Assembly: GCA_004297165.1 (NCBI GenBank)
Contig: SCUJ01000006.1
Span: 1,116,464-1,180,463, forward strand
DNA length: 64,000 bases
Source of the DNA: Gammaproteobacteria bacterium
Lineage (GTDB): Bacteria > Pseudomonadota > Gammaproteobacteria > Eutrophobiales > Eutrophobiaceae
Reading direction: 5' to 3'
The notes below the pieces were generated by a model. The model saw only the letters and a program-made list of their open reading frames with translations. It did no database searches and was not told the origin of the DNA. This document shows, one piece after another, positions 1-64,000 of this stretch (positions are counted from its first letter, which is position 1; every line of letters begins with the position of its first letter). The position numbers and the translations under genes are program-made.

Positions 1-312
1 TATCAAATTAATAACCAACTGTCCCTCGTCTTCGGTTATGTCTTTCGTGCCGGAGAAATCACGGCGACGACGCTGAGAAACGCAGAAATTTTTGAGGCCT
101 CGGACGCCATCGCCAAGGATCTGGCATTCGGACCGGATCGTTTTGCGTACAGGATTGAGGCGGATACCAACAGATACTCCATTGGTCTGAGCCTGGCCTG
201 CAATAATCACATGTCTTTAAATGCCACCTATGTTTATCAGGATAGTGATGCCTATGAAGATCTCAGTTACAGCAATAATTTGGTACGCGTTGAGTTGCTC
301 TACAGCTATTAA
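1..312 (+). CDS. C-terminal part of a probable outer-membrane beta-barrel protein (5' end outside window)
   Basis: Frame 1 is open from the first base to TAA at 310-312, giving the last 103 residues of a protein whose start lies outside the window. The visible part alternates polar and hydrophobic/aromatic residues as beta-strands do (for example NHMSLNATYVYQDSD), and it ends in an aromatic residue (LLYSY), the usual C-terminal signature of outer-membrane barrels. The family cannot be named from this fragment. The following cupredoxin gene starts inside or just at its end, so the two are probably co-transcribed. Confidence 0.6.
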   Translation, partial: YQINNQLSLVFGYVFRAGEITATTLRNAEIFEASDAIAKDLAFGPDRFAYRIEADTNRYSIGLSLACNNHMSLNATYVYQDSDAYEDLSYSNNLVRVELLYSY

Positions 313-961
313 ACGCAATGCGTCGGGGTATGCCTTGTTACTCGTCCTGCCCTGGTCACCAACTCTGGCGGCGGACCTGCGCGCCAGTGTGGTAGATGGA
401 TTCGCAACGCCAGTCGCTGATGCAGTGGTCATTGCAGTTCCCGAAAACGGCGCGGTGATAGAAGCAAAGCAGGATATGGCTACTGTCGATCAGATCGATC
501 AACAATTTGTCCCCTATGTTAAAGCCATAGCAGTCGGGACCTCTGTATCGTTTCCCAACAAAGACGATATTCGCCATCACGTGTATTCATTTTCCAAGGC
601 AAAACGCTTTGAACTGCCCCTCTATAGCGGTGTGCCTGCGGATCCAGTTACGTTCGAGATACCAGGCGTCGTGACGCTTGGGTGTAACATTCACGATTGG
701 ATGGTCGGTTATATTTACGTGTCCGAATCGCCCTGGTTCGCGGTGACCGATGCGGAAGGCGCCGCGGTAATTAAGGGATTGCCGGAAGGCAAGTATCGGG
801 TCCGGACTTGGCACCCATTGCTGAAGGTCAGCGAAGAATCTACCGAACAGTCAGTGGATATCGAAACCACACTCCCCGCGGAACTGCACTGGGTATTGTC
901 ATTGAAACCGGATATCCGTCCACGGCGTGCCCCCATCGGCGGCATGAAGGTATACCATTGA
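254..961 (+). CDS. exported cupredoxin-like protein ('methylamine utilization protein' type)
   Basis: Type 1 blue-copper ligands are visible: a His in HHVYSF, then Cys and His in LGCNIHDWMVG with the Met two residues on. This is the plastocyanin-like arrangement, followed by a carboxypeptidase-regulatory-like segment (DAEGAAVIKGLPEGKYRVRTWHP). A signal peptide (KRNASGYALLLVLPWSPTLAA) points to the periplasm. The start is uncertain: ATG 254 overlaps the upstream gene by 59 bases, and TTG 290 (overlap 23) would give a cleaner signal peptide. Database proteins of this architecture are often called methylamine utilization proteins, but no mau genes are nearby, so a role in periplasmic electron transfer or copper binding is inference. 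Confidence 0.75.
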   Translation: MKISVTAIIWYALSCSTAIKRNASGYALLLVLPWSPTLAADLRASVVDGFATPVADAVVIAVPENGAVIEAKQDMATVDQIDQQFVPYVKAIAVGTSVSFPNKDDIRHHVYSFSKAKRFELPLYSGVPADPVTFEIPGVVTLGCNIHDWMVGYIYVSESPWFAVTDAEGAAVIKGLPEGKYRVRTWHPLLKVSEESTEQSVDIETTLPAELHWVLSLKPDIRPRRAPIGGMKVYH

Positions 962-994
962 TTATCACACGGGTTCTATAAGGAGAAATTCATC

Positions 995-1891
995 ATGCCC
1001 ATGACTCTCAACCGCCGGCAATTCATTGCCGGCACAACACTTGCGCTCGCCCAGGGTGTGTTGAATCCCGCCTTCACGGCAACCTCCGGCGGCCCCGGCC
1101 GCCTGAAACAGGCTGTGGCCCGCTGGTGTTTTGGCAGCGTCCCCATCGAGGACTTCTGTGCGGCGTTGCGGGACATGGGTATCACCGGCATGGATCTGGT
1201 CGGGCCCGAGGAATGGGAGATGTGCCGGAAATACGGCATCACCCCGAGCATCGTGCAGGGGGCGGGCAGTTTCCGCCCGGCGCCCGCAGGCAGCCCCCGC
1301 CCTTTCGGACCGGCCTTCGGCTGGAACCGGATCGAGAATCACCAGGAACTCATGGCCACCGCCCGTCGCAACATCGACCTGGCCGTTGCCGCGGACCTGC
1401 CCAATATCATCGGCCTCTTTGGTGATCGCCAGGGCATGAGCGACGCGGAGGGGATCGACAATTGCGTGAAGGGGCTCAAACAGATCGTCCCCTATCTCGA
1501 AGAAAAGCGGATCACCCTCGGCATCGAGCTCCTGAACAGCAAGGTCGATCACCCGGATTATCAGGGCGACAACACCCCGTTCGGCGTCGAGGTCTGCAAG
1601 CAGGTTGGTTCGGAGCGGGTGAAGCTCGTCTATGACGCCTACCACATGCAGATTATGGAGGGGAATCTGATCGAGACCATCCGCGCGAACATCGATTATT
1701 TCTGCCACATCCACGTCGCCGGCGTCCCCGGCCGGCACGAGATCGACGCGACCCAGGAGGTCAATTGGCGCGCCGTGGCCACGGCGATTGCGGACATTGG
1801 TTTCAAGGGATATGTCAGCCACGAGTGGACCCCGACGGGTCCGGATCCGCTGGGCGCGTTGCGCGCGGCGGTGGAACTGTTGACTGTTTGA
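995..1891 (+). CDS. exported sugar-phosphate isomerase/epimerase-like TIM-barrel protein (hydroxypyruvate isomerase-like)
   Basis: AAGGAG at 980-985 sits nine bases before ATG 995. The N-terminus LNRRQFIAGTTLALAQG is Tat-like (RRxFI followed by a hydrophobic stretch), so the folded protein is probably exported. The remaining 270 residues fit the xylose-isomerase-like/AP-endonuclease-2 barrel: metal-binding acidic and His residues occur in LGIELLNSKVDH, KLVYDAYHMQIMEGN, CHIHVAGVPGRHEID and GYVSHEWTPTG, which resemble hydroxypyruvate isomerase. A second exported barrel of this family lies at 29654-30547. The substrate cannot be told from sequence. Confidence 0.8.
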   Translation: MPMTLNRRQFIAGTTLALAQGVLNPAFTATSGGPGRLKQAVARWCFGSVPIEDFCAALRDMGITGMDLVGPEEWEMCRKYGITPSIVQGAGSFRPAPAGSPRPFGPAFGWNRIENHQELMATARRNIDLAVAADLPNIIGLFGDRQGMSDAEGIDNCVKGLKQIVPYLEEKRITLGIELLNSKVDHPDYQGDNTPFGVEVCKQVGSERVKLVYDAYHMQIMEGNLIETIRANIDYFCHIHVAGVPGRHEIDATQEVNWRAVATAIADIGFKGYVSHEWTPTGPDPLGALRAAVELLTV

Positions 1892-1896
1892 ACTAA

Positions 1897-2379
1897 TCAC
1901 CCGGATAGTTGGGTCGCGAGCGGCAACTCGGTCGTATCCTTGATCTCCGTGACAGCGATGGTGGAGTGAATCTCCCGGATCATCGGCATGGCGATGAGAT
2001 AATTGCGCACGAAGGATTCGTAATGCTGGATGTCGCGCGTGACCACCTTCAGCAGATAATCGGTCTGACCGGTGACGGTGTAACACTCGACCACCTCGGG
2101 AAACTTCCTGATGCGGTTTTCGAACTCCTCCAGGCTGCCTTTCCCGTGGAGGACCAGGCTGACGTTAACGAAGACCACCACCTCCATCCCCAGTTTGGCA
2201 TGATCCAGGATCGCCACACGGGCTTTGATCACGCCCTCTTTCTCCAGGCGCTTGATCCGCCGCCAGCAGGGCGACTGGGACAGGCCGACACGGCGGGAGA
2301 TCTCCTCTATAGAGAGGTCGGTGTTCTCCTGGAGCAGCTCCAGGATCTTTCGCTCATAGTTGTCGATTCTTACCGGCAT
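1897..2379 (-). CDS. Lrp/AsnC-family transcriptional regulator (BkdR-like)
   Basis: An N-terminal helix-turn-helix (ILELLQENTDLSIEEISRRVGLSQSPCWRRIKRLEKEGVI) is followed by an Lrp/RAM ligand domain (VVECYTVTGQTDYLLKVVTRD). About 160 residues from ATG 2379, the usual family length; an in-frame ATG at 2415 would add 12 residues. Divergent from the 2-oxoacid dehydrogenase operon starting at 2537, the same arrangement as bkdR with the bkd operon of Pseudomonas, where an Lrp-type protein activates in response to branched-chain amino acids. That it controls this operon is an inference from position. Confidence 0.88.
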   Translation of the reverse strand: MPVRIDNYERKILELLQENTDLSIEEISRRVGLSQSPCWRRIKRLEKEGVIKARVAILDHAKLGMEVVVFVNVSLVLHGKGSLEEFENRIRKFPEVVECYTVTGQTDYLLKVVTRDIQHYESFVRNYLIAMPMIREIHSTIAVTEIKDTTELPLATQLSG

Positions 2380-2497
2380 ATCAATTCTGTATTCCAGTCT
2401 TTCCGGGTATTTCATTTCAATATATAGCAGATTTTCGCCAGATTTAGACAGGTTATTCCCTGGTTTCCTGAATATATTTATCCATCAGAACGCTAAT

Positions 2498-2521
2498 GCC
2501 GGTTTTTTGTAACAAACCGGC
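2498..2521. promoter_or_regulatory. perfect 8-bp inverted repeat just upstream of the bkd-like operon
   Basis: The arms GCCGGTTT (2498-2505) and AAACCGGC (2514-2521) are exact reverse complements around an 8-base loop. The repeat lies between the Lrp-type regulator and the operon start, 11 bases before the GGAGG ribosome site at 2532. It could be a leader hairpin or a DNA operator. There is no T-run after the second arm, so it does not look like a terminator. Confidence 0.5.
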
Positions 2522-2536
2522 GCCTCGTACTGGAGG

Positions 2537-3772
2537 ATGAATCCTTTGACGGGAAAACTGCACATACCGGATGCGCCGTTCCGGCCCGGCCAGCATGCCG
2601 ACTACAGCAAGGTCACGCTGCCCGCCGCCGGCGAGCTTGAGCGTCCGGATGTGCTGGTGGAAGAGCGTCTGATCCGCCATATGCCCTACAGCATGATCCG
2701 CGTGCTGGATACCGAACATCGCGCCGTGGGTCCCTGGAACCCCAATCTGGATGTCGAAACCCTGCGCCAGGGCCTACGATTCATGTTGCTCACCCGCGCA
2801 TACGACGATCGCATGATGCGGGCCCAGCGCCAGGGGAAACTGACCTTCTATGTGAAATCCACCGGAGAGGAAGGCTTTACCGTCGCCCAATGCCTGGCGT
2901 TGCGACCCGGCGACATGTTGTTCACCACCTATCGTCAACCGGCGGCCGCCATCGCGCGCGGCGCGCCTCTGGTGGACATGATGTGCCAATGCCTGTCGAA
3001 TTCCAGGGACAATCTCAGGGGCCGGCAGGTCCCCACCCTCTACAGTTTCAAGGAGGTGAATTTTTTCTCCATCTCCGGGAACGTGGGAACACAATTTCCC
3101 CAGGCGGTGGGTTGGGCGATGGCCTCCAATTACAAGGGCGAGGATCACATCGCCTCGGCCTGGGTGGGCGAGGGCGCCAGCGCGGAAGGGGACTTTCACT
3201 ACGCCATGACATTCGCCTCTGTGTACGAGGCGCCCGTCATTCTCAACATCGTGAACAACCAGTGGGCGATCTCCACCTTCCAGGATTTTGCGGGGGGTGA
3301 ACACTGTCCCTTTGCCGCCCGCGCCCTGGGTTACGGGATGCCAGGGCTACGCGTGGACGGCAACGATTTCCTGGCGGTCTATGCAGCGACGCAATGGGCC
3401 GCGGGGCGCGCCCGGGCCGGCAAGGGTGCGACCCTCATCGAGCTGTATACTTACCGGGCCGAGAGCCACTCCAGCAGCGATGACGCCACCCGTTACCGTC
3501 CGGTGGATGACTGGCAGAACTGGCCGCTGGGAGATCCCATCCTCCGTCTGAAACAGCATCTAATCGACCTCGGCGAATGGACCGAGGAGCGGCACCTGGC
3601 ACTTGAAGCGGAACTCAAGCAGGCGGTCATGGACGCCTGGCAGGAGGCCGTCAGTTACGGCACTCTCGAAGAGGGTCCGCGCCCGCCGGTCGCGGCCATG
3701 TTCGAACATGTCTACAAGGAGCTGCCGCCCCACCTCATAAAACAGCGGCGGCAGTTGGGAGTCGAGCCTTGA
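2537..3772 (+). CDS. bkdA1: 2-oxoisovalerate dehydrogenase E1 alpha subunit
   Basis: E1alpha of the branched-chain 2-oxoacid dehydrogenase complex: thiamine-diphosphate-dependent decarboxylation of the 2-oxo acids from Leu, Val and Ile. The ThDP/Mg motif is GEGASAEGDFHYAMTFASVY...NNQWAIS, followed by the phosphorylation-loop-like YRAESHSSSDDATRYR. The N-terminal extension (LHIPDAPFRPGQ...YSMIRVLD) matches the bacterial BkdA1 type, and 411 residues is the normal length. GGAGG at 2532-2536 touches ATG 2537, so the in-frame TTG at 2546, spaced nine bases from it, may be the real start. First gene of a tightly coupled operon. Confidence 0.93.
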   Translation: MNPLTGKLHIPDAPFRPGQHADYSKVTLPAAGELERPDVLVEERLIRHMPYSMIRVLDTEHRAVGPWNPNLDVETLRQGLRFMLLTRAYDDRMMRAQRQGKLTFYVKSTGEEGFTVAQCLALRPGDMLFTTYRQPAAAIARGAPLVDMMCQCLSNSRDNLRGRQVPTLYSFKEVNFFSISGNVGTQFPQAVGWAMASNYKGEDHIASAWVGEGASAEGDFHYAMTFASVYEAPVILNIVNNQWAISTFQDFAGGEHCPFAARALGYGMPGLRVDGNDFLAVYAATQWAAGRARAGKGATLIELYTYRAESHSSSDDATRYRPVDDWQNWPLGDPILRLKQHLIDLGEWTEERHLALEAELKQAVMDAWQEAVSYGTLEEGPRPPVAAMFEHVYKELPPHLIKQRRQLGVEP

Positions 3773-4785
3773 CCCGCATGACCATGGCGCAGGCCCTTAA
3801 TTCGGCCATGGATGTCATGCTCGCGCGCGACCCGAACGTCCTGATCTTCGGCGAGGACGTGGGCTACTTCGGGGGCGTGTTCCGCGTCACCGAGGGGCTT
3901 CAGAAAAAATACGGCCGGAACCGCGTCTTCGATACCCCGATCGCCGAGGGGGGCATCGTGGCCGCGGCGATCGGCATGGGCGTCAACGGCCTGCGCCCGG
4001 TTGTGGAGATCCAGTTCTGCGACTACATCCACCCGGCCTTCGATCAACTGGTCAGCGAGCTCTCGCGCCTGCGCTACCGCAGCGGCGGGCAATTCTGGTC
4101 TCCGGTGACGGTTCGTACACCCTGCGGCGGCGGGATTCATGGCGGACAGACCCACTCGCAGAGCCCGGAGGCGGTTTACGCGCATGTCTGCGGCCTGAAA
4201 ACCGTGATGCCCTCCAATCCCTATGACGCCAAGGGCATGTTGATCAGCGCCATCGAGGACGATGACCCGGTGATCTTTCTGGAGCCCAAGCGCCTGTATA
4301 ACGGTCCGTTCGCGGGCGATCCCGAGCAGCAATCCGGGCGCTGGGACGCCCATCCCAAGGGCGAAGTACCGGACGGTTATTACACGGTCCCGCTGGGTCA
4401 GGCGGAGGTCGTTGTGCCGGGCGATGAACTGACCATCGTCGGCTATGGCACACTGGTTCATGTCGCCGTCGCCGCCGCCCGGGAAGCCGGCGTGTGCGCG
4501 GAGATCATCGATGTGCGGAGCATGATGCCGCTCGACATCGATACCCTGGCGGCCTCGGTCAAAAAAAACGGACGCTGCCTGATCGTTCACGAGGCCACGC
4601 GCACCTGCGGTTATGGCGCAGAGCTCTCGGCGCAGATCCAGGAGGCATGCTTCTGGAGCCTCAAGGCGCCGATTGAACGGGTCACCGGCTGGGATACGCC
4701 CTACCCGCATGCCCAGGAATGGGAATATTTTCCCGGCAAGAAGAGAGTGCTGGAGGCCATCCGGCGCATTATGGAGATCGCGTGA
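3769..4785 (+). CDS. bkdA2: 2-oxoisovalerate dehydrogenase E1 beta subunit
   Basis: Transketolase-like E1beta partner of the preceding gene. Recognisable blocks are FGEDVGYFGGVFRVTEGL, DTPIAEGGIVAAAIGMG, EIQFCDYIHPAFDQL, CGGGIHGGQTHSQSPEA and the C-terminal VIDVRSMMPLDIDTL-type domain. At 338 residues it is full length. TTG 3769 overlaps the E1alpha stop (TTGA), indicating translational coupling, with GGGAG at 3757-3761; ATG 3778 is the alternative. E1alpha and E1beta form the heterotetramer that hands the acyl group to the E2 lipoyl domain. Confidence 0.93.
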   Translation: MTRMTMAQALNSAMDVMLARDPNVLIFGEDVGYFGGVFRVTEGLQKKYGRNRVFDTPIAEGGIVAAAIGMGVNGLRPVVEIQFCDYIHPAFDQLVSELSRLRYRSGGQFWSPVTVRTPCGGGIHGGQTHSQSPEAVYAHVCGLKTVMPSNPYDAKGMLISAIEDDDPVIFLEPKRLYNGPFAGDPEQQSGRWDAHPKGEVPDGYYTVPLGQAEVVVPGDELTIVGYGTLVHVAVAAAREAGVCAEIIDVRSMMPLDIDTLAASVKKNGRCLIVHEATRTCGYGAELSAQIQEACFWSLKAPIERVTGWDTPYPHAQEWEYFPGKKRVLEAIRRIMEIA

Positions 4786-5915
4786 GCCGCCACGAATTCA
4801 GGTTGCCCGATCTCGGCGAAGGGACCGTCGATGCCGAGATCGTCGCCTGGCATGTCGAGCCGGGGGATCGAGTCGAGATGGATCAACCGGTCGTGGACCT
4901 CATGACCAACAAGGCCATGCTCGAGATCACCGCCCCGGTCGCCGGCCGGGTCGTGGAGCGTCATGGAAATCCCGGCGATGTCCTGCCGGTGGGGACAACG
5001 CTGCTGGTCTTCGAGGATGGCAGCGACAGCCCCCGGCGCGAGGCGGTAATTGCCGCCGGGGATCGCATACTCGCCTCGCCCGCCGTTCGACGGATGGCGC
5101 GGGAACTGGGCATTGATCTTGAACGAGTACATGGCAGCGGACCCGACGGGCGGATCCTCAAGGAGGATTTGCAGCCTTCTCACAAAGAACATGCAGTCGA
5201 GGTCGGAAAGAATGACCAGGAATCAAAAGTATTCGAGACGTCTTTGATCGGTCTGCGCCGCCGGATCGCGGAACAGGTGCTGCAAGGGCACAACATCCCG
5301 ACGTTCGCTTATGTGGAAGAGATCGATGTCACGCAACTCGAAGCCCTGCGGCGGCAGCTCAACAATACCCGGCAGGTGGGTCAGCCTGAACTCACCTATC
5401 TACCCCTGATCATCCTGGCCCTGGTGAAGACACTACGTCTTCACCCGATGTTCAATGCACACTACGATGCGGCGGCCATGCTCATCCGCCAGTACGGGGA
5501 CATCCATGTCGGCATCGCCACGCACACCGGCGCGGGACTCAAGGTCCCCGTGCTCAGAAACGCACAGACCCTCGATCTCTGGGCCTGTGCCAGGGAACTG
5601 CGGCGGCTCGCCGCGGCTGCCCGGGACAATACCGCGCGCCCCGAGGAACTGACCGGCTCCACCATCAGCATCACCAGCCTCGGCAAACTCGGAGGCCTGG
5701 CCGTGATCCCGATCATCAACAGTCCGGAGGTCGCCATCCTCGGGATCAACCAGGCCGAGGAGCGCCCGGTGGTCCGCGACAATGCCATCGTCATCCGGCG
5801 GATGATGAACATCTCCTCCTGTTTCGACCATCGCGTCTCTGACGGTCAGGACGCGGCGGAGATGATCCAGTGCCTGAAGGGCCTGCTGGAAAACCCGGCG
5901 GCAATCTTTATATAA
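4782..5915 (+). CDS. bkdB: dihydrolipoyl acyltransferase E2 (branched-chain type)
   Basis: E2 core of the complex. GTG 4782 overlaps the E1beta stop (GTGA) and gives 377 residues: a lipoyl domain with the modified lysine at about K44 ([12 protein letters not shown]), a short linker, a peripheral-subunit-binding domain at about 97-131 ([15 protein letters not shown]...GRILKEDL), and the catalytic acyltransferase domain ending in [14 protein letters not shown] (catalytic His about 350 of HxxxDG). A longer reading frame reaches back into E1beta but has no basis. There is only one lipoyl domain. No E3 (lipoamide dehydrogenase) gene lies in the operon, so E3 must come from elsewhere. Confidence 0.92.
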
Positions 5916-5916
5916 A

Positions 5917-7080
5917 ATGTACCTGCCATTGCCAATCGACCTGGGCGAGACTGCAACGGCGTTGCGCGAGACCGTGGCCCGCTTCGCCGCCGCAGAGATC
6001 GCACCTAATGCCGCGGCGATCGATCGCGATAACCGTTTTCCTGCCGGGCTCTGGCGCAAGCTGGGCGAACTCGGTCTGCTGGGCATCACCGTCGAAGAGA
6101 CATGGGGCGGCAGCGGCATGGGTTATCTGGAGCATGTCATCGCGATGGAGGAACTCAGCCGCGCCTCGGCCTCGGTGGGACTCTCCTACGCCGCCCATTC
6201 CAATCTCTGCGTCAATCAGATCCGCCTGAACGGCACTGACGCGCAACGGCGCAAATATCTGCCACCCTTGATCTGCGGTGAGAAAATCGGCGCACTGGCG
6301 ATGAGCGAGAGCGGGGCCGGCTCGGACGTGCTCGGCATGCAGCTCCGCGCCGAGCGCAAGGGCGACTGTTTCAACCTGAACGGCAACAAGATGTGGATCA
6401 CCAACGGGCCGGACGCGGACACGCTGGTTGTCTATGCGAAGACCGATCCGGAGCTCAGGGCCCGCGGGATCAGCGCCTTCATCGTGGAAAAGGATTCCCC
6501 CGGATTCGCCGCGGGCAACCGGCTCGACAAACTGGGCATGCGGGGCTCGAACACCAGCGAACTCGTCTTCACCGATTGCGAAGTGCCCGCGGAAAACCTG
6601 CTCGGCGGCTTGAATGAGGGCGTGAACGTGCTCATGAGCGGCCTCGACTACGAACGCCTGGTGCTCAGCGGCGGACCGCTCGGCATCATGCAGTCCTGCA
6701 TGGATCTCGCGCTGCCCTATATCCATGAACGCCGACAGTTCGGCCAGCCGATCGGCGGCTTCGAATTGATGCAGGGCAAGCTTGCGGACATGTATACCGC
6801 CCACAACGCCTCCCGGGCCTATGTTTATGCCGCGGCCAGGGCCTGCGATCAGGGCCGCATCACCCGCAAGGACGCCGCCGGAGTCCTCCTCCACGCGGCG
6901 GAAAGGGCCACCTGGATGGCCTCCCAGGCGATCCAGATCCTCGGCGGCAACGGCTACACCAACGACTATCCGGCGGGGCGTTTCCTGCGGGACGCGAAAC
7001 TCTACGAGATCGGCGCCGGCACGAGCGAGATCCGGAGGATGCTGATCGGACGGGAACTGTTTCGGGAATCGGAGGCTTGA
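5917..7080 (+). CDS. acyl-CoA dehydrogenase, isovaleryl-CoA dehydrogenase type
   Basis: FAD flavoprotein of 387 residues. The catalytic glutamate is at about 246 in [16 protein letters not shown]; this early position and the surrounding sequence are those of isovaleryl-CoA dehydrogenase (IVD/LiuA), whereas most acyl-CoA dehydrogenases carry the base near 370. Other blocks: [32 protein letters not shown], and the C-terminal [18 protein letters not shown]. The gene begins one base after the E2 stop. It fits the second step of leucine oxidation, isovaleryl-CoA to 3-methylcrotonyl-CoA. Electrons would go to ETF, which is not encoded here. Confidence 0.9.
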
Positions 7081-7083
7081 CGA

Positions 7084-8514
7084 ATGATCACCTTCAGTGA
7101 GCGGCAACTGCGCATCCCGACCATCATGCGGCCGGTGTATCTGGTCACCGGCGGGATGTCCAAGTTCGCCCGGGCCTTTCCCGATCGCAAGACGGAAGAG
7201 CTGTGCGTTGATGCGCTGACCGAGGCCGCGGAGTTTATCTACATGACGCCGGCCGAACTCAAGCGTTACATCCATTCCTGCTATTACGGTCATTTCGCGG
7301 ATCACTTCGGCGATCAACTCCTCGGCGAGGCCGTGATCCACGATCGCCTCGGTCTCGATCCGCTGGGCAACATCGGCATCAAGACCGGCGGGGCCACCGG
7401 CGGCTCCACCCTCTGGGAGGCGTACAAGACCGTCGCTTCGGGGTATTCGGATTGTGTGCTCGCCCTGGGCTGGGAGCGCATGGACGAGGTGCCGACCGAT
7501 GAGGGCAATCACTACATCGCCTGCGCGGCCGACAAGGATTGGGAGACGCCGCTCGGCCACATCTATACAGGGTACTACGCAGTAATGGCCCAGAAATACT
7601 GGCAGGTCTTTGGCCGGGAGGAGGATGCGTTCCGGCGCACCATGGCTGCGATCGCGGTAAAGAATAGGGGCTACGCCGTGCACAATCCCCACGCCCAGGG
7701 CCCCCTGCGGATTACCGTGGAGGACGTGTTGAACTCGCCCGTGGTCGCCTATCCCTTGCGCGCCCTGGACTGCTGCCTGATGTCGGTCGGCGCGGCCGCC
7801 GCCATCCTCGCCGATGAAAAGACCGCCTTCGAGATGACCGACAATCCGCTACGCATCGATGTCTGCGCGGCGAGTCACACCCTGCGCCCTGCCGATCGGC
7901 GCAACATGGAGATACCGCTCCTGCCCAACGAGACGCCGGGTCAGTACCGGGATCTCGCCGATCGTTTTCCCGGCGCGGAACGGTACCCCGGCTTTACCTC
8001 GTTCCTCGCGGCCAGGATGGCGGCCTATTACGCCTACGGACTCACCGGCGTAACCGACCCCTGCACGGATCTGGATCTGGTGGAACTGCACGACGCCTTC
8101 ACCATCAGCGACATCCAGTCCTATGAGGACCTCGGCCTCCGGCCTTACGGCGAGGGGCGCAATTATGTGGAGTCGGGGGATTGTTATCACACCAATCCCC
8201 ACACAGGACAACCCGGCCGCCTCCCCGCCAATCTCTCCGGAGGCCTAATCGGCTGCATGCACGCGGTCGGGGCCACCGGCATCATGCAGGTCATCGAGGT
8301 CGGCCACCATCTCTGGAACCGCTGGGCCGAGATGCACGGTGACCCAGGCAAGTGGACGCGCTTCGGCCGGAGCAAACCGGAGGACTGGCGGGACCTGCAG
8401 GTCGTCGGCGCGAGGCGCGGGATGGCCGTCAGTCATGCCGGGGTCGGCTCGCATGTCACCTGCGCCATCGTGCAGCATCCGGATCATTTATTACGGGGAG
8501 GGGCCTTTCAATGA
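7084..8514 (+). CDS. thiolase-superfamily protein (SCP-x/lipid-transfer type) lacking the nucleophilic cysteine
   Basis: Thiolase fold of 476 residues. The N-terminal half has TGGATGGSTLWEAYKTVASGYSDCVLALGWERM where true thiolases have (A/E)ACASGG..., so glycine replaces the acyl-accepting cysteine. The C-terminal half keeps ELHDAFTISDIQSYEDLGL and CMHAVGATGIMQ, matching the NEAF-like and GHPxGATG histidine motifs. Together with the DUF35 gene that overlaps it (ATGA), this is the arrangement of aldolase-type Ltp/DUF35 pairs from steroid degradation and of archaeal thiolase/DUF35 complexes. C-C bond cleavage or formation on an acyl-CoA is likely; classical thiolysis is unlikely. The physiological substrate is unknown. 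Confidence 0.8.
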   Translation: MITFSERQLRIPTIMRPVYLVTGGMSKFARAFPDRKTEELCVDALTEAAEFIYMTPAELKRYIHSCYYGHFADHFGDQLLGEAVIHDRLGLDPLGNIGIKTGGATGGSTLWEAYKTVASGYSDCVLALGWERMDEVPTDEGNHYIACAADKDWETPLGHIYTGYYAVMAQKYWQVFGREEDAFRRTMAAIAVKNRGYAVHNPHAQGPLRITVEDVLNSPVVAYPLRALDCCLMSVGAAAAILADEKTAFEMTDNPLRIDVCAASHTLRPADRRNMEIPLLPNETPGQYRDLADRFPGAERYPGFTSFLAARMAAYYAYGLTGVTDPCTDLDLVELHDAFTISDIQSYEDLGLRPYGEGRNYVESGDCYHTNPHTGQPGRLPANLSGGLIGCMHAVGATGIMQVIEVGHHLWNRWAEMHGDPGKWTRFGRSKPEDWRDLQVVGARRGMAVSHAGVGSHVTCAIVQHPDHLLRGGAFQ

Positions 8515-9119
8515 CCACCCACACAACCAGGGGCACGGTGCGCGTCGCCGGTCATGCCTATAAACCAGACGGCCGTTTTCATTTTCCCGCCGCCCAGACG
8601 CCCATCCGCGACGAGCGCGGCGAACTTGCCGGGATCACAAATCCGCGCGAGATCATTCATATCCATTCCTATGGCGGGGAGGCGGTATTTTTCGAATCCC
8701 TCGGTCGGGGCAGACTGCCCGGCAGCCGTTGCGATAACCCCCTGTGCGTGGCCCATGCCTCCGTCTTCCTGCCGTTTCGCATCCATTGCCCGGATTGTCT
8801 CGCGAGATGCGCCGTGGTTGACCTGACCTCCATCGCACAGGAAACCGCCCGGATCCACACCTTCATGATCACGGAACGGACCGGGGCATTCAACACCCTG
8901 CCCACGCCGATCCGATTCATCAACGTGGAGTTCGAGGGAGTCTGTACGATCCTGATGAGCACGCTATGTGTCGGCGAACCCGCGATCGGCATGCGGGTCA
9001 TGCCCGTGTTCAACACGGAGGCCCCGACTTATACGATCCTGGACCTGTCCTGGGTCCCCCTGGGCACGCCCGCAGGCGAATTGCCCCGTTATTTTCACTT
9101 CGGAGGAACAACCCCGTGA
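8511..9119 (+). CDS. DUF35 OB-fold/zinc-ribbon protein, partner of the thiolase-like protein
   Basis: ATG 8511 overlaps the thiolase-like stop (ATGA) and is preceded by GGGGAGG about seven bases upstream, so the longer upstream reading frame is not used. The 202-residue product has a rubredoxin-like zinc ribbon (Cys at CDNPLC, then CPDC) followed by an acyl-CoA-binding OB fold (VVDLTSIAQETARIHTFMI...PIRFINVEFEG). DUF35 proteins form complexes with thiolase-fold enzymes and channel or position the CoA ester. Overlapping translation suggests a stoichiometric complex with the previous gene product. Confidence 0.85.
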   Translation: MTTHTTRGTVRVAGHAYKPDGRFHFPAAQTPIRDERGELAGITNPREIIHIHSYGGEAVFFESLGRGRLPGSRCDNPLCVAHASVFLPFRIHCPDCLARCAVVDLTSIAQETARIHTFMITERTGAFNTLPTPIRFINVEFEGVCTILMSTLCVGEPAIGMRVMPVFNTEAPTYTILDLSWVPLGTPAGELPRYFHFGGTTP

Positions 9120-10195
9120 AAGCGATACGACAACACACAGCAACTCCATCAGTGCGGACGGACAAGATGAACGCCTATCGTGAACTCAAAGTGGACGGCT
9201 ACGAGCGGGTGCTCGAAATCGAGAATCCGGCTGCCGGGCTGCGGGCCTGGATCGCCTTGCACAACACCCGGCTCGGGCCCGCGCTGGGCGGCTGCCGCAT
9301 GTGGAACTATGCGTCCCGCGAGGCGGCGATTGAGGATGTGCTGCGGCTGTCCAAGGCCATGACCTACAAGAATGCGCTGGCCGGACTCGATTTCGGCGGC
9401 GGCAAGGCGACCATCTGGGGCGATTCGCGACAAAAGACCGAACCGCTCCTCGAGACGATGGGCGAGGCCGTCGAGTATCTGCACGGAACTTACGTCACGG
9501 CGGAAGACGTCGGCATGAGCTTCGAAGATATGAAGGTCTTCCGGCGCAAGACCCGCCACATCCCCTCCATCAATGCCGGCGATCCCGCGCCCGCGACAGC
9601 CAGGGGCATCTTCAACGGCATTCAAGCCGTATGCCGGCAGCTCGGCATCCGCGATCTCTCCGGATTGTCGGTCGCCGTGCAGGGCACGGGCAGCGTGGGT
9701 TATGTGCTGATCGGTCTGCTGATGAAGTCCGGTTGCCGGGTGACCGCCAGCGATCTGAACCAGGACCGCCTGAAAAAGGCCGTCAAGGATTACGGTGTGA
9801 CGACGGTGGGCGTGGACGAGATTTATGACACGGCCTGCGATATCTTCTCCCCATGCGCCCTCGGCGGCATCATCAACGCGGCGACCATCGAGCGGCTATC
9901 CAGGGCCGGGATCAAGGCGGTCGCCGGCTCCGCCAACAATCAGCTTGCCGAGGACGGACTGGCCGATGTCCTGCGCGAGCGCGGGATCCTCTATGCCCCG
10001 GACTTTGCCATCAACGCGGGCGGGGTTATCCTGCTCGCCGGAGAGACCCCCGCGGGTTTCGACCGGGAGTTGGTGGATAAGCGCCTGGAAGGGATCGGCC
10101 CGACGCTGATGAGGATCTTCGAGGCCTCGGAAAAGGAGCATAAAAGCACGGTGCGCATCGCGAACGAGATGGCGGAGGCGAGATTCAAGAGATGA
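9116..10195 (+). CDS. Glu/Leu/Phe/Val dehydrogenase, leucine dehydrogenase type
   Basis: NAD-dependent oxidative deamination of a branched-chain (or related) amino acid to the 2-oxo acid. Substrate-site blocks: LGPALGGCRMWNY, LSKAMTYKNALAGLDFGGGKATIWGD (the two catalytic lysines), TAEDVGMSFEDM, and the Rossmann motif VAVQGTGSVGYVLIG. GTG 9116 overlaps the DUF35 stop (GTGA) with GGAGG at 9102-9106; this gives 359 residues, normal for LeuDH. ATG 9167 is a possible later start. It supplies the 2-oxo acid for the dehydrogenase complex encoded upstream. Sequence alone does not separate Leu, Val and Phe specificity. Confidence 0.87.
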   Translation: MKAIRQHTATPSVRTDKMNAYRELKVDGYERVLEIENPAAGLRAWIALHNTRLGPALGGCRMWNYASREAAIEDVLRLSKAMTYKNALAGLDFGGGKATIWGDSRQKTEPLLETMGEAVEYLHGTYVTAEDVGMSFEDMKVFRRKTRHIPSINAGDPAPATARGIFNGIQAVCRQLGIRDLSGLSVAVQGTGSVGYVLIGLLMKSGCRVTASDLNQDRLKKAVKDYGVTTVGVDEIYDTACDIFSPCALGGIINAATIERLSRAGIKAVAGSANNQLAEDGLADVLRERGILYAPDFAINAGGVILLAGETPAGFDRELVDKRLEGIGPTLMRIFEASEKEHKSTVRIANEMAEARFKR

Positions 10196-11118
10196 ACTAC
10201 GAATACATGCGGCAACCGACGTATACCGGGCACCGGACCTTTCTGAAATTACCGACAAGCTGCGTCGGAGCGCCGGATGTGACCATCGTCGGCGTCCCCT
10301 TCGATCTGGGCACGACCAACCGGCCCGGCGCGCGCTTCGGACCCAGCGGCCTGCGGGATGTCAGCACCCTGCTGTCGCAGCGTACGAACGCTCATTTCCG
10401 CCTGAATCCCGCGGACGCGCTCACGATGATAGATGCCGGGGATTTCGAGGTCGCGAACAGTCAACTGGATCAGACCCTCGGTCTCATCGAGGAACAGGCC
10501 GGAAAGATCCCCGGCCATCTGGTGGCCCTCGGCGGGGATCACACCATCACCCTCCCCCTGCTGCGGGCGCTCATGCGAAGGACAGGTCAATGTCTCAGTC
10601 TCGTGCATTTCGATGCCCATGTGGACACCTGGAAGGACAACTTCGGCACGCCCGTGGGGCACGGCACGCCGTTTCATCTCGCCGCGCAGGAGCGGCTCAT
10701 CGATCCCCGCAAGAGCGTGCAGATCGGGATCCGCTCGCCCTGCGCCAACGAGATCATGGATTACACGCGGAACGAACTCGGCTTCACCATCATCACCGCG
10801 CGCGAGATCCATCGCATTGGAGACCTGGACGGGGTGATCCGGCGGATCCACGCCGTGGTCGGCGACAACCCGGCCTACCTGACCTTCGACATCGATTGCA
10901 TCGACCCTGCGCAGGCGCCGGGGACGGGCACGCCGGAGATCGGCGGGTTGTTCACCTGGCAGGCCCAGTACCTCCTCGACCATCTCGCCGATCTGGACTG
11001 GCGGGGCATGGATCTCGTCGAGGTGGCCCCCGCCTATGACCACGCGCAGATCACCGCGCTCGCCGGCGCGGCCTTCGTGTGGTCCTATCTCTGCGGATTA
11101 GCTTCCCGGAAAAGTTAA
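10192..11118 (+). CDS. ureohydrolase family protein (agmatinase/guanidino-acid hydrolase-like)
   Basis: Mn-dependent arginase/agmatinase fold, 308 residues. The metal ligands are complete: GGDHTITLP, VHFDAHVDTWKD, and FDIDCIDPAQAPGTGTPE. Hydrolysis of a guanidino group to urea plus an amine is the family reaction; agmatine, 4-guanidinobutyrate or another guanidino compound is possible. ATG 10192 overlaps the LeuDH stop (ATGA), so it is a genuine member of this catabolic operon, an unexpected partner for leucine oxidation. The gene ends overlapping the convergent MDR gene by four bases. Confidence 0.87.
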   Translation: MNYEYMRQPTYTGHRTFLKLPTSCVGAPDVTIVGVPFDLGTTNRPGARFGPSGLRDVSTLLSQRTNAHFRLNPADALTMIDAGDFEVANSQLDQTLGLIEEQAGKIPGHLVALGGDHTITLPLLRALMRRTGQCLSLVHFDAHVDTWKDNFGTPVGHGTPFHLAAQERLIDPRKSVQIGIRSPCANEIMDYTRNELGFTIITAREIHRIGDLDGVIRRIHAVVGDNPAYLTFDIDCIDPAQAPGTGTPEIGGLFTWQAQYLLDHLADLDWRGMDLVEVAPAYDHAQITALAGAAFVWSYLCGLASRKS

Positions 11119-12227
11119 GGGATCCTGACCACTATCTTGCCAAACATCTCCGGCCCCTCCATATACGTGAAGGCCGCCGGGGCATCGGCAAATTCGAACG
11201 TTTTGTCGATCACCGGTTTGATCTGGTGTTGCGCCATGAAGACCAGAAGGTTCGCGAAGTCCTTGCTCGATCCGACATAGACATTGGTGAGCCTGGCGTT
11301 GTGCTCTTTAAGGAGATCCTCCGGCGTCTCCCTGACGAAACCGCCCTCCGACAACCCGCCGATGAGCCCGATGTGTCCGCCGTCCGCGAGGCTCGCGATG
11401 GAATGCGGCAGGGTATCCTGGCCGCCCACCTCGAGGACGTTGGTGACGCCCTTTCTATCCGTGATCGCCAGCACTTCGTTTTCCCAGTCCGGATACGTGC
11501 GGTAATTCACCGTACCGAAGGCCCCCAGATCCTTGGCACGGGCGAGCTTCGCATCGCTCGAACTCGTGACGATCGCCCGTCCGCCCCCCGCTGCCGCGAG
11601 TTGCAAACCGAAGATCGAAACGCCGCCAGTCCCCAGCATCAGGACATAATCGTCGGGCTTCAACGCCGCGGCCTTGAACAAGGCATTCCAGGCCGTGACT
11701 GCGGCGCAGGGCAGTGTGGCTGCTTCTTCATACGAGAGATATTCGGGGATGGGCAGCACCGTGTCTTCCGTCGCCACCGCCAGTTCCGCCAGCATCCCGT
11801 TGCGAGGCTGATAACCCGAGGACTCACCATCCACCCATTTCACATCGAAGGTGGCAACCACGCGATCGCCGGGCTTGAAGCGGGTCACGCCGGGGCCTAC
11901 CGCCGCGACCTCGCCCGCGCCGTCGGAAAGGATCGGGCTGCCGGTCATGTCCCGCGCGCCGCCCATGCCGATGCCGGACAGGGCATAGATATCCCGCCGG
12001 TTGAGGGAGGCGGCCTTGACCTTGATTAGCACCTCGCCGGCCTGCGGTTGCGGCGCCGGGAGGGTCTTCAGCACGAGGCCATAGCTGCTGCCGTCGGCCT
12101 TGCGTTCCAGTTGATATTGACGATAGGTGGCCTCGTCCGCCGCGCTGGCCGAGGCGATCATGACTGCGGAGATCGTAAGTCCGATAACTTGGGAGATTCC
12201 AATCTTGATAAGCGCTTTGATATTCAT
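11115..12227 (-). CDS. exported MDR-family (quinone reductase/alcohol dehydrogenase-like) oxidoreductase
   Basis: Medium-chain dehydrogenase/reductase of 370 residues with a GroES-like N-terminal domain (GEVLIKVKAASLNRRDIYALSG...DGAGEVAAVGPGVTRFKPGDRV) and a nucleotide-binding domain (MLGTGGVSIFGLQLAAAGG). There is no CxxCxxC structural-zinc lobe. ATG 12227 has GGAGG ten bases upstream and a clear signal peptide (KALIKIGISQVIGLTISAVMIASASA), so the protein is predicted to leave the cytoplasm, unusual for an NAD(P)-binding enzyme. Codons upstream of 12227 look untranslated. Substrate unknown. Confidence 0.85.
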   Translation of the reverse strand: MNIKALIKIGISQVIGLTISAVMIASASAADEATYRQYQLERKADGSSYGLVLKTLPAPQPQAGEVLIKVKAASLNRRDIYALSGIGMGGARDMTGSPILSDGAGEVAAVGPGVTRFKPGDRVVATFDVKWVDGESSGYQPRNGMLAELAVATEDTVLPIPEYLSYEEAATLPCAAVTAWNALFKAAALKPDDYVLMLGTGGVSIFGLQLAAAGGGRAIVTSSSDAKLARAKDLGAFGTVNYRTYPDWENEVLAITDRKGVTNVLEVGGQDTLPHSIASLADGGHIGLIGGLSEGGFVRETPEDLLKEHNARLTNVYVGSSKDFANLLVFMAQHQIKPVIDKTFEFADAPAAFTYMEGPEMFGKIVVRIP

Positions 12228-12367
12228 TGCGAGATAACCTCCGATTGGAAATGGAAACGGGAAAAGTTGCGGCAATCTTAGCAGAACGCCCTGCGCCAAA
12301 CAGCCTTTTGCGCCGTGAACAACCGCTGGCGTATGATGGTGGGCAGGACTCACACCAAGGCAAACCC

Positions 12368-13417
12368 ATGGCGCGCTTCAAGAAAAAAACCCTTACCGGC
12401 CTCGCCCGCACCTGCGGGTGAGCGGCCAAGATCGGTCCGGCGGTCTTGTCGGACGCGCTCTCAGGCCTGCCCAAACCGGACGATCCCAATCTGCTGGTCG
12501 GGATCGAAACGGCTGACGATGCCGCGGTTTACCGGCTCACGGACCAACTCGCCCTGATCAATACCCTCGATTTCATCACCCCGCCGGTGGATGACCCCTG
12601 GTGGTTCGGTCAGATCGCGGCGGCCAACGCCATCTCCGACGTTTATGCCATGGGCGGACGCCCGCTTACGGCGCTCAACATTGTCATGTTCCCGATCAAG
12701 GACCTGGACCCTGGGATGTTGAAGGAGATCCTGCGCGGCGGCCATGACAAGGTCGCCGAGGCCGGGGCGGTGCTCGCGGGGGGGCACAGCGTGGAAGATC
12801 CCGAACCCAAGTACGGGCTCTCGGTCAGTGGCCTGGTGCATCCCGATCGCATCCTCACCAACGCCGGGGCGAGACCTGGCGATGCCCTGGTGCTTACCAA
12901 ACCGCTCGGCACTGGCGTGCTGTTCAACGCGGTCCGCGCCGGGAAATTCCCCTATGGCGAACTGGAACGGGAGATATTACCGACAGTCGCCGCCCTGAAT
13001 GACAAGGCATTGCTGACAGCCTTGCGCTTTGAAGTGCATGCCTGCACGGATGTCACCGGTTTCGGCATCGCCGGACACGCCCTCGAGCTCGCCCGCGGCA
13101 GCGATACCCGGATCAGCCTGAAGTATCATGCCCTGCCCGTCTACCCCGGAGCGCTGGAGATGTACCGGAACGCGGTGACCACCGGCAGCAACGCCGGCAA
13201 CCGCTCGGTGTGCAACCCGTATCTCACCATGCGGGTCCGACTCACCAAGACCGACATGGAGATCCTCTTCGATCCGCAGACCTCGGGCGGACTGCTGTTC
13301 GCCCTGCCCGCGGATCGCGCCGATGAACTGGTCAAGGCGCTGCATGTTGCCGGGATCGCCGCGGCGGCGCGGGTCGGGGAAGTCGGTAAGGGACCGGCGG
13401 TATTGGAGATTAATTAA
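12368..13417 (+). CDS. selD: selenophosphate synthase SelD, selenocysteine-containing (in-frame UGA at 12419-12421)
   Basis: SelD makes selenophosphate from selenide and ATP for selenocysteine and 2-selenouridine. Standard reading stops at TGA 12419, but reading through it joins ATG 12368 (AAGG seven bases upstream) to the main frame. The N-terminus then reads TGLARTCG-U-AAKIGPAVL, the SelD active-site loop in which residue 18 is Cys or Sec. Total 349 residues, normal for the family. Other blocks: ETADDAAVYRL, AGGHSVEDPEPKYGLSVSG, TDVTGFGIAGHALELARG and FDPQTSGGLL. A hairpin immediately after the UGA supports recoding. The cell must therefore have SelA, SelB and tRNA-Sec, not seen in this window. 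Confidence 0.93.
12427..12448 (+). promoter_or_regulatory. bacterial SECIS-like hairpin downstream of the selD UGA
   Basis: The 5' arm CAAGATC (12427-12433) pairs with GGTCTTG (12442-12448), seven base pairs including one G-U, around the 8-base loop GGTCCGGC. It starts five bases after the UGA (12419-12421), and the loop begins GGU, as expected for SelB recognition in bacterial SECIS elements. Folding was done by eye. Confidence 0.75.
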
Positions 13418-13439
13418 TTAGTACGGATCCAACCGATGC

Positions 13440-14096
13440 TCAGGCTGACGCATATCGCAAGACCGCCACAAAATGGCAGCAGGAGCCGGTAACCACAAAG
13501 AGGTGCCAGATAAAGTGGGCAAAGCGCACGCGGTGATCCATTAGAAAAAACACCACGCCCAGGGTGTAAGCCAGGCCTCCGCCCAACAACCATAAAAATC
13601 CCGGAAGCGGCATCGATTCCAGCATGGGTTGCGCCGCGATGACCACGATCCAGCCCATGGCCAGATACAGCGAGATGGAAAATTTCGGATAGCGGGTCCC
13701 GAACACTGTTTTCATGAAAATCCCGGCCAACGCCAGGCCCCACACAATCCCGAACAACGTCCAGCCCCAGGCGCCGCGCAGAATGCCGAGCGTGAACGGC
13801 GTATAGGTGCCGGCGATCAGCAGGTAGATGGCGCAGTGATCGACTATCAGGAATATATTTTTGTATTTGCCGACAGGAAGGGCGTGATAGATCATCGATG
13901 CCAGATAGAGCAACAGCAGTGTTGCCCCGAAAACGCTGGCGCCGACCACCGCCATGCCGCCATCCTGCATTGCGCCGATAATCAGCACGGGCAGGGCCGC
14001 GAGAGCCGCCAGCATCGCCACGCCGTGGCTGAGCGCGTTGGCGAATTCCTCCCGGTAAGTCTGGATCCGTCTGATGATTCGGTTACCGGCGATCAC
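13440..14096 (-). CDS. hemolysin III / TrhA family (PAQR-like) membrane protein
   Basis: Seven-helix membrane protein of the HlyIII/YqfA family. Conserved motifs are REEFANALSHG at the N-terminus, SMIYHALP, IVDHCAIYLLIAGTYTPFTLG and the C-terminal HFIWHLFVVTGSCCHF; the histidines and the serine/aspartate form the putative zinc site of PAQR folds. GTG 14096 gives 218 residues, the family length, and lies just downstream of the Hcp stop. A longer frame to 14198 overlaps Hcp and is improbable. In E. coli the family affects membrane energetics. It converges on selD with a 22-base gap. Confidence 0.85.
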   Translation of the reverse strand: MIAGNRIIRRIQTYREEFANALSHGVAMLAALAALPVLIIGAMQDGGMAVVGASVFGATLLLLYLASMIYHALPVGKYKNIFLIVDHCAIYLLIAGTYTPFTLGILRGAWGWTLFGIVWGLALAGIFMKTVFGTRYPKFSISLYLAMGWIVVIAAQPMLESMPLPGFLWLLGGGLAYTLGVVFFLMDHRVRFAHFIWHLFVVTGSCCHFVAVLRYASA

Positions 14097-14115
14097 TGGT
14101 AATGCCCGCCGATCG

Positions 14116-14622
14116 TTACTGGCGCCATTCCACGTTCTCCGGGACCTTCCACCCGAAATGGTAATCCAGCCCGAGGTCTTCCTTGTTGTCATTGCCAATC
14201 ACGGCATTCTTGCTGTACTCGAAGCGGACGCGGTCGAACAGCATGGTGATATGTTCCTTGAAAAAACTGTCATCGATACTGCCGCCGGTGACAATGGATT
14301 TGATCACGACATCTTCCATTTTGATGTACACATATTTTGTCGCCGCCTCCCGCTTCCCCACAGCGGGCGTGACACTGAATTCGACACTGGGAATGGTGCC
14401 GCCTTGCGCAAACACCAGGCGGATGCCGGCACTGTCCATTCCGATTGGTTTGATGATGGATAACTCGTCGAAAACAGTCTTCCCGCCATTGCTGCCCGGA
14501 GTCGTTTTCCGGTTGCCGGTCATAGCCCAGTTCCACGACAAAACTTCAGACCATCCCTTGTATTTGAAAATCTTTGCCTCTCCGAGTATCCCTTCCATTT
14601 TCATGTGCATTTGTAACGGCAT
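14116..14622 (-). CDS. hcp: Hcp-family type VI secretion tube protein (orphan)
   Basis: ATG 14622 follows GGAGG with six-base spacing, giving 168 residues, the Hcp length. Family features: MHMKMEGILGEAK at the N-terminus, WSEVLSWNW, YVYIKMEDVVIKSIVTGGS, then the C-terminal DRVRFEYSKNAVIGND...FGWKVPENVEW. Hcp hexamers stack as the inner tube of the type VI secretion apparatus and carry effectors. No other T6SS gene (tssBC, vgrG, clpV) is in the window, so this is an orphan copy that may serve a system elsewhere. Downstream of it, 19 bases away, is the hemolysin-III gene. Confidence 0.87.
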   Translation of the reverse strand: MPLQMHMKMEGILGEAKIFKYKGWSEVLSWNWAMTGNRKTTPGSNGGKTVFDELSIIKPIGMDSAGIRLVFAQGGTIPSVEFSVTPAVGKREAATKYVYIKMEDVVIKSIVTGGSIDDSFFKEHITMLFDRVRFEYSKNAVIGNDNKEDLGLDYHFGWKVPENVEWRQ

Positions 14623-14864
14623 GGTGTGCCTCCGTAGCCAGGATTTACCTGAGAGCCCGGAAAGCATCGCCAGACTGGGAGGACCTGTAAGTAATAAACA
14701 GCATCCATTAGAACACATTAAATACGGATACCCTAAGTTATCCGCATACGGATGGTGAATTACACGGGTGGAACTATGGCGGGAATACAGCAATTCAGCG
14801 CGGATCGTCGCCAGAACCGTTAATTTGTGGAAGGTTCTATACGATCACACACTGAATACGTGGA
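14623..14864 (-). other. leader/intergenic region upstream of hcp with a small hairpin
   Basis: 242 bases between hcp and the dehydrogenase at 14865. On the minus strand it contains a CGGATA...TATCCG hairpin (about 14726-14745) and, nearer to hcp, a CAGG-TAAAT-CCTG stem before the ribosome site. No gene is evident. The structures suggest an untranslated leader, but I do not recognise a known riboswitch. Confidence 0.35.
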
Positions 14865-15782
14865 TTATAACCGCTTACTAGCAGCATTAAGCTCAACCCC
14901 GGTCAAATGCTCCAGCCAGCGGACCATCTCGCTGATGCTGGCGTCCTTCGTCGTGGCGGACTGAGCCTCCCGCCAGAGCCTTTGACCCGTCTCGGAAAGC
15001 TGAATGGGCAGGCCTTGCTCACCCGCGATCCGCATGGCGATGCCGATGTCCTTGACCATGAGATCGAGTTTGAAGGCGTCATCGAAGGCGCGATTGAAGA
15101 TGCGTTGCTTGAAATGGGTGCGGCTGACCCAGGACATGCCGGTGGATTCGTTGATGACATCGATCATTGTCTCGGGGTCGAGGCCGGCCCGTTTGCCGAT
15201 CAGGAGCCCTTCGGCGCTCGCCATGAAGTTCATGGCGGTGATGAGGTTGTTGATGCACTTCATGGTGTGGCCGCTGCCGACCGGTCCGAGATGATATATC
15301 TGCCTGCCCATGACCTCGAGCAGCGGACGCACCCGGTCTAGCGCCCCCGGCGTGCCCCCGGCCATGAACACCAGTTCGGCCCGCTCCGCGCCGGGACGCG
15401 CCCCCGATACCGGCGCATCAACCATGTCGATCCCGCGTTCGGCGAGCGCCGCGGCGGTCGCGGCGGTGATCCAGGGTTCCGCCGATGACGTGTCCAGCAC
15501 CAGGCCGCCGGGACGCAAGCCATGAACCAGACCCTGATCGCCCAGGACCACCTCGCGTACATACGTCCCGGAAGGCAGCATGGTGATGACGATCTCGGAA
15601 ACTGCCGCCACCTCGCGGGGGTTCGCGCCGATCCGGGCTTCGGGAAAATCATTGCGTATTGATTGCACCTGAGCGGGGTTGATGTCAAAGACAGTAAGCG
15701 GATATCCCGCCCGCGCGAGATGTCCCGCCATTGGCGCGCCCATGACCCCAAGACCGATGAAACCGACTGGCGTTTTATTCAT
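14865..15782 (-). CDS. NAD-binding 3-hydroxyisobutyrate / tartronate-semialdehyde reductase-type dehydrogenase
   Basis: Beta-hydroxyacid dehydrogenase of 305 residues. The N-terminal Rossmann motif is GLGVMGAPMA (11-19), the substrate motif DAPVSGARPGAE (about 122-133), and the catalytic lysine about K175 in GSGHTMKCINNL. Family members oxidise 3-hydroxyisobutyrate (valine breakdown) or reduce tartronate semialdehyde (glyoxylate route). Hydroxypyruvate-isomerase-like proteins occur at 995 and 29654, but these are exported, so a joint glyoxylate pathway is not supported. Specificity is undecided. It ends in the intergenic region before hcp. Confidence 0.87.
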   Translation of the reverse strand: MNKTPVGFIGLGVMGAPMAGHLARAGYPLTVFDINPAQVQSIRNDFPEARIGANPREVAAVSEIVITMLPSGTYVREVVLGDQGLVHGLRPGGLVLDTSSAEPWITAATAAALAERGIDMVDAPVSGARPGAERAELVFMAGGTPGALDRVRPLLEVMGRQIYHLGPVGSGHTMKCINNLITAMNFMASAEGLLIGKRAGLDPETMIDVINESTGMSWVSRTHFKQRIFNRAFDDAFKLDLMVKDIGIAMRIAGEQGLPIQLSETGQRLWREAQSATTKDASISEMVRWLEHLTGVELNAASKRL

Positions 15783-15794
15783 GGATGATTCTCT

Positions 15795-17585
15795 TCATAT
15801 TGTCTCTGGTAGAGTCGCGGCCGTCTCATTCCGCAACTGCTCCAGCAGGCCGGCGTAAACGCCCTGCTGTTCAAGCAATTGCGCGTGCGTACCCCGCTCC
15901 ACGATTCGCCCTTTATCCATTACCAGGATCTGATCCGAGTGCTGGATGGTGCTCAGACGGTGGGCGATCGCGATGACGGTCTTCTCCGCGAAGATCCTGT
16001 CGATGGCCTTCTTGATCAGATGTTCGGTCACGGAGTCCACGGAACTCGTGGCCTCGTCCAGCATGATGATCTCGGTGTGACTCGCGATCGCCCGCGCGAA
16101 GGAGACGAGCTGGGCCTGGCCGGAGGAGAGATTCGCTCCATTCTCGCGGACCTGGAAATCGTATTGCCCCGGCAGCTTTTCGATGAACTCGTGGGCGTAG
16201 ACGAATTGTGCGGCGGCCATTACCTCTTCATCACCGATCCCTGGGCGGCCGAGGCCGATATTCATCATCAGGCTTTCCTCGAACAGGAAGACATCCTGCT
16301 GCATGAGGGAAAAGATCCGTCCCAACTTGGATTTGGGGATGCTGGAAAGCTCCACGCCATTGACGCGAATGGAGCCCGCGTAATTGTCATAGGCGCGTGT
16401 CAGCAGTTTCAATATGGTCGTCTTGCCCGATCCGGTGCTGCCGACGAAGGCGATGTGTTCCCCCTTGCTCAGGGTGAAGGACACGCCCTGCAACACCCAG
16501 GGTCCGTCATCCTTGTATCGGAAGCGGACCTCGTTGAACTCCAGCGACCGGAATTCGCGCAGTTGATCCTCGAGCCAGGCCTGCTCCTGTACCTCGATCG
16601 TTTCCTGTTCTTCCATGGGTTGCTTGTAGATGTCGTCGATATGCTCCAGGGCCGCCAGCGCCCGCTGAATGGGGGCGATCTGGGAGGAGAAATCGCGGAT
16701 CGGCACGAAGACCTTGTCGAGGGTGTTGATGAAACCGATCAGCACGCCGATGCTCACGCTGCCGGCCAGCATCTCGCCGGCCCCGTACCAGATCATCAGG
16801 CCCATGGTGACCGCGGTGATCCCCTCGATGATGGAGAACAACACGGCGTCATAGATGTTGGAGAGCGACTGGCTCTCGAAAAACCGGCGCGTGTAACGGT
16901 TATAGACCTCCTCCACCTCCGCCTCGGCGCTGTAGAGTTGCACGGTCTTGATCCCCATCAGACACTCTTGCAGATAACCGGTGGACTGCGAAAAGATGAC
17001 CCGCGCGTCGTTGAAGACCTGGCGCAGACGCACCCGCAGCCAGGCGGTGACGAAATAGATCAGCGGCGCCGCCAACAGCAACACCAGCGTCAGGCGCCAG
17101 TGGATGGTGAACAGAAAAATCAGCAGGGCGACGGTGATGATGGAATCCCTGACGATGCTGAAGGCGCCCAGCGTGAAGGACTCGCTGATGGCCTCCAGAT
17201 CGCTGGTCAGCCGCGTCAGGGTCACGCCCATGGGCGTCCTGTCGTAGTACTTGCGCGGGAAATACAGCACCCTCTCGAACATCGCCTGGCGCATGTCGGT
17301 GATCGCATACTGGCCGGCCTTCTGCAGGGAATAGGTGTAGATGGAATCGACCAGGTAATTGCCAATCAGCACGGCAAGCAGCGCAAGGCAGGTCCAGGTG
17401 AGCCCGGCGTATTCGCCGCTCACGAGCTTGTGATCGACGATATACATTATGAGCCAGGGAAACAGGATGTTGCCGGCGACGGACAGGGGCATGACCAGCA
17501 GCGCGATCCATATCAGCCGGCGATACGGCTTGAGATAGCCGCCGAAGCGGCCGAGGAGTTCGCGATCGGGGATGAATTTCTTCAC
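15795..17585 (-). CDS. ABC exporter half-transporter, subunit with the complete catalytic site
   Basis: Six-helix exporter domain (about 1-320) followed by an ATPase domain: Walker A GSTGSGKTT (about 382-390), signature LSSGQAQLVSFARA, and Walker B IIMLDEATSSVDS with the catalytic glutamate. Translation starts at ATG 17585, overlapping the stop of the upstream ABC gene (ATGA), so the two halves are made together. The partner's Walker B glutamate is replaced, as in heterodimeric exporters such as TM287/288, LmrCD and MdlAB. The signature LSSGQ differs by one residue from LSGGQ. Substrate unknown; drugs or lipids are typical. Confidence 0.9.
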   Translation of the reverse strand: MKKFIPDRELLGRFGGYLKPYRRLIWIALLVMPLSVAGNILFPWLIMYIVDHKLVSGEYAGLTWTCLALLAVLIGNYLVDSIYTYSLQKAGQYAITDMRQAMFERVLYFPRKYYDRTPMGVTLTRLTSDLEAISESFTLGAFSIVRDSIITVALLIFLFTIHWRLTLVLLLAAPLIYFVTAWLRVRLRQVFNDARVIFSQSTGYLQECLMGIKTVQLYSAEAEVEEVYNRYTRRFFESQSLSNIYDAVLFSIIEGITAVTMGLMIWYGAGEMLAGSVSIGVLIGFINTLDKVFVPIRDFSSQIAPIQRALAALEHIDDIYKQPMEEQETIEVQEQAWLEDQLREFRSLEFNEVRFRYKDDGPWVLQGVSFTLSKGEHIAFVGSTGSGKTTILKLLTRAYDNYAGSIRVNGVELSSIPKSKLGRIFSLMQQDVFLFEESLMMNIGLGRPGIGDEEVMAAAQFVYAHEFIEKLPGQYDFQVRENGANLSSGQAQLVSFARAIASHTEIIMLDEATSSVDSVTEHLIKKAIDRIFAEKTVIAIAHRLSTIQHSDQILVMDKGRIVERGTHAQLLEQQGVYAGLLEQLRNETAATLPETI

Positions 17586-19339
17586 GCGACCTCCCGCCGG
17601 CCGTGACTCTGTAACTCCGCCGTTTGCCGGTAATACTCATTCTCCCGCAACAGTTCTTCATGCGCGCCGCGGGCGACGATCTCGCCGTTATCGAGGACGA
17701 GAACCTGATCGACGCGTTCCAGCACGCTGACCCGGTCCGAGACGATCAGGATGCTGTCGGCGCGCAGCTTCTCGAAGATCTGTTGCAGTAGAAATCGTTC
17801 GGTCTCGTAATCGACGGCAGAGAGGACGTTGTCCAGGATCAGCAGCCGGCAGGGCGTGTACATCGCGCGCGCGAGACTCAGCCTCTGTTTCTGCCCTCCC
17901 GAGAGCAGGATTCCCTTCTCTCCCACCACGGTCTCTTCCTGGTGCGGGAAATGCGCCACTTCGCCGGCGATGCTGCTCATCCGCAGCGTCTCCTCCAGGC
18001 TGAAGGCGCTCTCCCGGCCGCCCGCGCCGAACCGCACATTGGCCGCGATAGTGTCGGAAAACAGAAACGGGTCCTGGGTGAGGGTGCGCACCACGCTGCG
18101 CAGATCCTTGCGGGACAACGACGTAATATCGCGCCCATCCATGAAGATCTGTCCCGGCGCGATCTCCAGGTAGCGGTTCAGGCAATTCACGAGCGTGCTC
18201 TTGCCGGAACCGATGCGCCCGAGGATCCCGATCCGCTGCCCCGGTCGTATCTCCAGGTTGATATTCTTCAGGACCGGCTCGCTTGCGCCGGGATAGGCGA
18301 AGTTGAGGTCCTTGACCCGTACGCAATCCCGGAACAGTTGCCGGCGCTCGTCCTCCGGGAGATGGCAGGCATCCTGGGCGTTCAACGGTTGATCCAGGAT
18401 GCGCCGCACGCTGTCGAGGCCGGCCATGCCGGACTGAAAGATGGAGATCATGAAGCCCATGGAGATGAAGGGCAGCGACAATAACGTCGCGTAGGTCAGA
18501 AAGGCCGTGATCTCGCCGATGGTGAGGTCCCGCCGGATCAGGTAACTGCCGCCGACCGCGAGGATGATGACCTTCAGGACCTTGTCGATATAGCCCAGCA
18601 TGGGAAAGATGAAGGTCCGGATCTTGAAGAGCTGCACCGAGCGGCGGTGCAGGACCCCGTTCTCGTGCGCGAATTTTTGCGCCGCCCAGGCATGGATGCG
18701 GTGGCCCTTGATCACATCGATCCCGGCTAGGAAGCCCACGGTCCTGGTGGAAAGACCTTGCAGTTCCTCCATGCGGGCCCGCATCAGGTTGCGCATCCAG
18801 GACATGGCCTTGCTCACCACGAACAGCACGACCAGCACCGGGATGACGCAATACACCGTGAGGCTCGGCGACATCTGCCACATCTTCACCGGCGTGAGCG
18901 AGAGGGCGAAGAGGATGTTGAAGATCTGCAAGAGGCCGAGCCCGGCCATCAGCCGGATCCCGTTGATGTCGTTGTTCACGATGGAGATGAGCGTGCCGAC
19001 CGGGTGATCCTGATGAAACTCCCGCTGCAGGCGATTGAGCCTCGCGGAACACTCGTTCTTCAGCGCCATCTCGATCGCCCGCCCCGGATTGAAGAACAGG
19101 ATCCGCGAGAGCGAACGGACGAAGATCATCAGAAAGGCCATGATGAAGATGATGACGATGCCGTGGATCAGTTCATCATAATGCGCCTCCAGTTGGGGAT
19201 TCAGGAGATCGATGCATCTCTGCACGTACATCGGGATGCTGACCGCGAGCCAGTTGGTCAGGAACACGAACACCACGCCCAGGCTGAAGGGCAGTTTGTG
19301 TTGCAGGATGTATCCCAGGAGGAAGCGGAGATTACTCAT
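17582..19339 (-). CDS. ABC exporter half-transporter, subunit with degenerate Walker B
   Basis: 585 residues: exporter-type membrane domain (FLLGYILQHKLPFSLGVVFVFLTNWLAVSIPMY onward), then ATPase with Walker A GRIGSGKSTLVN, signature LLSGGQKQRLSLARA and Walker B RLLILDNVLSAVDYETE. The catalytic Glu after the Walker B Asp is Asn here, so one ATP site is expected to be non-hydrolytic. It overlaps the next gene by four bases. The MFS gene upstream on the same strand (stop at 19355) is 15 bases away, so the three may form one transcript. Confidence 0.9.
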   Translation of the reverse strand: MSNLRFLLGYILQHKLPFSLGVVFVFLTNWLAVSIPMYVQRCIDLLNPQLEAHYDELIHGIVIIFIMAFLMIFVRSLSRILFFNPGRAIEMALKNECSARLNRLQREFHQDHPVGTLISIVNNDINGIRLMAGLGLLQIFNILFALSLTPVKMWQMSPSLTVYCVIPVLVVLFVVSKAMSWMRNLMRARMEELQGLSTRTVGFLAGIDVIKGHRIHAWAAQKFAHENGVLHRRSVQLFKIRTFIFPMLGYIDKVLKVIILAVGGSYLIRRDLTIGEITAFLTYATLLSLPFISMGFMISIFQSGMAGLDSVRRILDQPLNAQDACHLPEDERRQLFRDCVRVKDLNFAYPGASEPVLKNINLEIRPGQRIGILGRIGSGKSTLVNCLNRYLEIAPGQIFMDGRDITSLSRKDLRSVVRTLTQDPFLFSDTIAANVRFGAGGRESAFSLEETLRMSSIAGEVAHFPHQEETVVGEKGILLSGGQKQRLSLARAMYTPCRLLILDNVLSAVDYETERFLLQQIFEKLRADSILIVSDRVSVLERVDQVLVLDNGEIVARGAHEELLRENEYYRQTAELQSHGRREVA

Positions 19340-19354
19340 AACCGGCTGGCAGGC

Positions 19355-20695
19355 TCAATCATCCTTCTGGTTCACCTTGCGCTTATAAGCATCGATCCCT
19401 CTATAGAGCGTGATGACCCCGAGCACGCAGGCGCTGGCCGCGACGATGGCCATGGATTTGCCCACGGCGGCATCGTCATGGTAATAATAATCCGTGACCG
19501 CGGCCACCGCCGACGGACCAAACGACACCCCGAAGATGGTTACCACCAGGAGATAGATCGCAACCACCTGGGCGCGTATCTCGTTCGGGGTGATGCCCGC
19601 AAGCGCCGCCTGCACCAGTCCGATGGGGGCGCTGAGGAACAGCAGCATCAGAGTCAGACAGCCGAGCGTCCAGTACGGATTATCCACCGCGACCAGCAGT
19701 CCCGTGGGCAGGATGACGCAGGTCATGGATATGATCATCACCCATGAATAGGGGGCCGATCTGCCGGCGCGCACCAGCGCGTTCACGATGAGCCCGGAGG
19801 CCACCAGTGCCAGGGTGCCGACGCTGAGCGTGATAAGGCCGAAACTGGGACCGATCCGCGCCGGACCCCAGCCATAAACCCGCTCGAAGAGCACCGGCAC
19901 CCAGTTGAAGGTGCCGTAACTCGCCATCGAGGAGAACGAAGCGCCGACGATGAGAGTGGCATACACCGTCTTGTGCCGGTAGATATAGCTCAAGGTCTCC
20001 CTGAAGGTGACTCTCTGCCCGGTCGCGCGGACTTCCTGGCGTACCGGCTCCTTCACGGTGAGCATAAGGCAGGAAACCAGCAAGCCGGGCAGACCCACGG
20101 CGATGAACGCGATCTGCCAGGTCTTCAGGTCGCCGAGCAAGGCGATGTCATGAACGCCGCCCGCCATGGCGTAGCCGACAATCAGGCCCCCGAAGATGTT
20201 GGCAAGCCCCGCCCCGCCCTGCACCCCGGCGGCGTACACATTGATCGGCAGCGTCCGTTTTTCCTTGGGAAAGTAATCCGCGATCATGGAGATTGCCGAG
20301 GGCGAGAGGGCGGCCTCGCCGACGCCGACGCCGAGCCGGGCCAGGAACAACTGCCAATAGTTCGAGGTCAGGCCGCAGATCGCGGTCATCACACTCCAGA
20401 TGCCGATCCCCACTGTGATGATGTTGCGGCGGTTGCGGGTATCGGCGAGCCGGGCGATGGGGATGCCAAGGGTTGCATAGAAGATGGCGAAGGCGAGCCC
20501 GGAGATGAGGCTGAACTGGAAGTCTGTGATCTGAAAATCCGCGCGGATCGGCGTCACCAGAAAGCTGATGATGATCCGGTCAACGAAGGCCAGGGTGTAT
20601 GCCAGATAAAAAATGAAAATGGCATACCAGGCAATGACCGGGTGTGGATAGGCGCCGCCGGCCTGACGGCCTGACGAGTCCGCTGAGTTCTGCAT
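19355..20695 (-). CDS. MFS transporter (spinster-like)
   Basis: 446-residue protein with 12 predicted membrane helices. The family signature between helices 2 and 3 is GIPIARLADTRNRRNIITVGIGIWSVMTA, and helix 4-5 has ARLGVGVGEAALSPSAISMIADYFPKEKR, typical of the spinster-type MFS group. The N-terminal half has the DR pair (FVDRIIISFLVTPIRADF). AGGGG precedes ATG 20695. It is the first gene of a probable run with the two ABC exporter genes. Substrate cannot be predicted. Confidence 0.87.
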   Translation of the reverse strand: MQNSADSSGRQAGGAYPHPVIAWYAIFIFYLAYTLAFVDRIIISFLVTPIRADFQITDFQFSLISGLAFAIFYATLGIPIARLADTRNRRNIITVGIGIWSVMTAICGLTSNYWQLFLARLGVGVGEAALSPSAISMIADYFPKEKRTLPINVYAAGVQGGAGLANIFGGLIVGYAMAGGVHDIALLGDLKTWQIAFIAVGLPGLLVSCLMLTVKEPVRQEVRATGQRVTFRETLSYIYRHKTVYATLIVGASFSSMASYGTFNWVPVLFERVYGWGPARIGPSFGLITLSVGTLALVASGLIVNALVRAGRSAPYSWVMIISMTCVILPTGLLVAVDNPYWTLGCLTLMLLFLSAPIGLVQAALAGITPNEIRAQVVAIYLLVVTIFGVSFGPSAVAAVTDYYYHDDAAVGKSMAIVAASACVLGVITLYRGIDAYKRKVNQKDD

Positions 20696-20864
20696 GAGTT
20701 TCCCCTTTAAGTGGTGCTGTTATGGTTTTCTGGTGACGAACCGCCCCGCAGGCAGTTTAATCGATCTGGCCATTAGTGGATAACCCTGCCACAAGAGATA
20801 ATTTGGCGGGAACCTGTGCGGCGTTTTATCATGGCCAGCCTCACAACAAGCCAGGGACCCAGCC

Positions 20865-21713
20865 ATGCCACGCATTCGCAAGATATTCATAAACGCGGTC
20901 ATTCTGTCGATCGCCGCCTGCGCCAGCGCGCCGCAAAAAACCGCTCAGCAACCTCCTGCGGCTGCGACGGCGCCCGCGGCGCCAAGCTATCTCGCGCGCG
21001 ATGCCATCGACCTGACTCGTCTGCTGCCCCCACCGCCTGCAGTCGGTTCGGAGGCGGATCAGCGCGAACTGGCGGCGGTACTCGCGGCGCAGGAGTCACG
21101 CTCGCCCGAACGCGCCGAACTCGCGCTGGCCGATCAGGCGATCAATCTCACCCAGTTCGCGAAGGCCCTGGGTATCGAAATCACGCCGGATAAGCTGCCG
21201 ATCACCGCGCAATTCTTCATGAATGTCAGCCGCGCCACGGGCTTTCATATCATGGCGACCAAGGAATGCTGGCACACCCTGCGGCCCTTCGAGCGCGACC
21301 CGCGCATTACGCCGCCCGGCAATATGCGGGAGGCCCTCGCGGTGCGACCGCCCCCGCCTGGAGCGCCCGCCATGCCCGAACCCCCGGCACCACCCGCTGA
21401 TTCCCCGTGCGACAAGGCGGCAGTTCCCGCCAAATACAACTATTCCTATCCCAGCGGCCATGCCACCTGGGGCGCGATGACGGGGATCCTGCTCGCCGCC
21501 ATGGTCCCGGAAAAACATGAAGCCCTCTTCGCGCGCGGCTGGGAATTTGGCGAAAGCCGTTTCATCGGCGGCGTCCATTTCCCGATCGACGTCGCCTCGG
21601 GCCGGGTGCAGGCTACCGTGCTGGTCGCGTTGATGATGCAGAACGATCAGTTCCAAACCGATCTGGCGGCGGCGCGCAAGGAGCTGCGCGGTGCGCTGGG
21701 ATTACCGAATTAA
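20865..21713 (+). CDS. class A PAP2-family acid phosphatase, probable lipoprotein
   Basis: 282 residues. N-terminal signal with a lipobox (ILSIAACAS) suggests lipid attachment on the Cys at about residue 19. The tripartite PAP2 phosphatase motif is complete: KECWHTLRPFERDP, YSYPSGHATWGAM and ESRFIGGVHFPIDVASGR. A proline-rich insert (RPPPPGAPAMPEPPAPPAD) separates the first two motifs and is atypical. The enzyme would hydrolyse phosphomonoesters in the periplasm. It is a single gene, divergent from the MFS gene. Confidence 0.87.
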   Translation: MPRIRKIFINAVILSIAACASAPQKTAQQPPAAATAPAAPSYLARDAIDLTRLLPPPPAVGSEADQRELAAVLAAQESRSPERAELALADQAINLTQFAKALGIEITPDKLPITAQFFMNVSRATGFHIMATKECWHTLRPFERDPRITPPGNMREALAVRPPPPGAPAMPEPPAPPADSPCDKAAVPAKYNYSYPSGHATWGAMTGILLAAMVPEKHEALFARGWEFGESRFIGGVHFPIDVASGRVQATVLVALMMQNDQFQTDLAAARKELRGALGLPN

Positions 21714-21729
21714 GGAAGATTGCTCCAAT

Positions 21730-22152
21730 TTAACTAACCGCAAGGTTGATTATTTTCATTCCCAAGCCCTTGCAGGCGGCGCATTGGCGCGCGTCGGCCG
21801 AAACGAAAACATCCGCTTCGCATACTTGCGCCGCGCCGATATGAATCGCATCCATGCCTCGCAACGGGTGCCGCTCCAGGAGGTCGATCGCCTGCCGTAA
21901 AACCTCCGGCGTGGTATCGCACACCACGGCGTCGGCGATATCGGTAAAAAAATCCTTTTTCAAGGCCGCATACCGGGAGGCTGTGATGCGCCCCTCCCGG
22001 CGCAGACGGCAAAAGGCTGAGATCAATTCCGGCGCCGCCACCACCGCGATAATCAAGACCTGCGCTCGCGCGCAGATTTGCAGCACGGCCTCCGTGCCCG
22101 GCTCCGCCACGTAGCGCTTGGCCAGCGCGGAGGTATCCAGAAACACCCGCAC
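21730..22152 (-). CDS. vapC: PIN-domain ribonuclease toxin (VapC-like)
   Basis: 140-residue PIN protein with the four acidic metal ligands: FLDTSALAKRY (Asp), AAPELISAF (Glu), LRGMDAIHIGAA (Asp) and VFVSADARQ (Asp). VapC toxins cleave specific RNAs. It is encoded six bases after the Phd/YefM-like antitoxin, in the usual antitoxin-first order. A second PIN module lies at 62627-63255. Confidence 0.87.
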   Translation of the reverse strand: MRVFLDTSALAKRYVAEPGTEAVLQICARAQVLIIAVVAAPELISAFCRLRREGRITASRYAALKKDFFTDIADAVVCDTTPEVLRQAIDLLERHPLRGMDAIHIGAAQVCEADVFVSADARQCAACKGLGMKIINLAVS

Positions 22153-22158
22153 GCGGGC

Positions 22159-22380
22159 TTACTCGCCGCGATCCGCCAGGATCATGGCCGAAAGTCGCGC
22201 ACCGGTCACGGTCAACGGGCGCGCCTTGCGCCGCTTCCAGGAAGGTACTTCCGGAGGTAACGGGCAGATATCCGCTATCGGCTTGCCGTTGCGCAGGACG
22301 CGGACGGTCTCGCCGGCCTCCACCATATCGAAGTAACGTTTGGCCTGGGTGCGCAGTTCGGTAAATGTGGTCTGTTTCAT
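22159..22380 (-). CDS. antitoxin of the Phd/YefM type
   Basis: 73 residues. The N-terminus KQTTFTELRTQAKRYFDMVEAGETVRVLRNGKPIADICPL is the typical Phd/YefM DNA-binding fold; the charged C-terminal tail would bind the PIN toxin. The toxin gene follows six bases later. A perfect 20-bp palindrome lies 34 to 53 bases upstream of the start and is the likely autoregulatory operator. Confidence 0.85.
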   Translation of the reverse strand: MKQTTFTELRTQAKRYFDMVEAGETVRVLRNGKPIADICPLPPEVPSWKRRKARPLTVTGARLSAMILADRGE

Positions 22381-22413
22381 GAAGAATTCCTGAACAAATA
22401 ATGGCGGTCATTA

Positions 22414-22433
22414 ATGTACATAATTATGTACAT
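22414..22433. promoter_or_regulatory. perfect 20-bp palindrome upstream of the Phd-VapC-type pair
   Basis: The 10-base half-site ATGTACATAA is followed directly by its exact reverse complement (TTATGTACAT). It lies 34 bases upstream of the antitoxin start (22380) and also in front of the divergent VTT gene (22570). Antitoxin-toxin complexes of this type repress their own promoter by binding palindromes, so an operator role is likely; it could also affect the VTT gene. Confidence 0.6.
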
Positions 22434-22569
22434 GATGTATACCGGAAAGCCCTGGAACTTGCGTTGCCATAGTGGGCATGCCAATCTCCGTGTCGGGTAT
22501 TGTTTTGGCGGTACGACGGGACAAAGCAGCAGTTGCGGCGGTGCTTTACTGTCTGTAAGGTTTTGGCGG

Positions 22570-23241
22570 ATGAAACGAATTGCATTACTGGCGATGATTG
22601 CCGTTCTTATATATGGCATCGTCTACCTTGATCTTCATGAATTCCTCACGCTTGACGGGATCAAATCGGGTCTGGATGAATTCGCCCGCTGGAATACGGC
22701 CCATCCTTTACGCACGGGCGTGGCATTCTTCGGATTTTATGTCCTGGTCACCGCCCTGTCCCTGCCAGGCGCGGCGGCGATGACTCTCGCGGCTGGAGCG
22801 GTATTCGGACTGGCATGGGGTACGCTGATCGTGTCTTTCGCAAGTTCGATCGGGGCCACGCTCGCGTTCCTGATCTCTCGTTATCTGCTGCGCGACGCCG
22901 TGCAGAATCGTTTCGGCGAAAGACTGCGCGTCATCAACGAAGGCATCCGCAAGGAAGGCGCCTTCTACCTGTTCGCACTGCGCCTGGTTCCGGTCATTCC
23001 TTATTTCCTGATCAATCTGCTGATGGGGCTTACGCCAATTCGTGCCACCACATTCTACTGGGTAAGCCAGGCAGGCATGCTGGCCGGCGCCCTGGTCTAT
23101 GTAAACGCCGGCGCCCAATTGGCGTCGCTGGACAGCCTTGCGGGAATTTTTTCGCCAGCCCTGATCTTCTCCCTTACGCTCTTGGGCCTCTTACCGCTGC
23201 TGGCAAAAAAGATTCTGACCAAGGTATTACGTTCGGCGTAA
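22570..23241 (+). CDS. TVP38/TMEM64 (VTT domain) membrane protein
   Basis: ATG 22570 gives 223 residues; the longer upstream frame crosses the palindrome and is not likely. The VTT core is ALSLPGAAAMTLAAGAVFGLAWGTLIVSFASSIGATLAFLISRYLLRD, then LRLVPVIPYFLINLLMGLTPI, with about six hydrophobic segments. Bacterial DedA/VTT proteins are implicated in lipid scrambling across membranes. The gene converges on the transglutaminase, their 3' ends overlapping by 15 bases. Confidence 0.87.
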   Translation: MKRIALLAMIAVLIYGIVYLDLHEFLTLDGIKSGLDEFARWNTAHPLRTGVAFFGFYVLVTALSLPGAAAMTLAAGAVFGLAWGTLIVSFASSIGATLAFLISRYLLRDAVQNRFGERLRVINEGIRKEGAFYLFALRLVPVIPYFLINLLMGLTPIRATTFYWVSQAGMLAGALVYVNAGAQLASLDSLAGIFSPALIFSLTLLGLLPLLAKKILTKVLRSA

Positions 23242-24219
23242 TCGTCGGAAATGAAAGCTCGACCGGACGCCTTCGTACACAGCGCCGCCGGCTTCTGCGT
23301 AGGGGTAGATGAAAAAATTCAGGCCCGCGCCCTGTTGCGCGGGGCTCAGCACCAGATCGCGACCGATGGAGAACGCCACACGATCGCTCGGGAGCGCGCC
23401 GAAGTACGCATCCCGCTGGCCGGATTTCTTCGCTTCGCTGGCATCAATCGGCACCCAGCCGCGCGCGGGATCGAGCACGCGCGCCCAGCAGTGATAGCCC
23501 GATATTTCGCCCTCATCGGCCTGTGTCGGGATCGGTACGCCGATCTCGAACCGCGCGGTCAAGCCGACTTCGCCCGCCATTGCGATGTAGAGCGAGTGAA
23601 AATCGGTGCAGTTGCCGCGTTTTGCCGTGCAGGCCCAGATCGGATCGCCCCGGCCCCAGCCTTCGCCCTGCTTATCATAGGTCATGAGGTCGTGAACATA
23701 GTCGTACAGCGCGCGCACCTTGTCGCTGTCCGAGCGCGACTTCGCGGTCGCCTCGCGCGCCATCTCCCGGATCGTCTCGTTGCTCTTCAGCCTGGGATTC
23801 GGTCCTGAATAAAGATCGGCCCGCAGATTGGGTCGGGCAGCGGCTTCGGTGGGATCTATAATCCCGACCGGCCGGCGCTCGATGCGGTACAGGACGCTCA
23901 GGTTCAGCGGCCCGGTCTCCGGAAACTCGTCGCGCCCGATCTCGAAATACAGCATCGCGTTGCCGTAGCGCGGCTCACGCATAAGCCGGGCGGGAAGCTT
24001 CAGCGTTGCCGGTTGTTCGACCTCATATCCCAGCACCGTTTGCTCCGCATCATCGTTCGGATAAGGTAGCCACAGGCGCAAGACCGGCGCATCCGGCCGG
24101 TCGATTGCGACCCGGTATTCAAACTCCAAGCGCTGCGTGTCGGTGAATGGATCGAAGGGCGTCGACGCCGATGCAGCCGTCAAGCCGAGCGCTAACCATA
24201 TTGCAAGGAAGTATTTCAT
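23227..24219 (-). CDS. exported transglutaminase-like cysteine peptidase fold protein
   Basis: ATG 24219 has GGAG six bases upstream and a signal peptide (MKYFLAIWLALGLTAASAS), leaving a secreted protein of about 310 residues. The transglutaminase-like triad is visible: Cys in KRGNCTDFHSLYI, His in SGYHCWARV and Asp in GWVPIDASEA. The N-terminal half is beta-rich, like other bacterial 'transglutaminase domain' exported proteins. These act as peptidases or amidases; the target is unknown. The earlier in-frame starts up to 24378 have no signal peptide. Confidence 0.85.
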   Translation of the reverse strand: MKYFLAIWLALGLTAASASTPFDPFTDTQRLEFEYRVAIDRPDAPVLRLWLPYPNDDAEQTVLGYEVEQPATLKLPARLMREPRYGNAMLYFEIGRDEFPETGPLNLSVLYRIERRPVGIIDPTEAAARPNLRADLYSGPNPRLKSNETIREMAREATAKSRSDSDKVRALYDYVHDLMTYDKQGEGWGRGDPIWACTAKRGNCTDFHSLYIAMAGEVGLTARFEIGVPIPTQADEGEISGYHCWARVLDPARGWVPIDASEAKKSGQRDAYFGALPSDRVAFSIGRDLVLSPAQQGAGLNFFIYPYAEAGGAVYEGVRSSFHFRRLRRT

Positions 24220-24384
24220 GAAGCTCTCCAACCGATTCATTTCTGCCGCGGAGTTTACCAACGTCACCGTCTCATGACGACGCGTATCGATCCGGCTTTT
24301 CAATACGCGCGCAACCTCATTCTTGATCGGTATGACTGAATTTGCAGGGTATTTACCGTGCTGCCCATGCCTTTGCATCTCTCC

Positions 24385-25551
24385 TTACCGGGTTCTTAGA
24401 TAACCCCGATTCAGCGCCTTCACTGAGGTGCAGCCGAGCAGCATCATGGCGAGATGAACCTCGCTCCGGAGTAATTCCAGGGCGCGTTCCACCCCAGCCT
24501 GACCGCCGGCCGCAAGTCCGTAGAGATAAGGCCGCCCGATCATGCAGGCCCGGGCGCCAAGCGCCAGCGCCTTGACCACATCCGTACCGCGCCGGATCCC
24601 GCCATCCAGGATCACCTCGCCGCGATCCCTGACGGCATCGACTATTTCGGGCAGGACATCGATCGCCGCCGGGGCGTGATCGAGTTGCCGCCCGCCATGA
24701 TTGGAAACGATGATCCCGCGCACCCCCGCATCCACGGCGCGCACCGCGTCTTCCGGCCGCAGCACCCCCTTGATGGAAAACGGCCCGCCCCACTCTTCCA
24801 CCATCCAGGCGAGATCGTCCCAGGTTACGCCGGCATCCATTTGCTCGCGGGCGGTCATGGCGAGCGTCGCGGCCTTCTCGACGCCGCGGCCTGGCCGTCC
24901 TTTGACATTGGCGAGCGTGATCCTCGGTTTGGTGAGCAGATGCCACAACCAGACGGGATGCAACGCCGCGTCGACTACGGAACTCGCGGTCAGGCTTGGC
25001 GGCACCGTCATCCCGTTGCGCAGATCGCGCTCGCGGTGACCGACCGTGGGCGTATCGACGGTGAGGCAGAGGGACTTGTAACCCGCGTCGCGGCAGCGCT
25101 GGATGAATTCCTTCACCACGGCGCGATCCTTCCAGACATAGATCTGATACCACTTGGGCACATCCGCCGTAGCGGCCACCTCCTCGATGTTGCAGCTTGC
25201 CATGGAGGAGAGCGAATAGATCGTCCCGAATTTCGCCGCGGCGCGCACCACGGCCCGCTCGCCCTCGTGATGAAACAACCGGCTGGTTCCCGTGGGCGCG
25301 ATCAATACCGGCCACTCCACCGCCTGTCCCAGCACCGTTGTTCGCAGGTCGATGTTCCGGACGTCGATCAGATTATGCGGGACCAGTTCATAACGCCCGA
25401 ATCCGGCGTTGTTGCGATACAGGGTGATCTCGTCATCCGCCGCGCCGTCGATGTAGTCGAACATCACGCGCGGGATGCGTTTGCGGGCGGCCTCGCGCAG
25501 ATCGGCGATGGAATGGCAGTTGGCGAGACGGCGGTGGGTGAGGAAGCTCAT
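24385..25551 (-). CDS. FMN-dependent alpha-hydroxy-acid dehydrogenase (L-lactate dehydrogenase type)
   Basis: 388-residue TIM-barrel flavoprotein. Features: DLREAARKRIPRVMFDYIDGAADDE, IAPTGTSRLFHHEGERA, LCLTVDTPTVGHRERDLRNGM, the active-site SNHGGRQLDHAPA with the catalytic His and Arg, and FMN phosphate-binding EVILDGGIRRGTDVVKALALGA. It oxidises L-lactate or a related 2-hydroxy acid with a quinone or oxygen as acceptor. Divergent from malonyl-CoA decarboxylase; the 156-base gap is the shared upstream region. Confidence 0.9.
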   Translation of the reverse strand: MSFLTHRRLANCHSIADLREAARKRIPRVMFDYIDGAADDEITLYRNNAGFGRYELVPHNLIDVRNIDLRTTVLGQAVEWPVLIAPTGTSRLFHHEGERAVVRAAAKFGTIYSLSSMASCNIEEVAATADVPKWYQIYVWKDRAVVKEFIQRCRDAGYKSLCLTVDTPTVGHRERDLRNGMTVPPSLTASSVVDAALHPVWLWHLLTKPRITLANVKGRPGRGVEKAATLAMTAREQMDAGVTWDDLAWMVEEWGGPFSIKGVLRPEDAVRAVDAGVRGIIVSNHGGRQLDHAPAAIDVLPEIVDAVRDRGEVILDGGIRRGTDVVKALALGARACMIGRPYLYGLAAGGQAGVERALELLRSEVHLAMMLLGCTSVKALNRGYLRTR

Positions 25552-25707
25552 GGCGGCGATTCCCGATTGTACTTGTTATATGCGTCCGGATTCTGGCCGC
25601 TCCCGAATCGGCGAGTCAAGGAGTTTGTCACGGGCGCGGTCTCGCGCTATTCGACACATGCACGCCGTTTCATTACTATCATCGTGATAACGGGAGGCCA
25701 CATAAAA

Positions 25708-27102
25708 ATGATAAACCGCGAAACGCAGGAAGGATTTATCGAGCGCACCCTCGCGAATTTGCGCAAGGCCTGGCGGGAATTCATCTCTCCGATCCAGGCG
25801 ATCAAACCACTCACGCTATCGCCCGGCCTGCCGGACCCGGACTGCTCGCGCCTGCGCCAACTCATGCTTGATTGCGTGGCGGCGCGGGGCGGGGAGGTTT
25901 CCTCCAGGGCCAGGGCGGCGGTGCTCGGGCAGGCCTATCTCGGCCTCGACAGGAACGGACGGAAACGCTATCTGGAACTGCTGGCGCGCGATTTTCATGT
26001 CCCCAGGGCCGCCATCGAGGAGGCGCGCGGCATGCTGGACGGGCTGGAGGAGGATCCCGCCAGCGCGGCCCGCCTGCGCGAGTTGTTCACGCCTCCTCGC
26101 CTGAAGCTGCTGAGGCAGTTCAACGACCTGCCCCAGGGTGTGAAATTTCTGGTCGATCTGCGATCCGACCTGCGCGGATTCATGGATCATGACCGGGACC
26201 TCGCGGCGCTGGATGAGGACCTGCGCGCGTTGCTCGAATCCTGGTTCGACGTCGGCTTCCTGGAACTGCGCCGCCTGACTTGGCATGAGCCCGCCTCCCT
26301 GTTGGAAAAGCTCATCGAATACGAGGCGGTGCACGAGATCGGATCCTGGCACGACCTGCGCAACCGGCTGGACTCCGACCGCCGCTGCTTCGCCTTCTTC
26401 CATCCCTGCCTGCCGGAGGAGCCGCTGATCTTCGTGGAGATCGCGCTGGTCCGGGGGATGGCCGCCAGCATTCAGGTCCTGTTGGATGAAACCGCGCCGG
26501 CCTCGGATCCGAACGCCGCCGATACGGCCATCTTCTACTCCATCACCAGCACCCAGGCCGGACTGCGGGGCATTCACTTCGGCGGGTTCCTCATCAAGCG
26601 GGTGGTGGATCTGCTAGCCAGGGAAATGCCCAGCCTGCGCACCTTCGCCACGCTCTCGCCCGTTCCGGGCCTCGCCGGTTTTCTCGAATCCTTAACTGAT
26701 GAGCGGCTGGAAGAGTTAGTGGGCAGGGCGCCGCTCAAAACGCTATTCGACACAGCCAACGTCAAGGATCTCAAGGCCATTCTCTCCCATGACGACTGGC
26801 GCGAGAACCCGGATCTGGAAGAGGCCATGAAGAATGTGCTGCTGCGAGTCTGCGCGCATTACCTCGTCTCCGAGAAGAAAGGGAACAAGGCGCGAGACCC
26901 CGTCGCCGACTTTCATCTGAACAACGGGGCGCGGCTGGAACGCATCAACTGGCTCGCGGACACCTCGGAGAACGGCCTGCGCCAGTCGGCCGGCATCATG
27001 GTCAACTATGTGTACCGGCTGGGCGAGATCGAAAAGAACCACGAACTCTATCGGGAACGCGGCGAGGTCGCGACCTCCGCCGTGGTCAATCACTTGCTGT
27101 AG
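25708..27102 (+). CDS. malonyl-CoA decarboxylase
   Basis: ATG 25708 with GGGAGG at 25692-25697 gives 464 residues, the normal bacterial length; the much longer open frame upstream is a shadow of the hydroxyacid dehydrogenase. C-terminal catalytic domain: IFYSITSTQAGLRGIHFGGFLIKRVV, FATLSPVPGLAGF (catalytic Ser) and VADFHLNNGARLERINWLAD (catalytic His). The N-terminal helical domain is present. The enzyme converts malonyl-CoA to acetyl-CoA and CO2. No malonate transporter or malonyl-CoA synthetase is adjacent. Confidence 0.9.
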   Translation: MINRETQEGFIERTLANLRKAWREFISPIQAIKPLTLSPGLPDPDCSRLRQLMLDCVAARGGEVSSRARAAVLGQAYLGLDRNGRKRYLELLARDFHVPRAAIEEARGMLDGLEEDPASAARLRELFTPPRLKLLRQFNDLPQGVKFLVDLRSDLRGFMDHDRDLAALDEDLRALLESWFDVGFLELRRLTWHEPASLLEKLIEYEAVHEIGSWHDLRNRLDSDRRCFAFFHPCLPEEPLIFVEIALVRGMAASIQVLLDETAPASDPNAADTAIFYSITSTQAGLRGIHFGGFLIKRVVDLLAREMPSLRTFATLSPVPGLAGFLESLTDERLEELVGRAPLKTLFDTANVKDLKAILSHDDWRENPDLEEAMKNVLLRVCAHYLVSEKKGNKARDPVADFHLNNGARLERINWLADTSENGLRQSAGIMVNYVYRLGEIEKNHELYRERGEVATSAVVNHLL

Positions 27103-27127
27103 ACACCCCACTGCCCGGATATAAATC

Positions 27128-28486
27128 TCAAGCGAACAAGGCCAGCAACAACTGATCGAGATCATCCACGGGCTTTTGCTTGACCAGACGGGTACAAGCC
27201 CGGTGCAGGGCCTTTTGTTGGGAGTTTTCAAGGTTGGCCACCTGTTGCTGGAAATCGCTGGCGCTTAATTTCAGCGTTTGCCGGTCGGCATGATTGAGTT
27301 GACTGATCTGCCGGTACAGGTAGAGAAACCGGCCAATCACCACATAGGGAAAATTCCGGTGACGCACAGGACCATAGCAGGCTTGATAACCTCCCATCGG
27401 GAGTCCCAGCAACCTCCGATTGGCCAGTTTGTCTGAGCCCAGCCAGGCCCCGGTCAAACCAAACAGCCCTCCGCAAAGGGCGCCCAGCATGAAGGTATGG
27501 CCGGCCACGGCAAGGTCCACCCCGGCGCCGGCAACGGCACCGGTCAGGGCCGCCGCGGAAAGCAGTTGTTTTTTATTCAGGCCCCAGGCGTACCATTTAT
27601 CGCAATCGAAGAGGTCCGGAGGCAATTTCAGGTCTTCCATTTTGATCGGGGTCTGATAGTGGGCAAAGTTGGCCAGCAGTTCTTTCACTGCCTGCTCCTC
27701 CCGCATCCTGATCCAGTGTCGATATTGCAACTGTAAGGCCGGCTCTACAGTCCTGGCCTGGGTTTCATCGATTACCTTCTGGCAGAACTGGTAATTGCAT
27801 AAATCGTCCACCAGGCGCGCCAGGATCAACGCGCTGTTCTTGCGTTGTTGCTCTCGCTGGAGGGCAAGATCGGCAATTGCCTGCCGGAGGCCGTCGCCCC
27901 ATTCCGGGTTCAGGTGGGAAAAGGTTTCCAGCAACGCGGATTGTTCTTCAATCCTGGCCCGGTATGGATTAAAGACCCGTACGGTTTTGAAAAACTGTCC
28001 CAGGGCATTGGTCCAATCGTTTATATGCGACTCGTTTTCGATGGGATTAATGAGCGCCATGCTGGGTTGTCCGGTCCAGCGCAGGATCTCCATTTCCAAT
28101 TCATACTCCGTGCCATAGGGGCGGGATCCATCCACCACGTACAAGATCGCCGCACCTTCGACGATGGGGGTAAGCAAATCGACTTCTTCCGGGAATTCTT
28201 GCCGACAACCAGCATCGGCAACAAATTCGGCAACCGCCTGCCTGCGTCGGCTGGCGCTGTCCGCATGTTGCTGTAACCACCGCAATACCTTGCCTGGACG
28301 CTGGAATCCCGGGGTATCGATCAGTTGAAATCCGGAATGCCGCGTCTTCACTTGATAGCGGGTGGATCGGGTCGTGGTGCCGCTTTGGCTGGAGATTGCC
28401 ACCGAATCGTCATGGGCCAGCGTCGAGACGATGGACGATTTACCCTTGTTGGGGTGCCCCACAACGGCGAAAGTGGCGATCGGCAT
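27128..28486 (-). CDS. GTPase (YeeP/YfjP-like, DUF3482 type)
   Basis: 452 residues. The N-terminal G domain has a P-loop VVGHPNKGKSSIVSTLAHDD (about 8-27), a TTTRSTRYQ switch, and DTPGFQRPGK (G3). G4 is not a canonical NKxD. The C-terminal region has hydrophobic stretches (LLSAAALTGAVAGAGVDLAVAGHTFMLGALCGGLFGLTGAWLGSD), suggesting membrane association. Translated four bases after the DUF2868 gene stop, with which it is usually paired. Function unknown. Confidence 0.8.
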   Translation of the reverse strand: MPIATFAVVGHPNKGKSSIVSTLAHDDSVAISSQSGTTTRSTRYQVKTRHSGFQLIDTPGFQRPGKVLRWLQQHADSASRRRQAVAEFVADAGCRQEFPEEVDLLTPIVEGAAILYVVDGSRPYGTEYELEMEILRWTGQPSMALINPIENESHINDWTNALGQFFKTVRVFNPYRARIEEQSALLETFSHLNPEWGDGLRQAIADLALQREQQRKNSALILARLVDDLCNYQFCQKVIDETQARTVEPALQLQYRHWIRMREEQAVKELLANFAHYQTPIKMEDLKLPPDLFDCDKWYAWGLNKKQLLSAAALTGAVAGAGVDLAVAGHTFMLGALCGGLFGLTGAWLGSDKLANRRLLGLPMGGYQACYGPVRHRNFPYVVIGRFLYLYRQISQLNHADRQTLKLSASDFQQQVANLENSQQKALHRACTRLVKQKPVDDLDQLLLALFA

Positions 28487-28489
28487 GTC

Positions 28490-29611
28490 CTATACCGTAC
28501 GCCGCAGCGATGCCGGTTGATAAAGCTGCCAGTTGGGCATCCGGTTGACGAAGCGTTGCCATTCTTCCAGATGCTGTTGCTGTGGCGGACAGAGCCGCCG
28601 GTCCTGCCAATCCAGCGGCAACAGGTAGCCCCTTGACTTGCGCATGTAATCGGCGAGATCCCCCATCGGCGGTTCCCATGCCTTGACAATAACGAGTTGT
28701 TCACCGGGCCAACGCTCCGCTTCCTGCTGCGCTGCCTCGCTGGCGAGCGGTCCGGCGTGTAACTGTCGATTGCCCGCGAATGAAAATTCAACCCGATGCT
28801 GTAACAGATCTTCGTCCACACCGGCCCAGTTCGTAACCATGATATCTCCCGGCAACTGATCGGTAATCGGCGCCAGTTCCATGGGCGTGGATCTGAGCCC
28901 GGCATGTTCTTCACTGGAATTTCCCAATTGCTTTTCGATGTCCTTCCGATCCTGTCGCACCAGCCAGATGCGGGCGATGACGAGCAGAACGCCACGCAGC
29001 AGCAGGCCATAAAATAGTTGCGTGGCGAAAACAAACGGCCACCATCGGGAAAATACACTGACATCCCCAGTCACTGTCTGCAACCTGGAATCCTGCGTGG
29101 CCTGCAGCAACGCCAGATCGGGTTGAGCCTCAGGCCAGAACCACCAGGGAATTGCCACGTATTCCAAAATGGGCTGCAACGATTCGGCGGTCAGCAGGGT
29201 GCTGCGCCAGATAAAATTCATATCCGTGCCCAGCAACAACAGGAAAAAGATCAACAGGCTGGTACTGGAAAAGGCCAGCGCCGCGGCCTGACTTTGCAGG
29301 AACAACCAGTGCTTATCGAGTTTTTGCAGGCGTAGCTTGTGATAGAAGTACAGGTATTGCCGCGGCCAGAGGGGGATGGTGATTGCCAGGCGGGCCAGGT
29401 TTAATCCTTTCCCGAAGATTAACGAAGCCAGGGAGATCGCCACGCTTGCCGTTGGAATCACGATGTAGATCAGCAGCAGGGACAACACATTAACCTGCCC
29501 TTGTTCGTTACCCCCCAGCAAATTCCAACTCAACATCAAGCCCAAAAGACCGCCAACACTGACGATGGGCCAGTTGATCCGTGTTGTCTGGGTAATATTA
29601 CTGGCCGTCAT
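28490..29611 (-). CDS. DUF2868 family membrane protein
   Basis: 373 residues with three or four membrane segments (LNWPIVSVGGLLGLMLSWNLL-type N-terminus; VNVLSLLLIYIVIPTASVAISLASLIFGKG; AAALAFSSTSLLIFFLLLLGTD; WWPFVFATQLFYGLLLRGVLLVIARIW) and a soluble C-terminal part. This is the DUF2868 pattern, whose genes commonly sit next to a DUF3482 GTPase as here. The pair is probably a membrane-bound GTPase module; no biochemical function is established to my knowledge. Confidence 0.75.
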   Translation of the reverse strand: MTASNITQTTRINWPIVSVGGLLGLMLSWNLLGGNEQGQVNVLSLLLIYIVIPTASVAISLASLIFGKGLNLARLAITIPLWPRQYLYFYHKLRLQKLDKHWLFLQSQAAALAFSSTSLLIFFLLLLGTDMNFIWRSTLLTAESLQPILEYVAIPWWFWPEAQPDLALLQATQDSRLQTVTGDVSVFSRWWPFVFATQLFYGLLLRGVLLVIARIWLVRQDRKDIEKQLGNSSEEHAGLRSTPMELAPITDQLPGDIMVTNWAGVDEDLLQHRVEFSFAGNRQLHAGPLASEAAQQEAERWPGEQLVIVKAWEPPMGDLADYMRKSRGYLLPLDWQDRRLCPPQQQHLEEWQRFVNRMPNWQLYQPASLRRTV

Positions 29612-29653
29612 GGATCAACATAAGAGTCGGCGCCGTCACACTTGGATAATCAG

Positions 29654-30547
29654 TCAGGTAATTAACGGTTCGATGGTCTTGCGTGCCTGCATGGCCACAA
29701 TGTGCGGATCGGTGGCCTGCACCTTCGGATTGAACAACTCGAGCGACGCCGGACCGCGGTAACCCTTGCGCTTCAAAACTTCAACGATACGGCGCAGCGG
29801 AGCGATGCCCTCGCCGGGGAACACGCGGCTTTGCTGGCCGAACGTTTCCAGTGGCGGTTCACCTGGAACGTCCTCGAAATGCAGATGATGCAATTCACCG
29901 TCCCGCAGCAGATCGAGATCCTCGAACTTGCTCATGCCGCTCCAGAAATGAAAGGTATCCAGCATGACCTTGAGGTTTGGATGATCGGCCTTGCGCACGA
30001 CCATCAATGCCGTGCGTAAATTATTAATAAGAGTCGAAAGTCGCGTGTGTTCGACCATCAAGGCGACCTTGTGCGGTTGGGCGATATCGGCCGCCTCGCG
30101 CAGATTGGCGATGACCTGCTCGTAATCCTCCCTCGTATGCGGTTCGCTGGCCGCGGACGGAATCACCATGCGATCCGCGCCGATCGCCTCGGCCAGTTCC
30201 ACCTTCCATTTCAGGTCTTCGACGGCTGCGGCGCGCCTCGGTCCGCTCTCTTCCAGAAATAATTGATTGCTGCAGGAGACTGCCTTGAGGCCGAGGTCGT
30301 CGAGCAATTGTCGGGCCATGCGCGATTCCTTCCCCGCAAATTCGCGGACCTTACCGAGATCCGGCTCGACCGCGCGGACCCCGGCGCGGGCATAGCCCTC
30401 CATGGCGGTGCGGAAATCAAAGGTAATGGAGGTGATCTCGTGCATACAAACGAACATACCATCGTCCTCGTCGGCCAATACTGCCAAAGGGTTGGACACC
30501 AGCGGCAGTGACGCCAGCGCCATGAATTCCCTGCGGTTCAAAGGCAT
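29654..30547 (-). CDS. exported sugar-phosphate isomerase/epimerase-like TIM-barrel protein
   Basis: 297 residues. N-terminal LNRREFMALASLPLVSNPLAVLA is a Tat-like signal (RRxFM). The barrel carries the family metal site: IVPSAASE-type strand (MVIPSAASEPH), ALMVEHTRLSTL (Glu/His), KVMLDTFHFW, ELHHLHFEDVPGE and the final GYRGPASLELFNP (Glu). Related to the protein at 995 but clearly not identical. It sits directly downstream of the exported PQQ dehydrogenase on the same strand, so it may act on the same periplasmic compound. Confidence 0.82.
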   Translation of the reverse strand: MPLNRREFMALASLPLVSNPLAVLADEDDGMFVCMHEITSITFDFRTAMEGYARAGVRAVEPDLGKVREFAGKESRMARQLLDDLGLKAVSCSNQLFLEESGPRRAAAVEDLKWKVELAEAIGADRMVIPSAASEPHTREDYEQVIANLREAADIAQPHKVALMVEHTRLSTLINNLRTALMVVRKADHPNLKVMLDTFHFWSGMSKFEDLDLLRDGELHHLHFEDVPGEPPLETFGQQSRVFPGEGIAPLRRIVEVLKRKGYRGPASLELFNPKVQATDPHIVAMQARKTIEPLIT

Positions 30548-30567
30548 ATCTTACCTGCTAAAGGAAT

Positions 30568-32676
30568 TCATTTTTTGTTTCCCTCACCCTGACCCTCTCC
30601 CGGGGGGAGAGGGAAGTTGGTTAGTGACTCCAGCACATACGAACTGACATCCATGATCTGCTGACCGGTGAGGGCATTACCGAAGGCCGGCATGGCGTTC
30701 TTGCCGCTGGTGACAGCGCGCCGCAGGGTGGCGAGATCGGCGCCCTTGTTCAGCGGCGCGCCGCCGCCGTGACCGCCCTGCCCGTCCGCGCCGTGACAGG
30801 GCTGGCAGGTCTGTTGAAAGATCCGCTCGCCCTGCGCAAGATCCGCCGCCCCGACTCGTTGCAGCGCGGGCAGATCCAAACCGGCCAGCGGCGTGTCGGC
30901 CGGCGCCGCCTGATCGATCGCGCCTTTCAAACCGAACAACCACACGCTGTCGCCGTGCGCGGAATTGATCAGGACATTGCCCGCGGAGAGGGCGACGACG
31001 TATTGTTCACCCTTATATTCGAACACGCTGGCCGGCGCGTTCAGGCCGGCGCCGGTCTGGAATTCCCATAACGGCATGCCGTTATCGGTGTTAAGGGCCA
31101 GCAACCGGCCATCGTTGCGGCCGACGAACAACACGCCCCCGGCGGTGGTTACGGACCCGGAATAACAATGATCTCTCCAGCGATTGCGCCAGACGAGTTT
31201 ATTCGTTGTCATGTCCACCGCCGCAAAGATGCCCATGCGCGGCAGATCGGCGAAACCCGTCGCGCCGCCGGTGTAATTGACGCCGTCCGGCGGGATTTCG
31301 AAATCCCGGTCGCCGCCGATATATTTCCCCGGAATATCCGAGGCGCAGACGTATAGCACCTGTTTGACCGGGTCGTAGGAACTGGGCGGCCAGTTGGCGC
31401 CGCCGTATAAACTCGGATTGACGATGACGCCCTGCGGACCATAAAAAGGCGTGAATATCCGGCCCTCGTTAATGAGCTCGAAGCCCAGCGGCGGGATATC
31501 CACCGAATGCGGGACGATGGGATCGCCGATCGGATAAGGTTGCGTCGCCGCCGTCGCCTGGCGCAGTTCCTGCGGTACGCGGCGCTCCTTGATGCCGAGC
31601 AAAGGTTTACCGTTGGTCCGATCGAGGATATAGGCCCACCCGGTCTTGCCGACCTCGACGATCGCCTTGCGCAGCTTGCGGCCGATTTTTACGTCGAACA
31701 GGATCACCGGGTTGCTGGAGTCATAATCCCAGATGTCATGATGTACCTGCTGGTAGTGCCACCGGTATTGCCCGGTTTTCGCGTCGATGGCGACGATGGA
31801 TGACGAGTAGAGGTTGTCGCCGGGACGGACCGATCCGTTGTAATCGGGACCGGGATTGGCGGTGGAGAAATATACCAGGCCAAGTTCCGGATCGACAGCC
31901 GGCGTCTGCCAGACCGTCGCCCCGCCGTTATTCCAGACCTCATTTTCCTGCGACCAGGTTTCATGTCCGGGCTCGCCCGGTCCGGGGATGGTGTAAAACG
32001 TCCACAGCAGGGAACCGTCGTCCGCGTCGTAGGCCTGCACCTGGCCGCGGATGCCGTACTCCGCGCCGGCGAATCCTGTAATCACCATGCCGTCGTAATA
32101 CAAAGGCGCGCTGGTGATGGTGTATCCCTCCTGCCAGCGTTCGGTTTGCGTGATCCAGACCGGTTTGCCGGTGCGCTGATCCAAGGCTACCAGTTTTGCA
32201 TCGAGCTGGCCGATGAAGACCTTGCCGTCACCGAGCGCCACGCCGCGGTTGGTCCAGCCGCAACAGACCGTGGTCAGGTTCGGATCGAGGTTGGCTCGGT
32301 AGTCCCAGAGGATCGCGCCGGTCTCGACGCTGAGGGCAAAGACATCATCGGCGCCGGTGCTGATATAGATCACGCCGTCATGCACCAGCGGCTGCGCCTC
32401 GCCGGAGTATTTCGTTTCCAGGCCCGAACCGTTCAGATGCGTCCGCCAGACGCCCTTCAGTTGTCCGACGTTATCGCGATTGATTGCGGTCAGGGGCGAG
32501 TAGCGTTGATTGTAGAGATTACCGCCGTTGGTCGGCCAGTCGCCGGTCGGCAGGGCGAGCAGTTGTTGCGCGGTGAAAGCGGGCGCCGGTTTGATGGCTG
32601 CTGGCTGCTGCGCTGGACACAGGGCCGGGAGGCAGTTGCAGAGAATGATGGATAATAATTGCAGGGTGCGCTTCAT
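30568..32676 (-). CDS. PQQ-dependent dehydrogenase with C-terminal cytochrome c domain (quinohaemoprotein alcohol dehydrogenase-like)
   Basis: 702 residues. A signal peptide (MKRTLQLLSIILCNCLPALCPAQ) leads to an eight-bladed PQQ propeller; CCGWTNRG is the vicinal-Cys disulfide motif, HHDIWDYDSSNP holds the catalytic Asp and STANPGPDYNGS the Ca-site residues. The C-terminal cytochrome has CQPCHGADGQGG haem binding and an AMPAFGNAL Met ligand. It oxidises alcohols or polyols in the periplasm, passing electrons through its own haem. The last codons (FPLPPGEGQGEGNKK) are encoded by a palindromic repeat. Confidence 0.9.
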   Translation of the reverse strand: MKRTLQLLSIILCNCLPALCPAQQPAAIKPAPAFTAQQLLALPTGDWPTNGGNLYNQRYSPLTAINRDNVGQLKGVWRTHLNGSGLETKYSGEAQPLVHDGVIYISTGADDVFALSVETGAILWDYRANLDPNLTTVCCGWTNRGVALGDGKVFIGQLDAKLVALDQRTGKPVWITQTERWQEGYTITSAPLYYDGMVITGFAGAEYGIRGQVQAYDADDGSLLWTFYTIPGPGEPGHETWSQENEVWNNGGATVWQTPAVDPELGLVYFSTANPGPDYNGSVRPGDNLYSSSIVAIDAKTGQYRWHYQQVHHDIWDYDSSNPVILFDVKIGRKLRKAIVEVGKTGWAYILDRTNGKPLLGIKERRVPQELRQATAATQPYPIGDPIVPHSVDIPPLGFELINEGRIFTPFYGPQGVIVNPSLYGGANWPPSSYDPVKQVLYVCASDIPGKYIGGDRDFEIPPDGVNYTGGATGFADLPRMGIFAAVDMTTNKLVWRNRWRDHCYSGSVTTAGGVLFVGRNDGRLLALNTDNGMPLWEFQTGAGLNAPASVFEYKGEQYVVALSAGNVLINSAHGDSVWLFGLKGAIDQAAPADTPLAGLDLPALQRVGAADLAQGERIFQQTCQPCHGADGQGGHGGGAPLNKGADLATLRRAVTSGKNAMPAFGNALTGQQIMDVSSYVLESLTNFPLPPGEGQGEGNKK
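30593..30613. repeat. palindromic repeat at the 3' end of the PQQ dehydrogenase gene
   Basis: CCCTCTCCC (30593-30601) and GGGAGAGGG (30605-30613) are 9-base inverted arms around three Gs, within a CCCTCACCCTGACC context that is a familiar intergenic palindromic unit of many proteobacteria. It lies inside the open reading frame here and encodes the LPPGEGQGEG tail. Confidence 0.6.
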
Positions 32677-32768
32677 TCCGATTCATCCTAAACCACCCTC
32701 GCCCGCATGGCGAGAGGTTCGATGAAACCTTATCTGAGGCGGTGGCGTTTAGATGGCCAATTCCCCCA

Positions 32769-33626
32769 CTAAAACGCACTCCTCACCACGCCGCCATCCA
32801 CCCTTACCGCCGCCCCCGTGGTGGCCGAGGCCAGCGGGCTGCACAGGTACACCACCATGCTGGCAACTTCATCCACTTCCGCAAAACGCTTGATCAGGGA
32901 ACTGGGACGGGCATTTTCGATAAACTCCTTCTCCATCTGTTCGACGGAACCGCCCTGTTTTTCGATATTCTCCTTCATACGGTCAAAGAACGTGGTTTTG
33001 GTCGGGCCAGGCAGCACGGCATTCACCGTGATCCCGGTCCCGGCCACGGATTCCGCTATCCCGCGGGCCACCGCCAATTGCGCGGTCTTGGTCATGCCGT
33101 AATGGACCATCTCCTTCGGGATCTGTACGGCGCTTTCACTGGAGATAAAGATTATCCGGCCCCAGTTCTTTTGCTTCATGGCCGGCAGGTAGGCGCGCGA
33201 CAGGCGCACCCCGCTCATCACGTTCAGATCGAACAGGTAATACCAGTCCTTATCCGGGATCTCTTCAAAATCATGCAAGGTGGCCGTGCCGACATTATTA
33301 ACCAGGATCTCAACCCCGGGATGCGCCTTGACCAGCCGCTCGATGTCCTCCGTTTTGGACATGTCCCCGGCGAAGCCAATGGCGGTCTTGCCGGTTTGTT
33401 CCTTGAGTTCCTTGATTGCGGTATCGACACTCTCCTGACTGCGCCCATTGATAATCACGGTCGCGCCTTCCGACAGCAAGCCGCGGGCGATACCGTAACC
33501 AATCCCGCCTGTACTGCCGGTTACCAGCGCCAGTTTGCCGTCCAGTTGCAGATCCATCGCGCTCGCGTAGGGTGTAAGGATCAACAGCATGGTCATGATG
33601 CCCAGTGTGCGGATTATGTTTTTCAT
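32769..33626 (-). CDS. exported short-chain dehydrogenase/reductase
   Basis: ATG 33626 has GAGGAG about five bases upstream; the GTG at 33632 is closer to it. The 285-residue product begins with a signal-like MKNIIRTLGIMTMLLILTPYASA, then the classical SDR fold: TGSTGGIGYGIARG, NNVGTATL, catalytic Ser in IFISSESAVQI, Tyr/Lys in HYGMTKTAQLA, and C-terminal TGAAVRVDGGVVRS. SDRs use NAD(P)(H), and a signal peptide is unusual. It lies beyond the PQQ dehydrogenase on the same strand. Confidence 0.82.
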   Translation of the reverse strand: MKNIIRTLGIMTMLLILTPYASAMDLQLDGKLALVTGSTGGIGYGIARGLLSEGATVIINGRSQESVDTAIKELKEQTGKTAIGFAGDMSKTEDIERLVKAHPGVEILVNNVGTATLHDFEEIPDKDWYYLFDLNVMSGVRLSRAYLPAMKQKNWGRIIFISSESAVQIPKEMVHYGMTKTAQLAVARGIAESVAGTGITVNAVLPGPTKTTFFDRMKENIEKQGGSVEQMEKEFIENARPSSLIKRFAEVDEVASMVVYLCSPLASATTGAAVRVDGGVVRSAF

Positions 33627-33638
33627 ATTCACTCCTCA

Positions 33639-34322
33639 TCATCTTTCCAAATCTTCCTTCTCACCAACAACCCAGGCCAAATACAACTCCTTTCCACTGA
33701 CCTGTCCTACATGATGCACGGTGTTCAATTCCGCTTCAATGCCATATAAAGCCGTGAAGGCTGCGAAGTCATCAAACCACTTGTGCCTCTGGCTGAACGA
33801 ATGCACCAGCATCAAGGCGTGGGGCGCACAAAATCTTTCGGCCTCAATCAAAGCCGACGCCGTGCGATGTAGTAGCTGATAACGAATATGGTTAATATCC
33901 TTGTCGGCAATATTCAGTAACTTGCTGAGGTATTCAAGCCGTTCCACTACGCCAAGCGAGGTATCCGCGCGTTTTTTTCTGACCCTGGGGCCGAGCTCTT
34001 CATTCACTTTACCTTCAACAGCAATTGAAATCAGTTCATTGCCGGATTTCGCCAACACGAAAATATCGTTCTGGGATTCCGTCCTGCCACCGGGGAGAGG
34101 TACTTTATGCTCGGGTATACCGATGAGAAATTCGATCGATTTAAATACAGGAAATGAACTTTTCATAAAGACCTTCTTGACACTCGCCGGGAAACCTTGC
34201 GCTTCCTCCCAACAATAAGCCAGTGTCCTGGCCGAATAGCCTTTCTTCCAATGCTTTTCCGGCTCAGCCAGTTGCTTGCGCCAGGATTCAACACCATCTG
34301 CAGGGATATAAAACCTTGCCAT
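33639..34322 (-). CDS. unknown protein with a possible PD-(D/E)XK nuclease core, coupled to the helicase
   Basis: 227 residues. No clear family, but QNDIFVLAKSG followed by SIAVEGKVNEEL has the D...ExK spacing (D86, E103, K105) of a PD-(D/E)XK nuclease core on beta-strands. Its ATG overlaps the helicase stop codon by one base (TAATG), so translation is coupled. The N-terminus (MARFYIPADGVESWRKQL) and the WVVGEKEDLER end show no known domain. I infer a two-gene helicase/nuclease system; the nuclease assignment is tentative. Confidence 0.55.
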   Translation of the reverse strand: MARFYIPADGVESWRKQLAEPEKHWKKGYSARTLAYCWEEAQGFPASVKKVFMKSSFPVFKSIEFLIGIPEHKVPLPGGRTESQNDIFVLAKSGNELISIAVEGKVNEELGPRVRKKRADTSLGVVERLEYLSKLLNIADKDINHIRYQLLHRTASALIEAERFCAPHALMLVHSFSQRHKWFDDFAAFTALYGIEAELNTVHHVGQVSGKELYLAWVVGEKEDLER

Positions 34323-36397
34323 TATGCCACCTGCATATCATCCAGAAACTCCGACGCCGGTCCCGCGCTGCTGACCAGCAAATGATCCCTGGCGCGGGTA
34401 CAGGCTACATAGAGCAAATGGCGCTCTGTGTTGTAAACCTCTTCGAGGTCCGAGTCATCGGTCACCGATTCAATACGGGATTGCAGGGGTATCACCTCAT
34501 CATCGCAGGCCATCACGGCCACGGCGCGGAACTCCAGGCCCTTGGCCAAGTGCATGGTACTGATGGAGACGTGGCCGCTGGCTGTTTCCACCCGGTCATC
34601 GAGGATCTTATAAGGGAGACCGGCCGCAGCAACGGCTGCCTTGGCTCGCCCAAGCTGTGCCTCCGAGCGAACGAACACCCCGATTTCGTGCGGGAGTAAT
34701 CCTTCTGCTTTCCGTTCCGAAAGCCAGGCACTTACTGCTTGCGTCTCTTCGACCTCGCCATCCATAACCCTGATTGTCGGCACAGGACCGTTGAATACCG
34801 ACACCGTCCCGCCCCGCACCTCGATGTTGCCATCCACATCGGCCACTTCCAGCCCCAGCAAGCGATCGGCCTGTTTCCTGATCTGATGCGAGGTGCGATA
34901 GTTGACCTTCAAGGTATGAGCCCGCCCCCGAATCTCGACCCCCAGCGCCTTCCAGGAGAAAGGCTGCTGAAAGATGCGCTGGCCCAGATCGCCGGTGAAA
35001 AACAAACCGTTGGGCTGTTGCCCTCCCAGGGCAGCCAGGAACTTCAATTGCGGGACACGGACGTCCTGTGCCTCGTCCACGACCACGAACTCGAATGGCG
35101 GATGCTTGCGGCCAGAGACATGCGCCGCCAATTGGCTGTACATTTCCGGGAGGGTGAGCAGTCCGCGTTTTCTCAACTCAGTACGAACGCGCTCGAAGAT
35201 CGCCCAGAGCGATTTCCGCTGCGGCTCAGGCAGTCGCGTCTTCCGGCCCAGGCGGACCACGTCGCGATAGGCCTCCCAGGATCCCAATTGCCAGGCGTCC
35301 ACCACCTGTTCCCATTCGGTCAGCAGAAACTGGAGGCTGAATTTCAGCCCGCCTGTCTCGCGAGCGGCCTCGGCCAACCACTGCCGCACGGTATTGCGTT
35401 CAGCCATGCGCGCCGCACCGAATTGCGCTTCGTACAAGCGCAGGGCAATATCATCGATCGCATGGACATCCAGCCGTTCACCGAGACGCGGCTCGTTGCC
35501 GATCAAGCGCCGGATCCGGGTCCGCAGCGCATTCGCCAACGTGCCGGAGAAGGTCGTGAGCAATACCCTGGCGTCCGGGTGCTTGCGGGCGAGAAATACA
35601 GCGCGGTGCAGCGCGACGATGGTCTTGCCCGTCCCCGCCGATCCGGAGATCCGCGCCGGCCCGTTGTAGTCCTGCTCGACGTGACCGCGTTGCGCCGGGT
35701 GCAGAAAGACCATCCATTTCTCCCAGGGATATTCCAGGGCGCGCTCCAGTTCCTCCGGCGTGTTTATCATACGGAACCGGCGCTGTGCATCGGGATGCTC
35801 GAAGGAACCGGCGCCGGCCGCCACGGGCGCGGCAGCGCGCGGAGTGCCGCCTACAGCCAGTTCCAATAATGTCTCGGCTGCCTCGGACGGGAGATGATCG
35901 GCGAGCTCCAGCAGGGTGTCTTCGTCCGCGCCGCGAACGTCGTTCAGCCATTCCACCGGCACGCCAAAACCCAGCAATGTTTCCTCCGCGACTCCCGCGA
36001 ATAGTGCCGGCCTGGCCGCCGCCGGGCGCTCGGCCTCGACATACTTCGGCACGCTGATTTCCTGCACCGTCTCGCGGACCTCCACGAACTGCGCCGCCCC
36101 GGTCCGGGGATGTGTCTCCAGCTTTCTTCGCTCCGCCCAGTGGTAGGCCTTGTCGTGGTGATCCACGTAGCACAACATCAGACTGTCGCCGGCTTTATGC
36201 ACGATGATGCGCAGATCGCTGCTCACGCGCACCGACCAGAAATTTTTATCCTTGGCTTTATCGAGTTTGTGGAACTTCAGGCCCGGACCGGCCGGGTTCA
36301 GTTGCAGATCGAAGGCCGTGGTCTTGGCAGCCTTCTGCTCATCGCCCGCGAGTCGGGCGAGGCTGTCGGTGAAGGTATCGGAGATGAGAAATTGCAT
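34322..36397 (-). CDS. RelE/ParE-fold domain fused to UvrD/Rep-like superfamily 1 helicase
   Basis: 691 residues. Residues about 1-95 resemble RelE-family toxins (FTDSLARL..., KDKNFWSVRVSSDLRIIVHKAGDSLMLCYVDHHDKAYHWAERR). After a linker of about 130 residues comes the helicase: Walker A GSAGTGKT (252-259), VVVDEAQDVRVPQLKFLAAL, GDLGQRIFQQPFSWKAL, KVNYRTSHQIRKQADRLL, STMHLAKGLEFRAVAV and LLYVACTRARDHLL. It lies in a defence island and is coupled to the gene at 33639. Degraded copies of its N-terminal domain occur at 38870-39100 and 39575-39652. A defence role is an inference. Confidence 0.85.
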   Translation of the reverse strand: MQFLISDTFTDSLARLAGDEQKAAKTTAFDLQLNPAGPGLKFHKLDKAKDKNFWSVRVSSDLRIIVHKAGDSLMLCYVDHHDKAYHWAERRKLETHPRTGAAQFVEVRETVQEISVPKYVEAERPAAARPALFAGVAEETLLGFGVPVEWLNDVRGADEDTLLELADHLPSEAAETLLELAVGGTPRAAAPVAAGAGSFEHPDAQRRFRMINTPEELERALEYPWEKWMVFLHPAQRGHVEQDYNGPARISGSAGTGKTIVALHRAVFLARKHPDARVLLTTFSGTLANALRTRIRRLIGNEPRLGERLDVHAIDDIALRLYEAQFGAARMAERNTVRQWLAEAARETGGLKFSLQFLLTEWEQVVDAWQLGSWEAYRDVVRLGRKTRLPEPQRKSLWAIFERVRTELRKRGLLTLPEMYSQLAAHVSGRKHPPFEFVVVDEAQDVRVPQLKFLAALGGQQPNGLFFTGDLGQRIFQQPFSWKALGVEIRGRAHTLKVNYRTSHQIRKQADRLLGLEVADVDGNIEVRGGTVSVFNGPVPTIRVMDGEVEETQAVSAWLSERKAEGLLPHEIGVFVRSEAQLGRAKAAVAAAGLPYKILDDRVETASGHVSISTMHLAKGLEFRAVAVMACDDEVIPLQSRIESVTDDSDLEEVYNTERHLLYVACTRARDHLLVSSAGPASEFLDDMQVA

Positions 36398-36592
36398 TCT
36401 TTATGGTCCCCAGGTACCAAGCTGATTCCTAAAATAATTTGAGGAGTGTTGCATTAGCGTATTCTACTTAAACTATACTATATTACATATAATTCTTAAA
36501 TTTTTGGATTCTATCGTGTTTTAATATAGTGCTATATTAAATAGCGTGTTATTCTTCTGAATCCAGAATTAATAGTATTTTCATATAGTTTT
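36398..36592. promoter_or_regulatory. AT-rich divergent promoter region with a 10-bp inverted repeat at 36520-36541
   Basis: 195 AT-rich bases between the divergent helicase and AbiEi genes. TTTAATATAG (36520-36529) and CTATATTAAA (36532-36541) are perfect inverted arms separated by TG, about 52 bases before the AbiEi start. AbiEi-type antitoxins repress their own promoter by binding inverted repeats, so an operator is likely. The many TATA-like boxes allow promoters in both directions. Confidence 0.55.
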
Positions 36593-37393
36593 ATGACTGA
36601 TCAATTTTCAATCCGCCAACGACGATTAGGCAGTTTAATCCTCGCAACATCGGGCACGATCCGCGTGGAAGATGCGATGAAAGCACTCGATCTTGATCGG
36701 GCTCATGCAGCAAAGCTGCTGGCCGGCTGGCATAAGCAAGGTGTCATCCGACGCATTGCCCGTGGCCTGTATGTCCCCATCTCCCCCGGTGCGTTGAAAA
36801 AAACCCAGGTGCTGCAGGATCCCTGGATCCTTGTCCCGGAGCTATACGCCCCCGGCTATATCGGCGGTTGGAGCGCATTGGAGCATTGGGGGCTGACAGA
36901 ACAACTATTCCGATCGATCTGCGTCCTGACCAACAAGCGCACGGCCTATGGCGAGACAAAGCACCAGGGCATAACCTTCTTTATTAAGTACACACCGAAA
37001 AAAATGCTTTTCGGCACAAAGGTTGTTTGGCGCGAACAGATTAAGGTGCAGGTTTCAGATCCACACAAGACTATGCTGGATATCATTGACGATCCCCACA
37101 TCGGCGCCGGACTGCAACATGTGATAGATTGTCTCTCGGAATATAAAAAACAATACGGGAAAAATCTTGCTCAACTGCTGGACTATGCCGCGCGAATCAA
37201 TAACGGCGCGCTGTTCAAAAAGTTTGGCTACCTGGCGGAAAAGCTTGGATTCGATGAATCCTTCGTCACCGAATGCACCCGGCGCCTGACAACCGGCTAT
37301 GCGCACCTCGATAAAACAGCGCAGAATAACAACCTGGTAACAAAATGGCGGCTGTGGGTGCCAAGGACATTAAATCATGATCAGCAGGGATGA
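36593..37393 (+). CDS. AbiEi-type antitoxin (transcriptional regulator)
   Basis: 266 residues. Winged-helix N-terminal domain: SLILATSGTIRVEDAMKALDLDRAHAAKLLAGWHKQGVIRRIARGLYVPI. It is followed by the AbiEi C-terminal domain (WILVPELYAPGYIGGWSALEHWGLTEQLFRSICVLTNKR...). It is the antitoxin of a type IV toxin-antitoxin system, acting both as repressor and as neutraliser of toxin activity. The toxin start at 37377 overlaps its end by 17 bases, so the pair is translationally coupled. Confidence 0.85.
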   Translation: MTDQFSIRQRRLGSLILATSGTIRVEDAMKALDLDRAHAAKLLAGWHKQGVIRRIARGLYVPISPGALKKTQVLQDPWILVPELYAPGYIGGWSALEHWGLTEQLFRSICVLTNKRTAYGETKHQGITFFIKYTPKKMLFGTKVVWREQIKVQVSDPHKTMLDIIDDPHIGAGLQHVIDCLSEYKKQYGKNLAQLLDYAARINNGALFKKFGYLAEKLGFDESFVTECTRRLTTGYAHLDKTAQNNNLVTKWRLWVPRTLNHDQQG

Positions 37394-38840
37394 AATTCTA
37401 ACAGTCGCCGATGAGACCGGACTCACACCGAATGTTGTAGAAAAGGATTACGTACTGGGTTGGATGCTTGGTGCAATCGGCGCAAATTCGGTTTTATCGC
37501 CCACCTGGATTTTTAAAGGCGGCACCTGCCTCAAGAAATGTTACTTTGAAACTTACAGGTTTTCCGAAGACCTTGATTTTACACTGCGCGACGCAACCCA
37601 GCTTGAACGGGAATTCCTGACAACGCAATTCACGGCTATCGCCGAATGGCTGTATGAATCAGCGGGTATAGTAGTCCCGGCAGACAGGCTGGTATTCGAT
37701 ATCCACGACAACCCCAGAGGGCGCAAATCATGCGAGGGGCGCGTCTATTATCAAAGTTACTTTGCCGGCGGGAAACAGGACCTTCCCAAAATCAAACTCG
37801 ATGTGACCGCCGATGAAGCGGTCGTTATGCCGGTAACCCGCCAGACAGTATTTTATCCTTATGCTGATGCGCCAGCCCAAGGTATTCATATCCACTGCTA
37901 TTCCTATCCCGAAGTCTTTGCCGAAAAAGTGCGGGCACTGGGCGAACGCGGCCGACCCAGAGACCTGTACGATGTCATTAATCTGTTTCGAAATGATCAA
38001 TTACCCGATGCCGCTGTGGTACAGGATATCCTGTCTCAAAAATGCGCATACAAAGGCATCAGGATTCCGGTATTAGAGGATATGGAATCTTACAAAGACG
38101 CATTGCAGGGAAACTGGCAACCGATGCTTGCACATCAACTACCATCTCTCCCGGCATTTGAAGTCTATTGGGGCGTATTGCCGGAGTTTTTCAACTGGCT
38201 TGAAGGCCGGGCAGTGGAGGAAAAGGTTGCGCTCGCCGAGGTTACCGGCAGCGGACAAGTCTACCGCCCGGCGTATGGCCGGCTCGGCCTGCGCACTTTA
38301 AGTGGTAATTCCCTGGAGATCATTCGTTTTGCGGCAGGCAACAGGCTGTGCGTTAATCTGGACTACACAGACAACGAGGGGCATAGAAGCACCCGCGTGA
38401 TTGAACCCTACTCCCTGCGGCGCGCCCAAAACGGCAATATACTGCTATACGCTGTCCGCGCTGAGGATGGGCAGATCAGGGCTTACAAAACAGACCAAAT
38501 CAATGACGCTTCCATTACTAACAGAACGTTTATTCCGCGATACCGGATAGAACTCGGACCTGCAAGGGGTGATATTCGATCCGTCGCCCAGACTAGTGGA
38601 TGGTTACCAGGCAGTCTTGGAATATTGCAAAGTACATCCCGGCGAACTAGGGTAAGTCGTCCAATTTCAAGAAGTCGCACATCAGGTTTCGGCAGTGAAG
38701 CAACCTATATTTATCGTTGTCCCATATGCGATAAAACATTCAGACGTAAAACTCAAAATTCGACTCTTAACCCCCATAAAACCAAAGACGGCTGGCCTTG
38801 TTCTGGTAGTGCCGGCTATTTGGAAGATATTACCTACTAG
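37377..38840 (+). CDS. AbiEii nucleotidyltransferase toxin fused to WYL-like and zinc-finger-like regions
   Basis: 487 residues, against about 300 for plain AbiEii. The nucleotidyltransferase core is FKGGTCLKKCYFETYRFSEDLDFTL (GGT at 48-50, SEDLDF at 63-68), with a later FAEKVRALGERGRPRDLYDV. Residues about 313-385 (RLCVNLDYTDNEGHRSTRVIEPYSLRR...LLYAVR) resemble a WYL sensor domain. The C-terminus has Cys448-x2-Cys451, His467 and Cys475, consistent with a zinc site. AbiEii toxins transfer nucleotides to targets, blocking growth after infection. The added ligand-sensing and zinc parts are unusual. Confidence 0.82.
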   Translation: MISRDEILTVADETGLTPNVVEKDYVLGWMLGAIGANSVLSPTWIFKGGTCLKKCYFETYRFSEDLDFTLRDATQLEREFLTTQFTAIAEWLYESAGIVVPADRLVFDIHDNPRGRKSCEGRVYYQSYFAGGKQDLPKIKLDVTADEAVVMPVTRQTVFYPYADAPAQGIHIHCYSYPEVFAEKVRALGERGRPRDLYDVINLFRNDQLPDAAVVQDILSQKCAYKGIRIPVLEDMESYKDALQGNWQPMLAHQLPSLPAFEVYWGVLPEFFNWLEGRAVEEKVALAEVTGSGQVYRPAYGRLGLRTLSGNSLEIIRFAAGNRLCVNLDYTDNEGHRSTRVIEPYSLRRAQNGNILLYAVRAEDGQIRAYKTDQINDASITNRTFIPRYRIELGPARGDIRSVAQTSGWLPGSLGILQSTSRRTRVSRPISRSRTSGFGSEATYIYRCPICDKTFRRKTQNSTLNPHKTKDGWPCSGSAGYLEDITY

Positions 38841-38869
38841 TGGTTACATGCCAATTAAAAATTACCGGT

Positions 38870-39100
38870 TGATTTGCTCGATAATTCAGTACGCCATCAG
38901 CAGCCTTGTGGACGATTGTGCTGATATCCGCGCTGTCCCGCACCGACCAGAAGTTTTTGTCCCACGTCCGGCTCAGTTGGTGGAACTGCATAACGGGGTT
39001 TACCGGGTTCAATTGTAGATCGAAGACGGTGTTCTTGACTGTCTTCTAAACATCGCCGATCAGTCGCGCCAGGCAGTCGGTGAAGGTGTCGGCAATATGG
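38870..39100 (-). pseudogene. decayed copy of the RelE-like helicase N-terminal domain
   Basis: Minus-strand translation reads DTFTDCLARLIGDV-stop-KTVKNTVFDLQLNP...KNFWSVRDSADISTIVHKAADGVL. Against the intact gene this matches DTFTDSLARLAGDEQKAAKTTAFDLQLNP...KNFWSVRVSSDLRIIVHKAGDSL. An in-frame TAG and loss of the downstream helicase show it is a non-functional remnant of about 75 codons. Confidence 0.75.
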
Positions 39101-39161
39101 CGACCGATCAGCAAGCGCAACACCGGGAACAGATCGGACTGCAAAAGCGCAGTAGTCGCTA

Positions 39162-39311
39162 TCATCGGCTCATCGAGCCGGGCGATGTCTCCTGGAGGAA
39201 CTCAGAAGCAAGGGTGGTCTTGCCGCATTGGCGGGGACCGACGAGGGCCACCACCTTGCGGCGCGACAGGGCGATTTCTATGGCTTTTATCAAGTTGTGG
39301 CGTTTGATCAA
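39162..39311 (-). pseudogene. truncated AAA-type ATPase (DUF4143-family) N-terminus
   Basis: From TTG 39311 the minus strand reads LIKRHNLIKAIEIALSRRK followed by VVALVGPRQCGKTTLASEFLQ, the Walker A start of the common ATPases that usually carry a DUF4143 domain. The frame ends after about 50 residues (ETSPGSMSR-stop), and the remaining 350 or so residues are gone. A remnant in the island. Confidence 0.65.
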
Positions 39312-39325
39312 GCCAGCATGACACC

Positions 39326-39574
39326 ATGTATATCCGGCACAAGTTGGCGGATTTTCATGATAGCGATCCGCGACTCCTGATGCTGGCAATCAAGAATGTC
39401 ATCGAAACGACCCATGGCATGGCCGAATTGGCGAACACCACCGGCCTGAACCGCGAGAGTCTGTACAAGACGCTTTCCGGAGAGCGAACGCCGCGGATCG
39501 ATACTCTAAGCAGGATACTGCACACCTATGGCCTGAGGCTGTCGGTAAGCGTGGACGAGAAATCAGTCGCTTGA
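39326..39574 (+). CDS. HigA-like (COG3636 type) addiction-module antitoxin, orphan
   Basis: 82 residues: DPRLLMLAIKNVIETTHGMAELANTTGLNRESLYKTLSGERTPRIDTLSRILHTYGLRLSVSV is the helix-turn-helix core of the HigA/COG3636 antitoxins that normally follow a RelE/HigB toxin. No toxin gene is intact next to it. The N-terminal 12 residues differ from the usual start, so the gene may be truncated. An antitoxin without a toxin could be a leftover or an anti-addiction gene. Confidence 0.65.
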   Translation: MYIRHKLADFHDSDPRLLMLAIKNVIETTHGMAELANTTGLNRESLYKTLSGERTPRIDTLSRILHTYGLRLSVSVDEKSVA

Positions 39575-39652
39575 AGGTGTGGCCTTGGCAGGCTTCTGTC
39601 CATCGCCAGGGTGCCGGGTGAGGCTGTCGGTGAAGGTGTGGCAAAATTCATT
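39575..39652 (-). pseudogene. short fragment of the RelE-like helicase N-terminal domain
   Basis: Minus-strand reading HTFTDSLTRHPGDGQKPAKA matches residues 8-25 of the intact helicase (DTFTDSLARLAGDEQKAAKT) and stops there. It lies between the HigA-like gene and the Mrr-like gene and overlaps the latter's stop. A third copy of this domain in 3.3 kb. Confidence 0.6.
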
Positions 39653-40409
39653 CTGTATTGAATATTCTTTCGACATCTTCCTCGATACCCAGCTCATTGA
39701 TGTAGGTACTTAAAGTAATTCCATCCATGGTCCAGATGCCCATTGCCTTTGAGTATTCTCGTGCCCCCTCATTAAAATCTGAAGTAGTCCAAAAAGCATA
39801 GATGACAGGTGAAAGTACTCCGAAATCAGATCGTTCGTGGTGATCATTCACCTTTCGCATCGCACCTCCAACAAACTTTCTAAGCTCGCTTTCACTTATT
39901 ATGTTATTAGCTCCATATCTTTTCGCTTGACCGACGATTGTTACCTTGGAAACTATCGGCACGGGTAAACTTTTTCTCACATAGTTCATATTGAATCCCC
40001 AGAAATCTACTCCACCATCGTGAGTTGCCTGTGTTTTTTTAGATGTCGCTCCAAGTGCCCGGAGTATCATCGCACAGACTTCCTCGAAATCTGTTGGGCT
40101 AATTTTATACAGCTTATCAAGCAGTGATTTGTGAAATATATTTTTTCCCCTTATATAGGGGGATGGTTCATCATCTATCTCATAAACAGGAACACTACCC
40201 CTTTCTACAGCAGTCGCAGCTCCATTACGAAGGTGTTCTGCAATATACTTGATATTAGTTTCCAGAGTGTCTTCCAATTCACTTCGTGAACTTTTGTGCA
40301 ATCGCTTTTCTAATGATGCAAGGGACACTTCACGCAGAGACCGCCACGAATTATCCACCAAATCTTGAATAACCCACTCAGAGATAATTTGAGAAGGTGG
40401 GAATGTCAT
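39648..40409 (-). CDS. Mrr-like restriction endonuclease domain protein
   Basis: 253 residues. The catalytic core is PTDFEEVCAMILRALGATSKKTQATHDGGVDFWGF...VGQAKRYGANNI: the Asp of DGGVDF with Q-x-K (QAKRY), as in the Mrr_cat PD-(D/E)XK family that cleaves modified DNA. The N-terminal half is probably helical and target-binding. Upstream on the same strand, seven bases away, is the ParB-like gene, suggesting a two-gene unit. Base composition is more AT-rich than the neighbouring housekeeping genes, consistent with transfer. Confidence 0.78.
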   Translation of the reverse strand: MTFPPSQIISEWVIQDLVDNSWRSLREVSLASLEKRLHKSSRSELEDTLETNIKYIAEHLRNGAATAVERGSVPVYEIDDEPSPYIRGKNIFHKSLLDKLYKISPTDFEEVCAMILRALGATSKKTQATHDGGVDFWGFNMNYVRKSLPVPIVSKVTIVGQAKRYGANNIISESELRKFVGGAMRKVNDHHERSDFGVLSPVIYAFWTTSDFNEGAREYSKAMGIWTMDGITLSTYINELGIEEDVERIFNTE

Positions 40410-40415
40410 AGGTGA

Positions 40416-41519
40416 TTATTTAGCCGTAAGCTTTTCTCGGTCCTGTAATGCCAAGTTGATTCTGTCTCTAAGTTCTATAAGAGCACTTAGCGAATCTTGA
40501 TCAAGTTGCCGTAACATATCCGGTGTCAATGAACTAACTGCAGTTGTAGCTGCCGTTATCGTTGGAAACCAGTCTGCAGGATGATCCAGTTGATACCTTG
40601 CCAATGCACGTGCCAGAGACCCTTCTTTTGACCTAAATACTGCAAGCGCTGTCTCATCCTCAATGAAGGCCCCCAAGTCGCGAACTGCAATCGCACGTGG
40701 AATCTTAGGCTCTTCTTGATCTTCACTTGGCGTAATCCAAGAGTAGAATTCTTCGAGGTTGATAGTATTCTGAAATATGCCTGCGTTATCATCCCAGCCC
40801 AGCCAGCTTCTAACATTTGGTCTTTTGAAAACTTCCTCGAAGTAGCTAAACATTTTCGGATCTGCATAATCCCCGAACTCTTCATTGGTCTTCATCGCCT
40901 CAAGAGCTAGGTAACACCGATATGAAGCATTTGCTGCTCTTGTTGACAACCCGAGACTTTGCGCAACTTCCTGAGAACTCATTCCGGTTTGGCGGAGTAC
41001 ATGTACTGCCTTTGCTTTTTGATAAGGCCCCCATTCCTTAATTCCGGAAACATGTCTTAGTCCTGGTAATATGATTTGTGCAGACTCTGGTGCAACTTCG
41101 TCGTCCAATAGCAGGCATTCGAACTTTCCCATCGCATTAACCTGATCTTCTGATAAAGTTTTTTTTCCTTCATCGTGAAGCTCTAAAAGCCAACGAATTG
41201 CTGCGAGACGGCGGTTTCCTTCAATCACTACATATTTGGGTTGTTCTGAGTCAGATGAATTTTTCCACTTGCGTACAACCAAGCGGTCCATCTGGAGAAA
41301 TCCTATAGTTGCGATAGTGTCGCGTAGCTCTTGCACATCGAAAATTTGTGACCGCATTTTTTGAGCAGCGACTTCCTGAACCTTGGATTCTGCAAAACGG
41401 GCCTCAGGGATGGGGCGTATTTCTTCACCTAATTCGGCAAAACGTGGATTATTCGGATCCAGAAGCAAATCTTCTTGATTTAGTACGACCGGTGACAAAT
41501 ATTTATATAAATCGCTCAT
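40416..41519 (-). CDS. ParB/Srx-fold nuclease-domain-like protein
   Basis: 367 residues. The N-terminal half contains the ParB/sulfiredoxin signature (VQELRDTIATIGFLQMDRLVVRK...YVVIEGNRRLAAIRWLLELHDE), followed by a helix-turn-helix-like stretch (TGMSSQEVAQSLGLSTRAAN). Proteins with this domain occur in plasmid partition and, increasingly, in defence islands. ATG 41519; the next gene down is the Mrr-like nuclease. Function is unknown, and these two may act together. Confidence 0.7.
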   Translation of the reverse strand: MSDLYKYLSPVVLNQEDLLLDPNNPRFAELGEEIRPIPEARFAESKVQEVAAQKMRSQIFDVQELRDTIATIGFLQMDRLVVRKWKNSSDSEQPKYVVIEGNRRLAAIRWLLELHDEGKKTLSEDQVNAMGKFECLLLDDEVAPESAQIILPGLRHVSGIKEWGPYQKAKAVHVLRQTGMSSQEVAQSLGLSTRAANASYRCYLALEAMKTNEEFGDYADPKMFSYFEEVFKRPNVRSWLGWDDNAGIFQNTINLEEFYSWITPSEDQEEPKIPRAIAVRDLGAFIEDETALAVFRSKEGSLARALARYQLDHPADWFPTITAATTAVSSLTPDMLRQLDQDSLSALIELRDRINLALQDREKLTAK

Positions 41520-41573
41520 TATAATTTCTCCAACTTAACTGGACATTAGCATAAGTGTTGTTAATCGCTACAA

Positions 41574-44546
41574 TCAGGTTCTGAACACCTTCATCACCTC
41601 ATCCCCCAGATGATTGATGACCTTCACCGCAATCCGGCCGGATTTGGGTTTGTCGAAGGGACGGGAGGTGTCGCTGTTGAGCGTGGCCCATGCCTTTTCG
41701 TTGATCTCCGCTTTCAGGGTTGTTTTGAGTGATTTATACGGATCATTCGCGCCGAGGAAGTAGGCGTGGCGGACGAAAAAGCTTTCTTCGTTGTAGTCGG
41801 TGTCAATGAGTCAGCAGGCGATGCCTTCGGGGCCGTCGCTGCGGACTTCGCCGGTCTGCGGGTGGAAGACATCCACGCCGTTGACCTTGACGCGGATCTG
41901 GTCCGGCTTGCCGACCGCACCGGCATCCAGGATCTCGATGTCGGGTTCGCCGAAGATGACGAACAGGTTGCCCTTGCCGGTGTTCTTGAGGTCGTCGGCC
42001 ATGTGCAGGTCGGCGTTCATGCGGGCTTTCAGCACGGGGATGCGGCCGAGCCTGTTGAATTCGGAGGAGTGGGCGTCGTAGTTGAAGGCGCAAGTGATGA
42101 GCACGTCGAAATCGGCATCGCCGGCCTCGCGAGCAGCGGCGACCAAGTCGGGGCGGGAGACGGTGCCGAATTCGGGGCCGATGAAGATGGCGGCGCGCTT
42201 CTCTTTGAATTTGGAATTGGTAATTTCGAATTTAGAAGTTTCAGTTTCTTCCATTTTTTCACTATTCACCATTCCTGGTTCACTATTTTCCGCATATCGC
42301 CCTTCCGCGCAGATCAATTGCCCCGGCCATGGGGCCAGCGAGGTGAATGTGATTTTATCTTCCTTGTGCGCCTGTTGGACGCCAGAGGTCTTGAGGTTCT
42401 CCAGGATCATTTGCACGAAGCCGCGTTCTTCGCTGTAGTCCCCGCCGTCCTCCGCCGTGCCGTCGATCAGTTCATCGTTCTCGTCTACGCCGAGGATCCG
42501 GTGGGGCGACAGGCTCTCGACGGTGAACGGGCCGGCGACGCGGACCTTCTTGTTGTCTTCGTAGGGTTTGTCGTAGAGATATTCGTATTCGGCCTTGGCG
42601 GCGATGGAGGCATCGATCTCTTTTTGACGGGCGATGCGGTGTTTCCACCATTCGGTGTGCAGCTTCCTGGCGGCATCGGGCCATTTCGGATCGGCGTCAC
42701 GGGGAATTTCCCATTCTTCAAACGGTTTCGTAGGGTGGGTTAGCGACGGTTTTTCGTCGCGTAACCCACTGTTTGCATCGCCCGCGTGGGCACGCTGCGC
42801 TTTGCCCACCCTACCCAAAGCGTTGTTCAACTCTTCGCGCAGCGGTTCCAGGGTCGCCTGCCATTTTTCCCAGATGACGTCGATCTCGGCGTTGTTGGCG
42901 ATGGATTTGAGGGTGATATGCGGGACGCGCTCGTAGACGAAGCCGTGGCGGATGTCGCCATGGGGTGTTGCGCTGGATGGCAGGGTGCGGGTGACTTCGG
43001 ATTCCTTCTTCTGGCCTTCGCGGCTGTCGGCAAGCAGGTAATAGGGATAGCGGGCGCCCATGATGCGGGCGCGGGCCAACGCGAGGGCGACGCGGGAGGT
43101 GTCGATGGTGATCCAGCGGCGGCCCCATTGTTCGGCGACATAGGCGGTGGTGCCGGATCCGCAGGTGGGGTCGAGGACAAGGTCGCCAGGATCGGTGGCC
43201 ATGAGGAGGCAGCGCTGGATAACCTTTGCTGTTGTCTGAACAACATACAGTCGTTCGTCACCATAGCCACCTGTACCGGTATCGGTCCACACATTGAGTA
43301 ACGGCATAACAAAAAAATCGGATAGAAAACGAGCATAGCTTAAAGTGCGACCACCCGCATGGAGACGATCGGCTTTACCAAGCCGAACAATGGACTCAGG
43401 ACTTGTAGACCAATACCGACTACCTGGATTGTAACTGTTCCCACGATAAGCAATCTTCTCCCGTCCGCGGCTATATTCATGGCTTGAGGTAAGATTATCA
43501 GGCCGACACAAAGCACTTGGATGAACAGATTCCTGATCTTGGATCCGCGAGAAACTTCCATCCGCATGTCTTATCCATTTATATTGCTCCGCCCCAGATT
43601 CACCGACTTCTTTAGACATAAACGATGTTCTGTATTTGATCTGATTATTGGACTTGCAGAACCAAACTAGGTAGTCAGCAACACTTGAGATCGCCAGATC
43701 AGTTTGAACAGCCGTTTTCTTTACTGTGATTACAGAAACGAAATTGTCCGCCCCAAACACCTCATCCATCACTGCCCTCACTCGATGCACATTCTCATCC
43801 CCGATCTGCACGAAGATGGAACCTGAATCCGTCAGCAGATCGCGCGCCACGGTCAGACGGTCGCGCAGATAGGTCAGGTAGCTGTGGATCCCATCCCGCC
43901 ACGTATCTCGAAATGCCTTCACCTGCTCCGGCTCTCTGGTGATGTGATCCGTATTACCGTCCTTCACGTCGCGACTGGTCGTTGACCACTGGAAGTTGGA
44001 GTTGAATTTGATGCCGTAGGGCGGATCGATGTAGATGCACTGCACCTTGCCGCGCAGGCCCTCGCGCTCGGCCAGCGAGGCCATGACCTGGAGCGAGTCG
44101 CCGAGGATCATGCGGTTCGACCAGTTGGCGTCGTGCTGGTAGAAGTCGGTCTTGTCGGCGGTTTCGGGGAGGCCGTTGAAGTCAGAGAACAGGTCGACTT
44201 GCTGTTCTTGTGATTTTGCATCTTCGGCACTTCTCCGCAGCAGGTCGTCGATCAGGACCTTGGGGTGGACCTTTTCCTGGATGTAGAGCGGCGGGGCGTG
44301 GACGACGAGGTCGGACCAGTCCTGCTCGTCCTTGCCGCGCCAGACGAGTTGAGGGTCGAGATCCCGTGAACGTGTATTTTTCTCGTCGGTCAGTCCGGCG
44401 GGGGTTCGCTCATAGGCCACACGGACCGGGTCCTGCGCTTCCTTTTGCAACACAGACTGGAACTCGGCGGTCGGGATGTTTTTGCGCTTGGCTTCGGCGT
44501 GAGTCAGCGTAGCGACGGATTTTTTCGTGGTTTTGTTTTTTGCCAT
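41574..44546 (-). pseudogene. mod: type III restriction-modification DNA methyltransferase Mod, interrupted by an in-frame UGA
   Basis: Beta-class N6-adenine methyltransferase. From ATG 44546: motif IV CIYIDPPYGIKFNSNFQW, later motif I DPTCGSGTTAYVAEQWGRRW. The frame stops at UGA 41811-41813 after EGIAC, but continues in frame for about 78 further codons to 41574: LIDTDYNEESFFVRHAYFLGANDPYKS... to HLGDEVMKVFRT, the conserved Mod C-terminus. The stop sits where a Trp (TGG) is expected, so it is a nonsense change or a sequencing error. Codons 581-608 are an inserted palindromic element. If expressed, the product is the 911-residue truncated form. Confidence 0.82.
42730..42814. repeat. 85-bp palindromic MITE-like element inserted in frame in mod
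   Basis: The ends GTAGGGTGGG (42730-42739) and CCCACCCTAC (42805-42814) are exact 10-bp inverted repeats. Inside are two hairpins: GTGGGTTA...TAACCCAC with GCGACG/CGTCGC arms (about 42735-42769), and GTGGGCA...TGCCCAC (about 42786-42808). It interrupts the otherwise conserved Mod stretch NNALG / FEEWEIPRD without breaking the frame. The family recurs around 59638-59798. Confidence 0.65.
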
Positions 44547-44940
44547 ATATCCCTACTCTCGATTGTCTGCCGCAGGCGCTGCGTGTGTTCGAAGTCCGGA
44601 TTTTTTGTGCTGTCCTGGTTTCGACAGGCCTGATTGAAGACCATCGATATGCTCGAAGAGATCTGCGTTAATCTGTTGCCAGAGAGGGTCCAGAATGAAA
44701 TCTATACCTTCACGCCTCGCCAATTTTGCAGCGGAATCGCTATTGTTCATGGCGTCATCCAGTCGCCGAAAGGAAAAAGAAGAGCGCCCAAAAGTAGAAA
44801 GCCCCAGGGGGTCGGCACACCCTCAGAATAGTCGAGGGGGCGTACTGCCAAGGGGCGGATGTGGAGTCGAGTATGGTTAACGGACTTACGTAAGTCAACC
44901 ACACGGTTTTCCATCTCCAGTACATTATGTTTTGCCATCT
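44547..44940. other. 394-bp stretch between mod and the Bro-N gene
   Basis: No convincing gene. Two short minus-strand frames occur: 44553-44750 (65 codons, MNNSDSAAKLARREGIDFILDPL...) and 44747-44944 (65 codons, MKMAKHNVLEMENRVVDLRKSVNH...). The second reads into a GGSxAGCCC-rich stretch near 44800-44870 that looks like repeat DNA. They could be a broken small operon gene, since the type III genes are otherwise packed. Confidence 0.35.
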
Positions 44941-45786
44941 TCAATTTCCCTTTTTCACTATTTTACGCGCCACCGCTTCGGGGAGTTGCTTGTAGTTTTC
45001 CTTGCTAGTGATCCGCTTACCGGATTTTTTCTCCAGGTCGCGACGTGCCCGCCCTGCCACTGCGCCGCCTTGCGAGGCGGCATCACGGTTCTCGACAAAA
45101 CCCTGCGCATCCTTGTTGCGTGCAATCTCGGTGGTGGAGGCTTCGCCCAACATGGTGAATATCAACTCCAGGTCGTTCATGTGGTCACGCAGATTGTCCG
45201 CCGGTTTGTCGAGGCTTTTGAATTCCTTGTACTCGGCTGGGGTCATGCCAAATGTAGCGCGACTGATCTCGGCAGTAAGGATGGAGTATTCGCGCTGTTC
45301 CTTCACCCCGCGTTTTTTCCATTCGTTGGTCAGTTCATCGCGGATGGCGATGCCGCGCACCCGCTTTTCGATCCATGCGTCGCTGTAACCCTTGGCCTTG
45401 TACAGTTCGCGCATCCGGGTTGCGGCCAGCTCCGGGTTTTCGATTTCTTCCAGCCGTTCGTAACCCACTTTGGCCAGCCAGCGCTTAAAGGGTTCTGCTG
45501 TTGGAGAAGGAATGGATTGGATAAGTCTAAATAGTTGTTCGGCATCCGCAACGTCGGTAACCCGTTGTTTACCATCGGCTGCGGCCATTTTCAAAGCGTT
45601 ACAATTTGTAACGCTTTCATTGCCTTCGGTCAGTAATCGTTTTTTCAGCACCCGCCAATAAACCTGGGGATTCCGGCTTTCTGTCAAGGCCGCGATGACA
45701 TCGACGACGGCAAAGAGCCAGCGATGTGAAGTTTCGTCCCAAATAGAACGTATAGATTTCGATTCGAAGAGTTTGATGTTGTTCAT
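44941..45786 (-). CDS. Bro-N domain (antirepressor-like) protein of the type III R-M operon
   Basis: 281 residues. The N-terminal half has the Bro-N fold (KSIRSIWDETSHRWLFAVVDVIAALTESRNPQVYWRVLKKRLLTEG), and the C-terminal half is helical with charged repeats (ERLEEIENPELAATRMRELYKAKGYSD...). Such genes are often found between mod and res of type III systems. ATG 45786 overlaps the Res stop (ATGA), so it is translated from the same message. Its job in restriction is not established. Confidence 0.75.
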   Translation of the reverse strand: MNNIKLFESKSIRSIWDETSHRWLFAVVDVIAALTESRNPQVYWRVLKKRLLTEGNESVTNCNALKMAAADGKQRVTDVADAEQLFRLIQSIPSPTAEPFKRWLAKVGYERLEEIENPELAATRMRELYKAKGYSDAWIEKRVRGIAIRDELTNEWKKRGVKEQREYSILTAEISRATFGMTPAEYKEFKSLDKPADNLRDHMNDLELIFTMLGEASTTEIARNKDAQGFVENRDAASQGGAVAGRARRDLEKKSGKRITSKENYKQLPEAVARKIVKKGN

Positions 45787-48700
45787 GATTCCTTATCCTC
45801 CTTGATGGTGGTGGTTGTTCCTTGTATAACATGGTCAATCATGCGATTGAATTCCGCCTCGACCTTTTGGGCAAAGTCCATCTGCATGGTATAGACATCG
45901 GTAAATTCCGCAAAGGCCCAGCGGCCGTATTGCTTCAGATTATTCACGCCCGGCACCCAGTAGGTCTCCATGGTGGATTTCTTCTCCTTCGCGTCCTCGC
46001 GGCGGTAGCCCTTGATCTCGACGACCAGATAGAGCGGGTCGGTCTCGTCGTGGCCGGCGTCGACTTTGACGATGAAGTCCGGGCGGTATTGGCGCGTTTC
46101 CGAACCGTAACGGTACGGCACTTCTAGGCCCAGGTTATGGTTCTTGACGTAGGCCAGCACTTGCGGATGGGACTCGGCCACACGGCAGAATTCCGCCTCC
46201 CAGTCGCTGTCCAGCACTACCCAGTTGATGTGGCAGCGGCGGGAATCCGTTTCCCAGCGACTCATCTTCGAGGTCGCGAAGTTGACGTGGCGCGTGGACC
46301 CCTCCGGGTTATAGGGATCGAGCACGGCCTTGATGGGGCGCTTGCCCATGAGCTTGCGGGTGATGCCGGCAGTGATCCGTTCGCAGGCCATGTCGGCCAG
46401 TTCCTGGTACATGAGTTGCGCGGGATAGGCGCCGCCCTTGCACACAAGGCAGGTATCCAGCCACTGCCGGGTGATGCGCTTCAACTGGCCGAAGAGATAG
46501 AGCTTGGGGTCCTCGCCCGGATCGCGCCACTTGGAGGTAAGCAGGCGCTTGGTGAGATGGAACAGCAGGGTGGAGAGGCGCACCTGATCCAAGTGTTCCA
46601 GGCTCAGGTTCACGCCTTCGCCGATGATGCCCTGGTTCAGGGTAATGGATGGCCCGACCAGGTCCGGCGTCAGCTCCAGGACGGAATCGTCGTTGAATTC
46701 GGCGCTAAGGCGCTCCTCCGGCAGCTCGACGCGGTAGCCGGCGACGCGGGGAAAGCGGATCTCGAGGGCATCACGCTCCGGGCGCATGGCCTTGACCTGG
46801 ATGGTCTCGCGCGGCTGCTGTGGCGGCGCGATGACGGGTTTGGAGGTGAAGTCGAAAGGCACCCCGAGGACATCCGCGTATTCAACATTGAACAGACCCT
46901 TATTGGGGCCATCTTCATTGAGTTCGTAGGACTGGCGGCGGAGCGCCCGGCCGATGACCTGCTCGCAGAGCAGTTGGGTGCCGAAGGCGCGCACGCCGAG
47001 GACGTGGGTCACGGTGTTGGCGTCCCAGCCTTCGGTGAGCATGGAGACAGATACGACACAACGGATGGAATCACCCAGGCGGCCGTGCTTGCCGACGGTG
47101 TTCATGACCTCGCGCAGAAGGTCCTGATCGCTGAGATTATCCGCAGCGCGCACATCGCCGGTGCGTTCGATGATCTCGCGGCGGAAACGCTCGATCTCGT
47201 CGGCGGCCATGTTGTGAAAGTTGTCGTCCAGGGCCTCGCCGGATTCGAGCTGCTCGCTGTCTATCAGCAATGTACGCGGTCGCCCGTGCGGGCTTCCGTG
47301 TTCGTCAAAGTTGCGGAAGAGTTCCAGGCGGCCATTGACCAATGTGGCCGTACCGTCGTCGTTCTGCCGCTGAAATCCGGAAATATAGTCGTATACCAAC
47401 TTTGAAGTGGAGGTGTTGTTGCAAACGACGATGAAGCAGGGCGGGACCTTGACCCCGGCCTTGTCCCACATTTCGAAGGTCTGCTTATAGTGTCCGTACA
47501 GGGCTTCCAGCGCAGTCTGCAACTCCACGGGCAGGCTCAATGGGTCGAGTTCCTTGGCCTTACCGCGCCCTTTCTTCGGCATGCGCTTGCCGATGTGCTC
47601 CCACAGGTTGCGGAATTTAGGCATCTCTTCGCCGGGGATGTTGTCCGCCACCGGCACGCGCGGTAGTTTGACGATGCCGCATTCGATGGCATCCATGAGC
47701 GAGAAGTCGCACAGGGTCCAGGGAAACAAGGTACCCTCCGCATAACCTGAGCCGCGCAGGAAGAAGGGAGTGGCCGAGAGATCCACCACGCGGGCGACAC
47801 CGAGCTTGCGGCTGACCATTTCGAGTCCGGAGATCCAGACACGTGCGGCCTCGCGGTTCTTCTCCGCCTCCTTGCGCTCGTCACCCTTGAGTTCCTTGTC
47901 TTCTTCCGATTCCGGCTTCGCGCGATAGCAGTGGTGGGCCTCGTCATTCAGGACCAGAATATTCTTCATGCCCATCAGGTCCGGCATAACGCGCTGGAGC
48001 ATCTGGCCTTCGGTCTCCAGCGTTTTCAACTCCTCCCCGTGCCCCTGCAGCAGACGGCGACCACCCTTTGACAACTCCAAACGCTCGCGGAGTTTGAAGG
48101 CGTGGAAGTTGGTGATGACGATCTTGGCCCGCTCGATATCGCCGAACATATTGCCCGGAACCAATTCGCGACTCCGGTAATAACTGTCCGGGTCATTGGG
48201 CTGGAGGACGCGCAGGCGATCCTTGATGGTCAGGCCCGGCGTTACGACCAGGAAACCGCGCGTGAAGCGCTTGCTGCCCGGCCGGCGCACGGCATTGCAG
48301 ACCTGCCAGGCGATGAGCATGGCCATCACCGTAGTCTTGCCGGCCCCGGTCGCGAGCTTGAGGGCGAGGCGCAGGATCTCCGGATTGGCCTCCTTGTTGG
48401 CGTTCTCCAGGTGTTCCAGGAATGCCTTCTCCGCCTTGCCCGCGTTTGGCGCGACCTCAGTCAGCCAGATGGCGGTTTCGACCGCCTCGATCTGGCAGAA
48501 AAAAGGCCGCAGGTTGTCGAAGCGGTGATGACGCCAGTGCTGAAGCAACCTTGCGGTTTCCGGAGTGACGCGCCAGTCATTGGGGTTCGGGATCCGCCGC
48601 CACTTGTCCACATGCTCGCGGACGCCGTTGATCATGAATGCCGTGTGGGCGTATTGCTGATCCTGGTTCGAGAGACCTTCACCCTCGTCGAAGACAAGGT

Positions 48701-48884
48701 TTTCCTGCTTGCCCTTGCCTTTCTGTTTTTTCGGCTTCGGGATGGGAGTTATGAATTCGGCCCGGCGGCGGTTTTCACTGATCCGTTGCGTGGGCTGGCC
48801 GTCCTTGTCGAGTTCCCAATGCCGTGCGGGATACTCGTAAGGGGAATTGAGGATGGGTTTCTGGAAAAAATCCTGATCAGCCAT
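45783..48884 (-). CDS. res: type III restriction enzyme Res subunit
   Basis: 1033 residues. Superfamily 2 helicase: Walker A LKLATGAGKTTVMAMLIAW, DEAH motif LVLNDEAHHCYRAKP, VVDLSATPFFLRGSGY, VSVSMLTEGWDANTVTHVLGVRAFGTQLLCEQVIGRALRRQSY (motif VI). The C-terminal nuclease core is DFIVKVDAGHDETDPLYLVVEIKGYRRED, with the PD-ExK spacing. Res cuts DNA after meeting a second complex of opposite orientation. First gene of the operon on the minus strand. With Mod truncated, the cell may be at risk, unless Mod is still active. Confidence 0.9.
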   Translation of the reverse strand: MADQDFFQKPILNSPYEYPARHWELDKDGQPTQRISENRRRAEFITPIPKPKKQKGKGKQENLVFDEGEGLSNQDQQYAHTAFMINGVREHVDKWRRIPNPNDWRVTPETARLLQHWRHHRFDNLRPFFCQIEAVETAIWLTEVAPNAGKAEKAFLEHLENANKEANPEILRLALKLATGAGKTTVMAMLIAWQVCNAVRRPGSKRFTRGFLVVTPGLTIKDRLRVLQPNDPDSYYRSRELVPGNMFGDIERAKIVITNFHAFKLRERLELSKGGRRLLQGHGEELKTLETEGQMLQRVMPDLMGMKNILVLNDEAHHCYRAKPESEEDKELKGDERKEAEKNREAARVWISGLEMVSRKLGVARVVDLSATPFFLRGSGYAEGTLFPWTLCDFSLMDAIECGIVKLPRVPVADNIPGEEMPKFRNLWEHIGKRMPKKGRGKAKELDPLSLPVELQTALEALYGHYKQTFEMWDKAGVKVPPCFIVVCNNTSTSKLVYDYISGFQRQNDDGTATLVNGRLELFRNFDEHGSPHGRPRTLLIDSEQLESGEALDDNFHNMAADEIERFRREIIERTGDVRAADNLSDQDLLREVMNTVGKHGRLGDSIRCVVSVSMLTEGWDANTVTHVLGVRAFGTQLLCEQVIGRALRRQSYELNEDGPNKGLFNVEYADVLGVPFDFTSKPVIAPPQQPRETIQVKAMRPERDALEIRFPRVAGYRVELPEERLSAEFNDDSVLELTPDLVGPSITLNQGIIGEGVNLSLEHLDQVRLSTLLFHLTKRLLTSKWRDPGEDPKLYLFGQLKRITRQWLDTCLVCKGGAYPAQLMYQELADMACERITAGITRKLMGKRPIKAVLDPYNPEGSTRHVNFATSKMSRWETDSRRCHINWVVLDSDWEAEFCRVAESHPQVLAYVKNHNLGLEVPYRYGSETRQYRPDFIVKVDAGHDETDPLYLVVEIKGYRREDAKEKKSTMETYWVPGVNNLKQYGRWAFAEFTDVYTMQMDFAQKVEAEFNRMIDHVIQGTTTTIKEDKES

Positions 48885-49246
48885 TTGGCATCACCCGGAC
48901 GATCAGGATCCAGGACGACACGCGCTGCGCCCGAGGCAAAAGATTATTGCGCCCCCTGGAGTTGTCGCTGCTCACCCGCCTCCCCCCTTGTCCCTCTGCC
49001 GCGATTAGTCGGACTCCTGCCGTGTAGCCTGCCTTCCGTCCATTGAGGTGTTGTTCTTCAGGGGTAATGATAGCGCGTGAGCCGGGGATAAGGAATGTTG
49101 GGCCGTAGGGCATGGTCATTGAACCCCGGATTACGCTGCGCTGCATCCGGGCTACATTTCGTGGGACGTTGATTTTCGGGATTCCAGTGGCGAATGATCC
49201 CGATGTACTATAGGTTCGGTAATCATTAACTGGGGAGAACACCATT
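48885..49246. other. 362-bp intergenic region with a GC-rich hairpin repeat
   Basis: Lies between res and the SnoaL-like gene. CCCGGAT (about 49125-49131) and ATCCGGG (49145-49151) form a hairpin around TACGCTGCGCTGC, a pattern common as dispersed intergenic repeats in proteobacteria. The short open frame through here on the minus strand is not gene-like. Res promoter and leader must lie here. Confidence 0.5.
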
Positions 49247-49831
49247 ATGTGCAAAAAACTTGGAATCGGCTTTGTCGCTGCCGTGCTGACCTGTGCGGCA
49301 GGCATCGTGTACGCCGGCTACGGCGACGACCGCGCCCTCATCGAGGACTTGCAGGCGCGGTACCTGTTCGCCTTCGACTTTGGCGATGCAGAGGGTTACG
49401 CGGGCACGTTTACGGAGGATGGCATCCTCGATTACGGCGGCGGCGAGGTCAAAGGCCGCAAGGCAATTGCCGAGTTCATCGCGGCCGGTCGCAAGCGCAC
49501 CGAGGAGGCCCGCGCGAACACACCGGAGGGCCAGCGTCCGTCCATCGGCCGGCATATCATCAGTAACATCGTGGTGAAGATCGAGGGCGACAAGGCGCAC
49601 GGCGTTGCGTACTGGACGCACATGACCAGCGGACCCGATGGCCGCGGCGGCGTCGACTTCTTCGGTCACTACGAAGACGAGATGGTCAAGGTGAACGGCG
49701 AGTGGCTCTTCGCGCGCCGCCGGATCTACAACGAGGCGATTCCGGAATGGGCGTCCCAGTATGTCAATCCGGTCACGACCCCCAGCCCGCCGCCGAAGAT
49801 GCGCGCGCCCTCCGCACCGCGCAGCAACTGA
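49247..49831 (+). CDS. exported SnoaL-like (NTF2-fold) protein
   Basis: 194 residues. A signal peptide (MCKKLGIGFVAAVLTCAAGIVYAG) precedes an NTF2/SnoaL fold: ALIEDLQARYLFAFDFGDAEGYAGTFTEDGILDYGGGEVKGRKAIAEFI, then RHIISNIVVKIEGDKAHGVAYW and WLFARRRIYNEAIPEW. The family includes hydratases and ketosteroid-isomerase-like enzymes as well as non-catalytic binders. A proline-rich tail follows. GGGG lies about ten bases before ATG 49247. Substrate unknown. Confidence 0.82.
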   Translation: MCKKLGIGFVAAVLTCAAGIVYAGYGDDRALIEDLQARYLFAFDFGDAEGYAGTFTEDGILDYGGGEVKGRKAIAEFIAAGRKRTEEARANTPEGQRPSIGRHIISNIVVKIEGDKAHGVAYWTHMTSGPDGRGGVDFFGHYEDEMVKVNGEWLFARRRIYNEAIPEWASQYVNPVTTPSPPPKMRAPSAPRSN

Positions 49832-49842
49832 GCTAATTTTTT

Positions 49843-51483
49843 TTACGGCGTTCCGGAATACCCAAACCGCGCCGGGGCGGCGCGGGTTCCGGAACCGCGC
49901 TGCGGCAGCCAGGGTATGTCGTAGCCCTGGTGGTAGCTGGCGCGGGTGACGAGGGTGAACTTCCACAGGGCGCCGCCGAGCACGGCACCCATGCCGGCGA
50001 TCGTCACGGTAAGGTCACGCAGCCAGCCCTCTCCCACAAATCCCGTCAGCAGGAAAAATCCCACCAGCGGCAGGATGTGGCCGGCGAGGCTGACCAAGGG
50101 TGAGATCTGTTCGAGTTCCCGGCGCGCGAGCGGCGGGATGCCCGCTTCCTTCGCGCCCTTGCGGTAGCTCTTCCATAGCAGACCGGTGCTGGCTGCGGCG
50201 ATCACGCCGATCCATGCCATTGCCGGGGTGTAGGCAAGATCGAATAAGCCCGAGGCCGTCCCGAGCAAGAGCAGACCGGCGCCCTCCAGCATCCCCGTGC
50301 TGATGATGAGCCACGGGATGAGTGGCGCGCGCCAGGCCGGTATGCCCTTCGCCGCCTTGAGGATCCGCGCCTGGCAATAGAGAAAGCCGAAGGCGGCAAG
50401 ACCCGTGAGCAGATGATGGCCGGGAATGGTGATGAGATGGTCGAGCAGGATGGCCGGATAAAAGACGGCCACGCAATAGGTCTCGCGGGTCATCCAGGAG
50501 CTCTGTGGCCGCCGCAGCACATTCAGGAAGCGGAACTTGCGGCCGATCTCGAGTCCGACGATCGCAAGGCCGGTGAGGATGATGACGCCGGCAGAGCCAT
50601 GGATCTTCAAGAGCGCCTCTTCCGGGATTAATCCTGCAAGACAGAACACCGATGCGAGGATGGCCAGGCTCGAACCCATGCCGCCGAAGATGAAGTTCGC
50701 CGCTGCGCGCAAGTCCCAGAAGGTCTGGCGCTTGCCAACCAGGGGGTTCGCGGCATCGCTCAGGATCTCATCGCTGCGATCCTCCGCGGCTGTCGCGTGG
50801 CCGGGGGTCGCCGCGAGTTCGTACAGATAACGGATCTGCGGATCGTTCCCGAGTTCCTTGTGCATCTGGAAACTCGCGTTGTCGCGCGTCAGTTGCGAGA
50901 CCTTGCTCTCCGGATTGTTGTAATCGCCGAACGTGATCGCCTGCGCAATACAGGAGGCGGCGCAGGCCGGCATGTAATCGGTATTGGTCGCCGGGTCAGC
51001 GCCGACTTCCAGGGCCTCATCGACCCGCTCGATGCAGAAGGTGCATTTCTGCGCGACGCCGATCCTATCCTCGTGCTGCACGGTCTCTTCCTGGATCGTG
51101 GACTGCCCGAAATACCAGCGCTTGCCGTGGACGATGGAACGGGCCTGATAGGGACAGGATACGGCGCAATAACCGCAACCGATGCAGATGTCGTAATCCA
51201 TGGTGACCAGTCCGTCGGCGCGCTGTTTGGTCGCGCCGCTCGGGCAGACCGGGACACAGGAAGGCTCCGCGCAATGCTGGCAGCCGACGACGAGGAACTC
51301 GCGCTGGACATTGGGGAAGACCCCATGCTCCAGATCGAGCACGCTGCGCCACTGGATCCCGGGCTGCGTATCGTTCGCGTGTTTGCAGGCGATGGTGCAG
51401 GTCTGACAGCCGACACAGCGGTTGATGTCCACCACCATGCCCCAGCGGGGCAGCTTGCTTGGTGTCTGTTGCATCTGCGGCAT
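49843..51483 (-). CDS. fused 4x[4Fe-4S] ferredoxin and NrfD/DmsC-type membrane anchor subunit
   Basis: 546 residues combining two usual subunits. The N-terminal ~210 residues are DmsB/NrfC-like with four cysteine sets: CVGCQTCTIACKH, CQHCAEPSCVPVCP, CIGCGYCAVSCPY and CTFCIERV...CAASC. The C-terminal ~300 residues have about eight hydrophobic segments of the DmsC/NrfD family, ending KFTLVTRASYHQGYDIPWL. The gene starts by overlapping the molybdoenzyme stop by one base (TGATG), so it is the electron-transfer and quinone-interaction partner of that enzyme. Confidence 0.88.
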   Translation of the reverse strand: MPQMQQTPSKLPRWGMVVDINRCVGCQTCTIACKHANDTQPGIQWRSVLDLEHGVFPNVQREFLVVGCQHCAEPSCVPVCPSGATKQRADGLVTMDYDICIGCGYCAVSCPYQARSIVHGKRWYFGQSTIQEETVQHEDRIGVAQKCTFCIERVDEALEVGADPATNTDYMPACAASCIAQAITFGDYNNPESKVSQLTRDNASFQMHKELGNDPQIRYLYELAATPGHATAAEDRSDEILSDAANPLVGKRQTFWDLRAAANFIFGGMGSSLAILASVFCLAGLIPEEALLKIHGSAGVIILTGLAIVGLEIGRKFRFLNVLRRPQSSWMTRETYCVAVFYPAILLDHLITIPGHHLLTGLAAFGFLYCQARILKAAKGIPAWRAPLIPWLIISTGMLEGAGLLLLGTASGLFDLAYTPAMAWIGVIAAASTGLLWKSYRKGAKEAGIPPLARRELEQISPLVSLAGHILPLVGFFLLTGFVGEGWLRDLTVTIAGMGAVLGGALWKFTLVTRASYHQGYDIPWLPQRGSGTRAAPARFGYSGTP

Positions 51484-54242
51484 CAGTTGGCCCGCTTCGG
51501 GCCGTCGCCCTTTCTGATCCGGACCCTGGCGAGATCGGAGCTGCTGCCGGTGCCGTCGGTGAGGGAGAGCGCGATGGCGGTCAGGGAATTGATGCTCGGC
51601 AGATGCAGGTCCTTCGCGACCGGCGTGGCCCAGTGATCGAACTGCCCGATCATCAGCACCGTATCGGGGCGGATCCCCTCGCGCAACACGGCAAACCCGC
51701 GCGTCTCGCCCACCGGCGAGTTGATGATCACGGGATCGCCTTCCGCGATACCCATCGATCGGGCGCTGGACCGATTGATGATCACGCCCTTGTGACCGGC
51801 GACATTCGTGGCCACTTCATTAATGAGGGGGATGCCGGCGTTGGCGCCCCAGGAATATTGCATGCTCCGGGCGGTCAGGGCCCAGAAGGGAAATTCCGCC
51901 GGATCCCGCCCGACCTCGCGGGCATAGTTGATCCAGATCTCCGGATAGGAGGCGTAATGCGGCAGGGGTTCGTATTCTGCGAGCTGCCGATCCCACCACT
52001 CGATGCCCGCGCCGTGCAACCGCCGCGCGAGCTGGGTGCCGTGGCGCAGGATGCGCTCCTGATAGGGCAACTCGAAACGCATGCCCTTTTCCTTGATGGT
52101 GGAATAGAGATACCAATCCAGTTGCGACATCTCCCGCACCATGAAGCCGTGCTCCTTGAACCAGGCGAGGTCATGCACCTCCCCGCCACCGGACAATTCA
52201 TGGCTCGCGGCGCGGGCGCTGGCGTCCCAGATGGCCTCGACGGAGTTCTCGCGTGCCGGGTCGATCCGGTAATCGAAGCCCTCGCCGTGCAGTTTCACGC
52301 CGGCGGCCCCGCGGTTGATGGCCTCGTTGTATTCCTTCAGCAGTCCCACGCGCCGGGCGAGCTCCGTGGAGATGTCGGTCATGTCCCGGCAATCCACCAC
52401 CTTCCGGTCCGTCACCGGCTGGCGGATCGCATAACCCTCATGTTTCCAGTAGACCTCCACCGTCTTGGTCGAGCCAATACGCATGAGTTGCAGGCTTTCG
52501 ATATCGGTGGCGTCCGGCAGCAGCACATCGGCCAGATAATTCGTTTCATCGAGGGTGTAGGCAAAGCAGACCGTGAAGGGGAACTCGCTGATCCGTTCCG
52601 CCACCTCGGATGCGGCGAGCGAGGAGATGGAGGGATTGCTGCGATAGCAGATCCACACCTCGGGGTTGGTCTGGCGCGGAAAATTCTTGGGTTGCTCCTT
52701 CTGGAACAGCCACGGCAGATGCGCCGGACCGAGCGCCGGAGACCAGGGGGAATGCCCCACCAGCGGCACCAGGGTCTTGTAGGCGTTGCGAATGTCCGGG
52801 TTGCGCTGCCAGCCCGCCTCGGTCGTCTCGTTGAACGGATAGAACATGAAGCCGTCGGCCATGGGCACGGCGCTGAGATGGCGGCTGGTGGCCGGGCGGT
52901 TCAACTTGACCATGGTGCCGATTAATCCGCCGGGGACCTCCAGCGCCCCGACCAGCGTCACCAGCACGGTGCGCGCCCAGCAGACCTCGTAACCGCCCCA
53001 GCCGTTGTTGACCGTCTTGCCGAGGATGATGGCGACCGGCCGGTACGGGAGGGTCTTGCCCTCGATCTCGATGGTCGCGCCGACCTGGGCATGGTCCACG
53101 AATTCATCCGCGATCCGGCGGATGGTGGCGGCCGGGACATCGCATTCCTTTTCCGCCCATTCCGGGGTGTAGGGCCGGATATGATCGATCAGCTTTTGCA
53201 GTGCGGGACTGACCGGCACATTCTGATGCTCCCAACGATCCTGATCGGCGCCCTGCTCGATGCCGGAGGCGGTGTAACTGCCGGTGAGGGCTGGTTCGCC
53301 GATTGGCGCATCGAAGGGTTTGGCGCGCTGATCGGTGAGGTCCCAAATCAGCGGTTTGCCGGTCTCGGGGTCCCGCAGATAGAAACCGTTCGGGGCGATG
53401 AGATAGGGCGAATTGGTCAACCCCGAGAGAAACGGGATATCGCAGCGCTGGCGCCAGTCCGTCTCCAGCAGAATATGATTAATCATGGCGAAGAAAAATG
53501 CGGGGTCGGTCTTCGGCTTGATCGGAACCCATTCGGCCGAGAGCGCGGCGCTCACCGACAGATGCGGCTCCACCTGGATGCGCTTCAGCCCGCGCACCCT
53601 GGCGTCGGCATGCCGCCACACCCCCTGCACGCCGCCGGAGGCCTCCACATTGTTGCCGCAGTCGATGACGTAATTGCACAACGGCGTGTCCGGCGCGGCG
53701 ACGAAGGAACGGTGCCAGAGCTCGCCATATAAATGTTCGGAGTGATAACACTTGAGGCCCTGGCCGCTGCCGTAACCCTGATCGAGCTTGCCCCAAGCGG
53801 ACATGAAGGCGGGCCAGGTGCCCATGTACTGGATTGGCGTGCCGCCCCCGCCCGAGGTGAAGGCCAGCCGCGGATAACCGGATTCGTCCAGCAGCCCGCG
53901 GGCGCGGATACCCTTGAGCTTCTCCGCGATGAGGTCGAGGGCCTCATCCCAGGAGATGGGCACGAAGCCGGGGTCATGCTCGCGTCCCTTCTTCGGGTTG
54001 GTGCGCTTCATCGGCTGTTTCACGCGGTGGGGGTTGTAGGTCTTCTGGATCAGCCCGTAGGCCTTGACGCAGACCCGGCCTCCGGCCGGATGGGAAGACG
54101 CGCTGGCGTAATTCGATTCGATACGGGTGGCGACGCCATCCTCCACCTCAACCCGCAGGAGATCCGGTCCGGCCACGCACTGGTTGCAGTACACCGGCAC
54201 CATCTTGCGTTCGCTGATCTTGCGTTTTTTCACCGTGCTCAT
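51483..54242 (-). CDS. molybdopterin oxidoreductase catalytic subunit (DMSO-reductase family)
   Basis: 919 residues. Bis-MGD enzyme: N-terminal VPVYCNQCVAGPDLLRVEVEDGVATRIESN then GRVCVKAYG, then SWDEALDLIAEKL, the CYHSEHLYGELWHRSF segment near the Mo site, VIDCGNNVEASGG, YRPVAIILGKTVNNGWGGYE and the C-terminal MopB_CT (SMGIAEGDPVIINSPVGETRG). The FS0 motif has CxxC and a last Cys but no third Cys (Pro in place). There is no Tat signal at MSTVKKRKISERKMV, so it may face the cytoplasm. Substrate not predictable; phenylacetyl-CoA- and polysulfide-type enzymes are relatives. Confidence 0.85.
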   Translation of the reverse strand: MSTVKKRKISERKMVPVYCNQCVAGPDLLRVEVEDGVATRIESNYASASSHPAGGRVCVKAYGLIQKTYNPHRVKQPMKRTNPKKGREHDPGFVPISWDEALDLIAEKLKGIRARGLLDESGYPRLAFTSGGGGTPIQYMGTWPAFMSAWGKLDQGYGSGQGLKCYHSEHLYGELWHRSFVAAPDTPLCNYVIDCGNNVEASGGVQGVWRHADARVRGLKRIQVEPHLSVSAALSAEWVPIKPKTDPAFFFAMINHILLETDWRQRCDIPFLSGLTNSPYLIAPNGFYLRDPETGKPLIWDLTDQRAKPFDAPIGEPALTGSYTASGIEQGADQDRWEHQNVPVSPALQKLIDHIRPYTPEWAEKECDVPAATIRRIADEFVDHAQVGATIEIEGKTLPYRPVAIILGKTVNNGWGGYEVCWARTVLVTLVGALEVPGGLIGTMVKLNRPATSRHLSAVPMADGFMFYPFNETTEAGWQRNPDIRNAYKTLVPLVGHSPWSPALGPAHLPWLFQKEQPKNFPRQTNPEVWICYRSNPSISSLAASEVAERISEFPFTVCFAYTLDETNYLADVLLPDATDIESLQLMRIGSTKTVEVYWKHEGYAIRQPVTDRKVVDCRDMTDISTELARRVGLLKEYNEAINRGAAGVKLHGEGFDYRIDPARENSVEAIWDASARAASHELSGGGEVHDLAWFKEHGFMVREMSQLDWYLYSTIKEKGMRFELPYQERILRHGTQLARRLHGAGIEWWDRQLAEYEPLPHYASYPEIWINYAREVGRDPAEFPFWALTARSMQYSWGANAGIPLINEVATNVAGHKGVIINRSSARSMGIAEGDPVIINSPVGETRGFAVLREGIRPDTVLMIGQFDHWATPVAKDLHLPSINSLTAIALSLTDGTGSSSDLARVRIRKGDGPKRAN

Positions 54243-54468
54243 AGGTTGGTCATTCGATGGACTTCGACGATAGCGGATCGCGCATTACCCTGAATGTTCA
54301 TGAGAACTGTTTTATAATGAAATTACAGTGGTCGATGTTCGCAAGGCGTCACAGCGGCAAATGGGATCCCGCGACCGGGTCTCTGCATTAGATTAACAAT
54401 GTGTGTATTTTACAGAGCCGGGCGGGTAATCTAAACGAAAAATTTCATTCTTGGGATATAACCCTGTT
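54243..54468. other. 226-bp divergent region between the molybdoenzyme and sugar-transport operons
   Basis: Nothing gene-like. AT-rich runs (about 54300-54330 and 54390-54440) should hold the two outward promoters, but I cannot place -35/-10 boxes or an operator with confidence. Confidence 0.4.
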
Positions 54469-55725
54469 ATGCGACCGACAATACTAATGCGCACCTGCCT
54501 CGCCGTGTTGTTCGCGTGGTGTCTGATCGCAACCCGCGCCGGGGCGGTCGAGGTCGAGGTCCTGCACTGGTGGACCGCCGGGGGCGAGGCGGCGGCGCTC
54601 GGCATTCTGAAGGATCGCCTCAAGGAGTCCGGCATCGACTGGAAGGATGTGCCGGTGGCCGGCGGCGGCGGGACCCAGGCGATGACCGTATTGCGGGCGC
54701 GGGTTACATCGGGCAACCCGCCGGTGGCCGTGCAGATGCTGGGTTTCGACATCGTGGACTGGGCGGAACTCGGGGTGCTCGCGGACCTCAACGAAACGGC
54801 CGCGGCGGAACATTGGGATCGGGTCATCCCCGCGGCGATCCAGAGATTTTCCAAGGCCGACGGCCGCTGGATTGCCGTGCCGGTCGATGTTCATTCAGTC
54901 AACTGGGTGTGGGCCAACCAGGCCCTGCTGGACGAGTTGAAGATCGCGCAACCCAGGACCTGGAAAGACTTCATCGCCGCCCTCAAGAAGGTGAAGGACT
55001 CCGGCCGGATCGCGCTCGCCCATGGCGGGCAGCCCTGGCAGGACGCCACCCTCTTCGACAGCGTCGTGATGCTGACCGGCGGACCGGATTTTTACCGCCA
55101 GGCACTGATCGATCTGGACTCCGAGGCGCTCGACTCTGATACGATGCGCGAGGTCTTCGATCGCATGCTGGTCCTGCGCGGTTTCGTGGATGACAACTTT
55201 TCCGGCCGTGACTGGAACCTGGCCACCGCCATGGTCATCCGCGGCGAGGCGGCGTTCCAGGTCATGGGTGACTGGGTCAAGGGCGAGTTCATCACCGCCG
55301 GCAAGGTCCCCGGCAAGGACTTCGCCTGTTTCCGCTTCCCCGGCACGGAGAACACGGTCCTCTTCAACAGCGATCAATTCGTGATGTTCCGGGTCGGCGG
55401 CGAGATGCGCGAGGCGCAACTAAAACTCGCCACCGCCATCATGAACCCGAAGTTTCAGTCGGCCTTCAGCGTCATCAAGGGCTCCGTGCCGGCCCGCACC
55501 GATGTCCCGGACGCGGACTTCGACGCCTGCGGCAAACAGGGCATGGCGGATCTGGCCCGGGCCGATGCCGCCGGCACGCTGATCGGATCCATGGCCCACG
55601 GCCATGCCGCGCCCGCCGCGGTCAAGAACGCCTTCTACGACGTGATCACCGCCCACTTCAACGGCGAGCTGGACACGGAAGAGGCGATTGAAGAACTCCT
55701 GGACGCCGTCGAGTCCGTCCGTTAA
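54469..55725 (+). CDS. sugar ABC transporter substrate-binding protein (glucose type, GtsA-like)
   Basis: 418 residues from ATG 54469. The signal peptide ([20 protein letters not shown]) places it in the periplasm. The mature part begins [24 protein letters not shown] and has [42 protein letters not shown] and [21 protein letters not shown], close to the glucose/mannose-binding proteins of Pseudomonas-type uptake systems. It feeds the two permeases and ATPase that follow. No regulator or sugar kinase is adjacent. Confidence 0.88.
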
Positions 55726-55735
55726 GACCTTCAGC

Positions 55736-56644
55736 GTGAGCCGCGCCGGAAGCATGTCCGCCGAGGGAATGGCCGCCGGGCTGCAACGACTGATGCCCCG
55801 CCTGGTATTCTCCCCGAGCCTCTCGCTGGTCCTGATCTTCATCTACGGATTCATTATTTATAGTATCTATCTCTCGTTCACCAGCTCGCGGATCCTCCCG
55901 GTCAATGACTGGGCCGGCCTTGCGAATTACCTCCGGCTGTTCAAACTGCCCCATTGGCATATCGCCATTCGCAACCTCGCGGTGTTCGGCTCTCTCTATA
56001 TAACCTTCTGCATCGCACTCGGGTTGTTGCTTGCCATTCTCCTGGATCAGAAGATCCGGCTGGAGGGCGGCATCCGCGCAGTCCTGCTCTATCCCATGGC
56101 CTTGTCATTCATCGTCACCGGGACCGCCTGGAAATGGCTGCTCGATCCAGGGATCGGGCTGGAGCACAGCGTTCATTTGCTCGGTTTCACAAATTTTCAT
56201 TTCGGGTGGATCAAGGATGGCGGGCTGGCCATCTATACCCTGGTCATCGCCGCCGTCTGGCACACCTCCGGGTTCGTCATGGCGCTCTTTCTTGCCGGTC
56301 TGCGGGGGATCGACGAGGAGGTCCTGAAGGCCGCCCGCATCGACGGCGCCGCCGGTTTGCGGCTGTACACCCGGATCGTCATCCCGCAATTGCGCCCCGC
56401 GCTGTTCTCGGCCGTCATCGTACTCACTCATCTCGCCATCAAGTCCTATGACCTCGTCATTGCGCTGACCGGCGGCGGACCGGGGCGCGCGACGGAACTG
56501 CCGGCGACCTTCATGTATTCCTACACCTTTACGCGCAATCAGATGGGCATCGGTGCAGCGGCCGCGGTGATCATGCTGATGACGGTCGCCGCGGTCATGA
56601 TCCCCTATCTCCATGCGGAAACGGACGGACGCCGGCATGGTTGA
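55736..56644 (+). CDS. sugar ABC transporter permease (GtsB-like)
   Basis: About 302 residues from GTG 55736; ATG 55754 with GGAA before it is an alternative, because the open frame reaches back into the SBP gene. Six membrane helices (SLSLVLIFIYGFIIYSIYLSF to the C-terminus) and the inner-membrane EAA-loop signature VLKAARIDGAAGLRLYTRIVIPQLRP, which docks the ATPase. MalF-type permease. It overlaps the next gene by eight bases. Confidence 0.88.
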   Translation: MSRAGSMSAEGMAAGLQRLMPRLVFSPSLSLVLIFIYGFIIYSIYLSFTSSRILPVNDWAGLANYLRLFKLPHWHIAIRNLAVFGSLYITFCIALGLLLAILLDQKIRLEGGIRAVLLYPMALSFIVTGTAWKWLLDPGIGLEHSVHLLGFTNFHFGWIKDGGLAIYTLVIAAVWHTSGFVMALFLAGLRGIDEEVLKAARIDGAAGLRLYTRIVIPQLRPALFSAVIVLTHLAIKSYDLVIALTGGGPGRATELPATFMYSYTFTRNQMGIGAAAAVIMLMTVAAVMIPYLHAETDGRRHG

Positions 56645-57503
56645 TCCCCGTTACTCCAATCTCCTGCCACGGACCCTGCTCTATCTGGTCCTGGCCCTGT
56701 TCGTGGCGTTCTATCTGATGCCGCTGTATGTGATGCTCGCCAATTCCTTCAAGCCGCTCGCGGAGATCCGTGCGGGCGGTCTGTTGTCACCGCCCGAGGA
56801 CTGGACCGTAACGCCCTGGCTCGCGGCCTGGTCGAGCGCCGCCATCGGCGTCGAGGCCACGGGCCTCAAACCCTATTTTCTCAACTCGGTCTGGATGGTC
56901 ATCGCGGCGGTGGCGATCTCCACCCTGCTCGGCGCCCTCAACGGATACGTCCTCAGCAAATGGCGGTTCCACGGCGCGGGGCTGTGTTTCGGCCTGATGC
57001 TCTTCGCCTGCTTTATCCCGTTTCAGATCGTCCTCATCCCCATGGCGCAGATACTCGGCATGCTCGGCCTCGCCGGCACGGTCTCCGGGCTGGTGCTGGT
57101 GCATGTGATCTATGGCCTCAGTTTTACCACTCTCTTCTTCCGCAACTACTATGCGTCATTCCCCGATGACCTGGTGCGCGCGGCCCTGATCGATGGCGCG
57201 GGATTCTTCACGCTCTTTGGCCGCATCCTGCTGCCGAACTCCGGTCCCGTGATCGTCGTCACCGTGATCTGGCAGTTCACCAACATCTGGAACGACTTTC
57301 TCTTCGGGGTCTCCTTCGCGGATGCCGACAGCCAGCCGCTCACCGTGGCGCTGAACAATCTGGTTAATTCCTCGACCGGCGTGAAGGAATACAACGTCCA
57401 TTTCGCCGGCGCCATCCTCGCGGCCTTCCCCACCCTGCTCGTCTATGTCCTGGCGGGCCGATACTTTGTGCGGGGACTGCTCTCCGGGGCGGTAAAGGGA
57501 TAG
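56637..57503 (+). CDS. sugar ABC transporter permease (GtsC-like)
   Basis: 288 residues from ATG 56637, overlapping the previous gene. Six helices starting LLYLVLALFVAFYLMPLYVMLANSFKP. The EAA loop is DDLVRAALIDGAGFFTLFGRILLPNSGPV. MalG-type partner of the preceding permease. It ends three bases before the ATPase gene. Confidence 0.88.
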   Translation: MVDPRYSNLLPRTLLYLVLALFVAFYLMPLYVMLANSFKPLAEIRAGGLLSPPEDWTVTPWLAAWSSAAIGVEATGLKPYFLNSVWMVIAAVAISTLLGALNGYVLSKWRFHGAGLCFGLMLFACFIPFQIVLIPMAQILGMLGLAGTVSGLVLVHVIYGLSFTTLFFRNYYASFPDDLVRAALIDGAGFFTLFGRILLPNSGPVIVVTVIWQFTNIWNDFLFGVSFADADSQPLTVALNNLVNSSTGVKEYNVHFAGAILAAFPTLLVYVLAGRYFVRGLLSGAVKG

Positions 57504-57506
57504 GTC

Positions 57507-58619
57507 ATGGCATTTCTGGAACTGGAGCAGATCGACAAATCCTTCGGCGCCACGCGCGTGCTGCGGGACCTGAATCTCGAGATCTCGGAAGGCGAATTCA
57601 CCGTGCTGGTGGGCCCTTCCGGCTGCGGCAAGTCGACCCTTCTGAACCTCGTGGCGGGGCTCGATACGATCGATCAGGGCCGGATCCGGATCCGCGGCGT
57701 GGAGATGAACCATGTCCCCCCGGCGCGCCGGAACATCGCCATGGTGTTCCAGTCCTATGCCCTCTATCCGCATCTGAACGTGCGGCGGAACATGAGCTTC
57801 GCCCTGGAGATGCAGGGCAAACCCCGCGCGGAGCGGGACGCGGCGGTCGCCCGTGTCGCGGCGCAACTGCAACTCACCGATCTGCTCGATCGCAAACCCG
57901 CGAAGCTCTCCGGCGGCCAGCGCCAGCGCGTCGCCATCGGTCGCGCCCTGGTGCGTAATCCGGATGTCTTCCTGTTCGACGAGCCGCTGTCCAATCTCGA
58001 TGCGAAGCTGCGCGTGGAGATGCGCACCCTGATCAAGCGCCTGCATCAGGAGCTCGGCACGACGACGCTGTATGTCACGCACGATCAGGTGGAGGCCATG
58101 AGCCTCGCCGACCGGATCGCGGTGATGCATCAGGGCGTCTTGCAGCAGACGGGCACGCCCGCCGAGATCTACAACCGGCCGGCGAATCTGTTCGTCGCCG
58201 GGTTCATGGGCTCCCCGCCGATGAATCTCCTGCGGGTGAAGATCGCCATGCGGGAGGAACGGCTGGCCGCGTGTTTCACGCTCGGCAATGGCGAGACCGC
58301 CGCCCTTACGATCAAAGACGAGACAGCCGCGTTACGAGCGTTGCTCGATAGAGAGGTCATCATGGGCCTGCGACCCGAGGCGATTGGCGACGCCGCGCAC
58401 CTGCCGGGCCAGGGCTTTCTGCCGGTACTGGAGAACCTGGTCGAGGTCGTCGAACCCACCGGCGCGGACACCTACCTCGTGACCCGCATGGCGGGCGTCG
58501 AGGTCCTCGCCCGCGCGCGCTCCACCACGCTGGCGCAACCGGGCAAGCCGCTGCGTTTCTCCGTGGACATGTCCTCCGCCCTGTTCTTCGATCCGGAATC
58601 GGGGAGATTGATTAGCTAG
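57507..58619 (+). CDS. sugar ABC transporter ATPase (MalK/UgpC type)
   Basis: 370 residues. ATPase motifs: Walker A VGPSGCGKSTLLNLVAGL, Q-loop MVFQSYALYPHLNVRRNM, signature LSGGQRQRVAIGRAL, Walker B VFLFDEPLSNLDAKLR, and the H-loop LYVTHDQVEAMSLADRI. A C-terminal MalK-type regulatory (TOBE) domain follows (about 240-370). It energises uptake by the two permeases. It completes an SBP-permease-permease-ATPase operon. Confidence 0.9.
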   Translation: MAFLELEQIDKSFGATRVLRDLNLEISEGEFTVLVGPSGCGKSTLLNLVAGLDTIDQGRIRIRGVEMNHVPPARRNIAMVFQSYALYPHLNVRRNMSFALEMQGKPRAERDAAVARVAAQLQLTDLLDRKPAKLSGGQRQRVAIGRALVRNPDVFLFDEPLSNLDAKLRVEMRTLIKRLHQELGTTTLYVTHDQVEAMSLADRIAVMHQGVLQQTGTPAEIYNRPANLFVAGFMGSPPMNLLRVKIAMREERLAACFTLGNGETAALTIKDETAALRALLDREVIMGLRPEAIGDAAHLPGQGFLPVLENLVEVVEPTGADTYLVTRMAGVEVLARARSTTLAQPGKPLRFSVDMSSALFFDPESGRLIS

Positions 58620-58644
58620 GGAACCTTTGCAAACGTATCAATCC

Positions 58645-58720
58645 CGTCTTGCCGGGCTTGACCCGGCATCCAGTAGACAATATGTTTTAACTGGGTTCCG
58701 GCCTTCGCCGGAATGACGTT
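58645..58720. repeat. bipartite palindromic intergenic repeat
   Basis: GCCGGG-CTTGA-CCCGGC (58651-58667) and TTCCGGC-CTTC-GCCGGAA (58696-58713) are two hairpins. The flanks begin CGTCTTG and end GGAATGACG, the familiar layout of a dispersed proteobacterial repeat. It lies just behind the ATPase gene and could also end transcription there, although there is no T-run. Confidence 0.6.
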
Positions 58721-58772
58721 CATGTACCGAGTTAAGCAGAATCAAGCAGGGTGGGCACGATAATTCGGTAAT

Positions 58773-58869
58773 ACCGTATAGGATGCGGTTAAGCGCAGCG
58801 CAACCCATCGATTCCTTGAAACTTGAATTTGCCGGGGGGCTGCGACATGCTTGTATCAGTAATTTCGAT
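58773..58869. repeat. copy A of a ~95-bp direct repeat
   Basis: Begins ACCGTATAGGATGCGGTT, continues AAGCGCAGCGCAACCCATCG and ends with GGGGGCTGCGACATGCTTGT and AATTTCGAT. It matches 60284-60378 with a few differences (for example ATCAG versus ACCGG). GATGCGGTT pairs loosely with AACCCATC, so it is hairpin-forming. Confidence 0.65.
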
Positions 58870-59012
58870 CGTGTATTGGGTACTTGTGAATGTATTTGGA
58901 GTTCTCATTTTGTTGCTTTTCGGTTTCCAAATCTGGAAGGCTTAACTATCGGCTACAGGCGACGCGGTACTCGTACGCCTGAGCCGGGTCGTTTGACATC
59001 GAAGGAAGAACC

Positions 59013-59591
59013 GTGACTACTGCATATACCATTGTCAATCTTCAACAAGGAACAGCTAAGTGGCTTGAGTGGCGGAGCAATGGCATTGGCGCATCGGATG
59101 CTCCGGCTATCATGGGTGAAAACCCGTGGAAAAGCTCCGCTCATCTATTTTCAGAAAAGATCGGAACAGTTGAGAAATTCGTGGGCAACGCAGCGATGGC
59201 AAGAGGCACCGCACTTGAGCCGGAAGCCAGAAAGCAATACGAGGCAATCACCAGGGTTCGCGTTGCTCCCGCTTGCCTCCAAAGCAATAAGCACAATTGG
59301 CAGCGTGCCAGCGTTGACGGCTTGGTAGCCGATGGGAGCGCAGTGGTAGAAATCAAATGCGGCGAAAGTGTCTACAAAAGGACGGCGAGCAGCCGACAAG
59401 TGCCGAGATATTACTTCGGCCAGCTTCAGCACATTTTGGCGGTTACTGAGCTGCCCTGCATCGATTTCTTCTGCTGGTTACCTGATCTTCCGGAAATTCA
59501 CCTGAGCATCAAACGGGACGATCACTATATCGCTCGGCTAATTGTCGCGGAGCAGGCTTTCTGGCAGCAAATCATGAAGAAGAAAGGGTAG
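59013..59591 (+). CDS. YqaJ-type viral recombinase / phage exonuclease
   Basis: 192 residues of the lambda-exonuclease-like family. Motifs: VNLQQGTAKWLEWRSNGIGASDAPAIMG (YqaJ start), AMARGTALEPEARKQYE, ASVDGLVADGSAVVEIKCGESVY (catalytic D...E-x-K) and YFGQLQHILAVT. It degrades one strand of duplex DNA to prime single-strand annealing in phage recombination. No Bet/RecT annealase or other phage gene is nearby, and it is flanked by repeats, so it is probably a moved or left-over cargo gene. Confidence 0.82.
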   Translation: MTTAYTIVNLQQGTAKWLEWRSNGIGASDAPAIMGENPWKSSAHLFSEKIGTVEKFVGNAAMARGTALEPEARKQYEAITRVRVAPACLQSNKHNWQRASVDGLVADGSAVVEIKCGESVYKRTASSRQVPRYYFGQLQHILAVTELPCIDFFCWLPDLPEIHLSIKRDDHYIARLIVAEQAFWQQIMKKKG

Positions 59592-59637
59592 TGGTGATAT
59601 CCAGCAATGTGCTCCGGCAGGTGAATTGCTGAGTTAA

Positions 59638-59798
59638 GTAGGTTGGGCACGTCGTGTGTGCCCACGCGGACAAAACATCTCGGAATGGCTCGTTATCCTG
59701 TGAGGTAGAAAGTATTGAAATAATGGCGCCAAGGATATTAATTAAGCTTTATTAATTCTGAGATAAACACGTGGGCACAAACAACGTGCCCACCCTAC
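59638..59798. repeat. 161-bp MITE-like element with inverted ends
   Basis: The ends GTAGGTTGGGCACG (59638-59651) and CGTGCCCACCCTAC (59785-59798) match as inverted repeats at 13 of 14 positions. Internal hairpins: GGGCAC...GTGCCC (59645-59663) and GTGGGCAC...GTGCCCAC (59771-59793). No coding capacity is visible. The ends are the same family as the element inside mod. Confidence 0.6.
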
Positions 59799-59828
59799 CA
59801 AATCTACTGGAAATAGACTTTCGCTCCC

Positions 59829-60215
59829 TCAGACATTGACGCCATTGGATCGGAACACCGCCACTGCCAGCAACAGCCACGCGATTAGAAAGGCAAAGCC
59901 GCCGAACGGAGTGATGGCGCCCAGCCACCGGACACCGGTGACTGCGAGGAGATAGAGACTGCCCGAAAAGCAAAGGATACCGAACAGCATCAATGCGCCG
60001 GACCATTTCAGCCAAATCGATGCCGGCAGGTGCAAGGCGAGGATCCCGATCAGGACGAGGCCCAGGGAATGATAGATATGATACTGGAAGCCGGTCTGGT
60101 AGACCGCCAGCAAATCCGCAGACAATCTGCCCTTCAAACCGTGGGCGCCGAAGGCCCCTAACCCTACGGCCAGCATGGCATTTAATGCACCTGCGATGAG
60201 ATATAGTCTCGCCAT
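59829..60215 (-). CDS. DUF423 small membrane protein
   Basis: ATG 60215 gives 128 residues; 60236 adds seven. Four membrane segments (LYLIAGALNAMLAVGLGAFGAHGLKGRL, YHSLGLVLIGILAL, WSGALMLFGILCFSGSLYLL, FGGFAFLIAWLLLAVAVF) and the conserved GAFGAHGLK and YQTGFQYHIYHSLGL motifs define the DUF423/YgdD family of inner-membrane proteins. Function unknown. It lies between the MITE-like element and copy B of the direct repeat. Confidence 0.85.
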   Translation of the reverse strand: MARLYLIAGALNAMLAVGLGAFGAHGLKGRLSADLLAVYQTGFQYHIYHSLGLVLIGILALHLPASIWLKWSGALMLFGILCFSGSLYLLAVTGVRWLGAITPFGGFAFLIAWLLLAVAVFRSNGVNV

Positions 60216-60283
60216 ACCGCCAATACTAAGGACCATCCGTAAAAGAGTCCATCACGTCAAACCGAGCGTGACAGATCGATAAG

Positions 60284-60378
60284 ACCGTAGGATGCGGTTA
60301 AGCGCAGCGCAACCCATCGTTCCTCAGAAACTTGATTTTGCCTGGGGGCTGCGACATGCTTGTACCGGTAATTTCGAT
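60284..60378. repeat. copy B of the ~95-bp direct repeat
   Basis: Begins ACCGTAGGATGCGGTT, then AAGCGCAGCGCAACCCATCG and ends GCGACATGCTTGT and AATTTCGAT. Same orientation as copy A at 58773, about 1.5 kb away. The copies bracket the exonuclease and DUF423 genes. Confidence 0.65.
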
Positions 60379-60456
60379 GCAATAATCGTCTTGACTCACT
60401 ATCTACTTTTGTTGGGGATGATTACTCCTCAGTAGTTGCTCCATTAGAGAGGTCAC

Positions 60457-61209
60457 ATGATTGAATTACTTTCCGACCCGCAGATGTGGATCGCATTTCT
60501 TACGCTAACGACCCTCGAACTCGTACTCGGAATCGACAATGTCATCTTCATTTCGATCCTGGTGGACAAGCTTCCGCGGGAACGTCGCGACCTGGCGCGC
60601 CGGGTGGGTCTGTTCCTGGCCATGTTTATGCGCATAGGACTCTTGCTCCTTCTCTCATGGGTTGTTGGAATGACTGAACCGCTCTTCTCCCTGTTACGTA
60701 CGGAAATCTCCGGACGCGACCTTATCCTGATCGGCGGCGGCCTCTTCCTGCTCTGGAAGAGCACCAAGGAGATACATCAACTGCTGGAGGGCGAAAAGGG
60801 AGAAGCCTCGAAGGCGGTACGCGCCACGTTTTCCGCCGTTATCCTGCAAATCACGATCATCGACATCGTCTTCTCCCTCGACTCGATCATCACGGCCGTG
60901 GGAATGGTCGATCAGGTGGAGGTAATGATCGCGGCTGTGATTGCTTCGGTGCTCCTGATGATGGCCTTTGCCGGCGGGATCGGACGCGTCGTGTCAGACC
61001 ATCCAACAATCAAGATGCTTGCGCTTGCCTTTTTGGTGGTCATTGGCGTGGTGTTGATCGCAGACGGTTTCGATCACCATGTCCCGAAAGGTTATGTGTA
61101 CTTCGCCATGGCGTTCTCGATTGCAGTCGAGTCGCTTAACCTCAGAATGAGAAAGCGGGCGGTTCGTCCCGCCGAACTGCACGAGCGTTACACGCGGGAC
61201 GCCAAGTAA
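60457..61209 (+). CDS. TerC-family integral membrane protein
   Basis: 250 residues. TerC-type segments: LTLTTLELVLGIDNVIFISILVDKLP with the acidic LELVLGIDN, later IIDIVFSLDSIITAVGMVDQ, and C-terminal FLVVIGVVLIADGFDHHVPKGYVYFAMAFS. Seven helices. TerC/YkoY proteins are implicated in metal (Mn) export or metalation of exported enzymes. GAGAGG lies about six bases before ATG 60457. It is a single gene; no Mn riboswitch is visible upstream. Confidence 0.88.
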   Translation: MIELLSDPQMWIAFLTLTTLELVLGIDNVIFISILVDKLPRERRDLARRVGLFLAMFMRIGLLLLLSWVVGMTEPLFSLLRTEISGRDLILIGGGLFLLWKSTKEIHQLLEGEKGEASKAVRATFSAVILQITIIDIVFSLDSIITAVGMVDQVEVMIAAVIASVLLMMAFAGGIGRVVSDHPTIKMLALAFLVVIGVVLIADGFDHHVPKGYVYFAMAFSIAVESLNLRMRKRAVRPAELHERYTRDAK

Positions 61210-61223
61210 GTAACAGTATCCCA

Positions 61224-61766
61224 ATGAAAACCTGGATTACCCTGTTTCGAGGCATCAATGTCGGCGGAAAGAACACCCTGCCCATGAAAGAGCTTGTCGC
61301 CATCCTTGAAGACCTTGGCGCGCGCGAGGTCAAGACCTACATTCAAAGCGGCAATGCCGTGTTTGCGTGCGAGGACAAAGATAAATCCAAACTTTCGACT
61401 CGCATCAGGGTTGCAATCCAGAAGCGCCGCGGCTTTGAACCCCATGTCTTGCTGTTGGGCCTGAATGATCTTGAAAAAGCTATACGGCAGAACCCGTTTC
61501 CTGAAGCGGAATCTGATCCCATCACGTTGCACGCGGGTTTCCTTGCCGCTGCACCGGCGCGCCCGGACATGAAAGCACTAGAAAAGCTCCAGAGTAAGAA
61601 CGAGCGTTTTCGTCTGATCGATAGCGTCTTCTATCTGCATGCCCCCGACGGTGTGGGCCGATCCAAGCTGGCTGCCAATGCCGAGAGATTGCTTGGAGTA
61701 CCCATGACGGATCGGAATTGGAAAACGGTGAGCGCCATCCGGGAAATGGTGCAGGAATTAGAATAA
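61224..61766 (+). CDS. DUF1697 family protein
   Basis: 180 residues. Starts WITLFRGINVGGKNTLPMKELVAILEDLG, followed by VKTYIQSGNAVF and ends RNWKTVSAIREMVQEL: the DUF1697 pattern. Family members are small soluble proteins of unknown function. It follows TerC by 14 bases and may share its transcript. Confidence 0.85.
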   Translation: MKTWITLFRGINVGGKNTLPMKELVAILEDLGAREVKTYIQSGNAVFACEDKDKSKLSTRIRVAIQKRRGFEPHVLLLGLNDLEKAIRQNPFPEAESDPITLHAGFLAAAPARPDMKALEKLQSKNERFRLIDSVFYLHAPDGVGRSKLAANAERLLGVPMTDRNWKTVSAIREMVQELE

Positions 61767-61840
61767 CGGCGCCCAGGGATCTGCGAATGGTGCGGGAACC
61801 CCACTCAGTATAAAGATTTTCCGGACAGGTTTTACAACGA

Positions 61841-62596
61841 TCACGTGACGATGGAATACCCACCATCGACAATGATCTCAGTCCCGATAACATAAGCGGA
61901 TTCCGGCGAGGCCAGATACAACACGGCGCCCGCGATGTCCTCCGGTCGGCCAATGCGTCCGACCTTCGCCATGCCGGCGACCATCTGCCTGATCCCCTCC
62001 CGCGCTTCCTCCGGCACCCCGCTCTTTTCGAAGATCGGGGTGTCGATGAAACCGGGGCTGACCACATTGACGCGGATGCCGCGCGGACCGAGTTCGGTGG
62101 CCAGCACCCGCGCCAGGGCGCGCATGGCGGCCTTGGCGCCGGCATAGACGCCGAGTCCGACCTGGCCGATGGCATTCGAGATGGAACTGCACAGGATGAT
62201 CGAGGCGTTGTCCGCGAGGCGCGGCAATGCCTTTTGAATGGTGAAGAACGGTCCCTTGAAATTGGTGTCGCAGAAACCGTCGAAGATCTCCTCCGTCACC
62301 TCCTCAATCCGGGCCTGGACGCCTCCCGGCCCGGCATTGAGGAACATGACATCGATGGGTCCGAAACGCTCCACGGCCTGTTCCAGCATCGTCTCGATAT
62401 CGTTGAAATCAGAGGCGCTGGCGCGAATGGCGAGGACCTCGCCGTGGATTGTCTTCAAGGCATTATCCAGGTTGTTCTGGTTGCGCCCCGTGATCGCCAC
62501 TCGCGCGCCTTCCCTGACAAAGGCCTGCGCCGTTGCCAGCCCGATGCCCGTGCTGCCCCCGGTGATCAATACCACTTTGCCGTCAAATTTACCCAT
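61841..62596 (-). CDS. short-chain dehydrogenase/reductase
   Basis: 251 residues, classical SDR: TGGSTGIGLATAQAF, NAGPGG, Ser in ILCSSISNAIG, Tyr/Lys in GVYAGAKAAMRA, and TEIIVDGGYS at the end. No signal peptide, so it is cytosolic, unlike the exported SDR at 32769. Substrate not predictable. Convergent with DUF1697, 74 bases away. Confidence 0.88.
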   Translation of the reverse strand: MGKFDGKVVLITGGSTGIGLATAQAFVREGARVAITGRNQNNLDNALKTIHGEVLAIRASASDFNDIETMLEQAVERFGPIDVMFLNAGPGGVQARIEEVTEEIFDGFCDTNFKGPFFTIQKALPRLADNASIILCSSISNAIGQVGLGVYAGAKAAMRALARVLATELGPRGIRVNVVSPGFIDTPIFEKSGVPEEAREGIRQMVAGMAKVGRIGRPEDIAGAVLYLASPESAYVIGTEIIVDGGYSIVT

Positions 62597-62626
62597 GGTT
62601 GTACTCCAGAAATGGTTTCGGTAATT

Positions 62627-63028
62627 TCAACTCTTCCAAACTGATAGCGGAAAATGTTTGGCGATATGCAGGAAATCCTTATCGGTGGTAAGCATCGTTA
62701 ACTCATGCCGCATACACAATTGGGTGAGGAGCGCGTCAATCGTACCTACGACGATACCCTTACTGCGGCAGTTATTGCGCAACTCGGAAGCCTCGATATG
62801 ATCTCGCCGATCCGGCGGCAGAAATGGCAACGAGGAAAAATATTCGACAATTTGACTATGCGCCTTGGGACCTGTGAATCCTTGTAACAATTCCTGGAGA
62901 ACCAGTCCCGTCGAAAATACAGCTTCGCCTTTCTCCAATGCCTTGGAAAGAAAATCGACCTCCTGACAAGTTGCATCATCACGACGTAACGCGTGAGACC
63001 AGACGCTGGTGTCGACAAACAGACTCAA
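62627..63028 (-). CDS. vapC: PIN-domain toxin (VapC)
   Basis: 133 residues with PIN acidic ligands: LFVDTSVWSHAL (Asp), VLQELLQGF (Glu), VVGTIDALLTQL (Asp) and LTTDKDFLHIAK (Asp). RNA-cleaving toxin. The start overlaps the VapB stop by four bases (ATGA), the classical VapBC order. Distinct from the PIN protein at 21730. Confidence 0.88.
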   Translation of the reverse strand: MSLFVDTSVWSHALRRDDATCQEVDFLSKALEKGEAVFSTGLVLQELLQGFTGPKAHSQIVEYFSSLPFLPPDRRDHIEASELRNNCRSKGIVVGTIDALLTQLCMRHELTMLTTDKDFLHIAKHFPLSVWKS

Positions 63029-63255
63029 GCCCGAGGTCTCCTCCGGGTAATCTTGAGCTGCCGCTCGCGTTCGGCTTTATAGTCGTAGCTTTCATCCCAA
63101 TCCAGGCTGCCGAACAACTCCAGGAGTCGCTTCTGCCTGCGTCGGGCGATGAATTCCTGCAAGGCCCTGGTTACGGCTGCCTTCTTCGTTTTCTCCCCGC
63201 TTACCGTAAAGGCAAGATCGAGCAAATCCGGATCAATTGAGAGATTAGTCGCCAT
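63025..63255 (-). CDS. vapB: VapB-family antitoxin
   Basis: 76 residues from ATG 63255, with GGAGG nine bases upstream. MATNLSIDPDLLDLAFTVSGEKTKKAAVTRALQEFIARRRQKRLLELFGSLDWDESYDY is the VapB ribbon-helix-helix plus toxin-binding tail. ACACAAC is repeated at 63270-63276 and 63282-63288 just upstream of the start, a possible operator. It is translated before the overlapping toxin gene. Confidence 0.86.
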   Translation of the reverse strand: MATNLSIDPDLLDLAFTVSGEKTKKAAVTRALQEFIARRRQKRLLELFGSLDWDESYDYKAERERQLKITRRRPRA

Positions 63256-63328
63256 AGGTGCATACCTCCACACAACAGTTTACACAACGAGGTGGGATGG
63301 GAAAAGCACAGCGCGGTAAAGACTTGAA

Positions 63329-64000
63329 TCAGGAGCGGAGCCCGCCGGAGCGTTTTATCGACTTGATGGCAAGAAGAGGAATCAACAGGATTAAAAACAG
63401 TACCGCGCTTATCTCCGAGACCTGCACGAACGTCGCCCAGGGATAATGCAAATAATGCTCAATCATCTCCACAGCCGCCATGGCGAGGCAGGCATTGAAA
63501 ATCGTCGTGTAATCCTTCGCAATGGCACGGGCGAAGCTGAATGACATGCCCTCGATGGACTCCTTATATCTGGTGAAATCCGGGATCCAGCGCGGCACCC
63601 GCGCGCAATACCCGGCGTATTCGGCGCCGAACCGGTTCTGCAGATAATGTTCTTCAGCGGCTATGATGCTTGCATAAATCAAGTAGTGAAACCCGATGCC
63701 GAACAGCATGGCCAGCGGCTGGCCATTCATGACGAATATCCCGGAGAACAGCAGCATATTGCCGACATACAGAGGGTTGCGACATAGGCCGAAGAAGCCG
63801 CCGGTGACAAGCTTGTCGGCGTAAACCTGTTTATTCAGTCCTCCGCGTTTGATATAGACCCACCCGATGGTCGCCGACCTGAAGGCAAGACCCGCCACGA
63901 TTATTAACACGGCAATAATATCCTTCGCCTCCTCGATCCATACCGCGCCAAGGTATTCGGCGGGCGGTGGAAATAAAACAAATAACACGGCGAAAATGAC
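63329..64000 (-). CDS. isoprenylcysteine/phospholipid methyltransferase-like membrane protein (5' end outside window)
   Basis: The frame is open to the window edge on the minus strand, so the start is missing. The visible part has a membrane N-terminal half and the ICMT/PEMT signature LVTGGFFGLCRNPLYVGNMLLFSGIF, then AAEEHYLQNRFGAEYAGYCARVPRWIP (SAM-dependent methyltransferase region). The C-terminal ~80 residues add further hydrophobic segments. It would methylate a membrane lipid or C-terminal cysteine; substrate unknown. Confidence 0.8.
   Translation of the reverse strand, partial: VIFAVLFVLFPPPAEYLGAVWIEEAKDIIAVLIIVAGLAFRSATIGWVYIKRGGLNKQVYADKLVTGGFFGLCRNPLYVGNMLLFSGIFVMNGQPLAMLFGIGFHYLIYASIIAAEEHYLQNRFGAEYAGYCARVPRWIPDFTRYKESIEGMSFSFARAIAKDYTTIFNACLAMAAVEMIEHYLHYPWATFVQVSEISAVLFLILLIPLLAIKSIKRSGGLRS

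Follow-up and report, generated by a model that had tools for sequence, protein, structure and literature searches.

A leucine catabolic operon with a conserved thiolase-fold/DUF35 gene pair: a candidate lyase for a carboxylase-free lower branch

The window (the whole stretch of 64,000 nucleotides that was analysed) contains, at positions 2537-11118, a single packed + strand operon of eight genes: BCKDH E1α, E1β and E2, isovaleryl-CoA dehydrogenase (IVD), a thiolase-fold protein (THI), a DUF35 protein, leucine dehydrogenase (LeuDH) and a ureohydrolase. In our estimation, there is an even chance that the operon serves leucine catabolism through a lower branch free of carboxylation, in which THI-DUF35 would cleave 3-hydroxyisovaleryl-CoA. 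The proposed route comprises three parts: (i) LeuDH and BCKDH would lead to isovaleryl-CoA, and IVD to 3-methylcrotonyl-CoA, as assigned by close homology; (ii) 3-hydroxyisovaleryl-CoA would arise by hydration, through a hydratase whose gene lies outside the operon; and (iii) THI, with DUF35 as a subunit, would carry out the retro-aldol cleavage of this tertiary β-hydroxyacyl-CoA to acetone and acetyl-CoA. The pair would replace methylcrotonyl-CoA carboxylase (MCC), methylglutaconyl-CoA hydratase and HMG-CoA lyase, with the saving of a biotin- and ATP-dependent step, and the acetone would either be released or enter some further route. In more general terms, the THI-DUF35 pair, which occurs in many uncultured bacteria and archaea, may split the leucine intermediate directly, without prior addition of CO2.

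The gene set and order claimed in the initial annotation were recovered in full on the + strand after every assignment had been examined, and its description of overlapping or near-overlapping starts holds as well. By the coordinates, four of the seven junctions are 4-nt overlaps (E1α/E1β, E1β/E2, THI/DUF35 and LeuDH/ureohydrolase), and the remaining gaps measure 1 nt (E2/IVD), 3 nt (IVD/THI) and 47 nt (DUF35/LeuDH). The three BCKDH subunits are all present. E1α (2537..3772; OxoDH_E1alpha_N domain) matches two 2-oxoisovalerate dehydrogenase E1α chains at 510 and 505 bits, other chains reaching at most 234; the branched-chain type was compared for E1α alone, and E1β (3769..4785, TTG start assumed; Transket_pyr and Transketolase_C) and E2 (4782..5915, GTG start assumed; lipoyl, E3-binding and acyltransferase domains) are assigned from domain matches. 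IVD (5917..7080) scores 613 bits to isovaleryl-CoA dehydrogenase versus 302 to SCAD, the next type. LeuDH (9167..10195, from the ATG of the conserved part; the open frame starts at 8966) scores 296-261 bits to leucine dehydrogenases, 233 to Trp dehydrogenase and 183 to Phe dehydrogenase, with the query started 12 codons 5' of the likely start; its best match, at 304 bits, is named Glu/Leu/Phe/Val dehydrogenase. The last gene (10192..11118) encodes, according to its family and domain matches, a ureohydrolase of the agmatinase/guanidinobutyrase family. Neither an E3 gene (gene list of the window) nor a hydratase gene lies within the operon. A divergent Lrp/AsnC-type regulator with AsnC_trans_reg and HTH_24 domains (1897..2415, - strand) precedes it, both here and in a sister species; the sister contig retains the order E1α-E1β-E2-IVD-THI-DUF35, and LeuDH and the ureohydrolase were not found on it.

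A search for a complete liu operon elsewhere in the window's genome (98.95% complete) found neither HMG-CoA lyase nor the MCC β subunit. The best MCCβ candidate was a 36% identical PCC-type match beside a methylmalonyl-CoA mutase-like frame, and the best HMG-CoA lyase candidate reached 64.5 bits, against a cut-off of 246, within a 524-aa frame. Acetoacetyl-CoA synthetase (AACS) and MCC were found neither in this genome nor in its sister, and acetone carboxylase γ was not found in the window's genome. Two carboxyltransferases were rejected as leucine enzymes: (i) that of locus L001, of PCC type, adjoins a methylmalonyl-CoA mutase-like frame (by eye); and (ii) that of locus L002 is of GcdA type by eye, with no NCBIfam match at 1e-60 and a GcdB-like neighbour, also by eye. 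The GcdA-type gene of the window's genome has as neighbours oxoacid:ferredoxin oxidoreductase genes (by eye) and a gene resembling glutaryl-CoA dehydrogenase (445 bits against a cut-off of 470); hence, glutaconyl-CoA is its likelier substrate.

Among IVD-carrying gammaproteobacterial genomes this absence is exceptional: MCC occurs in 60 of the 62, the exceptions being the window's genome and one that is 67% complete. No THI match was found in the six such gammaproteobacteria (of 61 besides the window's genome) that appear among the listed genomes. Of the seven genomes searched that carry THI together with IVD, six lack MCC, versus 1/61 (Fisher p = 4e-7, or 4e-4 with related carriers merged, with no tree correction). 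The absences in the window's genome and the two MCC counts support a replaced carboxylase branch. The initial annotation had proposed such a replacement along with the reaction; the former is supported by the missing MCC and HMG-CoA lyase, while cleavage to acetone and acetyl-CoA is what we infer.

The DUF35 partner (8511..9119) lies 3' of THI. On its own, the protein gave no Pfam or NCBIfam match at 0.001; its family profile matches the DUF35 structure 3irb (E = 6.9e-7), its predicted model matches DUF35 chains, and Cys 74, 79, 93 and 96 are invariant in 36/36 sequences. Across 80 loci the pair is conserved at 74-91% identity, and in 77 of them the DUF35 gene lies at most 530 nt downstream of THI. 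By fold and by adjacent gene, THI belongs with the thiolase-superfamily proteins that have a DUF35 partner; the complex of both proteins is putative. Carriers include Thermoplasmata, Lokiarchaeia, Marinimicrobia, Deltaproteobacteria and Spirochaetes. THI-DUF35 is an uncharacterised conserved pair, and the matches listed from the open-licence literature included no paper that describes leucine breakdown through it without MCC. In the acetone-degrading Desulfotomaculum arcticum, a DUF35 protein appeared only with acetone and isopropanol, and the acetyl-CoA acetyltransferase numbered next to it is abundant with acetone (PMC8084838); the two may or may not belong to the THI-DUF35 family.

THI lies near IVD in separate lineages, namely in the window's genus and in Desulfopila-type loci, whose IVD is 69-71% identical. 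An enoyl-CoA hydratase gene directly follows the pair in one locus (L050) and comes two genes on in another (L057). Among the 51 searched carriers, IVD of at least 69% identity occurs in seven and of 48-53% in five more; the other 39 either reach at most 46% identity or lack any match at 1e-85. A close IVD thus does not link the pair to leucine in every carrier. These 39 carriers favour a somewhat unlikely alternative, in which the pair acts on another β-hydroxyacyl-CoA or β-ketoacyl-CoA common to carriers, alongside AACS and an acyl-CoA dehydrogenase of the short-chain type; a few lineages would then have taken it into their leucine operon because of some related activity or side reaction. 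Such a role would also suit the thiolase and ligase genes around the pair, the Marinimicrobia neighbours that do not recur in other groups, and an acyl-CoA dehydrogenase that adjoins the pair in locus L052 and is closest to a general acyl-CoA dehydrogenase (357 bits), with IVD far lower (226). Nevertheless, so high an identity of the pair in both bacteria and archaea speaks for a single conserved reaction, the clearest neighbourhoods (the window's genus and the Desulfopila group) consist of leucine/isovalerate genes, and the absence of MCC in genomes with THI and IVD would be left otherwise unexplained.

It is less probable still, and in our view doubtful, that the pair serves as a non-orthologous HMG-CoA lyase, converting HMG-CoA to acetyl-CoA and acetoacetate, the latter being reactivated by AACS, after carboxylation by MCC or another biotin enzyme (here perhaps the GcdA-type decarboxylase, with its GcdB-like neighbour, in reverse). 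AACS scores over the cut-off in 37/51 carriers, a count with no matched background (genomes without the pair were covered by 14 controls only), and lies at most 2.5 kb from THI in 9 of the 80 loci, in several phyla. MCCβ occurs at 54% identity or more in ten carriers, nine of which (54-65%) have no HMG-CoA lyase over the cut-off, and in one Thermoplasmata genome (G355) the pair adjoins AACS and MCC is also present. However, in 41/51 carriers, six of the seven with IVD among them, MCCβ matches (E <= 1e-40) are lacking or do not exceed 36% identity; the window's genome and its sister yielded neither MCC nor AACS; and the GcdA-type gene has, from its neighbours, another likelier substrate. Given the AACS linkage and the carriers with MCC and no HMG-CoA lyase, the cleavage may instead yield acetoacetate, or act on some other substrate.

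Acetone carboxylase was rejected as general partner of the pair, its γ subunit being found in 6/51 carriers, five of them Lokiarchaeia. A function of the pair in HMG-CoA synthesis for the mevalonate pathway was given little weight, since many carriers are bacteria and no HMG-CoA synthase gene was seen beside the pair in the loci read by eye. D. aestuarii has a full liu operon plus the pair, and two IVD-carrying genomes (G386 and G352) have an HMG-CoA-lyase-family protein over the cut-off, outside any liu operon. Counted against the carboxylase-free reading are the IVD-poor carriers, the AACS linkage, the nine genomes with MCCβ and no lyase, D. aestuarii with both routes, these two lyase-family proteins, the rarity of acetone carboxylase γ, an operon with no hydratase, and a THI that lacks the Tyr of Ltp2/Sal.

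THI (7084..8514), a thiolase-superfamily protein without both catalytic cysteines, is proposed as the subunit of an acyl-CoA retro-aldol lyase. Along its full length it matches NF004982 / PRK06365 'thiolase domain-containing protein', a model whose name carries no function, at 671 bits (next model 244), below the curated cut-off of 695 for membership. It had been called cysteine-less, which is literally wrong, as it has 11 cysteines, and right for the catalytic pair: the thiolase nucleophile is replaced by Gly103 and the Cys of HDCF by Ala338, both in 38/38 relatives. Because both are replaced, THI cannot, judging from its residues, act as a thiolase (Claisen) by the usual mechanism. That it is an ordinary thiolase, e.g., for 2-methylacetoacetyl-CoA of isoleucine breakdown, would fit its fold and family, but is hardly credible and was ruled out, both catalytic cysteines being gone and the operon's IVD being a leucine enzyme. 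The fold of the predicted model is that of a thiolase, at a modest pLDDT of 71.7, weak at 338-345 and in other active-site loops; its closest folds (Z 34.6-35.4 over 352-365 residues) include 6esq and the furiosus thiolase 7yvy, and several thiolases among the matches have DUF35 partners. The HDAF motif is invariant, as are His336, His451 and His457, among which the catalytic residues of the pair probably lie, in contrast to the Tyr used by Ltp2/Sal. Cys391, placed by eye as counterpart of the acid Tyr344 of Ltp2, was rejected, since 6/38 sequences carry Asn or Thr there.

Tentatively, and with somewhat less confidence than for the operon, NF004982-type THI-DUF35 would be a 3-hydroxyisovaleryl-CoA lyase, a hitherto unassigned acyl-CoA retro-aldolase whose His-based catalytic set differs from those of Ltp2 and Sal. 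It would let bacteria and archaea, probably including many anaerobes, break down leucine and isovalerate independently of biotin and CO2, and acetone would be a widespread leucine product. With MCC missing in 41/51 carriers and HMG-CoA lyase in 47/51, a conserved two-gene lyase, if true, would fill a gap in their lower leucine pathway, should they have one, across two domains of life. It would also link acetone formation from leucine to a gene and add a DUF35 aldolase that acts on a small substrate; should the pair instead prove analogous to HMG-CoA lyase or have some other role, an assay would still assign a function to a widespread unassigned family.

The classical liu pathway of leucine breakdown proceeds through IVD, MCC, a hydratase and HMG-CoA lyase. 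The window's operon shares its BCKDH and IVD steps, whereas MCC and HMG-CoA lyase were not found in the genome. In 1999, in J Bacteriol, Nemecek-Marshall et al. reportedly described the conversion of leucine to acetone in Vibrionaceae by a route other than the HMG-CoA pathway; to our knowledge, no genes have been assigned to it. The complete liu form is present in D. aestuarii (locus L126; genes by eye except HMG-CoA lyase, which was scored) and, by proteomics, in D. multivorans (PMC5109826). Structure 6esq, among the closest folds to THI, likewise has a DUF35 partner, but it keeps the nucleophilic Cys and HDCF, and the window's operon has no HMG-CoA synthase gene. The DUF35-dependent steroid aldolases Ltp2-ChsH2(DUF35) and Sal-Shy(DUF35), which perform retro-aldol chemistry and bear a YD(H/C)(F/Y) motif with a catalytic Tyr (PMC12329534), stand further down the list of fold matches (Z 29.8 for Ltp2 and 28.6 for Sal). 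THI is 18-23% identical to them, has HDAF instead of their YDHF/YDCY and lacks their Tyr; the DUF35 domain of Shy is fused to a MaoC domain, while the window's DUF35 protein stands alone; and the window's operon is one of leucine, not steroid, catabolism. In both systems, a thiolase fold is combined with a DUF35 partner.

The initial annotation described a leucine-type operon in which a thiolase/DUF35 pair, in place of the carboxylase branch, would cleave 3-hydroxyisovaleryl-CoA to acetone and acetyl-CoA. The eight genes do form a single operon on the + strand (window 2537-11118), in the order branched-chain 2-oxoacid dehydrogenase (BCKDH) E1α, E1β and E2, isovaleryl-CoA dehydrogenase (IVD), thiolase-superfamily protein (THI, 7084..8514), DUF35 protein (8511..9119), leucine dehydrogenase (LeuDH) and ureohydrolase. 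The overlapping or near-overlapping starts also described hold at 6/7 junctions (4-nt overlaps or 1-3 nt spacing), the exception being the 47 nt gap before LeuDH, taking 9167 as its likely start. Neither an E3 gene nor a hydratase gene was found within 2537-11118; a divergent Lrp-type regulator lies upstream. On the sister-species contig (L012, 13.1 kb), the regulator and the core gene order are identical, and DUF35 is followed by a permease-like frame (by eye) in opposite orientation. Since LeuDH and ureohydrolase had no match on these 13.1 kb and the rest keeps the same order, the core common to both is BCKDH-IVD-THI-DUF35. The ureohydrolase that closes this leucine operon spans 10192-11118. 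A 3-hydroxyisobutyrate dehydrogenase-type protein, perhaps for valine breakdown, is encoded on the other strand 3.7 kb past the operon (14865-15782).

Elsewhere in the window, a defence-like island (36593-48884) comprises: (i) an AbiEi/AbiEii pair (36593-38840, + strand); (ii) a type III methyltransferase (41811-44546, - strand); and (iii) beyond it, a 1033-aa frame (45783-48884) with no PADLOC match at 1e-10. Frames of the island match the PADLOC candidate models PDC-S02, PDC-M38A and PDC-S13. A molybdopterin oxidoreductase, possibly a respiratory enzyme, and its 4Fe-4S partner protein follow on the - strand (49843-54242).

Across the genome (13 contigs totalling 3.53 Mb; completeness 98.95%), the classical branch was looked for, and neither methylcrotonyl-CoA carboxylase (MCC) nor HMG-CoA lyase was found: the best match to the MCC β subunit (MCCβ) of D. 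aestuarii has 36% identity, and the HMG-CoA lyase model reaches at most 64.5 bits (cut-off 246), HMGL-like matches sitting in frames of 498-558 aa versus about 300 expected. The carboxyl-transferase matches are of PCC type (adjoining a methylmalonyl-CoA mutase-like frame), of GcdA type and two partial ones of AccA/AccD type, these types being partly assigned by eye. Among 274 gammaproteobacterial genomes, counted at E <= 1e-145, 62 have IVD and 78 MCCβ; 60 of the 62 IVD genomes have both, those without MCCβ being this genome and G494 (67% complete). Separately, a cluster at G000:C13 358000-377000 (locus L096; partly read by eye) combines GcdA/GcdB-like decarboxylase genes with one resembling glutaryl-CoA dehydrogenase (445 bits, cut-off 470) and others resembling 2-oxoacid:ferredoxin oxidoreductase, which suggests anaerobic glutaryl-CoA metabolism.

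THI is rare among relatives of its host, being present, own genome counted, in 1/299 genomes of the phylum and 2/53 of the order. A GTDB scan gave 159 stretches with a THI relative; the best 80 of 159, which were retained, show 74-91% identity and belong, by title, to Thermoplasmata, Lokiarchaeia, Marinimicrobia, Deltaproteobacteria, Spirochaetes, Krumholzibacteria and others. High conservation across two domains together with rarity in the own phylum, rather than a tree, suggests that THI was acquired by transfer into this genus. As a guess from their groups, many carriers of the pair are anaerobic. One regulator family (HTH_3 + Cupin_2 in the member examined) recurs close to THI: in 18/80 loci, L073, L091, L050, L061 and L064 among them, its gene is found at most about 0.6 kb upstream.

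The thiolase had been called cysteine-less, which is right for the two catalytic positions and not for the protein: in HMMER alignments with 6esq, the nucleophilic Cys region AACASG becomes GGATGG (Gly103) and HDCF becomes HDAF (Ala338), and eleven cysteines are present. Among 38 relatives, picked for diversity from the set of the 80 loci plus the window, Gly103, His336, Ala338, His451 and His457 are invariant, Cys231 is the only invariant cysteine, and His393 is kept in 37/38. THI scores 671 bits against NF004982/PRK06365, below the cut-off of 695. Its AlphaFold2 model (pLDDT 71.7, pTM 0.82) has a thiolase fold closest to 7yvy, 6et9 and 6esq (Z about 35), the steroid aldolases ranking lower (Ltp2, Z 29.8; Sal, Z 28.6). 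The DUF35 protein, as a single query, has no Pfam or NCBIfam match at 0.001; a profile of 36 relatives, all with four invariant cysteines, matches 3irb (6.9e-7), and the protein's structural model hits 3irb as well as chain E of 6esq and chain D of 6ok1. A DUF35 match starts at most 530 nt past THI in 77/80 loci (at most 161 nt in 76). In L077 and L087 the contig stops at THI, and in L065 no DUF35 match was found at 1e-10 in the 719 nt left. A second thiolase/DUF35 pair in the genome (G000:C13 1464000-1479000; L099:6191-7743) has ordinary Pfam DUF35 (ChsH2) domains and a thiolase only distantly related to THI.

Leucine enzymes were surveyed in 51 carriers (own genome plus those of 50 of the 80 loci). 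HMG-CoA lyase exceeds the cut-off in four (G385, G386, G352, G400), the match in G378 being 228 bits; among neighbourhoods L126, L127, L129, L130 and L131, only that of D. aestuarii (G385) holds a canonical liu operon. MCCβ is present at >=54% identity in 10/51 carriers (one split across two contigs), remaining matches at 1e-40 being 36% or less. IVD reaches >=69% in seven (G000, G351, G352, G385, G386, G387, G389) and 48-53% in five; the other 39 have a match of 46% or less, or none at 1e-85. In 6/7 carriers with IVD >=69%, G351 probably being the 76% complete genome G300, MCCβ was not found; 6/7 versus 1/61 gives a Fisher p of 4e-7 (4e-4 with related carriers merged), in a comparison that ignores the tree and sets different classes side by side.

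Some findings pull against acetone as the product. Nine carriers have MCC but lack an HMG-CoA lyase above the cut-off, so that in them the pair may serve as an analogue of HMG-CoA lyase. HMG-CoA, unlike 3-hydroxyisovaleryl-CoA, is expected to yield acetoacetate, and acetoacetyl-CoA synthetase (AACS) exceeds its cut-off in 37/51 carriers and 0/14 control genomes (weaker matches in 2), lying within 2.5 kb of THI in 9/80 loci. The Desulfopila-group loci L073 and L091 run XRE-cupin regulator, THI, DUF35, acyl-CoA ligase, AACS, IVD (ligase absent in L081), AACS adjoins IVD in G352 and G387 too, and two AACS proteins examined score 918 and 912 versus an equivalog cut-off of 520.9. In the own genome and its sister, however, neither MCC nor AACS was found, and therefore cleavage to acetone fits better there. 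Acetone could also be carboxylated first, before AACS: acetone carboxylase γ was found in 5/6 Lokiarchaeia searched and in G382, with AACS in all six, but none in the own genome. That AACS beside IVD activates isovalerate instead is speculation.

Leucine is converted to 3-methylcrotonyl-CoA by steps assigned by homology; under the acetone reading, an enzyme encoded outside the operon would hydrate it, and THI-DUF35 would release acetone by retro-aldol cleavage, His residues presumably standing in for the Tyr of Ltp2/Sal. An enoyl-CoA hydratase gene follows the pair in L050, where a nearby acyl-CoA dehydrogenase has IVD as its closest solved structure (386 vs 322 bits), and another lies two genes past the pair in L057. 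A leucine-to-acetone route was reportedly described in vibrios in 1999; no gene for it was found in the open-licence literature searched. For anaerobic isovalerate breakdown in D. multivorans, MCC and HmgL are assigned (PMC5109826). THI and its DUF35 partner are best read as a lyase of thiolase fold in a leucine operon, probably with a new specificity. Ltp2 and Sal feature a catalytic Tyr in YDHF/YDCY (PMC12329534), whereas THI has HDAF, without this Tyr, and thus lies outside those clades by the motif test; it could still work like them.
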